DNA from: Devosia sp.
GTDB lineage: Bacteria; Pseudomonadota; Alphaproteobacteria; Rhizobiales; Devosiaceae
DNA length: 64,000 bases
Reading direction: 5' to 3'
Assembly (NCBI RefSeq): GCF_028290625.1
Contig: NZ_JAQGJM010000024.1
Coordinates: 1-64,000, forward strand
A program made the position numbers and the translations under genes. Below are positions 1 through 64,000 of this stretch, piece by piece. The notes beneath the pieces were generated by a model, which saw only the letters and a list, made by a program, of their open reading frames with translations, was not told the origin of the DNA and ran no database searches. The number at the start of each line of letters is the position of its first letter. The stretch's first letter is position 1.

Positions 1-1
1 G

Positions 2-403
2 AGCGGGCTTTTCATCGCGGCGAATGGCTTCTTTTTTCCCTCCACCCCGCTGTGGCTCATCATGGTGGCGCTGCTTACCGGCGGCGTGTTCCGCTCCATG
101 CTGTTCACGGGGCTTAACGCCATGAGCTTTGGCGACGTGGAAGAAGCCGATGTCAGCCAGGCCGCGGCAATGAACGCCGTGATGCAGCAGTTGACGCAGG
201 CTTTCGGCGTCGCGCTGGCTGGCGGCATCCTGAGCATATTGGTCAGCTTCCACGGCGGACATCTGCAGCTGATGGATTTCCACGTGGCATTCTGGATCGT
301 TGGAGCGATTTCAGCTTCGGCGGCTTTCGTGTTCATTCGGCTGCCCGCCGATGCGGGAAAGGAAGTTTCAGGCCACAAGCTGCGGACTTTGGCCAAGGAA
401 TGA
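2..403 (+). CDS. MFS transporter, DHA2/EmrB-QacA type, C-terminal part (5' end outside window)
   Basis: Open frame from the window edge; C-terminus aligns by eye with that of the next gene (LT.A.GVALAGGIL...DFH.AF...RLP..AG). Confidence 0.75.
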   Translation, partial: SGLFIAANGFFFPSTPLWLIMVALLTGGVFRSMLFTGLNAMSFGDVEEADVSQAAAMNAVMQQLTQAFGVALAGGILSILVSFHGGHLQLMDFHVAFWIVGAISASAAFVFIRLPADAGKEVSGHKLRTLAKE

Positions 404-1788
404 ACCCTTCCCGCATCACGCCGCTGGTTCTGGCCGTAGCCTTGTTCATGGAGAACATGGATTCCACGGTGATTGCCACGTCGCTGGCCGCGATTGCCGC
501 CGATATCGGCTCCGAGCCGATTGCGCTGAAACTGGCGCTCACTGCCTATCTGGTGGCGCTGGCCATCTTTATTCCGATCAGCAGCTGGATGGCCGACCGG
601 TTCGGGGCGCGGAACGTGTTTCGCGGCGCCATGGCAGTGTTCATCATCGGCTCGATAGCCTGTGCGCTCTCCGGCTCGCTGATGGCTTTCGTGGGTGCTC
701 GTTTCCTGCAGGGCATGGGCGGGGCGATGATGACGCCGGTAGCCCGGCTGGTGCTAGTGCGCGCGACGCCACGGCATGACCTGGTCAACGCCATGGCCTG
801 GCTGACCATTCCCGGGCTGATCGGGCCGATCGTTGGCCCCCCATTCGGCGGGTTCCTCACAACCTATCTCAGCTGGCACTGGATTTTCCTGATCAACGTG
901 CCGATCGGCGTTTTGGGTGTGCTGCTGGTCAGCAAGTTCCTGCCCGAGACCATCCGCAATGCGCCGCGCAAAATCGACATGAAGGGTTTCCTGCTTGCAG
1001 GGACGGCGTTCGCCTTGTTCGCCTTTGGGACCTCGGTGATCAGCCTGCCCGCCCTGCCCCCCATTGTTGGCGTGGTGGCGACGGCCGTTGGCATCGGCGC
1101 GGGGTATCTCTATGCTCGCCATGCGCTGTCGACTGAGTATCCGCTGTTCGACCTGCGGCTGCTGCGGTTTCCGTTTTTCCGCAGCTCGATCGTGGCGGGC
1201 ACTTTTTTCCGGCTGGGCCAAGGCGCGGTGCCGTTTCTGTTTCCGCTGATGCTGCAGTTGACCTTCGGTCTCAGCCCGTTCCAGTCCGGCATGGTGACCT
1301 TTGCCGGCGCGGTGGGCGCGATCATCGCCAAGTTCGTTGCCAACCGGCTGTTCATTGCCTGGGGCTTTCGCAATGCGCTGGTTGTCTCGACCGCCATTTC
1401 GGCCCTGGGGCTGGTGGCGATGGGCCTTTACGATCCATCCACACCGGTGCCGCTGATCATCTCGATCCTGATCTTCGTAGGCTTCTGGCAGTCCATTTTC
1501 TGGACCGGCAGCAATGCTTTCGTGTTCGCCGATATCGACGACAAGGATGCCGGCCAGGCCAATGTCATGAGCCAGGTGAGCGCGCAGCTGACAATCGCTC
1601 TCGGCGTGGCGCTGGGTGGCGGGATACTGGAGGCCAGCAACGCCATCCGTGGCGGGGAACTGGTGCTGGCGGATTTCCATCTGGCGTTCTTCGTGGTCGC
1701 GGCGCTAACGGCGATTTCAACCGTGATGTTCGCGCGGTTGCCCAAGAATGCCGGATATCAGTTGACGTCGGGGCCGCATGGGCATTAG
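400..1788 (+). CDS. MFS transporter, DHA2/EmrB-QacA type
   Basis: 462 aa, many hydrophobic helices; motif-C-like 'WLTIPGLIGPIVGPPFGGFL', 'WHWIFLINVPIG' typical of DHA2; start overlaps upstream stop (ATGA). Confidence 0.85.
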   Translation: MNPSRITPLVLAVALFMENMDSTVIATSLAAIAADIGSEPIALKLALTAYLVALAIFIPISSWMADRFGARNVFRGAMAVFIIGSIACALSGSLMAFVGARFLQGMGGAMMTPVARLVLVRATPRHDLVNAMAWLTIPGLIGPIVGPPFGGFLTTYLSWHWIFLINVPIGVLGVLLVSKFLPETIRNAPRKIDMKGFLLAGTAFALFAFGTSVISLPALPPIVGVVATAVGIGAGYLYARHALSTEYPLFDLRLLRFPFFRSSIVAGTFFRLGQGAVPFLFPLMLQLTFGLSPFQSGMVTFAGAVGAIIAKFVANRLFIAWGFRNALVVSTAISALGLVAMGLYDPSTPVPLIISILIFVGFWQSIFWTGSNAFVFADIDDKDAGQANVMSQVSAQLTIALGVALGGGILEASNAIRGGELVLADFHLAFFVVAALTAISTVMFARLPKNAGYQLTSGPHGH

Positions 1789-1805
1789 GGGCTGGGGCGT
1801 ACAGC

Positions 1806-1916
1806 ACCCCCACCCAGCCTCCCCCTGAAGGGGGAGGAGCCGTTCGGTGAGTAGGCTTGATCGAGTTCCAAGCGCCGGGGCACTCCTCCCCCTATAGGGG
1901 GAGGTGGGGTGGGGGT
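1806..1916. repeat. Composite palindromic intergenic element, copy 1
   Basis: Two hairpins CCTCCCCC-TGAA-GGGGGAGG (1818-1837) and CCTCCCCC-TATA-GGGGGAGG (1885-1904), flanked by complementary outer arms CCCCCACCC.../...GGGGTGGGGG. Confidence 0.75.
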
Positions 1917-1943
1917 ACCTATCTGGCCGCAGAAACGGCAGCC

Positions 1944-2681
1944 TTATTCCTCGCTCTCGTCCACCGCTTCTCGATCCACATTCCCTCTGAAACCCTTGGC
2001 TATCAGATAGGCCTCGGCGGAGTCCTGGCGGCTGGATTTGGGCTTGGCATGGACGGTGGTGCGGAAATGGCGCTTGAGCATGTGCAGCAGCTCATGCTCG
2101 GTGCCACCCTGGAACACCTTGGCGACGAACATGCCGTTTTCGGCCAGCACGTCGATGGCGAATTCGGCGGCGATCTCGATCAGGTGCACGATGCGCAGAT
2201 GGTCGGTGGGGCGATGGCCGGTGGTGGGCCAGGCCATGTCGGACATGACCAGGTCGACCTTCTTGCCGCCCATGGCATCGATCAAAGTCTGCGGCGCGTC
2301 GGGATCGGTGAAATCCTTCTGCAACAGGATGACGCCGGGAATCGGATCGACGAACAGATAGTCGATGGCGACGATCAGTGGATTGGCTTCGGTCGAGCCG
2401 ATCGCCTTGGCCGCAACCTGCGACCAGCCACCGGGCGCGGCACCTAGATCGACGATGCGCATGCCCTTGCGGAACAGGTGATGCTTTTCGTCCATTTCGC
2501 GGATCTTGAAGGCCGCGCGCGAGCGCAGGCCTTCAGCGCGGGCGCGGGCCACGTAGGGATCGTTGAGCTGGCGCTCCAGCCACATGGTGGAGGAGACCTT
2601 GCGGCCCTTGGCCGATTTGACCCGGATCTTGAGGTCTTTGTCGGACTTGCGTCCGCCGGTCCCGAGGGATTTTTCAGCCAT
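1944..2681 (-). CDS. rlmE: 23S rRNA (uridine-2'-O-)-methyltransferase RlmE/FtsJ
   Basis: 'SRAAFKIREMDEKHHLFRKGMRIVDLGAAPGGWSQVAA' SAM motif; 'VDLVMSDMAWPTTGHRPTDHLR'; 'FVAKVFQGG'. Confidence 0.93.
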   Translation of the reverse strand: MAEKSLGTGGRKSDKDLKIRVKSAKGRKVSSTMWLERQLNDPYVARARAEGLRSRAAFKIREMDEKHHLFRKGMRIVDLGAAPGGWSQVAAKAIGSTEANPLIVAIDYLFVDPIPGVILLQKDFTDPDAPQTLIDAMGGKKVDLVMSDMAWPTTGHRPTDHLRIVHLIEIAAEFAIDVLAENGMFVAKVFQGGTEHELLHMLKRHFRTTVHAKPKSSRQDSAEAYLIAKGFRGNVDREAVDESEE

Positions 2682-3867
2682 TGGCGCTTCTCCGCAGCGG
2701 GTAGCGTGTCGACCGGCTCTGGACGCGGTCGGCGTCCATCAGCGAGATCAGAATGCCCTCGCGCAGGCCCCGGTCAGCGACGCGGACGCGATCGGTGGGC
2801 CATTCGCGGCGGATCGCCTCGAAAATGGCACAGCCGGGCAGCACCAGATCGGCCCGGTCGCGGCCAATGCAGGGATGGGCGACGCGGCGTTCGAACGGCA
2901 TGGCGAGCAGGATCTTCATGGTCTCATCGACCTCGGCCCGCTTCATCCACAGGCCATCGACCTTCTGGCGTTCATAGCGCTCGAGGCCCAGATGCAGCCC
3001 CGCCAGCGTCGTCACCGTGCCGGACGTGCCGATCAGGTGCACGGGGTGGCTGGCGATCATCTGGCGCAGCTTTTCGCGGCCGCGGAACTGGCGCAAATGG
3101 TCCGACACATGGGCGACCATGGCCTCGAACACTTTCGGCGTCACATCGATACCGCCGAATTTCTCGGCGATCGAAACCACGCCCACCGGCAGCGACTGCC
3201 AGGAGCGGATCGAAGCGGGCATGCGGCCCTGGCTTTTAGGCCGGCCACCGCGGAAATCGAGCCAGGCCAGCTCGGACGAGCCGCCGCCGATATCGAACAT
3301 CAAGGCACCGGCAGCGTCGGCATCGATCAGATCGGCACAACCGGTGACAGCCAGTTCGGCCTCCGTGCGGCGATCGACGATTTCCAGATCAAGCCCGATT
3401 TCATTGTTGACGCGTTCGAGAAAGGCGGGACCGTTCTCGGCGGCGCGGCATGCTTCGGTGGCGATGAGGCGCATGCGGGCGGGCTGATGCTCGCGCAGTT
3501 TATTGCGGCACTGGCGCAGCGCTTCCATGGTGCGTTCCATGGCCGCCTCGCCGAGCCGGCCGCTGGTGGAGACACCCTCCCCCAGCCGCACGATGCGGGT
3601 GAACCCGTCGAGCACGCGAAAGCCATGATCGTGCGGGCGCGCGATCAGCAGGCGGCAATTGTTGGTGCCAAGATCAAGCGCCGCGTAAACGGGGCCGCGA
3701 TGCTTGCGGTGGGGGTTGGGCGCTGGTGGCGTCCGCTGTTCCGGCGAGGGACTTGGGGCGTCGATTGCCCCTGCCCCTCCCCCGCTCTGGCGTTCGCCAT
3801 CCCGGGGAGGAAATGCCGCATCGTTCGCAGACGATAGCGCGGCAGCGGACCGATCTGAATCGGTCAC
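2674..3867 (-). CDS. Ppx/GppA phosphatase family protein
   Basis: 'YAALDLGTNNCRLLIARP', 'LIATEACRAAENG', 'LMFDIGGGSSELAW', 'LIGTSGTVTTLAGL'; GTG start with AGGAG proposed at 3867; overlaps rlmE by 8 bp. Confidence 0.9.
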   Translation of the reverse strand: MTDSDRSAAALSSANDAAFPPRDGERQSGGGAGAIDAPSPSPEQRTPPAPNPHRKHRGPVYAALDLGTNNCRLLIARPHDHGFRVLDGFTRIVRLGEGVSTSGRLGEAAMERTMEALRQCRNKLREHQPARMRLIATEACRAAENGPAFLERVNNEIGLDLEIVDRRTEAELAVTGCADLIDADAAGALMFDIGGGSSELAWLDFRGGRPKSQGRMPASIRSWQSLPVGVVSIAEKFGGIDVTPKVFEAMVAHVSDHLRQFRGREKLRQMIASHPVHLIGTSGTVTTLAGLHLGLERYERQKVDGLWMKRAEVDETMKILLAMPFERRVAHPCIGRDRADLVLPGCAIFEAIRREWPTDRVRVADRGLREGILISLMDADRVQSRSTRYPLRRSANG

Positions 3868-4167
3868 GATAGTCTCCTGCGTGCACGGTCGCCGACCGAT
3901 AAGGCGGCCGCGCCCGACGCACATTTATTGCGTGTCAGGATCGACGGTAAAGCAAGGGGCCGTTTTGCGCAATCGCTGGCGTTGCAAGCGGTGAATGCCC
4001 GCCGCACGGGGATGAGGCCAGAAGTGCGCCGAAATAATTGGGCAATCGGTTCTGAGGCCTTGAACCGAGCGTCGAATGTGCTAAAAGCCGCTCCGAAGCA
4101 ACTGGGCCGGCCCACCGACCGCCCCCGAAAGCACCCCTTTCGCCGCTTCCCAAGCGCCCTGCGCTTT

Positions 4168-4241
4168 TGGGGAATAGTTCAACGGTAGAACAGCGGACTC
4201 TGACTCCGTCAATCTTGGTTCGAATCCAGGTTCCCCAGCCA
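4168..4241 (+). tRNA. tRNA-Gln (anticodon CTG)
   Basis: Full cloverleaf read by eye: acceptor TGGGGAA/TTCCCCA, D arm GTTC-AACGGTA-GAAC, anticodon arm GCGGA-CTCTGAC-TCCGT, T arm CTTGG-TTCGAAT-CCAGG, encoded GCCA end. Confidence 0.95.
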
Positions 4242-4462
4242 ACAAGTTTTATCAGCAAAATCAACGACTTAAGCGACCGACAGCACACAAAGACTGCCGG
4301 TTTTTTGTTGCAGAGCCCTCAGTAAGATTCCCCGGATTCCGGGCGTTTCTCAGGGTTCCCGCGATTCCGTGCAACATGAGATGCAACATGGGAAGGCCCC
4401 TACCTGACGCCTTTCCGCTGTCATCTGGCCCCGGCCCACGAGCGGAGAAATGGGGACAGTTG

Positions 4463-5137
4463 TCAGGGGACAGAGTCGGCTATGCGCATTTCGCGGAAGA
4501 TGCCGCAGAATGTGTCGAACTGTTCCTGCGAGATTATGACCTCATCGCCTGCTACAAGGTCGGGGCGCTGCTCTTTGAGAAGTTTCATGTCCTCACTAAG
4601 CGGGCCATGCTTCGTGGCGTTGGCCGCGAGGCGCAACTCATTCAAGAGGTGAGTGTCAAAGACAATGCCGTATTGTTTGAGGTTTTTTATCGCGGGCCAG
4701 ATTTTCAGCTCTGTCGTGCGCGTTAGGCTGATCACCTTCTTTTCGAACGTATGATAGAGGCTCACAGTTAGCCAGACGCGCAACTCGCTCAGGGCGCTCT
4801 CGATCTCATCATCTAGGTCTATGGCAGCCTCGCGCGGATTGGGAGGCCAGCCAACACCTTCGATGTATTCTGGCGGTGTTCCCTCACCGGCATTGGTGTA
4901 TTCCTCCCGTAGTCGCCCTTGCCTGTCTCGCAACGCCGCAGCGCTCGTGGAATATACCTTCGCCATTGCGTCCATATGGAACTTAATGAACACCAATAGC
5001 AGTGTCGCTCTGACGCTTGGATGTGCCATGTTTGCCCTTGCCACTCGGGAAACCCGGTGATCTGCCCAAAATGTACCTGTGGCGAGTGTGTAAGCAACAA
5101 CCAACTGACGTTTCGCCAGCGGACAGTGGAAAAGCAA
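4463..5137 (-). CDS. Hypothetical protein (no family recognised); true start probably internal (Met codons at 5029 or 4972)
   Basis: Single long ORF in the stretch after tRNA-Gln; a terminator-like hairpin (5140-5159) and its T-tract abut the ORF start, so the first Met is doubtful. Confidence 0.5.
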   Translation of the reverse strand: MLFHCPLAKRQLVVAYTLATGTFWADHRVSRVARANMAHPSVRATLLLVFIKFHMDAMAKVYSTSAAALRDRQGRLREEYTNAGEGTPPEYIEGVGWPPNPREAAIDLDDEIESALSELRVWLTVSLYHTFEKKVISLTRTTELKIWPAIKNLKQYGIVFDTHLLNELRLAANATKHGPLSEDMKLLKEQRPDLVAGDEVIISQEQFDTFCGIFREMRIADSVP

Positions 5138-5139
5138 AA

Positions 5140-5159
5140 ACCCGCCATCGCTGGCGGGT
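5140..5159 (-). terminator. Rho-independent terminator on the minus strand, with no obvious upstream gene
   Basis: Minus strand reads ACCCGCCA-GCGA-TGGCGGGT-TTTTGCTTTT (perfect 8-bp stem, 4-nt loop, T tract). Confidence 0.75.
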
Positions 5160-5164
5160 CATGG

Positions 5165-5448
5165 GTTCAGGGTCGGCGACAGTTCTATACCCACTTTCTC
5201 TTGAGAACCTAAGGGCCGGCCCTCAACAGGCGCTGTCTATGGTAACAAATGTAGATGATGTGGAAACATACATCCAATCCTGCGAAGCATTGTCGTCGAC
5301 GGTTTACCTGCGAGCGTTCGACCTTCCTTACGGAGACCGGGAAAATGCTCTGAAAGACCTTGCGATGATGGGTATTACCCAAGGTGCTCTGTTCCCCGGT
5401 CTAGACGGTGCCTGTGAGGACCTCAAGGAGCGGTTTTTTGGGCGTTAA
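5165..5448 (+). pseudogene. Possible 5'-truncated FRG-domain protein remnant
   Basis: Frame reads '...VLYPLSLENLRAGPQQALSMVTNVDDVETYIQ...LKDLAMMGITQGALFPGLDGACEDLKE', resembling the C-terminal half of FRG domains (RxxAQqGlFt... / LxxLGIxxAtLFPdLDGl). N-terminal FRG part absent. Confidence 0.45.
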
Positions 5449-5598
5449 GGACACAGTGCTGAACCCTGACAAAGGGTGTCACAAAATCTGCGAGTGTCTC
5501 ACCTAGCACCGGGGTGACCTATAGGCTCGAATGGGCGTGGACCCTTGCTGGCGGCTCGCGTATCGTTGCGGCAAGGATCAGATTGGTTCGTTGTGTCC

Positions 5599-6090
5599 AT
5601 GGATTGCCTGGTAAACCTCTATTCTCAGCGGATGGCCGCCCTGGCGGGGCGGGTCGAGAATGTCGAGGCTGTGATTCGCGTTGCGCTCCCGCCGGAACTG
5701 CACTTCGTCCAGAACTGGGTGCGGGAGAATTTCAGTGAGTATTGGGTCAGCGAGCTGACAGTGGCGATGGCGCATCAGCCGCCGGGTTGCCTGATCGCGA
5801 CGGTCGACGGCCAGCTTGTCGGCTTCGCCTGCTACGATGCTACGGCGCGGGGATTTTTCGGACCGACCGGGGTCGCCGAAAGCCAGCGCGGCAAGAACAT
5901 CGGCCTGGCGCTGTTCTATCACACGCTGGCGGCGATGAAGGCGCACGGCTACGCCTATGCGATCATCGGTTCGGCTGGTCCGGTGGAGTTCTATGTCAAG
6001 GCCGTGGGGGCGGTGCCGATCAAAGCTGACAAGGAAGACATTTATCAGGGGCTGCTGCGCGTCCGGCCCAAGCCGGAGGCCGGCGCGTAA
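5599..6090 (+). CDS. GNAT family N-acetyltransferase
   Basis: 'GCLIATVDGQLVGFACYDATARGFFGPTGVAESQRGKNIGLALFYHTLAAMKAHGYAYAIIG'; upstream start (ORF 5545) also possible. Confidence 0.8.
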   Translation: MDCLVNLYSQRMAALAGRVENVEAVIRVALPPELHFVQNWVRENFSEYWVSELTVAMAHQPPGCLIATVDGQLVGFACYDATARGFFGPTGVAESQRGKNIGLALFYHTLAAMKAHGYAYAIIGSAGPVEFYVKAVGAVPIKADKEDIYQGLLRVRPKPEAGA

Positions 6091-7115
6091 TGGCTGCTTC
6101 CACGCCGCTTGCGCTGTTTGTCGGCATACCGGGGCTGGAGCTTTCGGCCGACGAAATGGCGTTTTTCCGCGAGGCCAATCCGTTCGGGTTGTTCCTGTTT
6201 CGGCGCAACCTGGACAATCCTGAGCAGGTGCGGCGCCTGTGCGCCCAGTTCCGCGAGGCGGTGGGGCGCGAGGATGCGCCGGTGTTCATCGACCAGGAAG
6301 GCGGGCGGGTTCAGCGGCTGAACAACGGCAAGTGGCCGAGCTTCCGCAGCCTCGGCGAATTCGGGGCGTTGGCGCGCAAGGATATTGAGCTGGGCAAGCG
6401 CGCCATGCGGCTCTCGACCCAGGCGATGGCATCGCTGATGGTCGAATTGAGCATCGATAGCGGCACGACGCCGGTGGTCGACCTGGCGCGCAAGGGTACC
6501 CATGAGGTGATTGGCCAGCGCGCATTCGGCGACGATCCGGACCTTGTCATCGCCATGGCGCGCGAAGTCATCGCGGCCATGCTGGAAGCGGGCGAGCTGC
6601 CGGTCATCAAGCATATTCCGGGCTATGGACGGGTCACGGTCGATCCCCATTTCGACTGTCCGGTGGTCGATGCCAGCCGCGAGGACTTGCGCGACACCGA
6701 TTTCCGCCCGTTCATGGCGCTGCGGGATACGCCCTGGGCCATGGTCGCGCATCTGATTTTCACCCAGATCGATCCGGAGCGCCCCGCATCGGTTTCGCCG
6801 CTGGTATGCGAGGTTATCCGCAAGGACATTGGCTATGACGGGGTGATCATCACCGATTGCCTCACCATGGAGGCGCTCAAGGGCACCTGGGCGGAGCGCG
6901 TCACTGCGGCGCTCGATGCCGGCTATGACATTGCCCTGCATAGCCAGGGCGATCTGGCGGCCAGCCAGGCGGCGGCGAGAGCAGCGCGGCCGCTCAGCCA
7001 GGAGAGTCTGGTGCGGATTGCGCGCGGGCAGGCCATGCGCGGCGCCAAGCGGGTGGACATTGCCGCCTTACACGCCGAAGTTGAGCAGATATTCGAGGAG
7101 AACGGCATCGCCTAG
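6090..7115 (+). CDS. Glycoside hydrolase family 3, divergent NagZ-like beta-N-acetylhexosaminidase
   Basis: 'DQEGGRVQRL', 'VIKHIPGYGRVTVDPHFDCPVV', 'GYDGVIITDCLTMEAL' correspond to NagZ motifs but deviate from KHxPGHG/DSH. Confidence 0.82.
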   Translation: MAASTPLALFVGIPGLELSADEMAFFREANPFGLFLFRRNLDNPEQVRRLCAQFREAVGREDAPVFIDQEGGRVQRLNNGKWPSFRSLGEFGALARKDIELGKRAMRLSTQAMASLMVELSIDSGTTPVVDLARKGTHEVIGQRAFGDDPDLVIAMAREVIAAMLEAGELPVIKHIPGYGRVTVDPHFDCPVVDASREDLRDTDFRPFMALRDTPWAMVAHLIFTQIDPERPASVSPLVCEVIRKDIGYDGVIITDCLTMEALKGTWAERVTAALDAGYDIALHSQGDLAASQAAARAARPLSQESLVRIARGQAMRGAKRVDIAALHAEVEQIFEENGIA

Positions 7116-7146
7116 GCGGTGTTCAGATTGCAGAGGGAGAAAAGCA

Positions 7147-8808
7147 GTGCTGAAAAACAAGATCATTCTGGCGGCTTCCGCCGTGGTTATGGCGATGGCG
7201 GCGGCGCCGGCCAGCGCCCAGAGCGTGCTGACGGTCAGTTCCGAACAGACCACGACCTGGGTGCGCAATTTCAATCCGTTCAACCAGACCTCTGCCCGCG
7301 CGACGACCAAGGATTTCATCTACGAGCCGCTTGCGATCTTCAATCGCCTGGCGGGTAACAAGTGGGAATACCGCCTGGCGGAAAACTTCGAGCTGGCGGA
7401 CGACCTCAAGTCGATCAGCTTCACCCTGCGCGACGGGCTCAAGTGGTCCGACGGAGAACCCCTCACCGTCGACGACGTGGTGTTCACCTACGACTACCTC
7501 AAGAAGTTCCCGGCGCTGGATTTCAACTCGGTTGCGCCACTGATGGCGTCAGTGGAAAAGGTCGATGAGCACACTGTCCGCTTCAACCTGGTGCAGCCCA
7601 ATTCGCTGATCGCCACCACCATCGTGGGCATGCCCATCGTGCCGCAGCACATCTGGAAGGATGTTGCCGATCCGGTGACTTTCTCCAACGAGACGCCGGT
7701 CGGCTCGGGTCCGCTGACGGAAATCAGCCGTTTCACCCCGCAGGTTTACGAGCAATGCCGCAATCCCAATTACTGGGACGCCGATAGCCTCAAGGTCGAC
7801 TGCATCCGCCTGCCCCAGCTCGCCGACAATCCGCAGGTGCTCGCGGCGCTGGCGGACGGCACGCTCGACTGGGCGACCAGCTTTATTCCCGACATCGACA
7901 ACACTTTCGTGGCCAAGGACCCCGAGCACAATAAATACTGGTTCCTGCCATCGAGCCTCGTCGCGTTTACGCTCAACCTTGAATCGCCAGACGAGAACAA
8001 CAAGAAGGCGTTCAATGACGTGAACTTCCGCCGCGCGGTCAGCATGCTGATCGACCGGCAGACCATCATCGACATTGCCGGTTATGGCTATCCGGTGATC
8101 AACGAAGATCCGGCCATGCTGGGCGAGTTCTACAAGGCGTTCGGCAATCCGGAAGTCGCCACCCAGTTTGGCCAATATGGCAAGTTCGACCTCGATGCCG
8201 GCGTGGCGTTGCTGGACAAGTCCGGCTATGTCGACAAGGACGGGGACGGCTTCCGCGACAATCCTGATGGCACGCCGATCGCCGTCGATATCGAAATCCC
8301 CAATGGCTGGACCGACTGGATCGACGCCACCCAGATCGCCATCGAAAGCCTGAAACAGGCCGGTCTCAACGTGCAGATGAGCACCCCCGAGGAGTCGGTA
8401 TGGGCATCTGACTTGATCGACGCGAAATACTCGATGTCGCTCAACGCCATCGCATCGGCCGCCAATCCGTATTTCCCCTATATCCGCTCGTTCAATCCGG
8501 CCGATTTCGGCAAGAGCCGCTTTTCGGCCCAGCGCTGGACCGATCCCGAAGTGATCGAAATGCTCAATAAATACACCCAGGTGAAGGACCCGGCCGAGCA
8601 GAAGTCGATCATGGACGCCATCCAGCTCAAGGTGGCGGCGGCCATGCCGGTGATCCCGGTCTACAACAGCCCATCCTTCTACCAGTACAGCACCAAGCGC
8701 TTCACCGGCTGGGCCAGCGCCGACAATCCGATCAGCTCGCCGGTGGTCTCCAATGCCAATCCGGGCCGCCTGATCCAGTTGCTGGCGCTGCGACCGGTTG
8801 CTCAATAA
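7147..8808 (+). CDS. ABC transporter substrate-binding protein, family 5 (Dpp/Opp/chito- or cello-oligosaccharide type)
   Basis: GTG start, signal peptide 'MLKNKIILAASAVVMAMAAAPASAQ', 'TWVRNFNPFNQ', 'LKWSDGEPLTVDDVVFTYDYL'. Confidence 0.9.
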   Translation: MLKNKIILAASAVVMAMAAAPASAQSVLTVSSEQTTTWVRNFNPFNQTSARATTKDFIYEPLAIFNRLAGNKWEYRLAENFELADDLKSISFTLRDGLKWSDGEPLTVDDVVFTYDYLKKFPALDFNSVAPLMASVEKVDEHTVRFNLVQPNSLIATTIVGMPIVPQHIWKDVADPVTFSNETPVGSGPLTEISRFTPQVYEQCRNPNYWDADSLKVDCIRLPQLADNPQVLAALADGTLDWATSFIPDIDNTFVAKDPEHNKYWFLPSSLVAFTLNLESPDENNKKAFNDVNFRRAVSMLIDRQTIIDIAGYGYPVINEDPAMLGEFYKAFGNPEVATQFGQYGKFDLDAGVALLDKSGYVDKDGDGFRDNPDGTPIAVDIEIPNGWTDWIDATQIAIESLKQAGLNVQMSTPEESVWASDLIDAKYSMSLNAIASAANPYFPYIRSFNPADFGKSRFSAQRWTDPEVIEMLNKYTQVKDPAEQKSIMDAIQLKVAAAMPVIPVYNSPSFYQYSTKRFTGWASADNPISSPVVSNANPGRLIQLLALRPVAQ

Positions 8809-8824
8809 TCATCGCTGAGCTCAG

Positions 8825-8852
8825 GTGAGGACGCGCTGCGGCGCGCCCTCAC
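8825..8852 (+). other. Intercistronic hairpin between SBP and permease genes
   Basis: GTGAGGACGCGC-TGCG-GCGCGCCCTCAC; 12-bp stem with one mismatch. Confidence 0.75.
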
Positions 8853-8887
8853 AACCGGACACCGACCTTCGGAGGAATTCGCATCCA

Positions 8888-9865
8888 ATGGCCTTTCTGC
8901 TCCGGCGCGTGGTGTTTTATCTGGCGGCGTTCATTGCTGCCGCCACGATCAATTTCTTTCTGCCCCGCCTGATGCCGGGCGACCCCGTCCAGATCATGTT
9001 CGCGGGTGCCGGCTCCAACCTGTCGATGGAAAACCTCAACGCCCTCAAGCTAACCTTTGGCTTCATCGATGCCCCGATCGGCCAGCAATATCTGGCTTAC
9101 CTGCAGAGCGTGTTCACAGGCGACCTGGGCCGTTCGGTCAAATATTTCCCCCTGCCGGTCACCGAGCTGCTGGCGCGCGCGCTGGTCTGGACTGTGGGCC
9201 TGGTGGGCAGCGCCACCATTGTCAGCTTCATCCTGGGCACGCTGCTCGGGGTCATGGCGGCCTGGCGCCGCGGAACGCTGTTCGACTCCGTGGTTTCGCT
9301 GCTGTCGATCTTCTCCAGCTCGGTTCCCGCGGTGGTCATTTCGCTGACCATGCTGTTCGTCTTCGGCTATAGCCTGGGCTGGTTCCCCAATGGCTATGCG
9401 GCCGATCCGATGCTCGATCCGGCCTTTGGCTGGAGCTATATCTCCAGCGTGATCCACCACGGCGCGCTGCCCATGTTCACGATGGTCATTGTGCTCACCG
9501 GCGGGTTCGCGGTGACCATGCGCAACAACATGATCAACCTGCTGGGCGACGACTACATCGTCATGGGCCGCGCCAAGGGGCTCAGCGAAAACCATGTGAT
9601 GCTGTGGTACGCTGCCCGCAACGCCCTGCTGCCCACCGTGTCTGCCCTGGCCATATCTATCGGCACCATATTGGGCGGCTCGCTGGTGACCGAGGTGGTG
9701 TTCAACTATCCGGGCCTGGGCAATATGCTCTACCAGGCCATCCTGGCCCGCGACTATCCGGTGATCCAGGGACAGTTGCTGATCATGACCGCGGCCATGC
9801 TGGTCTCCAACTTCGTCGTCGATCTGAGCTATGTACTGCTCGATCCGCGCCTCAAGAAGGCCTGA
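8888..9865 (+). CDS. ABC transporter permease (DppB-like)
   Basis: 'MAFLLRRVVFYLAAFIAAATINFFLPRLMPGDP'; 'TMRNNMINLLGDDYIVMGRAKGLSENHVMLWYAARNALLP' EAA loop; 'VTEVVFNYPGLG'. Confidence 0.9.
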   Translation: MAFLLRRVVFYLAAFIAAATINFFLPRLMPGDPVQIMFAGAGSNLSMENLNALKLTFGFIDAPIGQQYLAYLQSVFTGDLGRSVKYFPLPVTELLARALVWTVGLVGSATIVSFILGTLLGVMAAWRRGTLFDSVVSLLSIFSSSVPAVVISLTMLFVFGYSLGWFPNGYAADPMLDPAFGWSYISSVIHHGALPMFTMVIVLTGGFAVTMRNNMINLLGDDYIVMGRAKGLSENHVMLWYAARNALLPTVSALAISIGTILGGSLVTEVVFNYPGLGNMLYQAILARDYPVIQGQLLIMTAAMLVSNFVVDLSYVLLDPRLKKA

Positions 9866-9868
9866 CCG

Positions 9869-10752
9869 ATGCAGCTCTTTTCCCAGCTCCTGCAGAACAA
9901 GAAGGCCACGGTGGGCGTGACCATCCTGGCCATCATCATTCTCGTCGCCATCTTCGCGCCGTTCCTGAGTGAGTACAGCCCGACCCAGCGTGTCGGCCGC
10001 CCGCATCAGGCGCCGTCGCTGGAGCATTGGCTCGGAACGACGCGCTTGGGCCATGATGTGTTCACCCGCCTGATCTATGGCGCGCGGGTGTCGCTGGCTG
10101 TGGGCTTTGGGGCTGGCCTGATGATTACCCTGATCGGCACCGTTTTGGGCATCATTGCCGGCTACAAGGGTGGCGTGATCGACGAGATCATCAACTTCTT
10201 CACCAACCTCGTGCTCGTCATTCCCAACCTGCCGCTGCTGCTGGTGATCGCGGCCTTTGTGGGCCAGGCAAGTCCGCCGGTCATCGCGGTTATCCTGGGG
10301 CTGACATCCTGGGCCTGGGGCGTGCGCGTCACGCGTTCGGAAACGCTATCGATCCGCCAGCGCGACTACGTCAAATCCGCCGAAATGCTGGGCGAGCCGA
10401 GCTGGCGCATCATGGCCTTCGAGATTTTTCCGAACCTGATCTCCATCGTGGGCATCAACTTCATCGGCAGCGTCATCTTCGCGGTCATCACCGAGGCAAC
10501 GCTGGAATTCCTCGGGCTGGGCGATCCCAATACCGTGTCCTGGGGCATCATGCTGTACAATGCCCAGAACGCCTCGGCCCTGTCGGTCGGCGCGTGGTGG
10601 GACCTGCTGTCGCCGTGCTTCGCGCTGGCTTTGCTGGGCCTGAGTCTCGCTTTGATCAATTTCGCCATCGACGAAGTGGCCAATCCGCGCCTGCGCACGG
10701 GGGGCATGCTGGGCCGCTGGACGCGAATGGTCCGCGCCGGGGAGGGCAAGCT

Positions 10753-10756
<4 letters not shown>
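9869..10756 (+). CDS. ABC transporter permease (DppC-like)
   Basis: 'HWLGTTRLGHDVFTRLIYGARVSLAVGFGA', 'TLEFLGLGDPNTVSWGIML'. Confidence 0.9.
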
Positions 10757-11561
<805 letters not shown>

Positions 11562-11565
<4 letters not shown>

Positions 11566-12464
11566 CTGCCCCTGCCCCCGTCCTGGCGCTCGACAATGTC
11601 TCCAAAGTCTTCGGCAGCAAGGACAAGCCCGTCTATGCCGCGCGCTCGGTATCGCTCGCGCTCTATCCGGGCCGTACCCTGGCGCTGGTGGGCGAGTCAG
11701 GCTCCGGCAAGACCACCGCCGCGCGGCTGATCATGCGCGAATATCGTCCAGACCAGGGGCAGCTCTTGTTCCGCGGTGCTCCCGTTGGCGACGGCAGCCT
11801 CAAGGCCTATCGCGCCGCGGTGCAGATGGTGTTTCAGGATCCATTTTCCGCGCTCAACCCAGCCCATACCGTACGCTATCACCTGGAACGACCGCTGCGG
11901 CTGCACCAGCCTGACCTTGGGGCCACCGCGCGGCAGGCGGCCGTCGCCGAGCTGCTGGAGCGGGTCAAGCTCGACCCTGCCCTGATCGCGGCGAAATATC
12001 CGCACGAACTGTCCGGCGGCCAGCGCCAGCGCATCAGCATCGCCCGGGCGCTGGCGGTCAATCCCGCCGTCATCGTGGCGGACGAGCCGACCTCCATGCT
12101 GGACGTCTCGGTTCGGCTGGGCATTCTCAACCTGCTCAACGACATGAAGTCGCAGCTCGGCCTCGCGCTGCTCTACATCACGCATGACATCGCCACGGCC
12201 CGCTACGTGGCCGAGGACATCATGGTCATGTATGCCGGGCAGATCGTGGAATGGGGCGACATGGACAGTGTGCTGGGCAATCCGCAGCACCCCTATACGC
12301 GGCTGCTGCTATCGGCCGTGCCTGATCCGGACCGGCGTTTCGGCGAAGGCCGACCCGACGACGAACTCAGCCGCATCGACGTGATCCGGCGTCAGACCGC
12401 CCTGCCCCAGCCCGAGGTGCGCACGATCGCCGCCAATCACTTCATTCGCCCAATGCCGGCGTAG
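11562..12464 (+). CDS. ABC transporter ATP-binding protein (DppF-like)
   Basis: 'GESGSGKTTAARL', 'LSGGQRQRISIARAL', 'VIVADEPTSMLDVS'. Confidence 0.9.
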
Positions 12465-13028
12465 CTAACGTCGCAGCTCATATCGCATTGCCACGGCCCC
12501 AGACCCGAATTCCTGCTGGCCCACAAGCCTCAGGTCGACGGGCTTCGACAGGCCCGCGAACGGCGTCGGCCCATGGCCCGCAAGCCTGGGATGCACGATG
12601 AACTCGTACTCATCGATCAATCCCAGCTCGGCCAGCGCCAGCGGCAGCGTCACGCCTGCCACGTAGAGGCCATCGCCGGGCTCCTGCTTCAGCTGCCGGA
12701 CGGTTTCCTCCAGGCGATCACCCCGGATGAGCTCAGCGTTCCAGTCGACCCGCTCGAGCGTATCCGACACGACATACTTCTTGGCCGCGTTGATGGTTCG
12801 CGCGAAGGGCCGCATCCATTCGACAAGCCCGTCGGGCCAGATCTCCGTTTCCGCCGGTTTCCGGAAAGCACCCTGCATCATCTCGTACATGACCCGGCCG
12901 AAAATCAGCGCGTCGGCCTGTTCGATGATCCGGGCCGAGTAATGATGCATCTCTTCATCCGGCTCGACGGCATTGTGATCGACGCAGCCGTCGAGAGTGA
13001 CATTGATCGAAAATCGAAGCGGTCGCAT
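12465..13028 (-). CDS. Dihydrofolate reductase family protein (RibD C-terminal-like)
   Basis: 'MRPLRFSINVTLDGCVDHNAVEPDEEMHHYSARIIEQADALIFGRVMYEMM...KKYVVSDTLE...DGLYVAGVTLPLALAELGLIDEYEFIVHPRLAGHG'. Confidence 0.85.
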   Translation of the reverse strand: MRPLRFSINVTLDGCVDHNAVEPDEEMHHYSARIIEQADALIFGRVMYEMMQGAFRKPAETEIWPDGLVEWMRPFARTINAAKKYVVSDTLERVDWNAELIRGDRLEETVRQLKQEPGDGLYVAGVTLPLALAELGLIDEYEFIVHPRLAGHGPTPFAGLSKPVDLRLVGQQEFGSGAVAMRYELRR

Positions 13029-13063
13029 TTGGTCCTCCCTGTGGTTGGAGCGTGTGCCCCCGG

Positions 13064-13969
13064 TCAAAGCCTTCTGTATGCTGTCGGTTCACCGCCGCCC
13101 TTGGCGATCGTGCGGGCGATGGCTTCGGTCAGTGGTTCGATCACCACGGCCATATGGGTGGCGTTGGCGTGGACGATGTCGGTGTCGCTGACCATGATCG
13201 CCACGTGGCCGCGCCAGAAAACGAGGTCCCCGCGCCGCAGCACATCGACCGGCTCACCCATCGCCGCCTGCTGGTCGCTGTCGCGCGGGCAGTCTCGGCC
13301 GCTGGCGTAAAACGCTTGCTGCACCAGCCCGGAACAGTCGAGCCCCAGGCTCTCGCGGCCGCCCCACTGGTAGGGCGCGCCCACGAAGCGCTTGGCGACC
13401 GCCACATAGTCGGGCTCCGCCTGGGCGATGGGAACGAGGTGTTCCTGCACGAACCAGCCGGCCGCCGTCTTGACGAAGCGGCCCTCCTGCCCTTCGGCGG
13501 TAATTAGGGCGTTCATCGAATAGAGACCGGTGGGCGGGGCCTTGATGCTGGGCACGCTGAAAGCGTAGGTGCGTAGCGCCCGCACCGTATGGGTCGGCGC
13601 GGTTGTCTGCACAGTCAGCCCGGTTGTCTCGACATAGCCGACATAGCCGTCGCGTTTCGCCTGCCCGAAGGCCCAGCCATCCGCCTCGTCTAGCACCTCG
13701 AACAGTTCGCCAAACAGCAGTTGATCGAGCTGTTCGGCATCGGGCGACGGCGCGCGGCGCAGGGCGGCGGCGGGGACCGTCGCCTGGCGCATGGTCGTGT
13801 CGATATAGCGGGTGGCCGGGACGATGCCTTCCAGCGACCGGGCGGCGGTTCCGTCGCGCAAAAGGGTCAGGCGGGGATCAAGCAAAGCGGGCCATGAAGG
13901 AGGGATTGAACATGGCTGGACGCTAGCGCAACGGCGGCGTTCTGTCATCCACCCGCGCTCCGCGAGCAA
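13064..13969 (-). CDS. SH3b + NlpC/P60 cysteine peptidase, apparently cytosolic (YkfC-like gamma-D-Glu-DAP endopeptidase candidate)
   Basis: 'GAPYQWGGRESLGLDCSGLVQQAFYASG' catalytic Cys, 'RGDLVFWRGHVAIMVSDTDIVHANATHMAVVIE' catalytic His; N-terminal SH3-like segment; no signal peptide seen. Exact start uncertain. Confidence 0.85.
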   Translation of the reverse strand: MLAERGWMTERRRCASVQPCSIPPSWPALLDPRLTLLRDGTAARSLEGIVPATRYIDTTMRQATVPAAALRRAPSPDAEQLDQLLFGELFEVLDEADGWAFGQAKRDGYVGYVETTGLTVQTTAPTHTVRALRTYAFSVPSIKAPPTGLYSMNALITAEGQEGRFVKTAAGWFVQEHLVPIAQAEPDYVAVAKRFVGAPYQWGGRESLGLDCSGLVQQAFYASGRDCPRDSDQQAAMGEPVDVLRRGDLVFWRGHVAIMVSDTDIVHANATHMAVVIEPLTEAIARTIAKGGGEPTAYRRL

Positions 13970-13982
13970 GCTGATGGAAAAA

Positions 13983-14004
13983 GGGAGGCCGCGAACGGCC
14001 TCCC
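13983..14004 (-). terminator. Rho-independent terminator for the 14013-20632 operon
   Basis: Minus strand GGGAGGCCG-TTCG-CGGCCTCCC-TTTTT, 8 nt past the gene end at 14013. Confidence 0.88.
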
Positions 14005-14012
14005 CTCAGGGT

Positions 14013-15941
14013 TTATTGCGCGGCGGCTGGCTTCAGCTTGGCGGCAATGAACTTGAAATTGCTCCACCACCACCACGGGCCTTCATAGTAATTTTCGGCC
14101 GAGGGATAGTTGGTCCAATAGGTCTCATTCACCGGCACGAACTTGGAGGTGCCGAACATCTCAATCACCGGCAGGCCCTGGACCAGTTCCTTGAGGATGT
14201 CGGTGCCCAGCGGCACGATCTGCGGATCGTCGGCCGGGATGGCGCGCAGCTTGTCGATCAGGGCGCTGAGTTCATCATCGACATAGCGGCCCTGATTGGA
14301 CGAGGCCGGCGTGCCGTTATCGCGCACATAGTCCTTGTGCCAGCCTTCCATCCGCACGAAGAGATCCGGCGTGATGGCGCAGGACGAGCCCCAATACGAG
14401 CCGACTTCATAGTCGCCGGTGTTTTCAGCCGTGAAAAAGGCGCCGGCCTGCATCTGCTGCACCTGCGTGGGCACGCCGAACTGGGTCCACTCATTGGCGA
14501 CGGCAAAAGCCAGGCGCTGGGATTCCACTTCGAAATCGGCAGGCGCGAGGATGTTGATGGTGAAGGGCGTCCCATCGGGTTTCAGCCACGGGCCGCCATC
14601 ATTGGTGAAGCCGGCCGCCTTCAGCAGCTTGGTGGCTTCCTCGGGGTCATGCTTCCACCAGCCGACGCCGAGCAGGTTGCGCAGCGCCTCGGGGTCCTCG
14701 GGAATGCCGGCAGCGCCTTCCGAACGCAGCCGTTCGCCAAGGCGCACGGCGTAGTCGGGATCAAACGGCTTGTAGCCGTCCTCGAGCGTGAACTCGGCCA
14801 GCCATTGGGCCATCGGCTTGTGATAGGTGTCCATCAGCACCGTGGTGGGCGGAATGGCAATCGGGGATGCGCGCAGCATGCCAGAGAACGTGGCGATGCT
14901 GGCCTGTTCTGCATTGATGGCGAGTGCGAGAGCCCAACGCGTCTTGGCATCGTCATAGGGCGCCTTGGAGGTGTTGAAATGCATGCCACGTTCGCACGGA
15001 TCATCGAGGTTGGCGTACGGGAAGTCGTTGAACCAGGCGTGGATTTTCGGGTTCTGGCTGCGCAGGATATCGAGGCTTTCCGGCGAGATGTCGGTCAGGA
15101 TATCGATGTCGTTGGCGGCCATGGCCAGCACGCGACGCTCTTCGGTGCCATAGCTGCGGAACAGCACATATTTGGCGGCGGGCTCGCCGACGATCTGGCC
15201 GACGTCGGAGTTCTGCCAGTCCTCGCGCTTTTCCCACAGGAACCAGGTGCCGTTGGGATCGCTGTCCTTGTACTTGTAGGCGCTGATGGTCACCGGCGGG
15301 AAATTGGTGAAGGTCGCCGCATCTTCTTTTTCCCAGACATGCTTGGGCACGACGTGGAATGGATTGCCATAGATGACCGAACCCAGCACGATGGCGAGGC
15401 GTGGCGTTGGCTTGGTGGTGGTGATCTCGACAGTGTTGTCGTCCACCTTGGTCACCGAGGCGATCTGGGCGGCATAGGCGGAACTATAGGACAGCGCCGG
15501 GGTATTGCGGATCATCTGGTCGGTGAACACCACGTCGTCGGCGCTGAAGGGCTGGCCGTCGCTCCAGGTGAGGCCCTGGCGCAGTGCCACCTTGAAGACG
15601 GTGAAATCGGCATTGGCCACCGGCATCTCGGCGGCAAGATCGGGAATCTGGCTGCCCTTGGCGGTGTCGATATCATAGAGCAGAGCGCCCGCCATCTGGT
15701 GGTAGCCCTGATTGATGGTCACCCCCTGCTGGTACATGTTCATATTGGTCGGATTGCCGACGCGGGCATTGAGCATATCGACGATGAGCGTTTCGGCGCG
15801 TGGCGTGCCGACATCGGTCATCTGCTGGGCGAAGCTGGGCATGGTGGCGGTGGTAAGCATGGTGCCGCCGAGCGTGATCGCCAGCGCCACCGCCATCAGC
15901 GTGCTTCTGCCGCGCCGTTTCGGGAATTGGGTCGTCGTCAT
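14013..15941 (-). CDS. ABC transporter substrate-binding protein, family 5
   Basis: Signal peptide 'MTTTQFPKRRGRSTLMAVALAITLGGTMLTTATMPSFAQQ'; 'LRQGLTWSDGQPFSADDVVFTDQMI'; 'AAKLLKAAGF'-like C-terminal half. Confidence 0.88.
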   Translation of the reverse strand: MTTTQFPKRRGRSTLMAVALAITLGGTMLTTATMPSFAQQMTDVGTPRAETLIVDMLNARVGNPTNMNMYQQGVTINQGYHQMAGALLYDIDTAKGSQIPDLAAEMPVANADFTVFKVALRQGLTWSDGQPFSADDVVFTDQMIRNTPALSYSSAYAAQIASVTKVDDNTVEITTTKPTPRLAIVLGSVIYGNPFHVVPKHVWEKEDAATFTNFPPVTISAYKYKDSDPNGTWFLWEKREDWQNSDVGQIVGEPAAKYVLFRSYGTEERRVLAMAANDIDILTDISPESLDILRSQNPKIHAWFNDFPYANLDDPCERGMHFNTSKAPYDDAKTRWALALAINAEQASIATFSGMLRASPIAIPPTTVLMDTYHKPMAQWLAEFTLEDGYKPFDPDYAVRLGERLRSEGAAGIPEDPEALRNLLGVGWWKHDPEEATKLLKAAGFTNDGGPWLKPDGTPFTINILAPADFEVESQRLAFAVANEWTQFGVPTQVQQMQAGAFFTAENTGDYEVGSYWGSSCAITPDLFVRMEGWHKDYVRDNGTPASSNQGRYVDDELSALIDKLRAIPADDPQIVPLGTDILKELVQGLPVIEMFGTSKFVPVNETYWTNYPSAENYYEGPWWWWSNFKFIAAKLKPAAAQ

Positions 15942-15957
15942 GGTTCCTCCTGTCGCA

Positions 15958-16857
15958 TTAAGCGTTGTGATTGATGGTCTGGTGCGTTGACGCACTCTTT
16001 TGCCTGGTATCGGCATAGCCAAACTTGCGGTCGATATCGGCAAGTTCGCCCCAGCGTTGGCCGACGGTGGGGATCGCCGCCATCAGCTCGCGCGTGTAGG
16101 CTTGGGTCGGATTGTCGAGGATTTCGGTGGGCGCGCCGCTCTCGACGACGCGGCCGGTGTTCATGATCGAGACTTGGTCGGACAGGTAATAGGCCGTCGA
16201 CAGGTCGTGGGTGATGTAGATGAACGACACCCCCTGCTCTTCCACGATCTGGCGGAACAGGTTGACGATCGACATGCGCAGCGAGGCGTCGACCATCGAC
16301 ACCGGCTCGTCGGCAACGATCAGCTTCGGCTTGGGGATCAGCGCCCGCGCCACGCTGATGCGCTGCAGCTCCCCGCCCGAAAACTGGCGGATGTATTTGC
16401 CGCGGATGCGCTCGTAACTCAGGCCCACCGATTTCAGCGCCAGGTCGGTCGCTTCAACGGCCTGCGCGTCATTGCGCGCGATTTTCAAGTTCAGCGCGGT
16501 GCGGCGGAGATAGAACTCCACGGGGAGATAGGCGCTGAAGGCCTCGAACGGATTCTGGAATATGGGCTGCACCAGTCGCCGGAATTCGGTGTTGTCGATG
16601 CGGTCGCTCGACTTGCCGCTCAGCGGCCGCCCCAGCAAGCGAATGCTGCCCTCGCTGGGCTCAACCAGGCGCAGGATCATGCGGGCAATAGTGGTCTTGC
16701 CCGACCCGGATTCGCCGACAATGGAAAACACCTGCGGTTCGGCCGGCAGGGTGAACGAGACATTGTCCACGGCCTTGAATGAGCTGCCGCCGAACAGACC
16801 GCCCTTGCGATAGGCACGCGTCAGGTTCTGCACTTCGAGAATGGGAGCGCCGGTCAT
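15958..16857 (-). CDS. ABC transporter ATP-binding protein (DppF-like)
   Basis: 'GESGSGKTTIARMILRL', 'FSGGELQRISVARALI', 'LIVADEPVSMVDASLR'. Confidence 0.9.
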   Translation of the reverse strand: MTGAPILEVQNLTRAYRKGGLFGGSSFKAVDNVSFTLPAEPQVFSIVGESGSGKTTIARMILRLVEPSEGSIRLLGRPLSGKSSDRIDNTEFRRLVQPIFQNPFEAFSAYLPVEFYLRRTALNLKIARNDAQAVEATDLALKSVGLSYERIRGKYIRQFSGGELQRISVARALIPKPKLIVADEPVSMVDASLRMSIVNLFRQIVEEQGVSFIYITHDLSTAYYLSDQVSIMNTGRVVESGAPTEILDNPTQAYTRELMAAIPTVGQRWGELADIDRKFGYADTRQKSASTHQTINHNA

Positions 16858-17678
16858 GCGGACGCTCCCACCACTTCGACCGCCCGCTTGCCGTGGAGGC
16901 GCGGCAGCGAGGCAATCAGGTTCTTGGTGTAATCATGCTGGGGGTTGGCGAAGACCTCAGCGGTGGGCCCCTGCTCGACGATCCGGCCCTGGTACATGAT
17001 CACCAGCCGGTCGGTGATCTGGTAGTGCACGCCCAGATCATGAGAGACGAGCACCAGCGAATTGCGCTGGCGGCGCTGGATTTCGACCATCATCAGGAGG
17101 ATCTTCTTCTGAACCACGACGTCCAGGGCCGTGGTGGGCTCGTCGGCCAGGATGAGCCGTGGATTGACGAAGGCGGCGATGGCCACCAGCACGCGCTGGC
17201 GCATGCCGCCCGACAGCTGGTGCGGATAGGCATCGAGCACGGTTTCCTCGAGGCCGAAGCCGGCGAGAAAATCGGCGATGCGCTGGCGCAGCGCCCGGCT
17301 GCTGCCCTGCTTCTCGCGCGCCGGCAGGCCATCGACGACCTGGGCCTCGATTTTCATCAGCGGGTTGAGCACGCTCATCGAGCCTTGCGGGATATAGCTG
17401 AGCTGATCCCACCACAGTGGCGCGAACTGGCTGGATTGCGCCTCGATGACCTTGCCGGTCCTGGCATCCTCGAAGCGTCCGGTGACGGTGCCGCTCTGGA
17501 TGCGCAGGCCGGTGGAGAAATCGCCATAGACGGCCCGCATCAGCGTGGACTTGCCGGAACCCGACTCCCCGGCAATGCCGAGGATTTCGTTGTCGTTGAT
17601 GGTCAGGCTGACCTGATCGACGGCCTTGATGAAGCCCGCCGTTCCGTAACCGACGGTGACGTTGTCGACCGTGATCAT
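16854..17678 (-). CDS. ABC transporter ATP-binding protein (DppD-like)
   Basis: '[25 protein letters not shown]', '[16 protein letters not shown]', '[14 protein letters not shown]', '[14 protein letters not shown]'; the longer ORF to 18425 is read-through into an antisense/alternate frame of the permease. Confidence 0.9.
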
Positions 17679-18514
17679 ATGCTCATCCTCCGTGCGGAGG
17701 AGCGCATCGAAACGCCCGAAGACACCAGGAACAGGCCGATGAACAGCAGCACGATGGCCACCACCGGCGAGCCGATCCAGATGTATTTGCCGCCGAGCAG
17801 GGCCTGATAATTGATGGCCCAGTAGATCATGGTGCCGAGCGTCGCCTGCTGGGCGCTGGAGAGCCCGATGACGGCCAGCGCGCTTTCCGTCGAAATGCCC
17901 ACCAGCACGGTGTTGATGAAGTTGGCGGCCGACCAGCCGGCGATATAGGGGAAGATGTGACGCACCAGAATGCGCACGCTGGATTCCCCGGAAAACCAGG
18001 CGACATTGACGAATTCGCGCTCGCGCATGGTGAGCGCGACGGCCCGGACCTGACGCGCCGGATAGGGCCAGTTGAACAGCACCAAAGCCAGTCCGACGAT
18101 CGGCAGGGCCAATTGCCCACCGAACAATGCCGCCATGAGAATCAGGATCGGGAGTGTCGGGATGCAGAGCAGTGCATCCATGAAGAAGGACAACACCCGA
18201 TCGAGCCAGCCACCGGCATAGCCAGCAGCAAGACCGAGAAACACCCCGATCACCGTCGAAAAGCCAGCGACGATCAGGCCGAGGATCAGCGAATTGCGCA
18301 GGGCATAGGTCAGCAGCCAGAACACGTCCTGGCCAAGGCTGGTGGTGCCAAGCCAATGGGCGGCACTGGGGTTTTGGTTGCGCGGTGCGGTGTACCACAC
18401 CAGCGGATCGCCGGGCGCAAACCACGGCAGGATAGCGCCGAAGATGATGAAGACGATGACCAGGACCACACCGAGATAGAGCCGGAACGGGGCATCAGCG
18501 AAGAATTTTGCCAT
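17675..18514 (-). CDS. ABC transporter permease (DppC-like)
   Basis: 'HWLGTTSLGQDVFWLLTYALRNSLILGLIVAGF'; multi-helix hydrophobic protein. Confidence 0.9.
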   Translation of the reverse strand: MAKFFADAPFRLYLGVVLVIVFIIFGAILPWFAPGDPLVWYTAPRNQNPSAAHWLGTTSLGQDVFWLLTYALRNSLILGLIVAGFSTVIGVFLGLAAGYAGGWLDRVLSFFMDALLCIPTLPILILMAALFGGQLALPIVGLALVLFNWPYPARQVRAVALTMREREFVNVAWFSGESSVRILVRHIFPYIAGWSAANFINTVLVGISTESALAVIGLSSAQQATLGTMIYWAINYQALLGGKYIWIGSPVVAIVLLFIGLFLVSSGVSMRSSARRMSI

Positions 18515-18518
18515 GATG

Positions 18519-19517
18519 CTACCTGTGCCGGATGCGGGGATCGAGAAGCGGGTAGATCAGGTCGATGATCATGGTGGCGGTGGCCACGGCGATGACCGAC
18601 AGGCTGATCGTCCCCATGAGCAGGTTGAAGTCGCCCTGCAGCACGGCGGTGTAGATCAAGAGACCAAGTCCCGGATAATCGAAGAGGATTTCGGTGATCA
18701 GCGAGCCGTTGAACATCAGCCCGATCTGCAACGCCAGAAAGGTGATCTGCGGCAGGATGGCGTTGGGCAGCACGTAGCGCGACAGGATGCGCGCGTCGCC
18801 CAGCCCTTTGAGGCGGGCATAGCGCACGAACTCTTCTTCCTTGAGCGCGGTGGTCTGCGCCTTGACGCTGATCACCCACCAGCCGAACACCACGATGACG
18901 ATCGACATGGCCGGCAGGAACGAGTTCCACACCACGCTGGTGATCAGTTCCCAACTCCACGGCGCGCCGCGGATGGTGGTGGTCAGCGGGAAGATTTTCC
19001 AGATGTAGGAAAACAGGATCGAGAGCAACAGAGCCAGAATGTAGTACGGAATCGGATAGAGGCAGATGGCGATGCCTTCCATGACGCGCGAGCTGGTGCT
19101 GTTGGGCTTCCAGCCCGAGAGCAAGCCGACGAAATTGCCCAACACCCATGCGATCAAAGTCGACGTCAGCAGCAGCCCGAAGGTCCATGGCAGGGCGTTA
19201 CGGATCAGCTCCATCACCGGGGTGGGATACATCGACAGCGACGGCCCGAAATCGGCGGTCAGGACGATGCGCTTGATGAAGGCGCCGTATTGATCCCAGA
19301 GCGAGCCATCCAGCCCGAACGTATCGGCCAGCGACTGGCGCAGCGCATCGACCTGCGCCGCATCCATATAGGCGCCCTGGGAGGCGACCTTGGCCAACAT
19401 GGCTTCGACTGGGTCGGTGGGACCCAGCCGCGGCACAAAGAACAGCACCGTCAGCGCGAAGATGACCACGAGGATGTAGACCACCAGCCGCCCAGCGATA
19501 TAGCGGAGCAGGTTCAT
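18519..19517 (-). CDS. ABC transporter permease (DppB-like)
   Basis: 'MNLLRYIAGRLVVYILVVIFALTVLFFVPRLGPTDP', 'EEEFVRYARLKGLGDARILSRYVLPNAILPQ', 'ITEILFDYPGLG'. Confidence 0.9.
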   Translation of the reverse strand: MNLLRYIAGRLVVYILVVIFALTVLFFVPRLGPTDPVEAMLAKVASQGAYMDAAQVDALRQSLADTFGLDGSLWDQYGAFIKRIVLTADFGPSLSMYPTPVMELIRNALPWTFGLLLTSTLIAWVLGNFVGLLSGWKPNSTSSRVMEGIAICLYPIPYYILALLLSILFSYIWKIFPLTTTIRGAPWSWELITSVVWNSFLPAMSIVIVVFGWWVISVKAQTTALKEEEFVRYARLKGLGDARILSRYVLPNAILPQITFLALQIGLMFNGSLITEILFDYPGLGLLIYTAVLQGDFNLLMGTISLSVIAVATATMIIDLIYPLLDPRIRHR

Positions 19518-20632
19518 CAGATGACTTCGAGATAATCGCGGTCGGCGAGTTCGGGGAAGGGCGCGGTCGGCAGCGTCTGGTACCAGAAGGCAGTCGAGGC
19601 GATGTCGTCCTGCAGCGGCAGGTAGCGGCGGTCCTTTTTCTCCGTACGCCAGCCCAGCGCCTGTATCGTCACCCGCAGGTCATCGTCGAAGCGGATCGGG
19701 TCCGTGATGTGCCAGCGATACATGCCGAAGCGCATCTGGCTCTGGTAGACCCCATCGGGCCGGAGCACCTGCGGCAGACCGGCATAAGGCGTGGTGAACT
19801 CGCGATAGCGGCTGTCCATGGTGTCATCCACCACCCCGCCATCGAAATTATAGGCGCCGCAGAAATAGTCCTCAGTGCCGGTGCCGCAGATGGTGGGAAA
19901 TTGCGCATCCCCATCCATGAAGAACTTGATCTCGCCCTCGCCCCACCAGCCGGCATTTTTGACGCCCCAGGCCATATAGGTGCCCACATATTGGCCCTTG
20001 CCCTTCACGCCTTCGAGGATGGTGTAATCCTCTTTGAACGGCAGCGGATTGGTGCGGCGGAACTGGGCGTGGAAATAGGCCGCGTCCTCGGGCACCTCGG
20101 TCAGCGCGTAGTTGATCTGGTAATAGATGATGCCGAAATCGGTCGGATCGCGGTTTTCGATTTCGATGCGTGCCCGCTTGCGGAACGGCATCTGCCAATA
20201 GCAATTGAAGGCGCGGCCGGGATTGACGCAGACCGCCAGCGAGGTCACCTGCGCAAACCGGTTCCAGCCCGAGCAGAAGAAATCCCCAATCGGTGCCACC
20301 ACCGAGGGGTGTTCCTGGTCGTCCCAATAGATGCGCAGGATCAGGTCGCGCCAGCGCAGATTGGCCGTGGTCAGCCATATCTGCTGGATGGCGCCCGGCC
20401 CCTCGATATCGGCCAGCACCCGCGTCTCGCCGGGCTCGATCCGGATCGAGGGCGATACTTTCCAGCCCTGCCCCAGCCCGCGGGCGCAATTGGCCCCGGT
20501 GCCTTCGGTGGCCATGCCCCCTTTCCCCTTTTCCCCGGAGAAGTTCTCCGGCGATATTGAGCGGGTCTTGGCGTCCGAGAGTCTGTAGAGATTGCCGAGA
20601 GAGAGATCGAGGCCGGAAAAGGGGGCGTTCAT
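19517..20632 (-). CDS. DUF2961 domain-containing protein (GH172-type candidate glycosidase)
   Basis: 'ADIEGPGAIQQIWLTTANLRWRDLILRIYWDDQEHPSVVAPIGDFF', 'GWWGEGEIKFFMDGDAQFPTICGTGTEDYFCGAYNF', 'FGMYRWHITDPIRFDDDLRVTIQALGW' are characteristic of DUF2961. Confidence 0.87.
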   Translation of the reverse strand: MNAPFSGLDLSLGNLYRLSDAKTRSISPENFSGEKGKGGMATEGTGANCARGLGQGWKVSPSIRIEPGETRVLADIEGPGAIQQIWLTTANLRWRDLILRIYWDDQEHPSVVAPIGDFFCSGWNRFAQVTSLAVCVNPGRAFNCYWQMPFRKRARIEIENRDPTDFGIIYYQINYALTEVPEDAAYFHAQFRRTNPLPFKEDYTILEGVKGKGQYVGTYMAWGVKNAGWWGEGEIKFFMDGDAQFPTICGTGTEDYFCGAYNFDGGVVDDTMDSRYREFTTPYAGLPQVLRPDGVYQSQMRFGMYRWHITDPIRFDDDLRVTIQALGWRTEKKDRRYLPLQDDIASTAFWYQTLPTAPFPELADRDYLEVI

Positions 20633-20927
20633 CTGATGTTCCGTATGAAGCGGGCAAAGTGCAGCCGATCGCGAACACGGCGCGCACCGAGCCACGGCAT
20701 GCGCAAAACTGGACCGTCCCCGGCGCATGACGCGCGGGCTCGGCATCTCGTGATTTTGGCGAAAAATTGGCTAGAGGCGCGGCTACGCGCTGTCGTTGAT
20801 TGTCTGCAATTGCTCTCTCCCGAATGGCCTGCGCGCCGCCGGCTTATGTGCCAGTTCAAGCGTGCTGCAACCCACTACGTGCGACCGGAACCCGTTCGAC
20901 AACCTCAGCATAGCAAGCAAATCCGGT

Positions 20928-20959
20928 TTTGCAAATGCATTCACAAATCAATTTGCAAA
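20928..20959. promoter_or_regulatory. Candidate LacI-family operator pair (two TTTGCAAA palindromes 24 bp apart, centre to centre)
   Basis: TTTGCAAA at 20928-20935 and 20952-20959, within an imperfect larger dyad CGGTTTTGCAAAT...ATTTGCAAACCG, just upstream of the LacI-family gene and in the divergent intergenic region. Confidence 0.6.
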
Positions 20960-20988
20960 CCGATTTTCTCAGTGGTAGCGATCCATTC

Positions 20989-21993
20989 ATGACGACGATC
21001 TCAAAAGTTGCCGAGCGTGCCGGCGTGTCGCGCACCACCGTTTCGCACGTGCTCAACCACGCCGATCGCGTATCGCCGCACCTGCGGGAGCGCGTTCTGG
21101 CGGCCGTGGAGGAGCTGGGCTATTCGCCCAATCCGCAGGCGCAGAGCTTACGCACGGGCCGCACCAATATCGTGGCCCTGCTCATCCCCGATATTCTCAA
21201 TCCGTTCTATACCGAGCTGGTCAAGACGGCGCAGGTGGAGCTCGAGGCGATCGGGCTCGACACCATGATCTTCAATTCCGACGTGCCCGGCGGGCACCCG
21301 CAGGAGCACAACCGCGAATACCTGCGCCAGATTCGCAACAAGCGGGTGGATGGCCTGATCGTGGGCAATTTCGCCCTGCACCGCATGCACGATGTGCTGT
21401 TCAAGCTGGATATGCCCACGGTGTTCATCGGCGACCTGCCCAATCAGGCGGTCGACAATGTGAAGGCGGATGATTTCGGCGGCGGGGCAGCCATGGGCCG
21501 ATACCTGGTCGGCAAGGGGCATCGGCGCATCGCCCACGTGACTGGGCCATCCTACTTTTCCGAAGCCATGGCTCGGGCGGACGGCTTCGAACAAGGCACG
21601 GCGGATGGGGGGGCTCCCTCCGACCCTACGCTGCGCTACGAGGGCACCTATCTGGCCCCGTCAGGCGAACAGGCCGTCGACTGGCTGGTCGAGAACCATC
21701 GCGGGAAAATGCCCAGCGCGATCTTTTTCGCCAATTACCTGATGGCCAATGCGGGGCTGGCGCGGCTTTACGACCACGGCCTATCGGTGCCGGGGGATAT
21801 TGCGGTTGCGTCATTCGGCAATCAGCCGGAAATGCGCTATGCCCGCCCTACCCTGACCCGCGTCGGTGTCGCCCCGTCTGCCCTGGCGCATCGCGCCAGC
21901 ATCATGCTGATCGAGCGGCTGAACGGCACCTATAGCGGGGACCCACGCAGCGAAATCCTGCAATGCGAACTGCTGGCGCTGGACAGCGCCTGA
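20989..21993 (+). CDS. LacI family transcriptional regulator
   Basis: 'TTISKVAERAGVSRTTVSHVLNHADRVSPHLRERVLAAVEELGYSPNPQAQSLRTGRTNIVALLIPDILNPFY'. Confidence 0.94.
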   Translation: MTTISKVAERAGVSRTTVSHVLNHADRVSPHLRERVLAAVEELGYSPNPQAQSLRTGRTNIVALLIPDILNPFYTELVKTAQVELEAIGLDTMIFNSDVPGGHPQEHNREYLRQIRNKRVDGLIVGNFALHRMHDVLFKLDMPTVFIGDLPNQAVDNVKADDFGGGAAMGRYLVGKGHRRIAHVTGPSYFSEAMARADGFEQGTADGGAPSDPTLRYEGTYLAPSGEQAVDWLVENHRGKMPSAIFFANYLMANAGLARLYDHGLSVPGDIAVASFGNQPEMRYARPTLTRVGVAPSALAHRASIMLIERLNGTYSGDPRSEILQCELLALDSA

Positions 21994-22000
21994 GCAGGTC

Positions 22001-23449
22001 TCATTCGTATGCCAGGGCGGTAGCAAGGGCGCGGATGCCAGGCCGGATATTGCTCTCCGACACGGTGCTGAACCCGACCAGAAGAGTGGTCGAGGCCGGA
22101 CCGGTTGCGATGAAATGGTGCGTGAGCATGCTCACCGCGAGACCCATTCGCGCCGCCACTGAAGCAAACTTTTCCTCATCGTAGTGGCGGGGCACGGTCA
22201 CCGAGGCATGAAGGCCGGCCGCAATGCCGGTCACGGTGGCATCGGGCATGAACTCGGCCAGCGCATTGATCAGCATCTGCCGTCGCCGCCGATACTGCAG
22301 TCGCATCCGCCGCAGGTGCCGATCGTATTCTCCGCTGGTGATGAGCACGGCCAATGCATGCTGATCGATGCGGCTTACGCCATAATCGCTTATCCGCTGC
22401 TCTGCCTGGAGGTCTTCCAGCAGGCGATGTGGAACCACCAGCCAGCCGAGCCGCAACGCCGGAGCCAGTGCCTTGCTTGCCGTTCCTGCATAGACGACGG
22501 TGTTCGGATCGAGACCTTGCAGCGCGGCTACCGGCCGCCGGTCATAGCGAAACTCGGCATCGTAGTCGTCTTCGAGTACGAAGCCGTTGCGCTCCCGCAG
22601 CCAGGCCAGCAAGTTGTGCCGCCGCTCGGGGCTCAGCACCACGCCGGTCGGGTACTGGTGCGATGGCGTGACGAGGGCCGCCGCTACAGTGGTCGAGGTC
22701 ACCTTTTCGATATCGATACCGAACGCGTCGACGGGGACTTTGACCAGCTCCAGACCGGCGGCGATCAGTGCCGCCAGGTTCGTGTGCCCAGGATCCTCGA
22801 TCGCCATGGCGGCGACGCCCACCTTGCGGAGCGCGCGGGCAAACAGGCTGCGGCTGGCTTCGAAGCCACCGGTAACGACGATCTGGTCGGGAGTGGCGAT
22901 CACGCCGCGAACCCGGCCCAGATAATCCGCCAGAGCCACGCGTAGCGGCAGCACGCCGTGACGGTCGCCATAACCGAAGTCGTTGGGCTCCATCTGCGCC
23001 AGCGCCTTGCCCGTCGCCTTGAGCCAAAGAGATTTTGGAAACGAGGTCAGGTCGGGCAGGCCGATGCGAAAGTCATAGCGAAGGAGCGGCGCGGCGGCGG
23101 GCTTTGCGGCTGCTGCCAACGGCGCCTGCGGATCGCTGTTGCTGGCTGCGGTAACAACCGGCAGCGCGCCCTGCCGGATGGCGAGATAGCCCTCTGCGGC
23201 AAGCTGCGCATAGGCCTCGCTCACCAGTGGCCGCGAAACGGCCAGTTGTCGCGACAGCTCGCGGGAGGATGGCAGGACCACCCCGGTCTTGAGGGAACCG
23301 GCGCGGATGGCCTCACGGAGCTGTGTTTCGATCTGCGCTCGAAGCGTCGCGGGGTGATCGCGGTTGAGGCCGATGAGGAGCTCTGTCTGTCGACTGGTCA
23401 AGTCATTTCCTCCGAACTGGACATTGAGAGTATAGCCAGTTGCGCGCAA
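22001..23449 (-). CDS. MocR-type GntR regulator (wHTH + PLP-dependent aminotransferase-like domain)
   Basis: 'LRAQIETQLREAIRAGSLKTGVVLPSSRELSRQLAVSRPLVSEAYAQLAAEGYLAIRQG' wHTH; 'ALVTPSHQYPTGVVLSPERR', 'FVLEDDYDAEFRYDRRP', 'YAGTASKALAPALRLGW'. Confidence 0.93.
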   Translation of the reverse strand: MRATGYTLNVQFGGNDLTSRQTELLIGLNRDHPATLRAQIETQLREAIRAGSLKTGVVLPSSRELSRQLAVSRPLVSEAYAQLAAEGYLAIRQGALPVVTAASNSDPQAPLAAAAKPAAAPLLRYDFRIGLPDLTSFPKSLWLKATGKALAQMEPNDFGYGDRHGVLPLRVALADYLGRVRGVIATPDQIVVTGGFEASRSLFARALRKVGVAAMAIEDPGHTNLAALIAAGLELVKVPVDAFGIDIEKVTSTTVAAALVTPSHQYPTGVVLSPERRHNLLAWLRERNGFVLEDDYDAEFRYDRRPVAALQGLDPNTVVYAGTASKALAPALRLGWLVVPHRLLEDLQAEQRISDYGVSRIDQHALAVLITSGEYDRHLRRMRLQYRRRRQMLINALAEFMPDATVTGIAAGLHASVTVPRHYDEEKFASVAARMGLAVSMLTHHFIATGPASTTLLVGFSTVSESNIRPGIRALATALAYE

Positions 23450-23472
23450 TTTGTCTGCGAAGTCAGGAAACG

Positions 23473-23817
23473 ATGACAGGAAGGATTGCCGTGATGAGCA
23501 CCTTGCAGTTGATCTTCGATAGAGTACGCTTCGCCTTCGCCCGCCACAGGAAGCAGAGAACGGCCTTGCAGGACCTCATGCGCCTTAGTCCCGCAAAGCT
23601 CGATGACCTCGGCATCGACGCCTTCGCCCTGCACGAAGCCCTGGCGTCACCCCGCCGGCAGGAGCAACCGGACGCTCACTTTGCGGCCATCGGCGTCGAC
23701 CAGCATCGGCTGGCCATTGCCGCGGGCGAAGTGTTGGGGAGGCCCAGCCCGAAAATGCAGCTCAGCGAGGGCGACCCGAAGCTGTTCATGCCGTGGATGG
23801 CGCTGCAGGATCAGTGA
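23473..23817 (+). CDS. DUF1127-like small protein
   Basis: 'RFAFARHRKQRTALQDLMRLSPAKLDDLGIDAFALHEA' fits the Arg-rich DUF1127 pattern; divergent from the MocR gene. Confidence 0.6.
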   Translation: MTGRIAVMSTLQLIFDRVRFAFARHRKQRTALQDLMRLSPAKLDDLGIDAFALHEALASPRRQEQPDAHFAAIGVDQHRLAIAAGEVLGRPSPKMQLSEGDPKLFMPWMALQDQ

Positions 23818-23856
23818 TAGGTGGCGGGATAGCCGCCGCGTTGATTGAATGGGATC

Positions 23857-24279
23857 ATGAGCACCACAACGGTCACCGTGACGGCAGAGGCGACACCGGA
23901 CGAACTGGCGGCAATCGCCGGTGGGCTGACGGCGTTCAACGAAGCCGATGTCGGCCCATCGGGGCGGGTTGCTCTCATCGTGCTAGTGCGCGACGAGAAC
24001 GGCGCCATTGTGGGCGGCATTTCGGGATATACGGCCTGGGGCTGGCTCTATGTGCAATGGCTGTGGATCGCTGAAGCACAGCGCGGGCGGGGCATGGCCG
24101 GGCAAATGCTCGGGGCGGCCGAGGCCGAAGCGCGACAGCGTGGCTGTCACGGCGCCTATATCGATACCTTCAACCCGGTGGCGCTGAGGGCCTATCAGCG
24201 GCAGGGCTACGTGCCGTTCGGGGAACTTGCGAATTTCCCTCCCGGCCGCGCCCGCACCTTCTTGCAGAAGGCGCTCTAG
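23857..24279 (+). CDS. GNAT family N-acetyltransferase
   Basis: '[76 protein letters not shown]'. Confidence 0.88.
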
Positions 24280-25397
24280 CCCGCGATACGACCGCCCTGC
24301 AATGGATGGGGCACGCCGGTGGTGGATGGGAAGCTGATCGCCAGGCCGCGGATGACGCGGACGGCGAGGAAGGCGAAGCATTCCGCCTCGATAGCATCGC
24401 CGCGCCAGCCGACCGCTTCGGCGGGGACCACCTCGACGTTCGCACGGGTCGCCAGCATGGCCATGATCGCCGGATTGTGTCGGCCGCCGCCGCAGACTAC
24501 GAGTTTTTTGGGCCGCTGCGGTAGCAGGTCGAGCGCCTTGCCGACAGCACTGGTGGTGAAGGCGGTCAGCGTCGCGGCGCCATCCGCCGGGCCGAGGCCA
24601 TCGGCCATGGTGGACAGGAAGTCGAAGCGATCGAGCGACTTTGGATAGGGCGCCGAAAGGTATGGGTGCTTGAGCAATTCCTTGAGGCGGGGCTCGTCGA
24701 CTTCGCCGCGCAGAGCCAGTTGGCCATTGCGATCCATCTCCCCCAGCCCGAGGTCCTTGATGAAATCGTTGATCGGCGCATTGGCGGGGCCGGCATCGAA
24801 CGCGATGAGCGTATCGGCACCATCCCACCAGGTGACGTTGGCGACGCCGCCCAGATTGAGTACGGCGGTATCGCCCTTGGCGTCGAGACCCCGCAACAGC
24901 GCCTGATGATAGATCGCGGCCAGTGGCGCGCCCTGCCCGCCCGCCTGCACATCGGCGGTACGGAAATCGTAGGCGACCTTGACGCCGAGTAGGCGATGCA
25001 TCAGTTCGCCATCGCCGAGCTGGCGGGTGGCACCGATGCGGCCCGGCTGCGGGGCGCGGTGCAGCACGGACTGGCCGTGGAAACCGACCACGCCGATATC
25101 CGCCATGGTCATGCCGTTGGCCTCGACCAGTTGACGCACGGCCGCAGACTGCGCGCGGGTCAGCGCCTCCCCGGCCTCGGCAAAAATGGCGGGATCGGCA
25201 CCCTCGAAGTTCCATTTTCGTGCCTGGGCCAGGGTGTCCTCGAGCAAGCGGCGGATCGATGGGGAATAGGGCGCCAGCGTGAAGGGGCCGAAGCTTTCCA
25301 CGCGCTCGCCATCGGTCTTGAGCATGGCGACATCGATATTGCCATCGAGCACAGTGCCGGTCATCAGGCCGACGGTCCAGATCGGGTCCATAATCAT
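24276..25397 (-). CDS. anmK: Anhydro-N-acetylmuramic acid kinase
   Basis: '[24 protein letters not shown]', '[30 protein letters not shown]', '[13 protein letters not shown]', '[15 protein letters not shown]', '[14 protein letters not shown]'. Confidence 0.93.
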
Positions 25398-26386
25398 TGC
25401 TCCGCGTTGATGAGATCGCCGACTGCACGGCGCAAAGCGACAATGCCGCTATCGAAATGACGGGTGGGGTGGACGCGGTTGGTCAGCAGCGTCCAGGCGC
25501 GGCCATTGGCGAAATCGATCCACAGGCCGGTGCCGGTGAAGCCGGTATGGCCGATAGTGTCGGGCGAGCAGTTATCGCCCCCGGACCAGCCATCGTAGGA
25601 GCGCTCCCAGCCATGGGTGCGGCGGCCCGATATCGTGGTGCGGATAAGCGGCGACGCTGCCCCGCCCAGCAAGCCTTGCGCGAAATCAAGCACCGAACCC
25701 ACCGGCCCAAACAGTCCGGCATGGCCCGACCCTTGCAATGCAAAACAGTTTTCGTCATGCACCTCGCCCACCACGACGCGGTTGCGCCAGGGGTCGAACT
25801 CCGTCGCCGCTGCCTGCGCCGGGTCGGCGGACCAGGCGAAGCCCGGTCCCGGGTCCATCTGACGAATGGTCTTGCCCTCGATACGCTCCAACGCGATACC
25901 CAGCAGGATGAAATTGATATCGGAATAGACGGCGGGACCCGCCGGCCATTCGTGCTGCAATACGAAGGCGCGGAGCAGGTTCGGGTCGGTGCCGTAGGTG
26001 TAGAGCGGGAACACGCCGGGGAACGGTGTCTGATGCCCGAGGCATTGGCGAAAGGTGATTTTCCGCTCCCAATTATCCACATTGTACTGGCGGAAATCAG
26101 GGATCACCGAGATCAACGGCGCGTCGAGGTCGATCCGGCCGGCCTCCGCATGCGCGAGGATACGCTGGGTGGTGAAGATGACCTTGGTCAGCGAGGCGAG
26201 GTCGAACCAGGTGTCTTCCGTCATCGCGCGCGGCGTCGGCACAAGTTGAGCCGATCCGACGACGCGGGTCGCGCGCGCGCCGCTGGCGTCAACGAGGCCG
26301 AGAATACCGCCGGGAATGCGCTGGGCTTCGACCGAAACTTGCAATGGCGCGAAGGCGCGGTCGATGATGGCTTCAACTAAACTCAT
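25394..26386 (-). CDS. Serine hydrolase, class C beta-lactamase fold (AmiE-like candidate)
   Basis: SxxK '[13 protein letters not shown]', '[14 protein letters not shown]', '[14 protein letters not shown]'; overlaps anmK start (4 bp). Confidence 0.87.
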
Positions 26387-28113
26387 ACTGTCTCCAGGCG
26401 AACGCGATGATCGGGGCCAGCCTCGCGCCACCGCGACGGCTGCGGCTCATAGCCCTTGGGCCGCACCAGCGATGGCACCTGCGTGGCGTCCACGGTGAAC
26501 ACCTGCTTGCGCCGCTCGATAGCCGGCACGGCGGCGATCAGGCGCTTGGTATAACTGTGCTGCGGATCGGACAGCACGGAGGCGGCCGTGCCGATCTCGA
26601 CCAACTGGCCGGCATACATGACCGCGATGCGATGCGCGATGCGCTCGACCACCGCCATGTCGTGGGAAATGAACAGGTAGGCGAGGCCGAATTCGCGCTG
26701 CAGGTCGATCAACAGGTCGAGCACACGCGCCTGCACCGAAACGTCGAGCGCCGACACAGCTTCGTCCAGCACCACGACTTCCGGATTGAGCATCAGCGCT
26801 CGGGCGATGCACAAGCGCTGGCGCTGACCACCGGAAAACTGATGCGGAAAACGGGTCAATGCATCGTCGGGCAGCCCCACCCGCGCCAGCAAAAATGCCA
26901 TTCTCTCGCGCAGCTTGGCATCGCGCCGCTGCCCGGCAGCAATCGCCGGCTCAGCCAACAGGCTTTCAACATTCAGCCGCGGATTGAGCGACGCAAACGG
27001 GTCCTGGAACACCATCTGCACCGGGCGCGGGCTGCGGCCCGAGGCCCTGTCGATCCGGCCGCGCGTGGTGCCAACGAGGCCGAGAATGGCGCGGGCGGTG
27101 GTGGATTTGCCCGAGCCGCTTTCGCCGACAATGGCGAGGGTTTCGCCGGGGACCAGATCGAAGCTGACGCCATCCACCGCATGCACCGCCCCAGCGGCGC
27201 GGGCGAACAGGCCCTTGGCGGCGGGGAAGCGGACGACGAGATTGTCCACCCTGACCACCGGTGCGGCGCCTGCCACGCGGCTGCCATCGCTGCGGACAGC
27301 GCGGCCGCCATTAAAGTGAGGCACCGCCTTGAGCAGGTGGCGCGTATAATCGTGCTGCGGATTATCCAGCACGGCGTCCAACGCGCCCTGCTCTACCGCG
27401 ACGCCATTCTGCATCACCATGATCTGGTCGGCGATGCCGGCGACGAGCCCGATGTCGTGAGTAATAAAAATCATCGACATACCGAGCTCGCCGCGCAGTT
27501 CCGCCAGCAGCGCCATGATCTGCGCCTGCACGGTGACATCGAGCGCCGTCGTCGGCTCATCGGCGATCAGCAGGCGCGGATTGCTGGCGATCACCATGGC
27601 GATCATGACGCGCTGGCGCATGCCGCCTGACAGCTGGTGCGGATAATATTTGAGGCGTTGGGCAGAGTCGGGAATGCGGACGCGCTCCAGTGCCTCCTTG
27701 GCGGCCCGGGTGGCGGCGCTGCCGGTGAGGCCGCGATTGAGCTTGAACGCTTCCTCTATCTGCGCGCCCACGGTGTGGACGGGATTGAGCGAGGTCATCG
27801 GCTCTTGAAAGATCATGCCGATATCGCTGCCGCGCACGCGAACCAGCGCTGACTCGTCAGCCTTGGTCACATCAAGCATGGAGCCGTCGCCCCTTTGCAG
27901 AGTGATACGGCCGCCGGTAATTCGGCCGCCGCCGAAATCCACCAGCCGGTTGATCGACAGCGCCGTCACCGATTTGCCCGACCCACTCTCGCCGACGATG
28001 GCCAGCGTCTCGCCCGCGGCCAGATCAAAGCTCACGCCCTTGACCACCTCATTGGCCTTGGGGTCGCGGCCGAAGCCAACATGCAGGTCCTTGACGGAGA
28101 GCAGCGGGGTCAT
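26383..28113 (-). CDS. ABC transporter ATP-binding protein with two fused ATPase domains (DppD-DppF fusion)
   Basis: Two Walker A sites (both 'GESGSGKS'), two signatures ('LSGGMRQR', 'FSGGQRQR'), two Walker B ('[12 protein letters not shown]', '[12 protein letters not shown]'). Confidence 0.92.
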
Positions 28114-28952
28114 GCCGGCCGCTCCTGCGTCCGCGGATCGAGGATATCGCGAAGTGCGTCGCCGAACAGGTTGAAGCCCAGGATAGCGAGCATGATGGTG
28201 AGGCCGGGAAACACCATCAGCCATGGCGCGCGCGTCATCATCGACTTGCTCTCGGCCAGCATCACGCCGAGCGACGGCGCCGGCGGCTGCGTACCGAGGC
28301 CCAGGAAGCTGAGGCCGGATTCAGTCAGCAGGGCCCAGGCGAGCGCCAGGGTGATTTGCACGGTCAGCGGCGCGACGAGATTGAGCAACAGGTGACGTGA
28401 CAGGATGTAGGGTTGCGAACTGCCGAAGGTGCGCGCGGCTTCGACGAACTCGCGCCCCTTGAGGGCCAGCGCGGGCGCCCGCACGACGCGGGCAAAGATG
28501 GGCGTATAGACGATGCCGATCGCCGTGATGCTGGTTGCCACACCGGGGCCTTCGATCGCGACGATCAGCAGTGCGAGCAGAATCGCCGGAAATGCCAGCA
28601 GCACGTCCATGATCCGCATCAATATGCCGTCCCAAAGGTGACCCCACCACGCGGCAAACAGCCCGATCACGGTGCCGGCGGTCGCGGCGACCGCAACCGA
28701 CGCGAATGCGACGAGGAAGGATTCTCCGATGCCGAGCATCAGGCGGCTGAAGGTATCGCGACCCAAAAGGTCCGTGCCGAACCAGTATGTGCCGCTCGGC
28801 GGCTTCAGGCGATCAATCACATACTGCTTCAGCGGATCGTGCGGTGTCAGGCCGATGGCGCCTAGTGCCGCTACCACGAGGAACAGCAGGATGATCGCCG
28901 CTCCGATGCGGCCGCTGGGGTGCCGCAGCACCGCCCTGAGTAACCCCATCAC
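28110..28952 (-). CDS. ABC transporter permease (DppC-like)
   Basis: 'YWFGTDLLGRDTFSRLMLGIGESFLVAFASV', 'TESGLSFLGLGTQPPAPSLGVML'. Confidence 0.92.
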   Translation of the reverse strand: MMGLLRAVLRHPSGRIGAAIILLFLVVAALGAIGLTPHDPLKQYVIDRLKPPSGTYWFGTDLLGRDTFSRLMLGIGESFLVAFASVAVAATAGTVIGLFAAWWGHLWDGILMRIMDVLLAFPAILLALLIVAIEGPGVATSITAIGIVYTPIFARVVRAPALALKGREFVEAARTFGSSQPYILSRHLLLNLVAPLTVQITLALAWALLTESGLSFLGLGTQPPAPSLGVMLAESKSMMTRAPWLMVFPGLTIMLAILGFNLFGDALRDILDPRTQERPA

Positions 28953-29908
28953 CTGCCCCCGAGCCGGATGCGTGGATCAAGCGCCGCATAGGCGAGATCG
29001 ACCAGGAGGTTCACGACGAGGAAGTTGAAGGCGATGAACAGCACGGCGCCCTGCACCAGCGCGTAGTCGCGTTGCGAGATCGCATCGAGGGTCAGCCGAC
29101 CCAGCCCCGGAAGCGCATAAATTTGCTCGACGATGACTGCGCCACCCAGCAGGTAACCGAACTCGACGCCGCTCAGCGTCACCACGGGGATCAGCGCATT
29201 GGGCAATGCATGCTTCCAGACGACATCGCGCTGCGACGCGCCCTTGCTCCGCGCCGTACGGACATAGTCGTCGCTCAAAACGTCCAGCATTGCCGACCGC
29301 GAGATTCGCGTCACCGCCGCCGCGAAGGCGAAGCCCAGCGTGATCGACGGCAGGATCATCTGCGCCAGATTGCCCAACGGATCGACGAACAGCGGCGTAA
29401 ACGAGCCCATGGCTGGCAAGACGTGGAAGTTCACCGAAAGCAGATAGATCAGCACCAGCCCGAAGACGAAGCTCGGTGTCGATTGCCCAAGCATCGCGAA
29501 GAGCCGCACCACCAGGTCGGATGGACGATTGTTACGCGTCGCGGCAAACACGCCGGCCGGAACGCCCACCGCCAGCGCAATCACCATCGAGAGCAGCGCC
29601 AGCTCGATGGTCAGCGGAAAGCGGGCGATAATCACCTCAAGCACCGGCTTGCCATAAGTCGTCGAGATGCCGAGATTGCCCTGGAACAACCCTGCCAGCC
29701 AGCGGCCGTACTGCACGACAACCGGCTGATCCAGGCCAAAATAGGCGGCGAGCGAGGCACGCTGCGCATCCGTCAATAGCCCAGCTTCGGTGCCCAGCAT
29801 CGCGATAATCGCGTCGCCGGGCACGAGCCGGATGGCAAAGAACACCAGCAGCGACACGCCCAGCAGGACCAGCGGAAACGTCAGCAGTCGTTGCAGCAGA
29901 TAGTTCAT
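28949..29908 (-). CDS. ABC transporter permease (DppB-like)
   Basis: 'MNYLLQRLLTFPLVLLGVSLLVFFAIRLVPGD', 'DYVRTARSKGASQRDVVWKHALPNALIP', 'VEQIYALPGLGRL'. Confidence 0.92.
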   Translation of the reverse strand: MNYLLQRLLTFPLVLLGVSLLVFFAIRLVPGDAIIAMLGTEAGLLTDAQRASLAAYFGLDQPVVVQYGRWLAGLFQGNLGISTTYGKPVLEVIIARFPLTIELALLSMVIALAVGVPAGVFAATRNNRPSDLVVRLFAMLGQSTPSFVFGLVLIYLLSVNFHVLPAMGSFTPLFVDPLGNLAQMILPSITLGFAFAAAVTRISRSAMLDVLSDDYVRTARSKGASQRDVVWKHALPNALIPVVTLSGVEFGYLLGGAVIVEQIYALPGLGRLTLDAISQRDYALVQGAVLFIAFNFLVVNLLVDLAYAALDPRIRLGGR

Positions 29909-29930
29909 GGTGGGCGCACTTACCGGTAGT

Positions 29931-29954
29931 GAGGCGGGATTGGTGTCCCGCCTC
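29931..29954 (-). other. Intercistronic hairpin between SBP and permease genes
   Basis: Perfect 9-bp stem GAGGCGGGA-TTGGTG-TCCCGCCTC. Confidence 0.78.
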
Positions 29955-29961
29955 GGAGACG

Positions 29962-31485
29962 CTACTCGCCCACAGTCACCTTGCTCAGCGAGAAGAGCAA
30001 TCCGCTCGGATTGATCTCATAGCCTTTCACGGTGGCGAGGTTGGCGGTGTAGGTCACAGTGCTGCTAATCCAGATCCAGGGGGCTGCTTCGGCGAGGCGC
30101 TGCTCGAACTCCTGGAAGATCGGCTTGCGCTTGGCGATGTCGGTCTCGACCCGGCCCTCCTGCAGCAACTTGTCCAGTTCGGGATCGGCGTAGTTCGATA
30201 CCTTGATCAGATTGCCGTCCTTGGTGAAGTAACGGTTATACATCGGGTAGGGATCCGGGCGGCCGCCATTCTGCGCCACCGCCATGTCAAAATCACCCTT
30301 GAGCCAGGTATCGACATAGACCTTGAGGTCCATGGTCTGGATGGTGAGCTTGACGCCGATCACCGCAAGCTGGCTTTGCAGCACCTGCGCTTCATTGGCG
30401 GCATAGGGTGGCTCGCCGGTCGCGGCGATCACGTTGACCGAGAAGCCGTCCGCAAGGCCGGCCTCGGCCATCAGCGCCTTGGCCTTCTCGACGTCCTGCT
30501 TATAGCAGAAGAGGCTCGCCGGATCGGACGCAAAGGCTGCCATGGTCAGCGGGCCCGTGACCTTGCCCTCGCCGACGAGCGCGGTATCGATGATTTCCTG
30601 CCGGTTGACGGCACAGGAAATGGCCTGCCGCACCTTCACATTGTCCATAGGCGGACGCGACGGATTAAGCTGCAGCACGTTGTAGGCGAGGCCGGGAATG
30701 CGGTTGAGCGTCATGTTCGGCTCACCCGGGATCAGCGTCGCGATGGTCGGGTCGTTGAACAGCGCGAAGTCGATCTGGTTGGCGCGCATCGAGTCGATGA
30801 TGGAGCTCTCGCTCGGCAACACCGAAATGGTGATGCCATCGACGCCAGGCTTGCCGCCGGCCCAATTCGGGTTGGCGCTCAGCACTTCCTTGACGTTCGG
30901 ATCCCACTCGTCGAGCATGAACGGGCCCGAGCCGACGGCCTTGGTGGCGACGCTGCCATCGGCGATGGCGCTGGCAGGAACGATCGAGGCATTGGTGCCC
31001 GACATGGCAACGAGGATCGGCGCGTCGGGCTGGCTCAGGTTGAACACCACGGTCTGCGGGTCCGGTGTATCGATGGTCTTGATCGAGAGGAAGTTGGCGC
31101 GTGCCGCCGCTGCGGTCGCTTCATCGAGCAGGCGCTCGAAGGAGGCCTTGACGTCGGCGGAGGTCACCGCGTCGCCGGTCGAGAATTTGGCTTTCGGATC
31201 GAGCTTGAAGGTGAGAGTCAGCCCGTCGCTGGAGAATTCCCAGCTCGTGGCTACGGCCGGGACGACATTGTACTGCGCGTCGAGCCGCACCAGCGGCTCA
31301 TAGATCAGCTCGAGCAGGCGCAGCGACGAGAACGCCGTCTGAGTATGCGGATCAAGGCCTGTGGCGTCCTGCGCCCAAGCCATGCGCAAGTTCGCCGCCT
31401 GCGCCGGCAGCACCAAAGTGGCAGTACCGAGCAGCGTCGCCATCGCGAGGCTGGTCAAAAGCGTCTTGCCGAAATTCAAATGCAT
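29962..31485 (-). CDS. ABC transporter substrate-binding protein, family 5
   Basis: Signal peptide 'MHLNFGKTLLTSLAMATLLGTATLVLPAQA'; 'LDPHTQTAFSSLRLLELIYEPLVRLDAQYNVVPAVATSWEFSSDGLTLTFKLDPKAKFSTGDAVTSADV'. Confidence 0.92.
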   Translation of the reverse strand: MHLNFGKTLLTSLAMATLLGTATLVLPAQAANLRMAWAQDATGLDPHTQTAFSSLRLLELIYEPLVRLDAQYNVVPAVATSWEFSSDGLTLTFKLDPKAKFSTGDAVTSADVKASFERLLDEATAAAARANFLSIKTIDTPDPQTVVFNLSQPDAPILVAMSGTNASIVPASAIADGSVATKAVGSGPFMLDEWDPNVKEVLSANPNWAGGKPGVDGITISVLPSESSIIDSMRANQIDFALFNDPTIATLIPGEPNMTLNRIPGLAYNVLQLNPSRPPMDNVKVRQAISCAVNRQEIIDTALVGEGKVTGPLTMAAFASDPASLFCYKQDVEKAKALMAEAGLADGFSVNVIAATGEPPYAANEAQVLQSQLAVIGVKLTIQTMDLKVYVDTWLKGDFDMAVAQNGGRPDPYPMYNRYFTKDGNLIKVSNYADPELDKLLQEGRVETDIAKRKPIFQEFEQRLAEAAPWIWISSTVTYTANLATVKGYEINPSGLLFSLSKVTVGE

Positions 31486-31720
31486 GAAGGTCTCCCGCTC
31501 CGAGGTTTTTATGAGCTGCGCCGTTCCGCACCCCAACGGAAAAGGCATTGCCGGAGGAGAGCTTACGACTGCCAATGCGTCAACTGCAACGTTGTTATCG
31601 GCCTGCCATGCATGATGGCATTTTCCCCACGCCCTGGCGCCCCTTGCTAACCTGGATTCTGTGCCATAGCGTGACCGGCTTTGGGACTGGTATTGAACTG
31701 GTATGGTCTGAGGAACAAGC

Positions 31721-32791
31721 ATGGCACGACTAAGCCTGCGCGGGATCAAGAAAAGCTTCAAGACTGCCAATGTGTTACATGGTATCGACCTCGATATCGG
31801 GGATCGCGAGTTCGTGGTCTTCGTCGGCCCCTCCGGTTGTGGCAAATCCACCCTCCTTCGCCTGATCGCCGGCCTCGATCCGATCACCGAAGGCGAGTTC
31901 GTGCTGAACGACCAGCGCATGAACGACGTGCCGCCATCCAAGCGCGGCATCGCCATGGTGTTCCAGTCCTACGCGCTCTACCCGCATATGGACGTCTACG
32001 AAAACATGGCTTTCGGCGCGCGGCTGATGGGCCTGACCAAGCCCGAAGTCGAGGCGCGCATTGCCGAGGCGGCGCGGATGCTGCGGCTGGAACCGCTGCT
32101 CAAGCGCTATCCGCGTGAACTCTCCGGCGGACAGCGCCAGCGCGTGGCGATCGGGCGGGCGCTGGTGCGCAAGCCGGAAGTGTTCCTGCTGGATGAGCCG
32201 CTCAGCAATCTCGACGCGGCACTCCGCTCAGAAGTGCGGCTGGAGATTGCCCGCCTGCACCGGCAGATCGGCGGCACGATGATCTATGTCACCCATGACC
32301 AAGTCGAGGCGATGACGCTGGCCGACCGGATCGTGGTGATGAATCTGGGCCGGATAGAGCAGGTCGGCGCGCCGCGCGAGCTTTACGAAACGCCGGCCAA
32401 TACCTTCGTCGCCGGGTTCATCGGGTCGCCCAAGATGGCGCTGGTCAATGTGCAAAAAACAAGCGATGGCATCACTTTCGCCGGCGGCGATACGCTGGCC
32501 TTGCCCCGCCTTCCCGCGATGGGCGATGGGCCGCTCAAGATCGGCGTACGGCCGGATGCCTGGAGCCTGAGCCGCGATCTGGCCAGTCCCGGCATCGCCG
32601 CAAGCGTGGTCTATACCGAATATCTGGGCGAGAATGCCTTCGTCTACACGCGCCTGACTGACGGGACGCTGGTGGGCGTTCGCACCACGCCGAACGAGCT
32701 TTATGAGCCCGATGAAAGCGTCCGGCTCTCGGTCGATCCGGTCGCAATCCATTACTTTTCCGCCGAGGATGGCCGACGGTTACCCGCATGA
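31721..32791 (+). CDS. Sugar ABC transporter ATP-binding protein (UgpC/MsmK/MalK type)
   Basis: 'GPSGCGKSTLLRLIAGL', 'FQSYALYPHMDVYENMAFG', 'LSGGQRQRVAIGRALVRKPEVFLLDEPLSNLD', C-terminal TOBE-like region. Confidence 0.93.
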   Translation: MARLSLRGIKKSFKTANVLHGIDLDIGDREFVVFVGPSGCGKSTLLRLIAGLDPITEGEFVLNDQRMNDVPPSKRGIAMVFQSYALYPHMDVYENMAFGARLMGLTKPEVEARIAEAARMLRLEPLLKRYPRELSGGQRQRVAIGRALVRKPEVFLLDEPLSNLDAALRSEVRLEIARLHRQIGGTMIYVTHDQVEAMTLADRIVVMNLGRIEQVGAPRELYETPANTFVAGFIGSPKMALVNVQKTSDGITFAGGDTLALPRLPAMGDGPLKIGVRPDAWSLSRDLASPGIAASVVYTEYLGENAFVYTRLTDGTLVGVRTTPNELYEPDESVRLSVDPVAIHYFSAEDGRRLPA

Positions 32792-32845
32792 AGACGGGCA
32801 AGTCCATTCATTAGCAAAAGCGATTTGACAGGAGAGGAAGACAAA

Positions 32846-34084
32846 GTGCGAACCAATCTATTCCGTATCGGCGTGGGCCTCGTGGCGACGATGATCGCGG
32901 CCCCGGCATTTGCGCAGGACCTGACATTGTGGAGCTGGCGCCAGGAGGACAAGGCCCAGTACGAGCAGTTTATCAGCACGTTCGAGGCGGCCAATCCGGG
33001 CATCACGGTCAAGTTCGAGACCTTCGAAGCCACCAATTACAACACCATCCTGTCCACGGCTTTGGCCGGCGGCACCGGACCGGACCTGATGATGGTGCGC
33101 GCCTACGGCGGCATGGAAGCCATCGCTTCGGGCGGCTATCTCGAGTCGATCTCGACTGAAACGGTCCCTGCTCTGGCCGGTTTCGCGCCGACCGCGATTG
33201 CCGCGGAAACCATGCGTTCGGACAGCAAGATCTACGCCGTCCCCTTCGCCAGCCAGACCCAATTGGTGATCTATAACAAGGGCCTGTTCGACGCCAACGG
33301 CATCACCGAGCCGCAGACCTGGGACGAGTTGATCGCCGCGGCCCAAAAGCTCAAGGATGCCGGCGTAATTCCCTTCGCCAACGGCACTGCGACGGCGTGG
33401 CAGAACGAAACCGTGCTGTTCGATCTGACCTCCTCGATCATGGGCCCGGCGTTCAACGATGACCTCCTGGCCGGCAAGGCCGACTTCACCGATCCCCGCT
33501 TTGTTGAGGCTTTGACCAAGCTCAAGGAAGTCAGCGCCTTCTTCCCCGATGGCTTTATCGGGCTGGACTACCCCTCCGCCCAGCAGCTGTTCAGCTCGGG
33601 CATGGCGGCGATGTTCGCGGGCGGCTCGTATGAACTGGCGACATTCAAAACGCAGAATCCGGACCTCGACCTGGGCGTGTTCGCGGCGCCTGGCAAGACC
33701 GCCGACGACCCCAAGCTGGTCAGCATCTACTATGATGGCGGCTATGCGATGAACGCCAAGGGCGCCAACAAGGAAGCAGCGCTCAAGTTCCTCAATTATG
33801 TGGCCAGCCAGGAATTTGGCCAGGCCTTCGCCAATAGCCTGAACAATATCTCGACCATCCCCGGCGTGACCTTCGACAACCCGCTGCTGCAGGAAGTTTC
33901 CGAGCTGAACGCCTCGGCTATTCCGTATATTTTCTTGGTGAATTTCCGCTATGGCGAGCCCCCCGGCTCGGTGCTGGAACAGCAGGAAGTGGCCAAGCTG
34001 CTGGGTGGCCAGACGACGCCCGAAGCCGCCGGCAAGGCGATCACCGACGGACTGGCCGTCTGGTACGAGCCGTTCAAGAAGTAA
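32846..34084 (+). CDS. Sugar ABC transporter substrate-binding protein (family 1)
   Basis: Likely GTG start; signal peptide '...LFRIGVGLVATMIAAPAFAQ'; 'GPDLMMVRAYGGMEAIASGGYLESI', 'PQTWDELIAAAQKLKDAGV'. Confidence 0.9.
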   Translation: MRTNLFRIGVGLVATMIAAPAFAQDLTLWSWRQEDKAQYEQFISTFEAANPGITVKFETFEATNYNTILSTALAGGTGPDLMMVRAYGGMEAIASGGYLESISTETVPALAGFAPTAIAAETMRSDSKIYAVPFASQTQLVIYNKGLFDANGITEPQTWDELIAAAQKLKDAGVIPFANGTATAWQNETVLFDLTSSIMGPAFNDDLLAGKADFTDPRFVEALTKLKEVSAFFPDGFIGLDYPSAQQLFSSGMAAMFAGGSYELATFKTQNPDLDLGVFAAPGKTADDPKLVSIYYDGGYAMNAKGANKEAALKFLNYVASQEFGQAFANSLNNISTIPGVTFDNPLLQEVSELNASAIPYIFLVNFRYGEPPGSVLEQQEVAKLLGGQTTPEAAGKAITDGLAVWYEPFKK

Positions 34085-34110
34085 GATGCCGTAACGGGTA
34101 TTGCCACATA

Positions 34111-34243
34111 CACCGAACGGCTCCTCCCCCTTGACGGGGGAGGACGGGTGGGGGTGTTCGGAGCCACGATTTGAGATTGGGGCTAAACATCCCCCCACCC
34201 TTGATCCCTCCCCGCGAAGGGGGAGGGAGACGACTGAGACGCC
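34111..34243. repeat. Composite palindromic intergenic element, copy 2
   Basis: CACCGAACGGCTCCTCCCCCTTGACGGGGGAGGACGGGTGGGGGTG closely matches the reverse complement of copy 1; second half CCCCCCACCC...CCTCCCCGCGAAGGGGGAGGG. Confidence 0.75.
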
Positions 34244-34271
34244 AGCAAAATACGAATAGAGGATAACCCGA

Positions 34272-35183
34272 TTGCGAATGACTGGACGCGGATGGTGGAT
34301 TACCGCCCTGATCGTGCCGCCAATGGCGTTCGTGGCGCTGTTCATCATCTATCCAATCGTCGCCGCCTTCACCTATGCGTTCTTCGACTGGCAAGGACTG
34401 TTGCGCGGCGACTTCATTGGGCTGGCCAATTTCCACAAAGTGCTGTTCGAGGAACCCTATGCTGCTTGGACGCGCAACGCATTCACCCACAACATCATGG
34501 TCTTCGTCGCCCTGATGGTGCTGCAGAACGGGCTGGGATTCTTTCTGGCCTATGCCCTCTGGCGCGAATTGCCCGGCGCGCGGTTCCACCGCATAGCGGT
34601 GTTCCTGCCGGTTGTCTTGTCCACCGTCATCGTCGGCTATCTGTTCAAGCTGTTCATGCATCCGCTGTTCGGCGTGTTCAACATCAGCCTGCGCGGCATT
34701 GGCCTTGGCGGATTGGCGCAACCCTGGCTGGGGCAGGATTCCACGGCGCTCTGGGCACTGATCATAGCCAATGCCTGGCACATGCTGGGCTTCCCCACCC
34801 TCGTCTTCCTCGCCGGCATGCAGCGCATTCCTACCGAAATGCTCGACGCCGTGCGGATGGAAACCCAGAGCGAGTGGGTCAAGATCACCAAGATCGTCTG
34901 GCCGCTGGTCGCCCCGAGCGCCACGGTGGTGTTCGTGCTGCTGTTCGTCGGCGCATTCAACTGGTTCGAGCTGCCCTACATCATGGCCGGACTCGACGGC
35001 TCGCCTTATGGGTCGACCGACGTGCTCGGCCTCTATTTCTACCGCACCGCCTTCGGCGGCGTCTCATCCGGCCAGCCCAATTTTGGATTGGGTAGCGCGC
35101 TGGCCGTGCTGATCTTCGTCTTCATCGCCGCCATTGCCAGCGTTATCACCGTGCGCTTGCGCGCCCGGGAGATTCAGCTGTGA
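34272..35183 (+). CDS. Sugar ABC transporter permease (MalF-like)
   Basis: 'FIIYPIVAAFTYAFFDWQGL', 'IPTEMLDAVRMETQSEWVKITKIVWPLVAPS' EAA loop. Confidence 0.92.
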   Translation: MRMTGRGWWITALIVPPMAFVALFIIYPIVAAFTYAFFDWQGLLRGDFIGLANFHKVLFEEPYAAWTRNAFTHNIMVFVALMVLQNGLGFFLAYALWRELPGARFHRIAVFLPVVLSTVIVGYLFKLFMHPLFGVFNISLRGIGLGGLAQPWLGQDSTALWALIIANAWHMLGFPTLVFLAGMQRIPTEMLDAVRMETQSEWVKITKIVWPLVAPSATVVFVLLFVGAFNWFELPYIMAGLDGSPYGSTDVLGLYFYRTAFGGVSSGQPNFGLGSALAVLIFVFIAAIASVITVRLRAREIQL

Positions 35184-36043
35184 GCGCCGAGCCCAATACC
35201 TACTACGACCGCCGCGGGATCATCGGCACGCTAGGGCGGGACGGGCTGATCCAGATCATTCTCGTGGCCAATACGGTGATCATGCTGGCGCCGATCCTGA
35301 TCATGCTTTTCTCCGCATTCAAATCCACCCAGCAGATTTTCAAATCGCCGTTCGGCTTTCCCGATTTTGCCAACCTGACCAACTTCACCAAGATCTGGGA
35401 ACAGACCAATTTCCTGCGCTATCTGCTGAACTCCTTCGTCGTGACCGGCGCCTCGATGGCGCTAATCCTGATCCTGGGCACGATGGCCGCCTATGCGCTG
35501 GGACGCTACCGGTTCTTCGGCGCCGGGTTCATCCTGATGTTCTTTATCGCCGGGCTGACGCTGCCCCTGAAACTGGCGATCATTCCGCTGTTCATCCTGA
35601 TGCGCGACATGGGCATTCTCAACAACCAGCTGTCGTTGATCTTTGTCTATACGGCGATGGGCCTGCCCTCGACCGTGTTCATCATGACCGGCTTTATCCG
35701 CACGCTGCCGAACGAGCTGGAAGATGCGGCCCGCATGGATGGCGCCAGCGAAGCGCGGATCATGTGGGCCATCATGCTGCCGCTGGTTCGCCCGGCCATG
35801 GTGATCGCGGCGATCCAGAACGTGGTGCCGATCTGGAACGACTTCTTCTTTCCGCTGGTGTTCATCCAGAACGACGCGCTCAAGACCCTGCCGCAGGGGC
35901 TGACGACGTTTATGGGCGAATATACCACCGATTGGGGCGTGCTGTTTGCCGGGCTGACCCTCTCGGCCGCGCCCATCATCGCCATCTATATCGTCCTGTC
36001 GCGCCAGTTCATCAGCGGCATGACATCGGGAGCCATCAAATGA
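35180..36043 (+). CDS. Sugar ABC transporter permease (MalG-like)
   Basis: 'LPNELEDAARMDGASEARIMWAIMLPLVRPAMV' EAA loop; C-terminal 'LSRQFISGMTSGAIK'. Confidence 0.93.
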   Translation: MSAEPNTYYDRRGIIGTLGRDGLIQIILVANTVIMLAPILIMLFSAFKSTQQIFKSPFGFPDFANLTNFTKIWEQTNFLRYLLNSFVVTGASMALILILGTMAAYALGRYRFFGAGFILMFFIAGLTLPLKLAIIPLFILMRDMGILNNQLSLIFVYTAMGLPSTVFIMTGFIRTLPNELEDAARMDGASEARIMWAIMLPLVRPAMVIAAIQNVVPIWNDFFFPLVFIQNDALKTLPQGLTTFMGEYTTDWGVLFAGLTLSAAPIIAIYIVLSRQFISGMTSGAIK

Positions 36044-36702
36044 AACTGGAACGCGGCTCGCTGATCGTGTCCTGCCAGGCGCGGGCGGACAATCCGCTGC
36101 ACGGGCCACAATTCATGGGCGCCATGGCGCTGGCGGCGCGCGATGGCGGGGCAAGAGCGATCCGCGCTAATGGGCCGGAAGACGTACGCGCCGTGAAGGC
36201 GGCGGGGCTGCCGGTGATCGGCATTCACAAGGTGTTTGCCGAGGATGTGCCGGTCTATATCACGCCGACCATCGCGGCAGCCGATGCGCTCGCCGAAGCT
36301 GGCGCGGACATCATTGCGCTCGATTGCACGCCGCGGCCACGCCATGGCGATACGCCACGGGCGATCATCGCGCATATCCGGGCCTTGGGGCTGGAGAGTT
36401 TCGCCGATATCTCGACGCTGGAGGAGGGCATGCTGGCCGCCGAACTGGGCGCGACGTACATATCCACCACGCTGTCCGGCTATACCGAATATACCGAGAC
36501 CAAGCCGGGCGGACCGGACCTTGAACTGATCCGGGCACTCTTCGCGCATATCTCGGTGCCGATCATCGCCGAGGGCCGGTTTAACACGCCAGAGGTGGCC
36601 CGGGCCGCCATCGACGCTGGGGCCTATGCGGTGGTGGTAGGCACCATGATCACCAATCCGCGCGAAATCACCAAGGGTTTCGCCCGGGCGGTGATGGGGT
36701 GA
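36040..36702 (+). CDS. nanE: N-acylmannosamine-6-phosphate 2-epimerase
   Basis: 'GSLIVSCQARADNPLHGPQFMGAMALAARDGGARAIRANG', 'YITPTIAAADALAEAGADIIALDCTPRPRH', 'TTLSGYT', 'PIIAEGRFNTPEVARAAIDAGAYAVVVGTMITNPREIT'. Confidence 0.93.
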   Translation: MKLERGSLIVSCQARADNPLHGPQFMGAMALAARDGGARAIRANGPEDVRAVKAAGLPVIGIHKVFAEDVPVYITPTIAAADALAEAGADIIALDCTPRPRHGDTPRAIIAHIRALGLESFADISTLEEGMLAAELGATYISTTLSGYTEYTETKPGGPDLELIRALFAHISVPIIAEGRFNTPEVARAAIDAGAYAVVVGTMITNPREITKGFARAVMG

Positions 36703-36717
36703 CCGGCTTTATTTGCT

Positions 36718-36847
36718 TCACCTCTCCCTCTGGGGGAGAGGTCGACCCCCTTGGGTCGGGTGAGGGGGTTCCCCCTGCACCGCACCAAGAAAAGGGCCCC
36801 TCACCCGTCGCTGCGCGCCGACCTCTCCCCCAAAGGGAGAGGTGAAG
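36718..36847. repeat. Composite palindromic intergenic element, second subfamily (CACCTCTCCC...GGGAGAGGTG)
   Basis: CACCTCTCCCTCTGGGGGAGAGGTC...GGGTCGGGTGAGGGG...CCCCTCACCCGTC...GACCTCTCCCCCAAAGGGAGAGGTG: nested arms and a large outer dyad. Confidence 0.78.
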
Positions 36848-36848
36848 G

Positions 36849-37760
36849 ATGAGCGCGTATCTGGGCGTCGACATCGGCGGGACCGCATCGCGCTGGGTGC
36901 TGGTGGATGACAATGGCGAGGTCATCGCGCGTGGCAGTGCCGCCGGCGCGACGGGCCATGTGTTCAATCCGGCCGAGCGCGAACGCCTGTTGGCGACCCT
37001 CTCCACTATCGCTGAAGCTGCTCGTGAGTTTTCACCCGTCGCCGCCTGCCTGGGCATTACTGGACTGGGTGAAAGCGTGCACGACGCAGTACGCAACATG
37101 GTCACGGCGCTGTTCGGCATCGAGCCATCGGCCGTGCAGCTTGGCGACGATATGGAACTGGCATTCCGCGCCACCTTTGCGCCGGGCACCGGACATCTCA
37201 TCTCGGCGGGCACGGGATCGATCGGGCTGCACTTGAGCGCGGACGGCGAACTCATCCGCGTGGGCGGGCGTGGATTGTTGATCGACGATGCCGGCTCCGG
37301 CACCTGGATCGCGCTCAATGCGCTCGACCAGCTCTATCGACGGATCGACGAGACGGGCGGCCCGGCCGAGGCCGCCATTCTGGCCACCGAGCTTTATGCC
37401 GAAATGGGCGGTGTGGGCTGGGACAAGACCCGCAGCTTCGTCTACGGCAGTGACCGTGGCCGCATCGGCACCCTGGCGCAGGCCGTGGCCCGCGCGGCAA
37501 GCCAGGGCGACGCGATCGCCACCGACATTCTGGCGCGCGCAGCTATCGAGCTGGCGCGCCTGGCTACCGCCTTGATCGCACGAACCGGTCCCCTGCCCGT
37601 CGCCTTCATCGGTGGTATCACTACGCTACATCCCAGCATCAAGCCTGCCCTCCTAGCAGCCCTCCCCCATGCCGTGGTCAGCTTTCCTCAAATCGACGCC
37701 GCAGCCCACGCCGCCCAATGGGCGCGGCAAATTCAGCAAGCAAACGAGACGACCTCATGA
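36849..37760 (+). CDS. BadF/BadG-type amino-sugar kinase (GlcNAc kinase; MurK-like candidate)
   Basis: 'YLGVDIGGTASRWVLVDDNGEVIARGSAAG', 'GTGHLISAGTGSIGLHLSADGELIRVGGRGLLIDDAGSGTWIALNAL'; adjacent to murQ. Confidence 0.88.
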   Translation: MSAYLGVDIGGTASRWVLVDDNGEVIARGSAAGATGHVFNPAERERLLATLSTIAEAAREFSPVAACLGITGLGESVHDAVRNMVTALFGIEPSAVQLGDDMELAFRATFAPGTGHLISAGTGSIGLHLSADGELIRVGGRGLLIDDAGSGTWIALNALDQLYRRIDETGGPAEAAILATELYAEMGGVGWDKTRSFVYGSDRGRIGTLAQAVARAASQGDAIATDILARAAIELARLATALIARTGPLPVAFIGGITTLHPSIKPALLAALPHAVVSFPQIDAAAHAAQWARQIQQANETTS

Positions 37761-38638
37761 GCACCACCGAATCCGCCTCACTCCGCTATGCCACGCTGGA
37801 AGACTGGTCGAGCAGCGACCTCGTGGCCGGGATTCTTGAGGGCCAATACGCCGCCATCGCCGCAGTGCAAGCCGCGAGCGCCCCAATCGCCGAGGCGATC
37901 GATCGCGGTGCCGAGCGGCTGGCACGCGGTGGACGACTGATCTATCTGGGTGCCGGCACCTCTGGCCGGATAGCCACACAGGACGCCGCCGAATTGCCGC
38001 CGACGTTCAACTGGCCATACGAGCGCGCCATCACCCTGATGGCCGGTGGCAGGGACGCGGTGTTCCATGCGGCCGAAGGCGCGGAAGACAGCGAGCAGCT
38101 CGCGATCGACGCACTGGATGGCATCAGCGTTTCCGAGAATGACGTCGTCATCGGCCTCGCCGCCAGCGGGCGCACACCGTACGCCATCGGCGGCCTGATC
38201 CATGCCCGGGCCAAGGGAGCTCTGACAATCGGCATTTTCAACAATCGGGGCGGGCGGTTGGGCGAAGTCGCTGATATTTCGATTCTGATCGAAACCGGGA
38301 TCGAAGTGCTGTCCGGCTCGACCCGGATGAAGGCCGGCACGGCGCAAAAAGCCGCGCTCAACTGCATCTCGACCGGGGTTATGATCCGGCTGGGCTTCGT
38401 CTATCGCGGCTTGATGGTGGAGATGCGCCCCACCAACGTCAAACTGCAGGACCGCGCGGTCAAGATGGTGGCGACCCTCGCCGACGCCGAATACGAGGTG
38501 GCCAAGGGCGCGCTGGACACTGCCGGGGGCAGCATCAAGCTGGCCACGACCATGCTGATATTGGGGCTGGACCGCGACGCCGCGCAGCAACGACTGAGCG
38601 CGGCGGGCGGAAACTTGCGCACCGCACTACGCGGCTGA
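37757..38638 (+). CDS. murQ: N-acetylmuramic acid 6-phosphate etherase
   Basis: 'LIYLGAGTSGRIATQDAAELPPTFNWP', 'GLAASGRTPYAIGGLIHARAKGALTIGIFNN', 'IEVLSGSTRMKAGTAQKAALNCISTGVMIRLGFVYRGLMVEMRPTNVKL'. Confidence 0.95.
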   Translation: MSTTESASLRYATLEDWSSSDLVAGILEGQYAAIAAVQAASAPIAEAIDRGAERLARGGRLIYLGAGTSGRIATQDAAELPPTFNWPYERAITLMAGGRDAVFHAAEGAEDSEQLAIDALDGISVSENDVVIGLAASGRTPYAIGGLIHARAKGALTIGIFNNRGGRLGEVADISILIETGIEVLSGSTRMKAGTAQKAALNCISTGVMIRLGFVYRGLMVEMRPTNVKLQDRAVKMVATLADAEYEVAKGALDTAGGSIKLATTMLILGLDRDAAQQRLSAAGGNLRTALRG

Positions 38639-38642
38639 ACGG

Positions 38643-39884
38643 CTATCCGAACCGGCTGACGCTGTAGGGTGCCGGATCGATGAAGGGAGCCTGGCCGGTC
38701 ATCATTTCGGCCAGGAGCCGCCCGGTGGCGGGGCCCAGTGTCAGGCCGTGATGGGCGTGGCCGAGCGCTAGCCAAAGTCCCTCGCGGCCTTCTGGACCGA
38801 TAACCGGTTTCATATCGGGCGTGCAAGGACGCGCGCCCATCCAAGGGCTTGGATCGAGACGCTCACCCAAAGGATAAGATGCGGCGGCGATTTTCTCGGC
38901 AACATCGAGCTGCGCCGGATTGGGCGGCGCGTCGAGCAAGGCAAATTCCGCCCCCGTGGTCAGGCGCAGGCCGTGGTTCATCGGCGCGATGAGGAAACCC
39001 GCGTCGTCGTAGATCGGCATGGAAATGGTGGCATTGCCACGGGGGGCATAATGCATGTGATAGCCGCGCTTGACGCCGAGCGGCAACCGGCGGCCGAGCT
39101 TGCGCAGCATTTTGTCCGACCAAGGCCCCAAGGCAATGACGGCCTCCTTGGCGGTGACCGCGCCGTTGGTGGCATCGACCTCCCAACCGCCAGCCACGTT
39201 GCGCAGCGTCATTGCGTCGCCGGTGACGAATTGGCCGCCCAGCTTTTGGAACAGGCGCAGATAGGCCTGCGTCAGCGCCAACGGATCGCGCACGCTCCAG
39301 GGCTGCGTCCAATGGATACCGCCGGCAAGCTCGGCGGTGACCCCGGGCTCTCGTTGCCTCAGGGCATCGGCGTCGAGTGCTTCATGCTCCAGCCCGAACC
39401 GCTCGAACGCCTCGGCCTGTTCGCGCGCGGCCCGATAATTGGCTTCGCCGCGATAGGCCTGCATCCAGCCGGCCTTGCCGATGAGATCGCTGGCGCCTGC
39501 CTCTTCGATTAGCGGGGCGTGTTCGCTAACCGCGTGGGCGATGAACTTGGAATAGTCCTCGACAATGGCGCGATACGACGACGCGCGCGATGACCACCAA
39601 TATTGTACCAGGAACCGCGAGATCGCTGGCAGCGCGCGCCACTGGAACCGCATGCTCGTGCTTTGGTTGCGCGCATACTTGAGCAGCGTCGCCATATCCT
39701 GGGGAAACAGATGCGGCGCCACGCCCTCGCGCTGGATCAGCCCGGCATTGCCGAATGAGGTCCCCTCGCCCGCGCCCTGCCGATCGACCAGCACCACTGA
39801 GCGACCGCGCTTGACCAGATGGATGGCAACGCTGACGCCAACAATCCCGGCCCCAAGCACAACGACATCCGTCTTCATTTGCAA
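38643..39884 (-). CDS. FAD-dependent oxidoreductase, D-amino-acid dehydrogenase (DadA)-like
   Basis: 'DVVVLGAGIVGVSVAIHLVKRGRSVVLVDRQGAGEGTSFGNAGLIQ', 'GARPCTPDMKPVIGPEGREGLWLALGHAHHGLTLGPATGRLLAEMM'. Confidence 0.87.
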   Translation of the reverse strand: MQMKTDVVVLGAGIVGVSVAIHLVKRGRSVVLVDRQGAGEGTSFGNAGLIQREGVAPHLFPQDMATLLKYARNQSTSMRFQWRALPAISRFLVQYWWSSRASSYRAIVEDYSKFIAHAVSEHAPLIEEAGASDLIGKAGWMQAYRGEANYRAAREQAEAFERFGLEHEALDADALRQREPGVTAELAGGIHWTQPWSVRDPLALTQAYLRLFQKLGGQFVTGDAMTLRNVAGGWEVDATNGAVTAKEAVIALGPWSDKMLRKLGRRLPLGVKRGYHMHYAPRGNATISMPIYDDAGFLIAPMNHGLRLTTGAEFALLDAPPNPAQLDVAEKIAAASYPLGERLDPSPWMGARPCTPDMKPVIGPEGREGLWLALGHAHHGLTLGPATGRLLAEMMTGQAPFIDPAPYSVSRFG

Positions 39885-39990
39885 AACCTATGCGGTAGAA
39901 TCAACTCAGCCCATGCATCGACAATTTGCAGCGGCTGGCAACCGGGCTCCGGTACAATTCGCTGTCAGCGGACCGGTTTGCTGAGATTGC

Positions 39991-40797
39991 TCAGGCGGCG
40001 AAAGTGCGGTGGGTGGAGGCGCGGAAGTGGGCTTCGATCGCCGCGACGGCACCCTCCACGTCCCTCGTCTCAAGGCACTTGATCACCTCAAGATGCTCGT
40101 CGATGGTCTTGAGCAGGGCGCTGCGGAAACCTGGGCGGCGATGCACCTGCTGGGCCATGCGGATATTCTCCTGCACGCGATCGTGGGTGTCGAGAATGGC
40201 GCGGTTGCCCAGGGCTTCGACAATCTCGCGGTGCATGCGCATGTCCAGCCGCGTAAAGCGGATAAGCGAGTCCTCGAAGGGTCCGCCTTCGCTCAGGTTG
40301 AGGCGGGCCTCCTCGTGGCTTTCGCGCATATTGGCCAGCCATTCCTCGGTGACGGTGTCGCCGAAGCTGCGCAGCGCGAACACCTCGATCATGATGCGGA
40401 ACTGGTAGTTCTCGCGAATGAACGCGACTTCGGGATAGACGATTCGAATTCCCGTGCGCGGCTTAATCTCGACCAGCCCGAATTCCTCGAGCAGCACTAG
40501 CGTTTCGCGCAGCGGCGACAGCGATAGTCCGAGCAGGTCGCACAACTCGTTCTGCGTGACGACCATGCCCGCTTGGAGCGTGCCGGCCTGCATGGCCTTC
40601 CGGAATCGGCGGTATCCATCATTGTCTTGGCGGGCGTCGGACATTTTCACCTGTGAAGCGATATCGTGGTTTTCCACGGCTGGTATATCCATTAGCAGTT
40701 TAGAAATCTCATAAAAACCGAGGCATACAATCGAATTTGGACGCCTTACGAGCGTTTCGAGGCGATCCATCGCCCTCCTGTCCAGGCAATTATCCAC
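39991..40797 (-). CDS. GntR family transcriptional regulator, FCD-type C-terminus (start uncertain)
   Basis: 'AGTLQAGMVVTQNELCDLLGLSLSPLRETLVLLEEFGLVEIKPRTGIRI' wHTH; 'RLDMRMHREIVEALGN...HLEVIKCLETRDVEGAVAAIEAHFR' FCD-like. Confidence 0.88.
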   Translation of the reverse strand: MDNCLDRRAMDRLETLVRRPNSIVCLGFYEISKLLMDIPAVENHDIASQVKMSDARQDNDGYRRFRKAMQAGTLQAGMVVTQNELCDLLGLSLSPLRETLVLLEEFGLVEIKPRTGIRIVYPEVAFIRENYQFRIMIEVFALRSFGDTVTEEWLANMRESHEEARLNLSEGGPFEDSLIRFTRLDMRMHREIVEALGNRAILDTHDRVQENIRMAQQVHRRPGFRSALLKTIDEHLEVIKCLETRDVEGAVAAIEAHFRASTHRTFAA

Positions 40798-40811
40798 AGG
40801 CCCGCTTGACC

Positions 40812-40842
40812 TGAGATATTATTAGGCCCCAATAATATCTCA
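40812..40842. promoter_or_regulatory. Candidate operator: perfect 12-bp inverted repeat in the gntR / ABC-operon divergent region
   Basis: TGAGATATTATT-AGGCCCC-AATAATATCTCA; overlaps a TTGACC (40806) / AATAAT (40831) promoter-like pair. Confidence 0.6.
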
Positions 40843-40895
40843 AGGGAGAAAAGCCGATGCAATCGATAGCCCGCTGTGCGGTCCGGGGCCTCTAG

Positions 40896-42011
40896 ATGGC
40901 CGCCGTCGAACTCAACAATGTCAGCAAGTCGTTCGGCCCGGTCAGCGTCATAGAGGGCGTCGACTTGACCATCGAGAAGGGCGAGTTCGTGGTGTTTGTC
41001 GGCGCCTCGGGCTCTGGCAAGTCGACGCTGCTGCGCATGATCGCCGGCCTCGAAACGGTCAGCGGCGGCGACATTCGGATCGATGGCAAGGACGTCACGT
41101 TCGATGAGCCGTCGGACCGCGGCATCGCCATGGTGTTCCAGTCCTACGCGCTTTATCCGCATATGAATGTCTACGACAACATCGCCTTCAACCTGAAGCT
41201 GGCGCGGGTTGGACGCGAGGAAATCGACAAGCGGGTCAAGGAGGCCGCCCGCATCTTGCGGCTCGAGCCATTGCTGGGCCGGTCCCCGGCGCAACTCTCC
41301 GGCGGACAGCGCCAGCGCGTCGCCATTGGCCGCGCCATCGTGCGCAATCCAAAAGTGTTCCTGTTCGATGAGCCGCTGTCGAACCTGGATGCCTCGCTGC
41401 GGGTGCAGATGCGGCTCGAAATCGAGCGACTGCACCGCGAACTGGGCACCACCATGATCTATGTCACCCATGACCAGGTCGAAGCCATGACGCTGGCCGA
41501 CCGGATCGTGGCGCTCGACAACGGCCGCATCCAGCAGGTCGGGCCCCCGCTCGAACTCTATGCCAGGCCAAACAACCTGTTCGTCGCCGGTTTCATAGGC
41601 TCGCCCAAGATGAACCTGATGGCCGGCAAGGTAGTGGAGAAGACGGTCGGCCAGGCGGTCGTGGAACTCGTCGCAAATGCCGCACCCCGGCTCGAACTTG
41701 CCCTGCCCGACGCCACCGTCGGCGATGCGCTGACGCTTGGCGTACGACCCGAAATGCTGACGATCATCGCTGGGGATGCAACCGTTCCAAGCGGCATGAC
41801 CGCGCTGCCGGCCAGGGTCGAGTCCATCGAACGGCTCGGCAATATCACCTTTGCCTATCTCGATGCAGGCACATCCGAGCTGCTCACCATCCAGGTGATG
41901 GGGCACTCCGATCTTGAGCCCGGACATGCGGTTCGCGTCGGGATCAGGGCGCAGGATGTGCACGTTTTCAACGCCGCCGGCGCAGTCATGACGTCGGCAA
42001 TACAGCGATAA
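40896..42011 (+). CDS. Sugar ABC transporter ATP-binding protein (UgpC/MsmK type)
   Basis: '[18 protein letters not shown]', 'FQSYALYPHMNVYDNIAFNL', 'LSGGQRQRVAIGRAIVRNPKVFLFDEPLSNLD'. Confidence 0.93.
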   Translation: MAAVELNNVSKSFGPVSVIEGVDLTIEKGEFVVFVGASGSGKSTLLRMIAGLETVSGGDIRIDGKDVTFDEPSDRGIAMVFQSYALYPHMNVYDNIAFNLKLARVGREEIDKRVKEAARILRLEPLLGRSPAQLSGGQRQRVAIGRAIVRNPKVFLFDEPLSNLDASLRVQMRLEIERLHRELGTTMIYVTHDQVEAMTLADRIVALDNGRIQQVGPPLELYARPNNLFVAGFIGSPKMNLMAGKVVEKTVGQAVVELVANAAPRLELALPDATVGDALTLGVRPEMLTIIAGDATVPSGMTALPARVESIERLGNITFAYLDAGTSELLTIQVMGHSDLEPGHAVRVGIRAQDVHVFNAAGAVMTSAIQR

Positions 42012-42044
42012 CCGGCAAAGTCCGGACATGAGGAGGAGAGACTG

Positions 42045-43310
42045 ATGCGTAGCTTTAAGGCCGCCGCACTTGTGGGCGGTATGATTCTGGGGGCGACGGC
42101 GGGCGTCGCGACCGCGCAGGATGCGGTGACGCTCAATGTCTGGTCGGACACGCCGCGCCTGACGATGTTCGATCTCTATGACAAGACGCACGACGGCGTT
42201 ACGCTCAACGTCACCACCGTGGCGCCAGCGGACCTCATCGCCAAGATCCAGCTCGCGCTGCAAGCCAAGAGCGAAATCCCCGACGTGATCTTCATGTCCG
42301 ATATCGGCTACACCGCCCAGCTCTCGACCCGGCGCTCCAACTATCTGATGGACCTGACCGATCAGGTGCCGCAGGCGCTGCAGGACGAGTTCTACCCCAA
42401 TGGCAATTCGCCCTGCCACGTCAACGGCAAGTTGCTCTGCCTGCGCAACGATCTCGCCCATATGATCGTCTGGTACGACAAGGATGCCATGGCCGCGCTG
42501 GGCCAGCCCGTTCCCACCACCTGGGAAGAGTTCCAGAAACTCGGCGAAGCGCTTGGCCCCAAGGGCTATGTGCTGGGCAGCGCCGTCGAGAGCTTCCCGC
42601 TCTATAGCTACCTGGTCTCCGATGGCTGCGATCTGGTCATGCCGGTCGAGGGCAAGGAAGACACCGTCAAGATCGACCTGACCACCGAGGCCTGCCTCAA
42701 GCCGGCGCGCATGGTCGACACCATGATCGCCAATGGCAGCCTGTCCAAGGTCGGCACCTTCGAGCCCGATTTCGTCAACCTCGCCAAGACCGGCAAGGTG
42801 CCGCTGATGGTCGGGCCGACCTGGTTCGGCGAATATGTGATCAAGCCGACCTATGAATGGCCCGCCGGCAAGCTGGTCGCGGCATTGCCCCTCAAGTGGG
42901 ACGACCAGAGCCAGCCCCTGACCTGGAGCTGGGGCGGCGGCACCTATGGGGGCTGGAAGGATACGGCCCATCCCGCCGAAGTCGTCGACCTCATCACCTG
43001 GATGGCCACCGACGTCGCCAACCAGACCGAAGCGGTGACCCTGCCCGCCCATCGCCCCTCCGCCGAGGCCTGGGGCGCCCGGCTCAAGGCCGACTCCTAC
43101 TATGCCAGCCCCGACGTGTTCGACGTCGAGGTGGCCGCGGCCGCGTTCAGCCATCCCGGCTACACCAGCCTGCGCTTCGTGGTCTCCGACGCCATCGCCA
43201 AGGTGGTGGTGCAGGGTCTGAGCAGCGGAGGCACGGTGGAGGGCGCCCTGCCCGCGCTGCAGGCCGAGCTGATCAATCTCGCCAAGCTCAACGGCTACAC
43301 CTTCGAGTAA
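42045..43310 (+). CDS. Sugar ABC transporter substrate-binding protein (family 1)
   Basis: Signal peptide 'MRSFKAAALVGGMILGATAGVATAQ'; 'VTTVAPADLIAKIQLALQAKSEIPDVIFMSDIGY', 'VPTTWEEFQKLGEAL'. Confidence 0.9.
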   Translation: MRSFKAAALVGGMILGATAGVATAQDAVTLNVWSDTPRLTMFDLYDKTHDGVTLNVTTVAPADLIAKIQLALQAKSEIPDVIFMSDIGYTAQLSTRRSNYLMDLTDQVPQALQDEFYPNGNSPCHVNGKLLCLRNDLAHMIVWYDKDAMAALGQPVPTTWEEFQKLGEALGPKGYVLGSAVESFPLYSYLVSDGCDLVMPVEGKEDTVKIDLTTEACLKPARMVDTMIANGSLSKVGTFEPDFVNLAKTGKVPLMVGPTWFGEYVIKPTYEWPAGKLVAALPLKWDDQSQPLTWSWGGGTYGGWKDTAHPAEVVDLITWMATDVANQTEAVTLPAHRPSAEAWGARLKADSYYASPDVFDVEVAAAAFSHPGYTSLRFVVSDAIAKVVVQGLSSGGTVEGALPALQAELINLAKLNGYTFE

Positions 43311-43323
43311 GCCAATCCATCGG

Positions 43324-43348
43324 CCGGGTGCGCCTCTGGCGCGTCCGG
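43324..43348 (+). other. Intercistronic hairpin between SBP and permease genes
   Basis: CCGGGTGCGCC-TCT-GGCGCGTCCGG: 11 pairs including two G.U. Confidence 0.75.
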
Positions 43349-43370
43349 TCGCAACGGCAGCAGGGTATCC

Positions 43371-44306
43371 ATGAGCGCGATAGCGATGGCATTGGACGGA
43401 CCGCTTGCGACAAGCGATCGCGCCCGCAAGGAAAAGCAGAAGGCGCGGCGCGACGCTCGCATGTCCTATCTGCTGCTGGCGCCCTATCTGCTGCTGCTCG
43501 TCATGTTCGGACTTTTCCCGATCGCCTATGCCTTCGGGCTGAGCTTCTTCGACACCATCGAAATGGTGTTCTGGGGGCTCACGAACTACCAGTTCGTGTT
43601 CGACGATTTCCGGGTACCGGCCAGCGTGGTCAACGTGCTCGGCTTCGTGGCCATCTGGGTGGGCATGACGGTGATCGGGGTGGCGACTTTGTCGCTGATG
43701 CTCGACAGCGTCGGCCGCAGAACCGCCAATGCGTTGCGAACGGTCTATTTCCTGCCGGGCGCGGTGACCTCGTCGGCCATCGTCGTGCTGTGGCTGTTCG
43801 TACTCGACCCATCGGTCAGCCCGTTCCAGCCGGTGCTGCATGGGCTAGGCTGGGGCACGCGGGCCGATGTCATTTCCGGTGTCGGCCTGGCCGGGATTTT
43901 CGCCATCATGGCGTATTTCTCGAGTTCTGGCGGCTGGATCGTAGTCTTCGGCGGCGCGCTGGCGAGCCTGCCGGTCGAGGTCATGGAAGCGGCACGGATC
44001 GATGGGGCCAACCGATTCCAACTGGCTCTGCGCATCAAGTTGCCGCTGATCTGGCGCTCGCTGGTGCTGATGGCGATCCTGTCGCTGGCCGGTGGACTGC
44101 AGCTATTCGTCGAGCCGCAACTGATGGGATTGGCCGGCCCCCAGTTTGCCCAGAGCGATTGGTCGCTCAACCAGATGGCGTTCCAATACGCTTTCCGGAT
44201 GGGCGATTTCGGTGCCTCGGCCGCGCTCAGCACGCTGCTGGTCGGCGCCTCGATCGCCATCGCGCTGGTGATCGTTTTCGCCACCAAATTCTACAAGATC
44301 GATTGA
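43371..44306 (+). CDS. Sugar ABC transporter permease (MalF-like)
   Basis: 'YLLLAPYLLLLVMFGLFPIAYAFGLSFFD', 'LPVEVMEAARIDGANRFQLALRIKLPLIWRSL' EAA loop. Confidence 0.92.
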   Translation: MSAIAMALDGPLATSDRARKEKQKARRDARMSYLLLAPYLLLLVMFGLFPIAYAFGLSFFDTIEMVFWGLTNYQFVFDDFRVPASVVNVLGFVAIWVGMTVIGVATLSLMLDSVGRRTANALRTVYFLPGAVTSSAIVVLWLFVLDPSVSPFQPVLHGLGWGTRADVISGVGLAGIFAIMAYFSSSGGWIVVFGGALASLPVEVMEAARIDGANRFQLALRIKLPLIWRSLVLMAILSLAGGLQLFVEPQLMGLAGPQFAQSDWSLNQMAFQYAFRMGDFGASAALSTLLVGASIAIALVIVFATKFYKID

Positions 44307-44313
44307 GGGCATC

Positions 44314-45201
44314 ATGAGCACCAGAACGGCACCCATGCGCCTCAACCTCGGCCGGTTCGTCGTCTATGCGACGCTGGCCTTCGCGGTCTGCTTTTACGGC
44401 ATTCCGTTGCTGTGGCTGTTTGTCGCCGGGACGCGCTCGGAGGCCTCCTTGCTCAGCGATCCGCCATTTGCGCTGGGCACCTGGGAGGCTTTCACCCGCA
44501 CCTGGAATAACCTGACCAGCTACAACAATTTCCAGATCGTCAGTTGGGCGACCAATTCGCTGATCTATTCGATCGGCGGGGTGCTGCTGTCGCTGGCGGC
44601 GTCGATCCCTGGCGGCTATGCGCTGGCGCTGTCGGAGTTTCCGGGACGCAAGCTGATCCTGCTGCTGACGCTGATCGCCATGATCACGCCCAGCACCGCG
44701 GTGGTGCTGCCCATCTTCCTCGAGATGAACCTGCTGGGCCTCAGCAATACCTATGCGGGCATGATCCTGGCCTCGGGCTTCTTCCCCTTCGGCGTCTACC
44801 TCACTTACGTCTATTTCTCGACCTCGCTGCCCAAGGGCGTGATGGATTCCGCGCGGGTCGATGGCTGCAATCGCTTCCAGCTGTTCACCCGCATCGCGCT
44901 GCCGCTGGCGCGGCCGATCATTGCGCTGGTGGCGTTCTTCAGTTTCCTCGCCATCTGGTCGAACTACTTTTTGGCCTTTGTGCTGCTCAGCGACGACAAG
45001 CTCTACAACCTGCCGGTTGGGCTGACGGCGCTGGTCAGCGGCTCGGGCGCCCTCAGCAACCTGCCGTCCAACGACGTACCGATCAAAAAGCCCGAAGTGG
45101 TGTTGGCCGCCATTTTGGTCGTGCTGCCGGTGCTGTTGATCTTCATGGCGGCGCAACGCTTCGTGCGCTCCGGCATGCTGTCGGGCGCGGAAAAAGGTTA
45201 G
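44314..45201 (+). CDS. Sugar ABC transporter permease (MalG-like)
   Basis: 'LPKGVMDSARVDGCNRFQLFTRIALPLARPIIAL' EAA loop; 'VLPVLLIFMAAQRFVRSGMLSGAEKG'. Confidence 0.92.
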   Translation: MSTRTAPMRLNLGRFVVYATLAFAVCFYGIPLLWLFVAGTRSEASLLSDPPFALGTWEAFTRTWNNLTSYNNFQIVSWATNSLIYSIGGVLLSLAASIPGGYALALSEFPGRKLILLLTLIAMITPSTAVVLPIFLEMNLLGLSNTYAGMILASGFFPFGVYLTYVYFSTSLPKGVMDSARVDGCNRFQLFTRIALPLARPIIALVAFFSFLAIWSNYFLAFVLLSDDKLYNLPVGLTALVSGSGALSNLPSNDVPIKKPEVVLAAILVVLPVLLIFMAAQRFVRSGMLSGAEKG

Positions 45202-45242
45202 CGGCCAGCTCGGTCGCAATTACTATACTGACGGAGGATGTA

Positions 45243-46367
45243 ATGAAGATCACGGGGTTCACGGGCTGGTTGGTTGAAACCGAGCCGGGGCCGAAATTCA
45301 TCTGGCGCGACGGCCTGCCCGGCTCGCACGGCGATATTCCGCGCGGCACCAAGCCGCGCAAGGCGGTGATCCGCATGGAGACCGATAGCGGGCTCGTGGG
45401 CGCCATCGAGGTGGGCCGCGGTGATGCGGTGATTGACCTGGTTCGGCGGCGCTACAACTGGTTCATCGGCGAAAATCCGCTGCTGACGGAGCGGATGTGG
45501 AACCTGATGTGGGAAATCGACCGCATCGAGGAGGTTCATATGCGCTCGCTCGGCATGCTCGACATGTTGTGCTGGGACGTCAAATCGCAGCAGGCCAAGA
45601 TGCCAATCTACCAGCTGCTGGGCGGCCACGATCGCGTGGTGCCGGCCTATGCGTCGACGGTCACCTGGCCGACGATGGATGAGTACGAACGCTACATCAA
45701 GATGAGCCGGGACCTCGGCTTTACCGCGTTCAAGCTGCACGCCTGGGGCGACGTGAAGCGTGATATCGCGCTCTCGACCAACCTGCGCAAATGGGTCGGG
45801 CCCGATGCCGACCTGATGTTCGACGGCTCGGCGGGCTGGGACTATGTGCAGGCGCTGGAATTCGGCAAGGCGATCCAGGATCTCGGCTTCCTCTGGTACG
45901 AGGAGCCGATGCGCGAGTTCTATCTCGGCGCCTATGCCAAGCTCTGCGACAAGCTCGATATTCCGGTGCTGGCCGCCGAAACCTCGGACGGCGTGCACTG
46001 GAACATGGCGAGCTGGATCGAGGGCAAGGCGCTCGACATGACCCGCGTCTCCACCTTCTACAAGGGCGGTTTCACCGGGGCGATGAAAATCGCGCACATG
46101 TCGGAAAGCTTTGGCATGCGCGCGCAGGTGCACGGCATGGGGTTGGAAAATGCCCAACTCTGCGCCGCCATTTCCAACAACGATTATTACGAACAGCTCA
46201 TCATGAACGAGGAGCAGATCAAGGGCCTCGACAAGCTCGGTCCGCTCGCCATCGTCGGCGGCAATCTCACCGTCACCGACGAGCCGGGCCTTGGCTACCA
46301 CTATGACTGGGACGCCCTCGACAAGGCGGCCCTGACCAAGATCGAGGTCACCGAGAGGCTGGCCTGA
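45243..46367 (+). CDS. Enolase-superfamily protein, mandelate racemase/muconate lactonizing type (acid-sugar dehydratase-like)
   Basis: 'MLDMLCWDVKSQQAKMPIYQLLGG', 'GFTAFKLHAWGD', metal-ligand strands 'LMFDGSAGW', 'LWYEEPM', 'LAAETSDG', and 'MRAQVHGMGLENAQL'. Confidence 0.88.
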   Translation: MKITGFTGWLVETEPGPKFIWRDGLPGSHGDIPRGTKPRKAVIRMETDSGLVGAIEVGRGDAVIDLVRRRYNWFIGENPLLTERMWNLMWEIDRIEEVHMRSLGMLDMLCWDVKSQQAKMPIYQLLGGHDRVVPAYASTVTWPTMDEYERYIKMSRDLGFTAFKLHAWGDVKRDIALSTNLRKWVGPDADLMFDGSAGWDYVQALEFGKAIQDLGFLWYEEPMREFYLGAYAKLCDKLDIPVLAAETSDGVHWNMASWIEGKALDMTRVSTFYKGGFTGAMKIAHMSESFGMRAQVHGMGLENAQLCAAISNNDYYEQLIMNEEQIKGLDKLGPLAIVGGNLTVTDEPGLGYHYDWDALDKAALTKIEVTERLA

Positions 46368-46428
46368 CCCCAAGAGCAAGAATGCAGCCAATGCATCAAT
46401 CGAACCAACAAAAATGGAGGAGTTATCA

Positions 46429-47679
46429 ATGACGAGTTTCGATAGACGTTCAGTCCTGAAGCTGGGTGGAGGCGCGCTTGCCGCTTCTGCCTTGCTGCCG
46501 GCGCATGCCTTCGGCCAGTCGACTGCAATCAACTACTGGCACACCTTCACCAGCCAGTCCGAATTTGCTGGGCTCGACGAGGTGATGAAGCTGTTCGCGG
46601 CGGCACATCCGGACATCACGGTCACGCAGGAAAACATCCCGAACCCCGAATTCATGGCCAAAGTGACGGCGGCCGTGGTCTCGGGTAGCCGGCCGGATAC
46701 CACCATGGTGGCGTCCGAACGGGTGGCCGATCTGGTCGCCATGAATGGCCTCACCGACCTGACCGACCGGATCGCAAGTTGGGACCGCCGGTCAGATTTC
46801 GACGACGCCCGTTTCAAATCGATCACCGTGGACGGCAAGGTCTATGGCGTGCCCGCCTTCACCTTTGTCGACTGGATGTATTACCGCAAGGATTGGTTCG
46901 ACGAAGCGGGCCTGGCAGCACCCACCACGTTTGCGGAATTCCGCGACGCGGCAATCAAGCTGACCGACCCGGCCAAGGGCCGTTACGGCTTCGGCATGCG
47001 CGCCGGCGCTGGCGGGCAGGCCTATGTGATCAATGTCATGGAAGGGTTTGGCGCCAAGCTGGTGCAGGACGATGGCACGATCGGCCTCGACCGTGACAAG
47101 GCCATCGAGGCCATCGACTGGTGGGCGGGCCTGTTGACCCGCGACGGCGCTGTGCCGCCCAGCGCGCCCAATGACGGCTTCCGCCAGATCATGGAAGCGT
47201 TCCAGACCGGCCAGACCGCTATGGTGTGGCACCACACCGGCTCGTTCCAGGACAATGCCAAGCTGCTCAAGCCCGGCGTTGAGTTCGCCACCGCCGTGAT
47301 CCCCGCAGGTCCGGTCAACCGCGTCTCTCGCCTCGGCTATGCCTACAACACCGTGACCAATCCCGACACCATCGATGCCGGCTGGGAGTGGCTCAAGTTC
47401 TGGGGCGAGCCTGATGCGGCAATCGCGTTTCTCGAAAAGACTGGCTACTTCCCCGCCTCGACCGCTGCGGCCAAGGACGAGCGCATTTCGGGCAACCCGC
47501 TCTACAAGCCGGCCGCCGATACGCTGGGCTTCGGCATTCCAGCGCCGAGCTTTCCTGGCTCCGCCGGCTGGGCCGAGGGCGTGGTACTGCCCGCCTTCCA
47601 GCGCGTGCTGATCAAGGAAGCGACCCCCGAACAGGCGGTCGACGAGATGATCGACGGCCTTGCCCAAGCGATTGGCTAA
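46429..47679 (+). CDS. Sugar ABC transporter substrate-binding protein (family 1), Tat-like signal
   Basis: 'MTSFDRRSVLKLGGGALAASALLPAHAFGQ' twin-arginine leader; 'FVDWMYYRKDWFDEAGLAAPTTFAEFRDAAIKLTDP'. Confidence 0.9.
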   Translation: MTSFDRRSVLKLGGGALAASALLPAHAFGQSTAINYWHTFTSQSEFAGLDEVMKLFAAAHPDITVTQENIPNPEFMAKVTAAVVSGSRPDTTMVASERVADLVAMNGLTDLTDRIASWDRRSDFDDARFKSITVDGKVYGVPAFTFVDWMYYRKDWFDEAGLAAPTTFAEFRDAAIKLTDPAKGRYGFGMRAGAGGQAYVINVMEGFGAKLVQDDGTIGLDRDKAIEAIDWWAGLLTRDGAVPPSAPNDGFRQIMEAFQTGQTAMVWHHTGSFQDNAKLLKPGVEFATAVIPAGPVNRVSRLGYAYNTVTNPDTIDAGWEWLKFWGEPDAAIAFLEKTGYFPASTAAAKDERISGNPLYKPAADTLGFGIPAPSFPGSAGWAEGVVLPAFQRVLIKEATPEQAVDEMIDGLAQAIG

Positions 47680-47688
47680 TCACGCCCG

Positions 47689-47710
47689 GGCGGCCGGACA
47701 CCCGGCCGCC
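47689..47710 (+). other. Intercistronic hairpin between SBP and permease genes
   Basis: Perfect 9-bp stem GGCGGCCGG-ACAC-CCGGCCGCC. Confidence 0.78.
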
Positions 47711-47738
47711 TCCCCTTTCCGAACAAAAGCGAGGCCAG

Positions 47739-48698
47739 ATGATCTCGAATACAGGCCCTGCCTATTCGTCGCCCCAGCGGTCGGCGTTTGATCGTTACAA
47801 TCCATTGCGCTGGATCGGCGAACTCAGCGAGACGCGGTACTGGATGTACCTGCTGCTGCTGCCGAGTGCGCTGCTGATCTGCGCCGTGGTGATCTACCCC
47901 ACGCTGTACGGCATGCAGATGAGCTTCCACGAGATGCGGATCAATCGCCCCGGCCTCGGCAATGGCTGGGTCGGGCTGAAGCACTATCAGCGCATGGTGA
48001 CCGATCCTGTCTTTTGGGTCTCGCTGCGCAATACCGCGGTGTGGGTAACCTCGGCGATTGCGCTTGAATTCCTGATCGGGCTTGTGGCCGCTCTGGCCCT
48101 CAACCGCAACCTGCCCGGCAGCAAAGTGCTCGCAGTGCTGATCCTGCTCCCCTATTTCCTGCCCAATGTGGTGGCGGGACATATGTGGGCGCTGATGCTC
48201 GACCCGCGCCTGGGCGTCATCAACGACCTGCTGGTCAAGGTTGGCCTGCTGCAGGGCTACAAAGCCTGGTTCGCCGATCCCACCACCGCCATGGCCGCCG
48301 CAATCGTGGTCGAGGCTTGGCACAGCTTTCCATTTTTCACGCTGCTGTTGCTGGCGGGGCTCAAGGGCATCCCCACCGATCTCTACAAGGCCGCCGATAT
48401 CGACGGCGCGGGCGCGTTATCGCAACTCCGGCTGATCACCCTGCCGATGCTGAAAACCATCATTGCCGCCGCGGTCATCCTGCGCGTCATCGGCTTGGTC
48501 AATTCGCCGGACCTGCTGCTGATCCTGACCAGCGGGGGGCCGGGGCGCTCGACGCAGGTGCTGTCGCTCTATGCGTTCCAGACCGCTTACAAGGATTTCA
48601 ATTTCGGCTACGCGGGCGCCCTTTCGGTGGTGATGTTCGTGCTGCTGATGGTGTTTGCCTGGGCCTATGTGCGGCTCTCAAAAGTGAACGAGGACTGA
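47739..48698 (+). CDS. Sugar ABC transporter permease (MalF-like)
   Basis: 'YLLLLPSALLICAVVIYPTLYGMQMSF', 'IPTDLYKAADIDGAGALSQLRLITLPMLKTI' EAA loop. Confidence 0.92.
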   Translation: MISNTGPAYSSPQRSAFDRYNPLRWIGELSETRYWMYLLLLPSALLICAVVIYPTLYGMQMSFHEMRINRPGLGNGWVGLKHYQRMVTDPVFWVSLRNTAVWVTSAIALEFLIGLVAALALNRNLPGSKVLAVLILLPYFLPNVVAGHMWALMLDPRLGVINDLLVKVGLLQGYKAWFADPTTAMAAAIVVEAWHSFPFFTLLLLAGLKGIPTDLYKAADIDGAGALSQLRLITLPMLKTIIAAAVILRVIGLVNSPDLLLILTSGGPGRSTQVLSLYAFQTAYKDFNFGYAGALSVVMFVLLMVFAWAYVRLSKVNED

Positions 48699-48701
48699 CC
48701 C

Positions 48702-49547
48702 ATGGCCGCCACCCGCTCACGCTCCAAATTGGTCTGGGACATCGTCAGCTACATCGTGCTGATTGGCCTGGCCTTCATCTGCATCGCGCCCATCGTCTGG
48801 ACCTTCCTGACCTCGCTGAAGGTCGAGAGCGACATCGTCACCCGCACGATGCACTACATCCCCCCGAGCATCACGTTCGAGAACTATGTGAAGCTGTGGA
48901 ACCAGTCGAGCTATCCGACGCTGGTGATCAACAGCCTGATCGTCACGTCAACGACCGTGCTGATCTGCCTGCTCACCGGCACTGTCGCCGCCTACGCGTT
49001 CTCGCGCTTCCAGTTCAAGGGGCGCACTCAGTTGATGCTGGGCTATCTCGTGGTCCGCATGTTCCCGGCCGTGTTGATGATCATCCCGCTGTTCATCGTC
49101 ATGCGGCAGGTGGGCTTGCTCGACAGCACCTTCGGGCTGGCCGTGGCCTATACCAGCTTCCTGCTGCCGCTCTTCGTGTGGATGCTGAAAGGCTTCTTCG
49201 ACGCGGCGCCCAAGGAGCTCGAAAGCGCAGCGCGCATCGATGGCACCACGCGGCTGGGCGCCATGTTCATGGTGGTCATCCCAATCGCCCGCAACGGCCT
49301 TTTGGCCACCTGCGTTTTCGTCGCCATCGCGGCGTGGAACGAATATCTGTTCGCGCTGATGCTGACCACCAGCACCGGGTCGCGCACCTGGCCCGTCGGG
49401 CTGCAATTGATGGTCGGCGAGTTCCAGCTCCCCTGGGGCATGCTGGCCGCCGGCGGCATGATTTCCATTCTTCCTGTCATCGTCCTGTTTGCCCTGGTGC
49501 AGCGGGCGATGGTGGCCGGCCTCACCGGCGGCGCAGTCAAAGGTTAG
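48702..49547 (+). CDS. Sugar ABC transporter permease (MalG-like)
   Basis: 'APKELESAARIDGTTRLGAMFMVVIPIARNGLL' EAA loop; 'LVQRAMVAGLTGGAVKG'. Confidence 0.93.
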   Translation: MAATRSRSKLVWDIVSYIVLIGLAFICIAPIVWTFLTSLKVESDIVTRTMHYIPPSITFENYVKLWNQSSYPTLVINSLIVTSTTVLICLLTGTVAAYAFSRFQFKGRTQLMLGYLVVRMFPAVLMIIPLFIVMRQVGLLDSTFGLAVAYTSFLLPLFVWMLKGFFDAAPKELESAARIDGTTRLGAMFMVVIPIARNGLLATCVFVAIAAWNEYLFALMLTTSTGSRTWPVGLQLMVGEFQLPWGMLAAGGMISILPVIVLFALVQRAMVAGLTGGAVKG

Positions 49548-49551
49548 ACCC

Positions 49552-50628
49552 ATGGCAACGCTTTCCATCAACTCCGTCCGCAAGAGTTTTGGCGCCGTCG
49601 AGGTGCTCAGCAATATCGATATCGACGTCGAGGATGGCGGCTTCCTCGTGCTGCTGGGGCCCTCGGGCTGCGGCAAGTCCACGTTACTCGCGATCATTGC
49701 CGGCCTCGAAACCAGTTCGGGCGGCGACATCCTGATCGGGGACCGCAATGTCAACGACGTGCATCCCAAGGACCGCAACATCGCCATGGTGTTCCAGTCC
49801 TACGCGCTCTATCCGACCATGCCGGTGCGCCGGAACATCGGCTTTGGCCTGGAGATGCGCAAAGTCGATGCCAAAGAGCGCGACGCAGCGGTAAACCGCG
49901 CTGCCGAGCTGTTGCAGATCGAGCATCTTCTGGACCGCAAACCGGGCCAGCTGTCCGGCGGGCAGCGCCAGCGCGTCGCCATGGGCCGCGCCATCGTGCG
50001 CAATCCAGACCTGTTCCTGTTCGACGAACCGTTGAGCAATCTCGATGCCAAGCTGCGCGTCGAGATGCGCACTGAGATCAAGCGGCTGCACGAGCGGCTG
50101 GGCACCACCACGGTCTATGTCACCCACGACCAGGTCGAGGCGCTGACGCTCGGCACCAAGGTCGCGGTGATGAAGGACGGCGTGATCCAGCAATTGGCCG
50201 ATCCCGAGACCATTTACGAGCGGCCCGCCAACATGTTCGTCGCCGGTTTCATCGGATCGCCGACGATGAACTTTCTCAGGGGCACGCTGGAACAGGCCGC
50301 AGACGACCTGCACCTACGCTATGATGGCGGCACGCTGGCACTGCCTGAGCTGGCGCAGGACGTCGCCCATTTTGTGGGACGCACGGTCGTGGCCGGCATT
50401 CGTCCGGAAACGCTGAATGCCGGGCCCGGCGCCGCAACGCTGACCGGCATCGTCGACATCATCGAGCCAACCGGCCCCGACACCATGGTGATCGTCAATG
50501 TGGGCGGACAGCTCATCACCGCTCGGCTTGGACCGAGGGCTCGCCCCGTGTCCGGCCAGTCGCTGACCCTTTCGGCGGATAGCGCCGCCATCAACCTTTT
50601 CGATCCCGATACCGGCAACCGGATTTGA
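49552..50628 (+). CDS. Sugar ABC transporter ATP-binding protein (UgpC/MsmK type)
   Basis: 'GPSGCGKSTLLAIIAGLE', 'LSGGQRQRVAMGRAIVRNPDLFLFDEPLSNLD'. Confidence 0.93.
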   Translation: MATLSINSVRKSFGAVEVLSNIDIDVEDGGFLVLLGPSGCGKSTLLAIIAGLETSSGGDILIGDRNVNDVHPKDRNIAMVFQSYALYPTMPVRRNIGFGLEMRKVDAKERDAAVNRAAELLQIEHLLDRKPGQLSGGQRQRVAMGRAIVRNPDLFLFDEPLSNLDAKLRVEMRTEIKRLHERLGTTTVYVTHDQVEALTLGTKVAVMKDGVIQQLADPETIYERPANMFVAGFIGSPTMNFLRGTLEQAADDLHLRYDGGTLALPELAQDVAHFVGRTVVAGIRPETLNAGPGAATLTGIVDIIEPTGPDTMVIVNVGGQLITARLGPRARPVSGQSLTLSADSAAINLFDPDTGNRI

Positions 50629-50661
50629 CCTCCGGCCACGCCATCCCACGAGTTAGGCATC

Positions 50662-52554
50662 ATGACTGATCTCTCCAAGCTCCCCCAAATCGTCGCTGCT
50701 CGCATCGCCACCATTCCCAAATGGGCGCTGCTGCAACGGCAGATTTTCAGTGTCCTGGACCAGGCCGCGATCGAGTTCGCCGATCGCTATACGCGCGACG
50801 ATGGCACCCTGGTCTGGCGCGATCGCTGGCCGGGCATGGACGGCTCGGACGACCCCTATGAGGGGTTCATGAACATGCCGCTATTCTACGCTCTGGGCGG
50901 CAGCGAAGAAGTCTATTTGCGCTCGCGCACCATCTGGGATGGCATCACCTGGCAGTGGACGGAATATGGCCAGGTCCACCGCGAATACGACGCCTATTAC
51001 GACTGGATGCACCACGGCGAGAGCAACCTGTTCTTCTACTTCTTCGGCCTCGCCGACCCCAGCGTGCCCAAGGACCGGCAACGCGCGCGGCGTTTCGCCG
51101 GCTTCTACAATGGCGAGGACGCGGAGGCGCTCAACTACGATGCCGACAAGCGCCTCATCCGTTCGCCCATCACCGGCAGCAAGGGCCCGCGCTTCGTGCA
51201 GACGGGTGAGGACTGGTCGACCCACCGCGAAATCCTCGACAATTACCTGCCGCCTTTCGAAGATATCCCTGGCATCGACCGCTACGCCACGGCGACGCCT
51301 TGGTCCAACGACACCACCTATGCGGACATTCTCGAGCGCATCAATACACGGCAATCGCGCGGCGACGTGCCGCTCAATCTGGGCGCCACATCGTTGATGA
51401 CCCACGCCTTCGCCTATACGGGCGACGAAAAATACCGCGACTGGGTCATCGATTATCTTGGCGCCTGGACCGAACGCACCGCGCGCAATGGCGGCGTCAC
51501 GCCCGACAATATCGGCCTCTCCGGCGAGATCGGTGAATACAACGACGGCAAATGGTGGGGCGGCTATTACGGCTGGCGCTGGCCGCATGGCTCGTTCTCG
51601 CTACTGGAGCCGATGTGCATCGCCGGCGTCAACGCCGCCCTGCTCACCGGTGACATGAGCCATCTCGACCTGCCCCGCTCACAACTCGACATGCTCTGGG
51701 ACCTGCGGCGCGAGGAAAACGGCATCCAACTCGTGCCGAACCGGCACTATGACGCCGGCTGGCGCGACTTCCGCCCGATGCATCCGATGTATGGCACCTA
51801 TCTGTGGAACGTCTCCATGGCCGAAGAGGACGCAGAGCGGGCCGAGCGCGGCTGGGCCGGCCACCTGTTCGACGCGGTCAATCCGGCCTATCACGGCTAT
51901 GGGGCCTCCAATGGCGGCCATATGGGATTCAACGGCAATACGGCGCAGTGGTTCAAGTTCATACGGGGCGGCAATCCCGACTATCCCGAGGCGTTGCTTG
52001 AAGCCAATCTTGCGACCATCTCAAGCCAGATCGCGACCTTCCGGGCGCCCGAGAACGACCCCGAGACCATGGACCACTTTCGCGAGTCCATGACCATCCA
52101 CATGTGGCAGCAGTTGACCCCGATGGTCCTTGAAGGCCTGACGCAACTCACCCTGGGCGGACCGATGCACGTCTACCACGGCGGCTTGCAGCTCGCGCGT
52201 TTCCGCTATTTCGACGCCGACGCCCAACGCCCCGGCCTGCCGCCCGGCGTGGCCGCACTGGTGGACAAGCTGGCCGACACCAGCGCCGCGCTCACCCTGG
52301 TCAACACCGACGCCCTCGTAGCCAAGCGGGTCATCATCCAGGCCGGCGTCTTCGGCGAGCATGTCTTCGACGGCGCCTCACTCGATGGCGAGCGCTTCGA
52401 TGCGACCGGGCGCTGGCTTGTCGTCACCCTCGCCCCCGGTGCCACCGCGCAATTGGACCTCGGCATGCGCCGCTTCGCCAACGCCCCCAATTACGACACC
52501 CCCTGGCAAACCGCCGCCTCCGGCCCCGCGCCGCTCGTAGGGCGCGAAATGTAA
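50662..52554 (+). CDS. Uncharacterized 630-aa cytosolic protein, possibly an alpha-toroid carbohydrate-active enzyme
   Basis: Continuous ORF after the ABC operon; aromatic-rich ('GKWWGGYYGWRWPHGSFSLLEP', 'WVIDYLGAWTERT', 'GYGASNGGHMGFNGNTAQWFKF'); no signal peptide; C-terminal beta-rich tail. Confidence 0.75.
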   Translation: MTDLSKLPQIVAARIATIPKWALLQRQIFSVLDQAAIEFADRYTRDDGTLVWRDRWPGMDGSDDPYEGFMNMPLFYALGGSEEVYLRSRTIWDGITWQWTEYGQVHREYDAYYDWMHHGESNLFFYFFGLADPSVPKDRQRARRFAGFYNGEDAEALNYDADKRLIRSPITGSKGPRFVQTGEDWSTHREILDNYLPPFEDIPGIDRYATATPWSNDTTYADILERINTRQSRGDVPLNLGATSLMTHAFAYTGDEKYRDWVIDYLGAWTERTARNGGVTPDNIGLSGEIGEYNDGKWWGGYYGWRWPHGSFSLLEPMCIAGVNAALLTGDMSHLDLPRSQLDMLWDLRREENGIQLVPNRHYDAGWRDFRPMHPMYGTYLWNVSMAEEDAERAERGWAGHLFDAVNPAYHGYGASNGGHMGFNGNTAQWFKFIRGGNPDYPEALLEANLATISSQIATFRAPENDPETMDHFRESMTIHMWQQLTPMVLEGLTQLTLGGPMHVYHGGLQLARFRYFDADAQRPGLPPGVAALVDKLADTSAALTLVNTDALVAKRVIIQAGVFGEHVFDGASLDGERFDATGRWLVVTLAPGATAQLDLGMRRFANAPNYDTPWQTAASGPAPLVGREM

Positions 52555-52598
52555 TTCAGAGCCGGCTCACGATCTCGCTGGCGCGGGACGTCCGCTGG

Positions 52599-53063
52599 TC
52601 AAACTTCGGCGCTGGCTTCTTCCTTTTCGCGCACACTTTCCAGGTTGCCAATGAGCCGTTGCAGAAGATGGACCAGGAGGTCGATCTCGGCATCGCTCAT
52701 TCCAGCAGTTGCCTCCTCGTTGCCGACGTTGACGGCCAGGTCGATTTGCGGCAGCAGCGCCATGGCTTTGGCACTGAGCGAAATCAGCGTGCTGCGACCG
52801 TCGTTTGGATCGGGGGTTCGCTCGATCATGCCATCGCGCTCCAGGCGGGCCAGGAGTTGAGCCATGCTAGATTGCTCGATCCTGACGCGCGCCGTCAGTT
52901 CCTTTTGCGAAAGTTTCTCCCCCCTCCGCAACATGGTGAGAACCGGAAAGCTGGCGACACCAAGACCCATGGGACGGAATCTACCCTCCGCCAGGCGCAT
53001 CATCACCCGTGCGGCCCGATTGATGAGATGTCCCGGCCTTTCGTACAGTGGCCATTCCCGCAT
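52599..53063 (-). CDS. MarR family transcriptional regulator
   Basis: 'LGVASFPVLTMLRRGEKLSQKELTARVRIEQSSMAQLLARLERDGMIERTPDPNDGRSTLISLSAKAMALLP'. Confidence 0.93.
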   Translation of the reverse strand: MREWPLYERPGHLINRAARVMMRLAEGRFRPMGLGVASFPVLTMLRRGEKLSQKELTARVRIEQSSMAQLLARLERDGMIERTPDPNDGRSTLISLSAKAMALLPQIDLAVNVGNEEATAGMSDAEIDLLVHLLQRLIGNLESVREKEEASAEV

Positions 53064-53076
53064 TATATCCCTCTTG

Positions 53077-53110
53077 TATAGGCTCCTATATATAATATAT
53101 AGGTACCTAT
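53077..53110. promoter_or_regulatory. Candidate MarR operator array (alternating TATAGG/CCTATA half-sites)
   Basis: TATAGG(77-82)-CT-CCTATA(85-90)...TATAGG(98-103)-TA-CCTAT(106-110); central CCTATATAT-A-ATATATAGG (53085-53103) is a 9+1+9 palindrome. Confidence 0.7.
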
Positions 53111-53159
53111 CATTATCAGGCGCCGACGTAGACAAGCAAGGCGCGATTGAGGACGCATC

Positions 53160-54263
53160 ATGATCACGATTATCGGAGCCGGCATGGGCGGCCTGACGCT
53201 GGCAAGCGTCCTGCATCGAAACGGCATTGCCGCTGAAATCTACGATGCCGACCTGTCGGCGACCTCTCGCCATCAGGGCGGTATGCTTGATGTCCACGAA
53301 GATACCGGCCAGGTTGCCATCGCGGCGGCCGGCTTGTCCGATACCTTCCGCACACTAGTCCTGCCGCAGGGCGACGCCATGATGGTCCGCGACAAGACCG
53401 GCACGATCCTGTTGTCCGATGAGGGGGATGGATCGCGTCCGGAAATCGATCGCGGCGCTCTGCGCAACCTGCTGATCGAAACGCTTCCCGCGGGCACGAT
53501 CCATTGGAATTGCAAGGTCACCGAGATTGCCAAGGCAGACGGGGGAAACGAGCTAACATTTGCCGATGGCCGGGTGGTGACTACCGACGTGCTCATCGGT
53601 GCCGATGGGGCCTGGTCGAAAGTAAGGCCGCTGCTCTCCGCAGCAAAGCCCGTCTATTCGGGAATAACCTTTGTCGAACTGCGTTATTTGGATGCCGACG
53701 AGAAATACCCGATGGCGGCCGAGCTGGTCGGCAAGGGCACGCTATTCGCTCTCTCGGATGAACGTGGGCTTCTCGCCCACCGCGAGCCCAACCATGAAGT
53801 CTGCGTCTATGTCGCAGTGAAGGTCCCCGAAGAGTGGTGGAAAGGGCCGATCACACGCGACCTGCTGCTGAGTTTCTTCGCCGATTGGGACAAGCGATAT
53901 CTTGATGTCCTTGCGGCCAGCGATGGGGACCTTAGCGCCAGGCAAATCCACGCCTTGCCGGTGGGACACAACTGGCCCCGCATTCCGGGCGTAACCCTTG
54001 TGGGCGACAGCGCCCATCTGATGTCGCCCTTTGCCGGCGAAGGCGTCAACCTGGCCATGATCGATGGCGCCGACCTGGCAATGGCCATCATCGACAATCC
54101 CGGCGACATCGAGAAGGCGTTTGCCAGCTACGAAGCCAAGATGTTCCCCCGTGCCGCCGAAAAGGCAGCCGAGTCCGCCGAAAACCTGATCGTCGCTTTC
54201 GAGGCGGACGCGCCCAAAGGTCTGCTGGCGTTCTTCGCAAGCATGAGCCAGCCCGAAGGGTGA
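53160..54263 (+). CDS. FAD-dependent monooxygenase, TetX-like
   Basis: 'ITIIGAGMGGLTLASVLHRNGI', 'GGMLDVHEDTGQVAIAAAGL', 'LLLSFFADWDKRYLDVL', 'VTLVGDSAHLMSPFAGEGVNLAMIDGADLAMAI' resemble TetX motifs as I know them. Confidence 0.85.
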   Translation: MITIIGAGMGGLTLASVLHRNGIAAEIYDADLSATSRHQGGMLDVHEDTGQVAIAAAGLSDTFRTLVLPQGDAMMVRDKTGTILLSDEGDGSRPEIDRGALRNLLIETLPAGTIHWNCKVTEIAKADGGNELTFADGRVVTTDVLIGADGAWSKVRPLLSAAKPVYSGITFVELRYLDADEKYPMAAELVGKGTLFALSDERGLLAHREPNHEVCVYVAVKVPEEWWKGPITRDLLLSFFADWDKRYLDVLAASDGDLSARQIHALPVGHNWPRIPGVTLVGDSAHLMSPFAGEGVNLAMIDGADLAMAIIDNPGDIEKAFASYEAKMFPRAAEKAAESAENLIVAFEADAPKGLLAFFASMSQPEG

Positions 54264-54323
54264 TAGTCAGCCCAAGTGGCCGGCCAGGTGCACTCAGAGC
54301 GGCGGAAACCATGGGCGCGGCGG

Positions 54324-55559
54324 CTAGTAGGCCAGCGCGTGTAACCCTGCGGCGAGAACGCGGATGCCGGCGACGATGTCGGGGATCGAGGAAAATTCCT
54401 CTGGGGTGTGGCTGCGGCCGTCTTTGCTGCGCACGAAGATCATCACGGTTTTGGCGATCTTGGCCATTTGCTGGCTGTCGTGTCCGGCTCCGCTCGCCAT
54501 GGTCAGCGTCGGGATACCCTGCGTGGTAGCGGCGGTCTTGAAGGTGGTGACAAGAGCCGCATCGCTGAGGCAAGGCTCCTTCTCGATCTGGATGTCCCAG
54601 GTAATGTCCAGTCCGCGCCGCGCGGCGACTTCGCGCATCAGTGTTTCATGCAAAGCGTAGAGTTCCAGCCGCTTTTCAGGATCGGGATGACGCGCATCGA
54701 TGGTGAAGGTCACCGAGCGTGGCACCACCGCAGAGCCATTGGGATAGACCTCGGCACGGCCGATCGTGGTCACGGCCGGCCGGCCCAGCCGATGGGCGGT
54801 ATTGATAACGCCGCTGGCAATCTCGGCAAAGCCCGCCATCGGATCGCGCCGCAAATCCATCGGGAAGGCACCGGCGTGGTTCTGCTCGCCGGTCAGCGTC
54901 ACCGCATAGTGGCGCAGGCCGGTGATGGCGTCGACAATGGCGACCGGCAGGTCAGCATGTTCGAGGATCGGCCCCTGCTCGATATGCAGTTCGATGAAGC
55001 TCTCGATATCGTCACGCTTGGCGCTGGCGATCTCGGAGGGGTGCAGTCCAACGGCGGCCATGGCCTCGGCGATGGTTTCGCCATCGTAACCGCGGGTCGT
55101 GGCCGGATCGTCCTGCCGGATTTGCCCGGTAATGGCGCGCGAGCCCCAGAAGTTGGCGGAAGGAAACCGGCTGCCTTCTTCTTCGCAGAGCGACACCGCT
55201 TCCAGCGTTCGCCTGGGCTGGCCGAACTGCGCCTTGAGCAATTTCAGCGCGATCAGGGCACTGAGGGCACCGAGCGTACCGTCATAGCGGCCACCGGGCT
55301 TTTGCGTATCGATATGGGAGCCGGAGACGATGGACTTGCCACCTTCGCTGCCCGCAAGCTTGCCCCAGACATTGCCCACCGCATCGGTGCTGACGGCGAG
55401 GCCGGCGTCCTCGCACCATTTGGCGAACAGGCCGTTGGCCGCAACCCATTCGGGGGAATAAACCGTGCGCCACACGCCGGTGCCGCTATGGGCGCCGATG
55501 GCACCCATCTCCATGATCATGGCTTCGACCAGTTCGGGATCGACGATGATTTCCGTCAC
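54324..55559 (-). CDS. M20-type amidohydrolase, N-carbamoyl-amino-acid/allantoate amidohydrolase family (HyuC-like)
   Basis: 'VSGSHIDTQKPGGRYDGTLGALSALIALK', 'CEEEGSRFPSANFWGSRAITG', 'LHIEQGPILEHADLPVAIVDAI', 'MASGAGHDSQQMAKI'; GTG start overlapping upstream stop (GTGA). Confidence 0.9.
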   Translation of the reverse strand: MTEIIVDPELVEAMIMEMGAIGAHSGTGVWRTVYSPEWVAANGLFAKWCEDAGLAVSTDAVGNVWGKLAGSEGGKSIVSGSHIDTQKPGGRYDGTLGALSALIALKLLKAQFGQPRRTLEAVSLCEEEGSRFPSANFWGSRAITGQIRQDDPATTRGYDGETIAEAMAAVGLHPSEIASAKRDDIESFIELHIEQGPILEHADLPVAIVDAITGLRHYAVTLTGEQNHAGAFPMDLRRDPMAGFAEIASGVINTAHRLGRPAVTTIGRAEVYPNGSAVVPRSVTFTIDARHPDPEKRLELYALHETLMREVAARRGLDITWDIQIEKEPCLSDAALVTTFKTAATTQGIPTLTMASGAGHDSQQMAKIAKTVMIFVRSKDGRSHTPEEFSSIPDIVAGIRVLAAGLHALAY

Positions 55560-56545
55560 GATAAACGCTCCTGCCGGCCACGCACGACCTGGGATAGCGC
55601 GACGGCCACCACCAATGCACCGCCATAAAACAAATCCTGCACGAAAGTGCTGATGCCCAGAATGGACAGCCCGGTGATCCCGGTCACCAGGAAGTAGACC
55701 GCAATGACCGAGCCGATCGGGTTGAACCGGCCGGGGGTAATGCTGGTGGCGCCCAGGAACGCTGCCGCAAATGCAGGCAACAGATAGCTGAGGCCCGAAT
55801 TGGGATCGGCCGCGCCCAATGTGCCGACGAACAGGATGCCGGCGACGGCACCCAAAACGCCCGATACGAGGAACGTGATCGCCCGCACCTGGTCGACGCG
55901 AATGCCCGACAGCCGCGCCACTTCCCGCCCGCGGCCGACGAACAGCAGCCGCTGGCCGGCCGAGGTATAGGTGAACACGTACCAGATGATCGCAGCCACC
56001 AGCAGCGCGTAGTAGAACGCCAGCGGAATGCCGAACAGGCGCGTGACGATCACCGCCTGGGCGATGGAAAAGTCGATGCCGCTGATGGTGTTGGAATTGG
56101 AGATCCACAGCGTAATCCCGTGGATGAAGGTGCCCATGCCCAGGGTGACGATCAACGAATTGATGCGGAAATAGAGCACGATGAAAGCGTTGATGGCGCC
56201 GATCAGCAGGCCCACCGCCAGCGCGGCAAATACGGCCAACAGGATTGGCCAATGGAAATAGACGTTGAGCACCGCAATGGTCATCGAGCTCAGGGTCAAA
56301 TTGCCTGCGATCGACAGATCGTAGTCCCCCGCCGTCAGCGGCACGATCAGCCCCAGCGTCAGCACGACCAGGATCGCCTGCGAGCCGAAGATGGTGGAGA
56401 AATTCGCCCAGCTCAGAAAGGTGGTCGGCCGCAAAATGCCGAAGACCAGGATCACTGCCAGCCAGGCGACGATCAGCCCGTAGCGCTCGCCATTATCGAT
56501 CCAGCTCTGCCGTCGCGCCGCCCGGGCGGCATCCATATCGCTCAT
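55556..56545 (-). CDS. ABC transporter permease (RbsC-like)
   Basis: 'TTFLSWANFSTIFGSQAILVVLTLGLIVPLTAGDYDLSIAGNLTLSSM', 'GQRLLFVGRGREVARLSGIRVDQVRAITFLVSG'. Confidence 0.9.
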   Translation of the reverse strand: MSDMDAARAARRQSWIDNGERYGLIVAWLAVILVFGILRPTTFLSWANFSTIFGSQAILVVLTLGLIVPLTAGDYDLSIAGNLTLSSMTIAVLNVYFHWPILLAVFAALAVGLLIGAINAFIVLYFRINSLIVTLGMGTFIHGITLWISNSNTISGIDFSIAQAVIVTRLFGIPLAFYYALLVAAIIWYVFTYTSAGQRLLFVGRGREVARLSGIRVDQVRAITFLVSGVLGAVAGILFVGTLGAADPNSGLSYLLPAFAAAFLGATSITPGRFNPIGSVIAVYFLVTGITGLSILGISTFVQDLFYGGALVVAVALSQVVRGRQERLS

Positions 56546-58140
56546 TGTGGGGAAATACCTTCCTGGGCCGTGATGTAGCAGCTCTCGGCGATGGCGGCCT
56601 TGGAGATGGCCTCGCCTTCAAGCGTAGCGACGACGCGGCCGCGCGACAGGACCAGCACCCGGTCGCAAATGGCCGCCAATTGTTCGTGATCGGAGCTGGC
56701 GCAGACGATCGCCGCGCCCTGCCCGGCCATGGTGCGGATTTCGCCGAACACCTGTTCGCGCGCACCAACGTCGACGCCCTGCGTCGGCTCGTCGAGCAGC
56801 ACCAGCTTGGGCTGCATCTGAAACCATTTCGACAGCACTACCTTCTGCTGGTTGCCGCCCGACAGAGCGCTCATCAGCGCATCCGGATTGCGTGGCCGAA
56901 CCTCGAGCGCGTCGTTCAGCTCGGTCGCGCGCTTGCGCATGGCGCCGCGATTGAGCCACAGCCCGCCGCCGAACTGGCCAAGGATGGGCAAGGTCACATT
57001 ATCGGTCACGCTCAGCGTCGGCACGATGCCGGCGGCGAGCCGGTCGCCGGGGATCAGCACGATACCGGCCTTGACCGATTTGTGCGGCGTCGCCGTCCGC
57101 AGCGGATGTTCGGCACCCTCCAGCGACAGGAAGCCGGCTTCCGCCGTGCTGGCCCCGAAGCACAGGTTGACCACGTCGTCATAACCCGAGCCGATCAGCC
57201 CCGTCAGCCCGACGACTTCGCCGGCCTTGACCGTCATGGAAAACTCCGCGACGGCGCGACCCTTGAGGCCGGAGACAATCACGGCCTCGGCGCCCAGATC
57301 GCGCTTGGGTGGGCGCATCGACGCCAGGTCGACCGAACGCCCCACGATCAGCTCGACGATTTCGGATTTCCTGGCGTCTTTCGTCACCAGTCGGCCCACC
57401 ACCTTGCCATCGCGCAATACCGTGATCCGGTCGGTGATCTCGCTGACCTCGTCGATATCGTGGGAGACAAAAATCACGCTGGCGCCTTCGGCAACGATGC
57501 CGCGCACCAGCGTGAACAGCTTGCGTACATCTTCGGCCGGCAGGAACGGGGTTGGCTCGTCGAGGATCAACAGTTGCGCGGTGGCCGATTTGGCCTGCTC
57601 CAACTGATCGAAGGCGCGCACGATGGCCAGCAACGCGCGCTCCAGCGGCGTCAACCGCTCGACCAGCGTCATGGGATCGAGCGACAGGCCCAGCCGGGCA
57701 AACAGCGCCAGCGCCCGCTTGGCCTGCTGGCGCCAGCCGATATACAAATGGGCTTCGGTGGCGTTTTCGCCCACCAGCAGGTTTTCCAGCACTGTCATCG
57801 ATGGCACCAGCGCCAGATGCTGGTGCACGAAGGCGATGCCGAGCTTGCGGAATTCGCCGGCCGAGAGCGGCAAGGCCACTTCCCGACCGCCCACAAACAG
57901 GCGCGCGCCGGTGTCGGGGGCGTGGAAGCCAGCCAAAATCTTGATCAGGGTCGACTTGCCCGAGCCGTTCTGGCCGAGCAGGCCATGCACTTCCCCGCGC
58001 CGGACGTCGAGCGTGACATCATCGAGCGCGCGGGCGCCGCCAAAATGCTTGGAGAGATGTTCGATCCGTAGCGCCAGGGCTGAGGGATCGGACGATCCCC
58101 CAGCCGGCTCAGTGTTGGATTTGGCTGCTAGAGCTTCCAT
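56542..58140 (-). CDS. ABC transporter ATP-binding protein, two domains (RbsA-like)
   Basis: 'KHFGGARALDDVTLDVRRGEVHGLLGQNGSGKSTLIKILAG', 'LSGGNQQKVVLSKWFQMQPKLVLLDEPTQGVDVGAREQVF'. Confidence 0.92.
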   Translation of the reverse strand: MEALAAKSNTEPAGGSSDPSALALRIEHLSKHFGGARALDDVTLDVRRGEVHGLLGQNGSGKSTLIKILAGFHAPDTGARLFVGGREVALPLSAGEFRKLGIAFVHQHLALVPSMTVLENLLVGENATEAHLYIGWRQQAKRALALFARLGLSLDPMTLVERLTPLERALLAIVRAFDQLEQAKSATAQLLILDEPTPFLPAEDVRKLFTLVRGIVAEGASVIFVSHDIDEVSEITDRITVLRDGKVVGRLVTKDARKSEIVELIVGRSVDLASMRPPKRDLGAEAVIVSGLKGRAVAEFSMTVKAGEVVGLTGLIGSGYDDVVNLCFGASTAEAGFLSLEGAEHPLRTATPHKSVKAGIVLIPGDRLAAGIVPTLSVTDNVTLPILGQFGGGLWLNRGAMRKRATELNDALEVRPRNPDALMSALSGGNQQKVVLSKWFQMQPKLVLLDEPTQGVDVGAREQVFGEIRTMAGQGAAIVCASSDHEQLAAICDRVLVLSRGRVVATLEGEAISKAAIAESCYITAQEGISPQ

Positions 58141-59228
58141 AGGTCCTTGTAACCTGCCAGGTATGCATCGCCATAGCCCTTGGAGGCTTCGGCCGGTGTG
58201 CCTGCGGTTGCGGCATTGTCGGCGTCAAAGATCAGCAGCGGGATCTTCGGATCGGTCACCTCGGGCAACCCGCACAGAATGCGCATCTGCGCATCGAGCA
58301 GGCCATAGGCGATCCAGTCGAGATTTTCGCCGAGATCCATTTCGACCTGACCGTTCTGAATCATGTCGAGCACGAAGGGCGTACCATTGAAGGTGGCGAT
58401 TTTGACGTGATCGGCGGCGCCGGTGATCTGCAGCGCCGGAACCACGAACTGGTTCATGCCGTCATAGATCGGGATGATGTAGTTCAGGGTCGGATCGGCA
58501 ATCACCGCCGACTGAACGGTCGGCTGGATTTTGCTCGCCCAATCGGGGATCGACATGTTCACGGTGGTGAACTTGCAATCGGGGCACTTGGCGAAGGCCT
58601 CGGTCAGGCCGGCAACCATGGAGTCGGTCGACAGCACTTCGTTGGTGACCAGCACCAGCGCATTGGTCTTGCCGCCGGTCTTGGCGATGGTCCAGTCGGC
58701 CAGCAACGCACCGGCTTCCTTATAGGCAATCGGGATCACGGCGCTGACACCGCCCGGCACGTCCTGGCCGAAGCCGCTGACATGGGAGGCGGTGACGATC
58801 GCGCCGGCGTCGCGCGCTGCCTTGATCTGAGGCACCAGCGAGCGCGGATCGGCCCCGGCCAGCAGGTCGATCAGGCTGACCTTGTTGGCAGCACCGTAGT
58901 CCAGGCCCTGGGCCCACTGGGTCGGCTGGCCCTGGTTTTCCCAGATCTTGAATTCGAAGCCGACGGTCTTGGCGATTTCGGCCATCGAGGCATTGATCGT
59001 CTGCAGGAACGGAACGGCGCTGGAACCGGGGATCGACATGATCGACTTGCCGGCCATGCAGGTTTTGGCGTCGAACGGTTCGCCCGCCGCCGTAAAAGTC
59101 GGAATAACGGTGTACTTGTCCAGATTGGCCTGTGCCGCGGCCACCGCATCCTGCGCGGAGGCGGCGCCTATCGTCACCATGCCAAAGGCGAGCCCTAGGC
59201 CCGCCAGCGTGAGTGCATTCCTTATCAT
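58128..59228 (-). CDS. ABC transporter substrate-binding protein (RbsB-like periplasmic binding protein)
   Basis: Signal peptide 'MIRNALTLAGLGLAFGMVTIGAASAQ'; 'IMSIPGSSAVPFLQTINASMAEIAKTVGFEFKIWENQGQPTQWAQGLDYG'. Confidence 0.88.
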   Translation of the reverse strand: MIRNALTLAGLGLAFGMVTIGAASAQDAVAAAQANLDKYTVIPTFTAAGEPFDAKTCMAGKSIMSIPGSSAVPFLQTINASMAEIAKTVGFEFKIWENQGQPTQWAQGLDYGAANKVSLIDLLAGADPRSLVPQIKAARDAGAIVTASHVSGFGQDVPGGVSAVIPIAYKEAGALLADWTIAKTGGKTNALVLVTNEVLSTDSMVAGLTEAFAKCPDCKFTTVNMSIPDWASKIQPTVQSAVIADPTLNYIIPIYDGMNQFVVPALQITGAADHVKIATFNGTPFVLDMIQNGQVEMDLGENLDWIAYGLLDAQMRILCGLPEVTDPKIPLLIFDADNAATAGTPAEASKGYGDAYLAGYKDLWKL

Positions 59229-59293
59229 TACGCTTCCCCTGTTCCCTGTCACGGCTGTGTGCGATCTTAATCGCCACCCGATTACAGTCACTA

Positions 59294-59301
59294 TGTATAC
59301 A
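59294..59301. promoter_or_regulatory. Candidate GntR/FCD-type operator TGTATACA
   Basis: Palindrome TGTATACA in the divergent hyu intergenic region, 66 bp upstream of the SBP start; matches the GntR core GT-N(2)-AC. Confidence 0.4.
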
Positions 59302-59619
59302 GAGTTCACGACGCACAACCGATTTTCGCAGATTCTGCACGAAGTTTTGCAGATTCTCGGCGCGCCACGGCGGCTCCGATGCTTAATAGCCAAGCTGCGC
59401 ATAATAAAGCATCATACCGCTCAAACAAGCAGCATTTAGCGGTGAATCCGGAGCCTCCTTGACCACAACGGGCATTTGTCAACGGATGCGGGCCCAATTG
59501 CCGGACCGCCGGCCTGTGGCCAAGCGGATAAATTCCACAGGGAAGTCTGCGGATAAATTATGGACTATGCATCCATAGTACCGTATCTCTGCTGAACACG
59601 GATCTGAGCGGAGACTGGA

Positions 59620-61698
59620 ATGAAGACCATTGGCGTGGACGTCGGCGGCACGTTTACCGACCTGGTGTTTTGCGACATGACCAACGGCGACATCGCCATC
59701 CACAAGGTCGCAACCACCCCGGATGACCCTTCCCGCGGCGTGATGACGGGCATCACCGAACTCTGCGCCGCCAGTGGCGTCGATCCGGCAAGCATCGACT
59801 ATGTTTTCCATGGCACTACGACCGCCACCAATGCGGTGCTGGAAAACAAAGGCGCCAAGGCCGGCATGATCACCAATGAGGGCTTCCGCGACATCATTCA
59901 CATCGCGCGCCACCAGCGTGTCGAGCACTATTCGATCATCCAGGAATTGCCCTGGCAGGCGCGCCCACTGGTCAAGCGCCAGCATCGCAAGACTGTCGGC
60001 GGGCGCCTGATCCCGCCCACGGGCGAAGAGTTGGTTCCGCTGGACCGCGATGCCGTCCGCCGCGCCGCCGAGGAGCTCAAGGCCGAGGGCGTCGAGTCGG
60101 TCGCCATCTGCTTCCTGTTCTCCTATCTCAACCCAGCGCACGAACTTGAGGCCAAGGCGATCGTCGAGGCGGTGATGCCCGACGCATTCGTCACCACATC
60201 GGCCTTCATCTCCCCGCAGTTCCGCGAATTCGAGCGCTTCACCACCGCCGCGCTGGCCGCCTTTATCGGCCCCAAGGTCGATCGCTATATCGACCATCTC
60301 GATACCGCGCTGAAGACCAATGGCGTGCATGGCGACCTGCGCATTATGGCCTCCAACGGCGGCGTCGCCACCACCAAGATGGTGGTCGAAAAGCCGACGC
60401 TGACCCTGCTGTCCGGCCTCGCCGCCGGTGTGCTCGGCGGCAAATGGATCGGTGACATCACCAACCGGCCGCGGCTGATCACCTTCGATATCGGTGGCAC
60501 CAGCGCCGATATCGGCATCATCGTCGATGGGGTGTTTGCCGAAACCGATGCGCGTTCGACCTCGATTGCCGGCTTCCCGCTGCTGATGCCGATGATCGAC
60601 ATTCACACTATCGGCGCCGGCGGCGGCTCGATCGCCCATGTCGACCGTGGCGGCGCCTTCCGCGTCGGTCCGCAATCGGCAGGTGCCGTGCCCGGTCCCG
60701 CCGCCTATGGCCACGGCGGCAAGGAGCCCACGGTGACCGACGCCAATCTGGTGCTTGGGCGCCTGGTCCCGCAGGACTTCCTGGGTGGCAGCATGAAGCT
60801 GGATGCCGAGGCAGCAACTGAAGTGGTCGGCGAACTGGCGCAGAAGCTGGGTCTATCGCTCAACGAGACCGCCGAGGGCATTCTCACCATCATCAATTCC
60901 AACATGGGCAACGCTATTCGCTCGCGCACCGTGCAGAAGGGCATCGATCCGCGCGGCTTCGCGCTAGTCGCCTTTGGTGGCGCGGGGCCGCTGCATGGCG
61001 TGGAAGTGGCCAAGATGCTCGGCATTCCCGAGGTCATTGTGCCGCCCTTCCCCGGCATTACTTCGGCCATGGGCCTGCTGACCACCGACCTCAAGTATGA
61101 CCTGACCCGGACGCAATTCCAGGTGTCGGGCGCCATCGACCTGACGCGCATCAACACTGACTGCGTCGCGATGGAAACCGAACTCTCGGCCCAGTTCGCG
61201 GCCGACAAGATTGCCAGTGCCGACGTGTCGTTCCAGCGCACCGGCGATCTTCGCTATGTCGGCCAGGGCTATGAGCTCAAGATCGCCTTCCCAGCCGGCG
61301 AGATCACCGAAGCGGGCATGGAAGAGGTTTTCGCGGCGTTCCACCGTGTCCACGCGGCCGAATATGGCCATGCCTTCCCTACCAGCCCGATCGAGATCGT
61401 CAACCTGCGCGTCAGCGGCATCGGCAAGATGCCCAAGATCACCAAGCTCAAGCCCCCGGCAGGCGGTTCGCTGGCCGAGGCGCTGGTGCACACCCGCCCC
61501 AGCGTGTTCCGCATCGATGGCACCTTGCAGACCTTCGACACGCCCGTCTATCACCGCGAGAAACTGCCCCTGGGCGAGCGCTTCAATGGTCCCGCCATCA
61601 TCCTGCAGAAGGATTCCACGACCGTCATGACGCCCTATTGCAGCGCCGTGGTCGATCCGTCGGGCTCCATCCTCATCACGCTGGGAGACAGCAAATGA
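59620..61698 (+). CDS. hyuA: Hydantoinase/oxoprolinase family protein, subunit A
   Basis: 'TIGVDVGGTFTDLVFCDM', 'VFHGTTTATNAVLENKGAKAGMITNEGFRDIIHIARHQR', 'TFDIGGTSADIGII', 'IHTIGAGGGSIAHVDRGGAFRVGPQSAGAVPGPAAYG'. Confidence 0.93.
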   Translation: MKTIGVDVGGTFTDLVFCDMTNGDIAIHKVATTPDDPSRGVMTGITELCAASGVDPASIDYVFHGTTTATNAVLENKGAKAGMITNEGFRDIIHIARHQRVEHYSIIQELPWQARPLVKRQHRKTVGGRLIPPTGEELVPLDRDAVRRAAEELKAEGVESVAICFLFSYLNPAHELEAKAIVEAVMPDAFVTTSAFISPQFREFERFTTAALAAFIGPKVDRYIDHLDTALKTNGVHGDLRIMASNGGVATTKMVVEKPTLTLLSGLAAGVLGGKWIGDITNRPRLITFDIGGTSADIGIIVDGVFAETDARSTSIAGFPLLMPMIDIHTIGAGGGSIAHVDRGGAFRVGPQSAGAVPGPAAYGHGGKEPTVTDANLVLGRLVPQDFLGGSMKLDAEAATEVVGELAQKLGLSLNETAEGILTIINSNMGNAIRSRTVQKGIDPRGFALVAFGGAGPLHGVEVAKMLGIPEVIVPPFPGITSAMGLLTTDLKYDLTRTQFQVSGAIDLTRINTDCVAMETELSAQFAADKIASADVSFQRTGDLRYVGQGYELKIAFPAGEITEAGMEEVFAAFHRVHAAEYGHAFPTSPIEIVNLRVSGIGKMPKITKLKPPAGGSLAEALVHTRPSVFRIDGTLQTFDTPVYHREKLPLGERFNGPAIILQKDSTTVMTPYCSAVVDPSGSILITLGDSK

Positions 61699-63467
61699 CC
61701 GAGCAAACCGCAGCCGCCACCCGCGTCGATGCCGTCACCGGCGCCGTGATCCAGGGCGCGCTGGAGAACATCGCCATCGAGATGGGCCACAAGCTGATGC
61801 GCATGAGCTATTCCAGCATCATCCGCGAAAGCGAGGATTTCGGCACCGCGTTGACCGACGCCACCGGCCGCCAGATGTGCGAGTGCAAGATGAGCACGCC
61901 GCTGCAGTCGGGCCCGATCCCCGGTTATGTGCGCGGCATTCTCAAGCAGTTGAAGGCGCGCGGCCAAACGGTCCAGCCGGGCGACGTCATCATGCATAAC
62001 GACCCCTATGGCGGCGCCAGCCACGGCCCCGACGTGGGCTTTGCGGTGCCGGTATTCCTCGACAACCAGCTGATCGGCTGGTCCGTCACCACGGCGCACC
62101 ATCTCGATATCGGCGCCTCCACACCCGGCAGCACCGGCATCGTGGATGCCGTCGATACCTATGCCGAGGGCCTGCAATTCAAGGCCATTAAGGTGGTGGA
62201 AGCCGGCAAGCGCAATGAAGCGGTGTGGTCGATCCTGCGCGACAATATTCGCGCCTCGGCGCTGGTCGTGGGCGATATGGAAGCTCAGGTCCAGACGGCC
62301 CAGATCGGCGCCGAGCGGTTCCTGGCGCTGGTCAACCAATATAGCCTCAAGACCGTCATGGATGCCTTCGAGGACCTGCTGGATTATTCCGAACGTCTGA
62401 TGCGCACCGCGATCGCGGCCCTGCCCGATGGCGATTACGCAGCCACCACCTTCATCGACGGCTTCCTCGACGACGCCGATCCGACCCGCAAGGATTTGCC
62501 GATCGCCGTAACCCTCAAGGTGCGCGGCGATAGCCTGACGGTGGACCTCACAGGCACGGCCCCGCAATTGCCCGACCGGCCGATCAACATGCCGCTGGTC
62601 GGCACGGTCGATATTTCGATCTGGCTGACGCTGCGCTCGATCCTGCTGGATAGCGTGCTGTATGGCGCCATCCCCCAGAACGAGGGCCTGAGCCGTCCCA
62701 TCACCATTGTGGCCCCGCTCGGCAGCCTTGCCAATCCGATCTTCCCGGCGCCGGTGATCGCCCGCTTCTGCCCTGGCAATGCGCTGGCCGATACGGTGAT
62801 GAAGGCACTGGCCCAGGCGGTGCCCGAGCAGATTTCGGCCGGCATCGGCAATCTGCGCGTCGTCGCCTTTTCAGGCACCGAGGCCGGCAAGCAATGGGTG
62901 CATATGGAAATTCTCGAGGGCAGCTATGGCGGCCGTTTCGGCTCGGACGGCATGGACGCCGTCGATACGCTGTTTGCCAACACCCGCAACAATCCGATCG
63001 AGGATATCGAGTCCCACCTGCCCATCCGAGTGGACCGCTATGAACTGCGCGAAAATTCGATGGCCGCCGGCCGCACACGTGGCGGCATCGGTACGATCCG
63101 CGAGTTCACCTTCCTGTCCGACGGAGCCTTCTCGGTCGAGGGCGATGGCCACAAGTACAAGCCTTGGGGCTATGACGGCGGCGCCGATGGTTACAATGCC
63201 TCGTTGCGGCTGATCCACAAGGCCGGCGGCGAAACGCAACTGGCCTCCAAGGTGCCCTATCACAAGATCAAGGCGGGCGATCACCTGATCTCGCAGGGCC
63301 CGAGCGGCGGCGGCTATGGCAATCCGCGCGAGCGCGATCCGGCCTCGGTCGTCTCCGACGTGCTGGAAGGCTTCATTTCCCCTGAGATTGCGGCCAACGA
63401 ATATGGCGTGGTGATCATCAACGGCACGCTCGACACCACCGCAACCCAGGCCCGCCGCTCGGCCTAG
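61695..63467 (+). CDS. hyuB: Hydantoinase B/oxoprolinase family protein, subunit B
   Basis: 'MSYSSIIRESEDFGTALTDATGRQM', 'GDVIMHNDPYGGASHGPDVGFAVPVFLDNQLIGWSVTTAHHLDIG', 'GPSGGGYGNPRERDP'. Confidence 0.93.
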   Translation: MTEQTAAATRVDAVTGAVIQGALENIAIEMGHKLMRMSYSSIIRESEDFGTALTDATGRQMCECKMSTPLQSGPIPGYVRGILKQLKARGQTVQPGDVIMHNDPYGGASHGPDVGFAVPVFLDNQLIGWSVTTAHHLDIGASTPGSTGIVDAVDTYAEGLQFKAIKVVEAGKRNEAVWSILRDNIRASALVVGDMEAQVQTAQIGAERFLALVNQYSLKTVMDAFEDLLDYSERLMRTAIAALPDGDYAATTFIDGFLDDADPTRKDLPIAVTLKVRGDSLTVDLTGTAPQLPDRPINMPLVGTVDISIWLTLRSILLDSVLYGAIPQNEGLSRPITIVAPLGSLANPIFPAPVIARFCPGNALADTVMKALAQAVPEQISAGIGNLRVVAFSGTEAGKQWVHMEILEGSYGGRFGSDGMDAVDTLFANTRNNPIEDIESHLPIRVDRYELRENSMAAGRTRGGIGTIREFTFLSDGAFSVEGDGHKYKPWGYDGGADGYNASLRLIHKAGGETQLASKVPYHKIKAGDHLISQGPSGGGYGNPRERDPASVVSDVLEGFISPEIAANEYGVVIINGTLDTTATQARRSA

Positions 63468-63510
63468 AAACACTGATACCGGCTGTCGCCCTGCCCGGCG
63501 ACGCCGGGGT

Positions 63511-63536
63511 GGGGTCGCGCCCCAAGGCGCGGCCCC
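63511..63536. terminator. Bidirectional hairpin between convergent genes
   Basis: GGGGTCGCGCC-CCAA-GGCGCGGCCCC, 11-bp stem (one G.U), between hyuB end (63467) and SBP gene end (63538); no clear U-tract. Confidence 0.6.
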
Positions 63537-63537
63537 T

Positions 63538-64000
63538 TCACCCCTCGAGAAATTCCCGCCAGCGCCGCACCAGATAACTGTGCTCGTCCATGAAGGCGTT
63601 CCACACCCGCACCCGCGACATGCGCTCGAAATAGGAGCCGCCCTCGCGCACTTCGCCCGGCGCGATGGCGGCTGCGCCCGTCGGATCGGTCAGCGTGGTT
63701 TCGGCGGGCTTGCCGGCATACCAATAGTCCCATTCCGCAGCGCTCAAATGCGGGCGCACCAGATCGGGCAGCACGAAGTAATAGCCCTGCCGGGCCACGA
63801 TGGCCCCGCCTTTCCCGTTCATCCACCAGTTCAGATAGGCGTAAGCCGCGTCCAGTTGTTCGCCCTGGGCAGCCGAGGAAATGCACAAATCGACGTGCCA
63901 GCCGCGATAGCCTTCCTGCGGCACGGCGCAGATCACCGGGATGCCCTGGCGCCGCAACACGGCGATGGCGGGCGAAAACATCGATTGCAACACAGCTCCG
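63538..64000 (-). CDS. ABC transporter substrate-binding protein, PotD/spermidine-putrescine type, C-terminal part (runs off window)
   Basis: 'AAQGEQLDAAYAYLNWWMNGKGGAIVARQGYYFVLPDLVRPHLSAAEWDYWYAGKPA' typical of PotD-like C-termini; 5' end outside window. Confidence 0.7.
   Translation of the reverse strand, partial: GAVLQSMFSPAIAVLRRQGIPVICAVPQEGYRGWHVDLCISSAAQGEQLDAAYAYLNWWMNGKGGAIVARQGYYFVLPDLVRPHLSAAEWDYWYAGKPAETTLTDPTGAAAIAPGEVREGGSYFERMSRVRVWNAFMDEHSYLVRRWREFLEG

Follow-up and report, generated by a model that had tools for sequence, protein, structure and literature searches.

A putative cytosolic glycoside hydrolase with a predicted six-hairpin fold, from a new sequence family, closes a dual-importer operon in Devosia

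The window analyzed in our study comprises 64,000 nucleotides of a Devosia sp. contig (NZ_JAQGJM010000024.1). On the + strand it contains an operon starting at 40896 which encodes, in this order, an ABC importer, an enolase-superfamily (MR/MLE) enzyme, a second importer and a 630-aa protein, here called P0001 (50662-52554). Both importers are of the CUT1 type. The first consists of a UgpC/MalK-type ATPase encoded by the first gene of the operon (40896-42011; Pfam and NCBIfam), a solute-binding protein of the SBP_bac_1 family (42045-43310) and two permeases (43371-44306 and 44314-45201), the latter three assigned by Pfam. It is followed by the MR/MLE enzyme (45243-46367), whose nearest solved relatives are 1rvk/4hcd/4mmw and 4ggb. 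These are aldarate-type enzymes, so the Devosia substrate may be acidic. The second importer comprises another SBP_bac_1 protein (46414-47679) and two permeases (47739-48698 and 48702-49547), again by Pfam, as well as a further UgpC/MalK-type ATPase (49489-50628; Pfam and NCBIfam). Since the NCBIfam match of this ATPase begins at residue 22, its true start probably lies about 63 bp downstream, near 49552. Importers of the MalK/SBP_bac_1 type are best known for taking up di- and oligosaccharides. The operon contains no glycosidase candidate other than P0001.

A regulator of the GntR/FCD family is encoded divergently from the operon (39991-40797, - strand). Between the two lies a perfect 11-bp inverted repeat, GAGATATTATT-N7-AATAATATCTC (40813-40841), which is a candidate operator. 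Similar inverted repeats are present in four other Devosiaceae loci (L002, L005, L008 and L010). An operator search of the own genome gave no wider regulon, because the site in the window is the only perfect copy. Elsewhere in the window, the genes of a third CUT1-type importer precede those of a BadF-type kinase and a MurQ etherase (31721-38638), an arrangement suggestive of N-acetylmuramic acid recycling. Moreover, for the FAD-dependent monooxygenase at 53160-54263 the best NCBIfam model was Tet(X), scoring 152 bits where the cut-off is 750, and it was not called a tetracycline-inactivating enzyme.

The reading frame of P0001 is uninterrupted from the ATG to the stop codon, and the end of the preceding ATPase ORF at 50628 leaves a spacer of 33 bp, as described in the initial annotation. 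Compared with a 95%-identical orthologue, 24, 16 and 164 substitutions were counted at codon positions 1, 2 and 3, and 94, 76 and 255 compared with an 81%-identical one. Substitutions thus occur mainly at third positions, which identifies P0001 as a protein gene under selection. It is present as a single copy in its own genome and closes the operon, as the MarR-family gene that comes next (52599-53297) is located on the - strand. Further features that had been read from the letters were found again: the aromatic-rich stretches GKWWGGYYGWRWPHGSFSLLEP (residues ~296-317) and GYGASNGGHMGFNGNTAQWFKF (~411-432), a beta-rich C-terminal tail with strands predicted at 514-603, and an N-terminus (MTDLSKLPQIVAARIATIPKW) which, judged by eye, does not look like a signal peptide. 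The protein is putatively cytosolic.

No family had been recognized for P0001, and our searches agree with this. P0001 matched no Pfam model at E<=10 and no NCBIfam model at E<=1, and among PDB sequences it gave two chance matches to antibodies only. A profile of 53 homologues found nothing convincing among PDB sequences, a Pfam scan of these 53 members gave no meaningful match, and a literature search retrieved no paper on the family. A hit to a characterized family, which would have spoken against a new one, was thus looked for and did not appear in these databases. Judged by sequence, with no Pfam or NCBIfam model and no PDB sequence match, the family is new within a known fold class.

A single scan of genome contigs yielded 103 relatives. 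These belong to Devosiaceae, Rubellimicrobium and Sphingobium; others come from Paenibacillaceae, Neobacillus, freshwater Actinomycetota and Roseiflexaceae (Chloroflexota) as well as from some planctomycete, Sumerlaeota and Poribacteria MAGs. Plasmid records add relatives from haloarchaea, Streptomyces, Nonomuraea and Asticcacaulis with 31-39% tblastn identity; in the full alignment the distant relatives from these records share 36-41%. Members comprise 600-650 aa and are labelled 'hypothetical protein' wherever annotation was seen. Distribution is patchy within the taxonomic family of the host (21 of 136 genomes), and across the phylum one of 399 sampled genomes carries the gene. In the tree, relatives from Paenibacillus (L013, L074 and L076) cluster with the Devosia clade, and vertical inheritance is therefore not the whole story. 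Four copies in different contexts occur in P. lignilyticus, which suggests substrate diversification.

The AlphaFold2 model of P0001, built with 53 sequences, reached a pLDDT of 89 and a pTM of 0.92. In it, about 12 main helices span residues 20-498, where a beta-hairpin is inserted at 350-372, and a C-terminal beta-sandwich follows at 514-603. This gives a predicted toroid domain at ~20-500; for the toroid alone (residues 1-505) the pLDDT was 85.6. In the sequence, 'TGD' turns of the six-hairpin type are repeated at 253-258 and 329-338. A Foldseek search of the PDB with the whole model gave 22 matches with E < 0.001, led by GH127 (HypBA1/BT3674; E 8e-5) and YihS/AGE (E 9e-5). Other AGE enzymes, GH76, Dfg5 and a putative rhamnosidase are listed too. 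With the toroid alone, GH76 (E 6.5e-4), YihS (E 8.9e-4, TM 0.43/0.51) and the unsaturated glucuronyl hydrolase UGL 1vd5 (GH88) were retrieved. In both searches the best PDB matches are almost all (alpha/alpha) toroid carbohydrate enzymes, apart from two of uncertain function that are not annotated as sugar enzymes (7tkv and 2z07). A viral fold library gave no match below 1e-3. The model and these matches support the toroid with C-terminal beta domain proposed in the initial annotation and speak against a fold unrelated to carbohydrate enzymes. P0001 is accordingly predicted to belong, distantly, to the (alpha/alpha) toroid ('six-hairpin') carbohydrate-enzyme superfamily. As the best TM-score was 0.51, it appears to be a distant toroid and no member of the families listed.

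Family membership was also addressed by hhalign profile comparisons with AGE (30 proteins), GH127 and two GH88-type profiles; the Devosia-derived GH88 profile contained shadow ORFs, and a neighbour-derived one was therefore used too. Profile similarity to GH127 was rejected, with a probability of 0.7% and no match to PF07944 in P0001 or the 53 members, and so was profile similarity to AGE (PF07221; 1.6%). For GH88/GH105 the probability was at most 1.7%, compared with 100% for the match of a GH88-like neighbour cluster to GH88. For GH76, too, similarity at the profile level was rejected, as none of the 53 members gave a GH76 Pfam match.

Conservation was counted over 65 sequences with identities down to ~36%. 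The DGxDDxxE motif (DGSDDPYE, codons 60-67; 50839-50862, + strand like the following motifs) lies in the model in the loop before the second long helix. Here D60, G61, D63, D64 and E67 are invariant, and the four acidic residues are candidate catalytic carboxylates. D114, W115, H117 and E120 are invariant in the DWxHxGE motif (DWMHHGE, codons 114-120; 51001-51021), as are G234, D235 and L240 in GDVPLNL (codons 234-240; 51361-51381), where N239 is found in 64 of the 65 sequences. The aromatic loop DN...GEYNDGKWWGGYYGWRW (codons 282-307; 51505-51582) contains the invariant W298 and Y303 and is predicted to form the rim of the active site before the helix at 312. Active sites of toroid enzymes are usually located in loops or at helix starts, and this is where D60, D63, D64, E67, D114, E120 and D235 are predicted. 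Their invariance suggests acid/base glycosidase chemistry, and catalysis by carboxylates would be the simplest reading of the conservation. A non-catalytic or regulatory sugar-binding protein would fit the fact that the relatives found here have no shown activity, but this is hardly credible given the many absolutely conserved charged residues and the catabolic enzymes encoded in the same operons. The family has no conserved cysteine (in the best column C occurs in 41 of 65 sequences, and P0001 itself has T), which excludes the zinc/cysteine mechanism of GH127.

The rank of YihS and AGE among the top fold matches would also fit an isomerase or epimerase of the AGE/YihS type that has acquired a beta-domain and acts on imported free sugars, and the mutarotase and aldose dehydrogenase genes near relatives suit a free sugar. 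We nevertheless regard this as unlikely. Haloarchaeal members carry other residues at the positions of H118, H309 and H480, which makes a family-wide AGE-like His pair improbable; the candidates for this role, H309 and H480, are kept within the main clade, and G and D take their places in haloarchaea. Besides, the AGE profile gave a very low probability, AGE proteins have no C-terminal beta-sandwich, and several loci already contain a nearly complete oxidative route. The haloarchaeal relatives also have an altered active-site loop, with WGGW for PHG and DEDY for IHxWQ.

Neighbouring genes were counted by profiles within 8 kb of a P0001 relative in 92 loci. Most frequent were AKR (40), SDR (28), MR/MLE and Amidohydro_2 (27 each) genes, followed by RhaM-like (23), GH88 (11) and FAA (9) genes; most of the AKR (33) and RhaM-like (22) genes lie within 2 kb. 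The nearest solved relative of the AKR is L-galactose dehydrogenase. The Amidohydro_2 protein, a lactonase, has one PDB relative (4dlf) and matches the NCBIfam model of L-fucono-1,5-lactonase below the cut-off. For the FAA protein, L-2,4-diketo-3-deoxyrhamnonate hydrolase (8gsr) is among the top three solved relatives, beside other FAA enzymes. The RhaM-like neighbour, a protein of ~220 aa, is encoded at L017:15176-15850 and in 19 further loci. Of 18 members compared with rhaM, 14 gave a match, which stayed below threshold; the conserved Tyr-x3-His pair resembles that of RhaM, and the protein probably consists of two RhaM-like halves. Including a paralogous clade, RhaM-like relatives were matched in 54 of 105 genomes of Paenibacillus relatives. 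In Paenibacillus, AKR, P0001, lactonase and RhaM-like genes form a four-gene cassette in this order, which makes the substrate directly testable. The neighbours in Bacillota, Chloroflexota and some Actinomycetota point to catabolism of a 6-deoxy-L-hexose or of L-galactose. P0001 is the constant element of the loci and the surrounding oxidative sugar pathway varies; the neighbours set the class of pathway, not the bond acted on. The Devosia operon carries no AKR, mutarotase or FAA gene, and the L-fucose-type reading may therefore not transfer to the window.

Several large neighbours have no Pfam match above cut-off (L019:7534-8982, L017:11932-13992, L074:15650-17668, L076:11961-13742 and L032:5584-7854), and some of them are probably other unclassified sugar enzymes. 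One of them, c17, shows a faint resemblance to GH127. Close Paenibacillus relatives of P0001 adjoin GH141-like and heparinase-type genes, which is in line with a glycosidase.

In haloarchaea the neighbours are pectin and uronate genes. They include pectate lyases, GH28 and GH4 as well as MR/MLE and dihydrodipicolinate-synthase-like genes, and IclR regulators are encoded nearby. Nine haloarchaeal loci (L097, L098 and L101-L107) are located on large plasmids, often adjoining pectate lyases and an IclR regulator. The GH88 neighbours, whose nearest solved relative is unsaturated glucuronyl hydrolase, all occur in Bacillota. An oligo-uronide substrate, as suggested for assays in the initial annotation, is consistent with the haloarchaeal pectin loci, the Devosia MR/MLE enzyme and the 11 GH88 loci, but the 6-deoxy-L-hexose or L-galactose neighbours elsewhere point in another direction. 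Such contexts also raise the question of a lyase. Toroid polysaccharide lyases exist, and an enzyme of this kind would abstract the proton next to the uronate carboxylate and release the neighbouring sugar by beta-elimination, leaving an unsaturated product inside the cell. Lyases of this fold use a Tyr/His base and a neutralizing Asn, Arg or His; the invariant H117 together with Y303 makes such chemistry possible, and the near-invariant N239 could serve as well. The uronate genes around haloarchaeal relatives, the 11 Bacillota loci with GH88 and a heparinase II/III gene at L074 are in line with it. However, no toroid lyase was among the 50 PDB fold matches listed, GH88 is not near most family members, including those of Devosia, and AKR and mutarotase neighbours suit a free aldose better than an unsaturated uronate. 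We therefore consider a lyase a possible but rather improbable alternative.

Three Bacillota loci (L046, L047 and L018) combine lactonase, SDR and FAA hydrolase genes with P0001, and no dehydratase was detected locally. P0001 occupies the place in which one would be expected, and a dehydratase would suit these loci as well as a hydrolase. P0001 could thus be a toroid-based aldonate dehydratase which replaces the MR/MLE-type enzymes and fills the missing step in Neobacillus, Cohnella and Paenibacillus operons. In favour of this, the Neobacillus genome of L018, the Cohnella genome of L046 and that of L017 each contain a single IlvD/EDD gene, which is presumably biosynthetic. Nevertheless, 12 of the 13 Devosia-group loci and 9 of the 16 actinomycete ones have an MR/MLE gene near P0001, and such genes were present elsewhere in all 17 genomes tested. 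To our knowledge, no toroid aldonate dehydratase has been described. A search via mutarotase paralogues found no Paenibacillus operon with a dehydratase in the place of P0001; these paralogues occur mostly in other contexts, without the labelled AKR/lactonase set. Overall, we regard a dehydratase as very unlikely. As MR/MLE already fills the dehydratase slot in the Devosia-group and many actinomycete loci, P0001 probably acts at an upstream step.

On balance, we lean towards reading P0001 as a glycoside hydrolase that is cytosolic and exo-acting, belongs to a new six-hairpin family and supplies an oxidative sugar-acid pathway. Its fold is a prediction, and we infer activity, catalytic residues, substrate and direction of flow as follows. 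The CUT1-type importers would bring in di- or oligosaccharides, whose sugar end P0001 would bind in the cleft of the aromatic loop at one mouth of the toroid. Carboxylates, with D60/D63/D64/E67, D114, E120 and D235 as candidates, would then act as acid and base and remove the terminal residue. The freed sugar or sugar acid would enter an oxidative, non-phosphorylating route via mutarotase, aldose 1-dehydrogenase (AKR or SDR), lactonase, MR/MLE dehydratase, keto-deoxy-acid dehydrogenase and FAA-type hydrolase. In bacterial relatives this sugar is probably of the 6-deoxy-L-hexose or L-galactose type (L-fucose, L-rhamnose or L-galactose), in haloarchaeal relatives probably a uronate; in Devosia it may be of either kind. 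Cleavage of the glycoside before oxidation explains most loci. Of the initial proposal of a toroid glycan enzyme of a new family, the new sequence family, the predicted fold and the operon with carbohydrate importers are supported; catalytic activity and specificity are the inferred part. The conserved family reaches from haloarchaea to such bacteria as freshwater actinobacteria, soil Paenibacillus and Devosia. If it is a true glycosidase, it represents a new CAZy-level family and flags a sugar-utilization route missed by present annotation.

Several known toroid enzymes resemble P0001 in part. GH127 HypBA1 (3wre/8qf2), the best full-length fold match, likewise combines a helical toroid with a C-terminal beta-sandwich, although the TM-score is only ~0.28. 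It is a beta-L-arabinofuranosidase of oligosaccharide catabolism, in which P0001 would act as well. The best-superposing toroid (domain 1-505) is found in the AGE superfamily, which includes YihS sulfoquinovose isomerase, mannose isomerase and cellobiose epimerase; in contrast to P0001, these enzymes have no beta-domain. The hydrolases of GH76 (5agd) and GH88/GH105 (1vd5) match the toroid fold, whereas P0001 is larger and has the beta-domain. GH76 hydrolases use a catalytic Asp-Asp pair, for which the invariant D63-D64 of P0001 would be the candidate equivalent. With regard to pathways, we know of no P0001 homologue in the non-phosphorylating operons for L-fucose and L-rhamnose. These operons encode L-fuconolactonase, L-fuconate dehydratase and L-2-keto-3-deoxyfuconate 4-dehydrogenase (cf. 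PMC11199699). The same enzyme classes are encoded by the genes around P0001 relatives.
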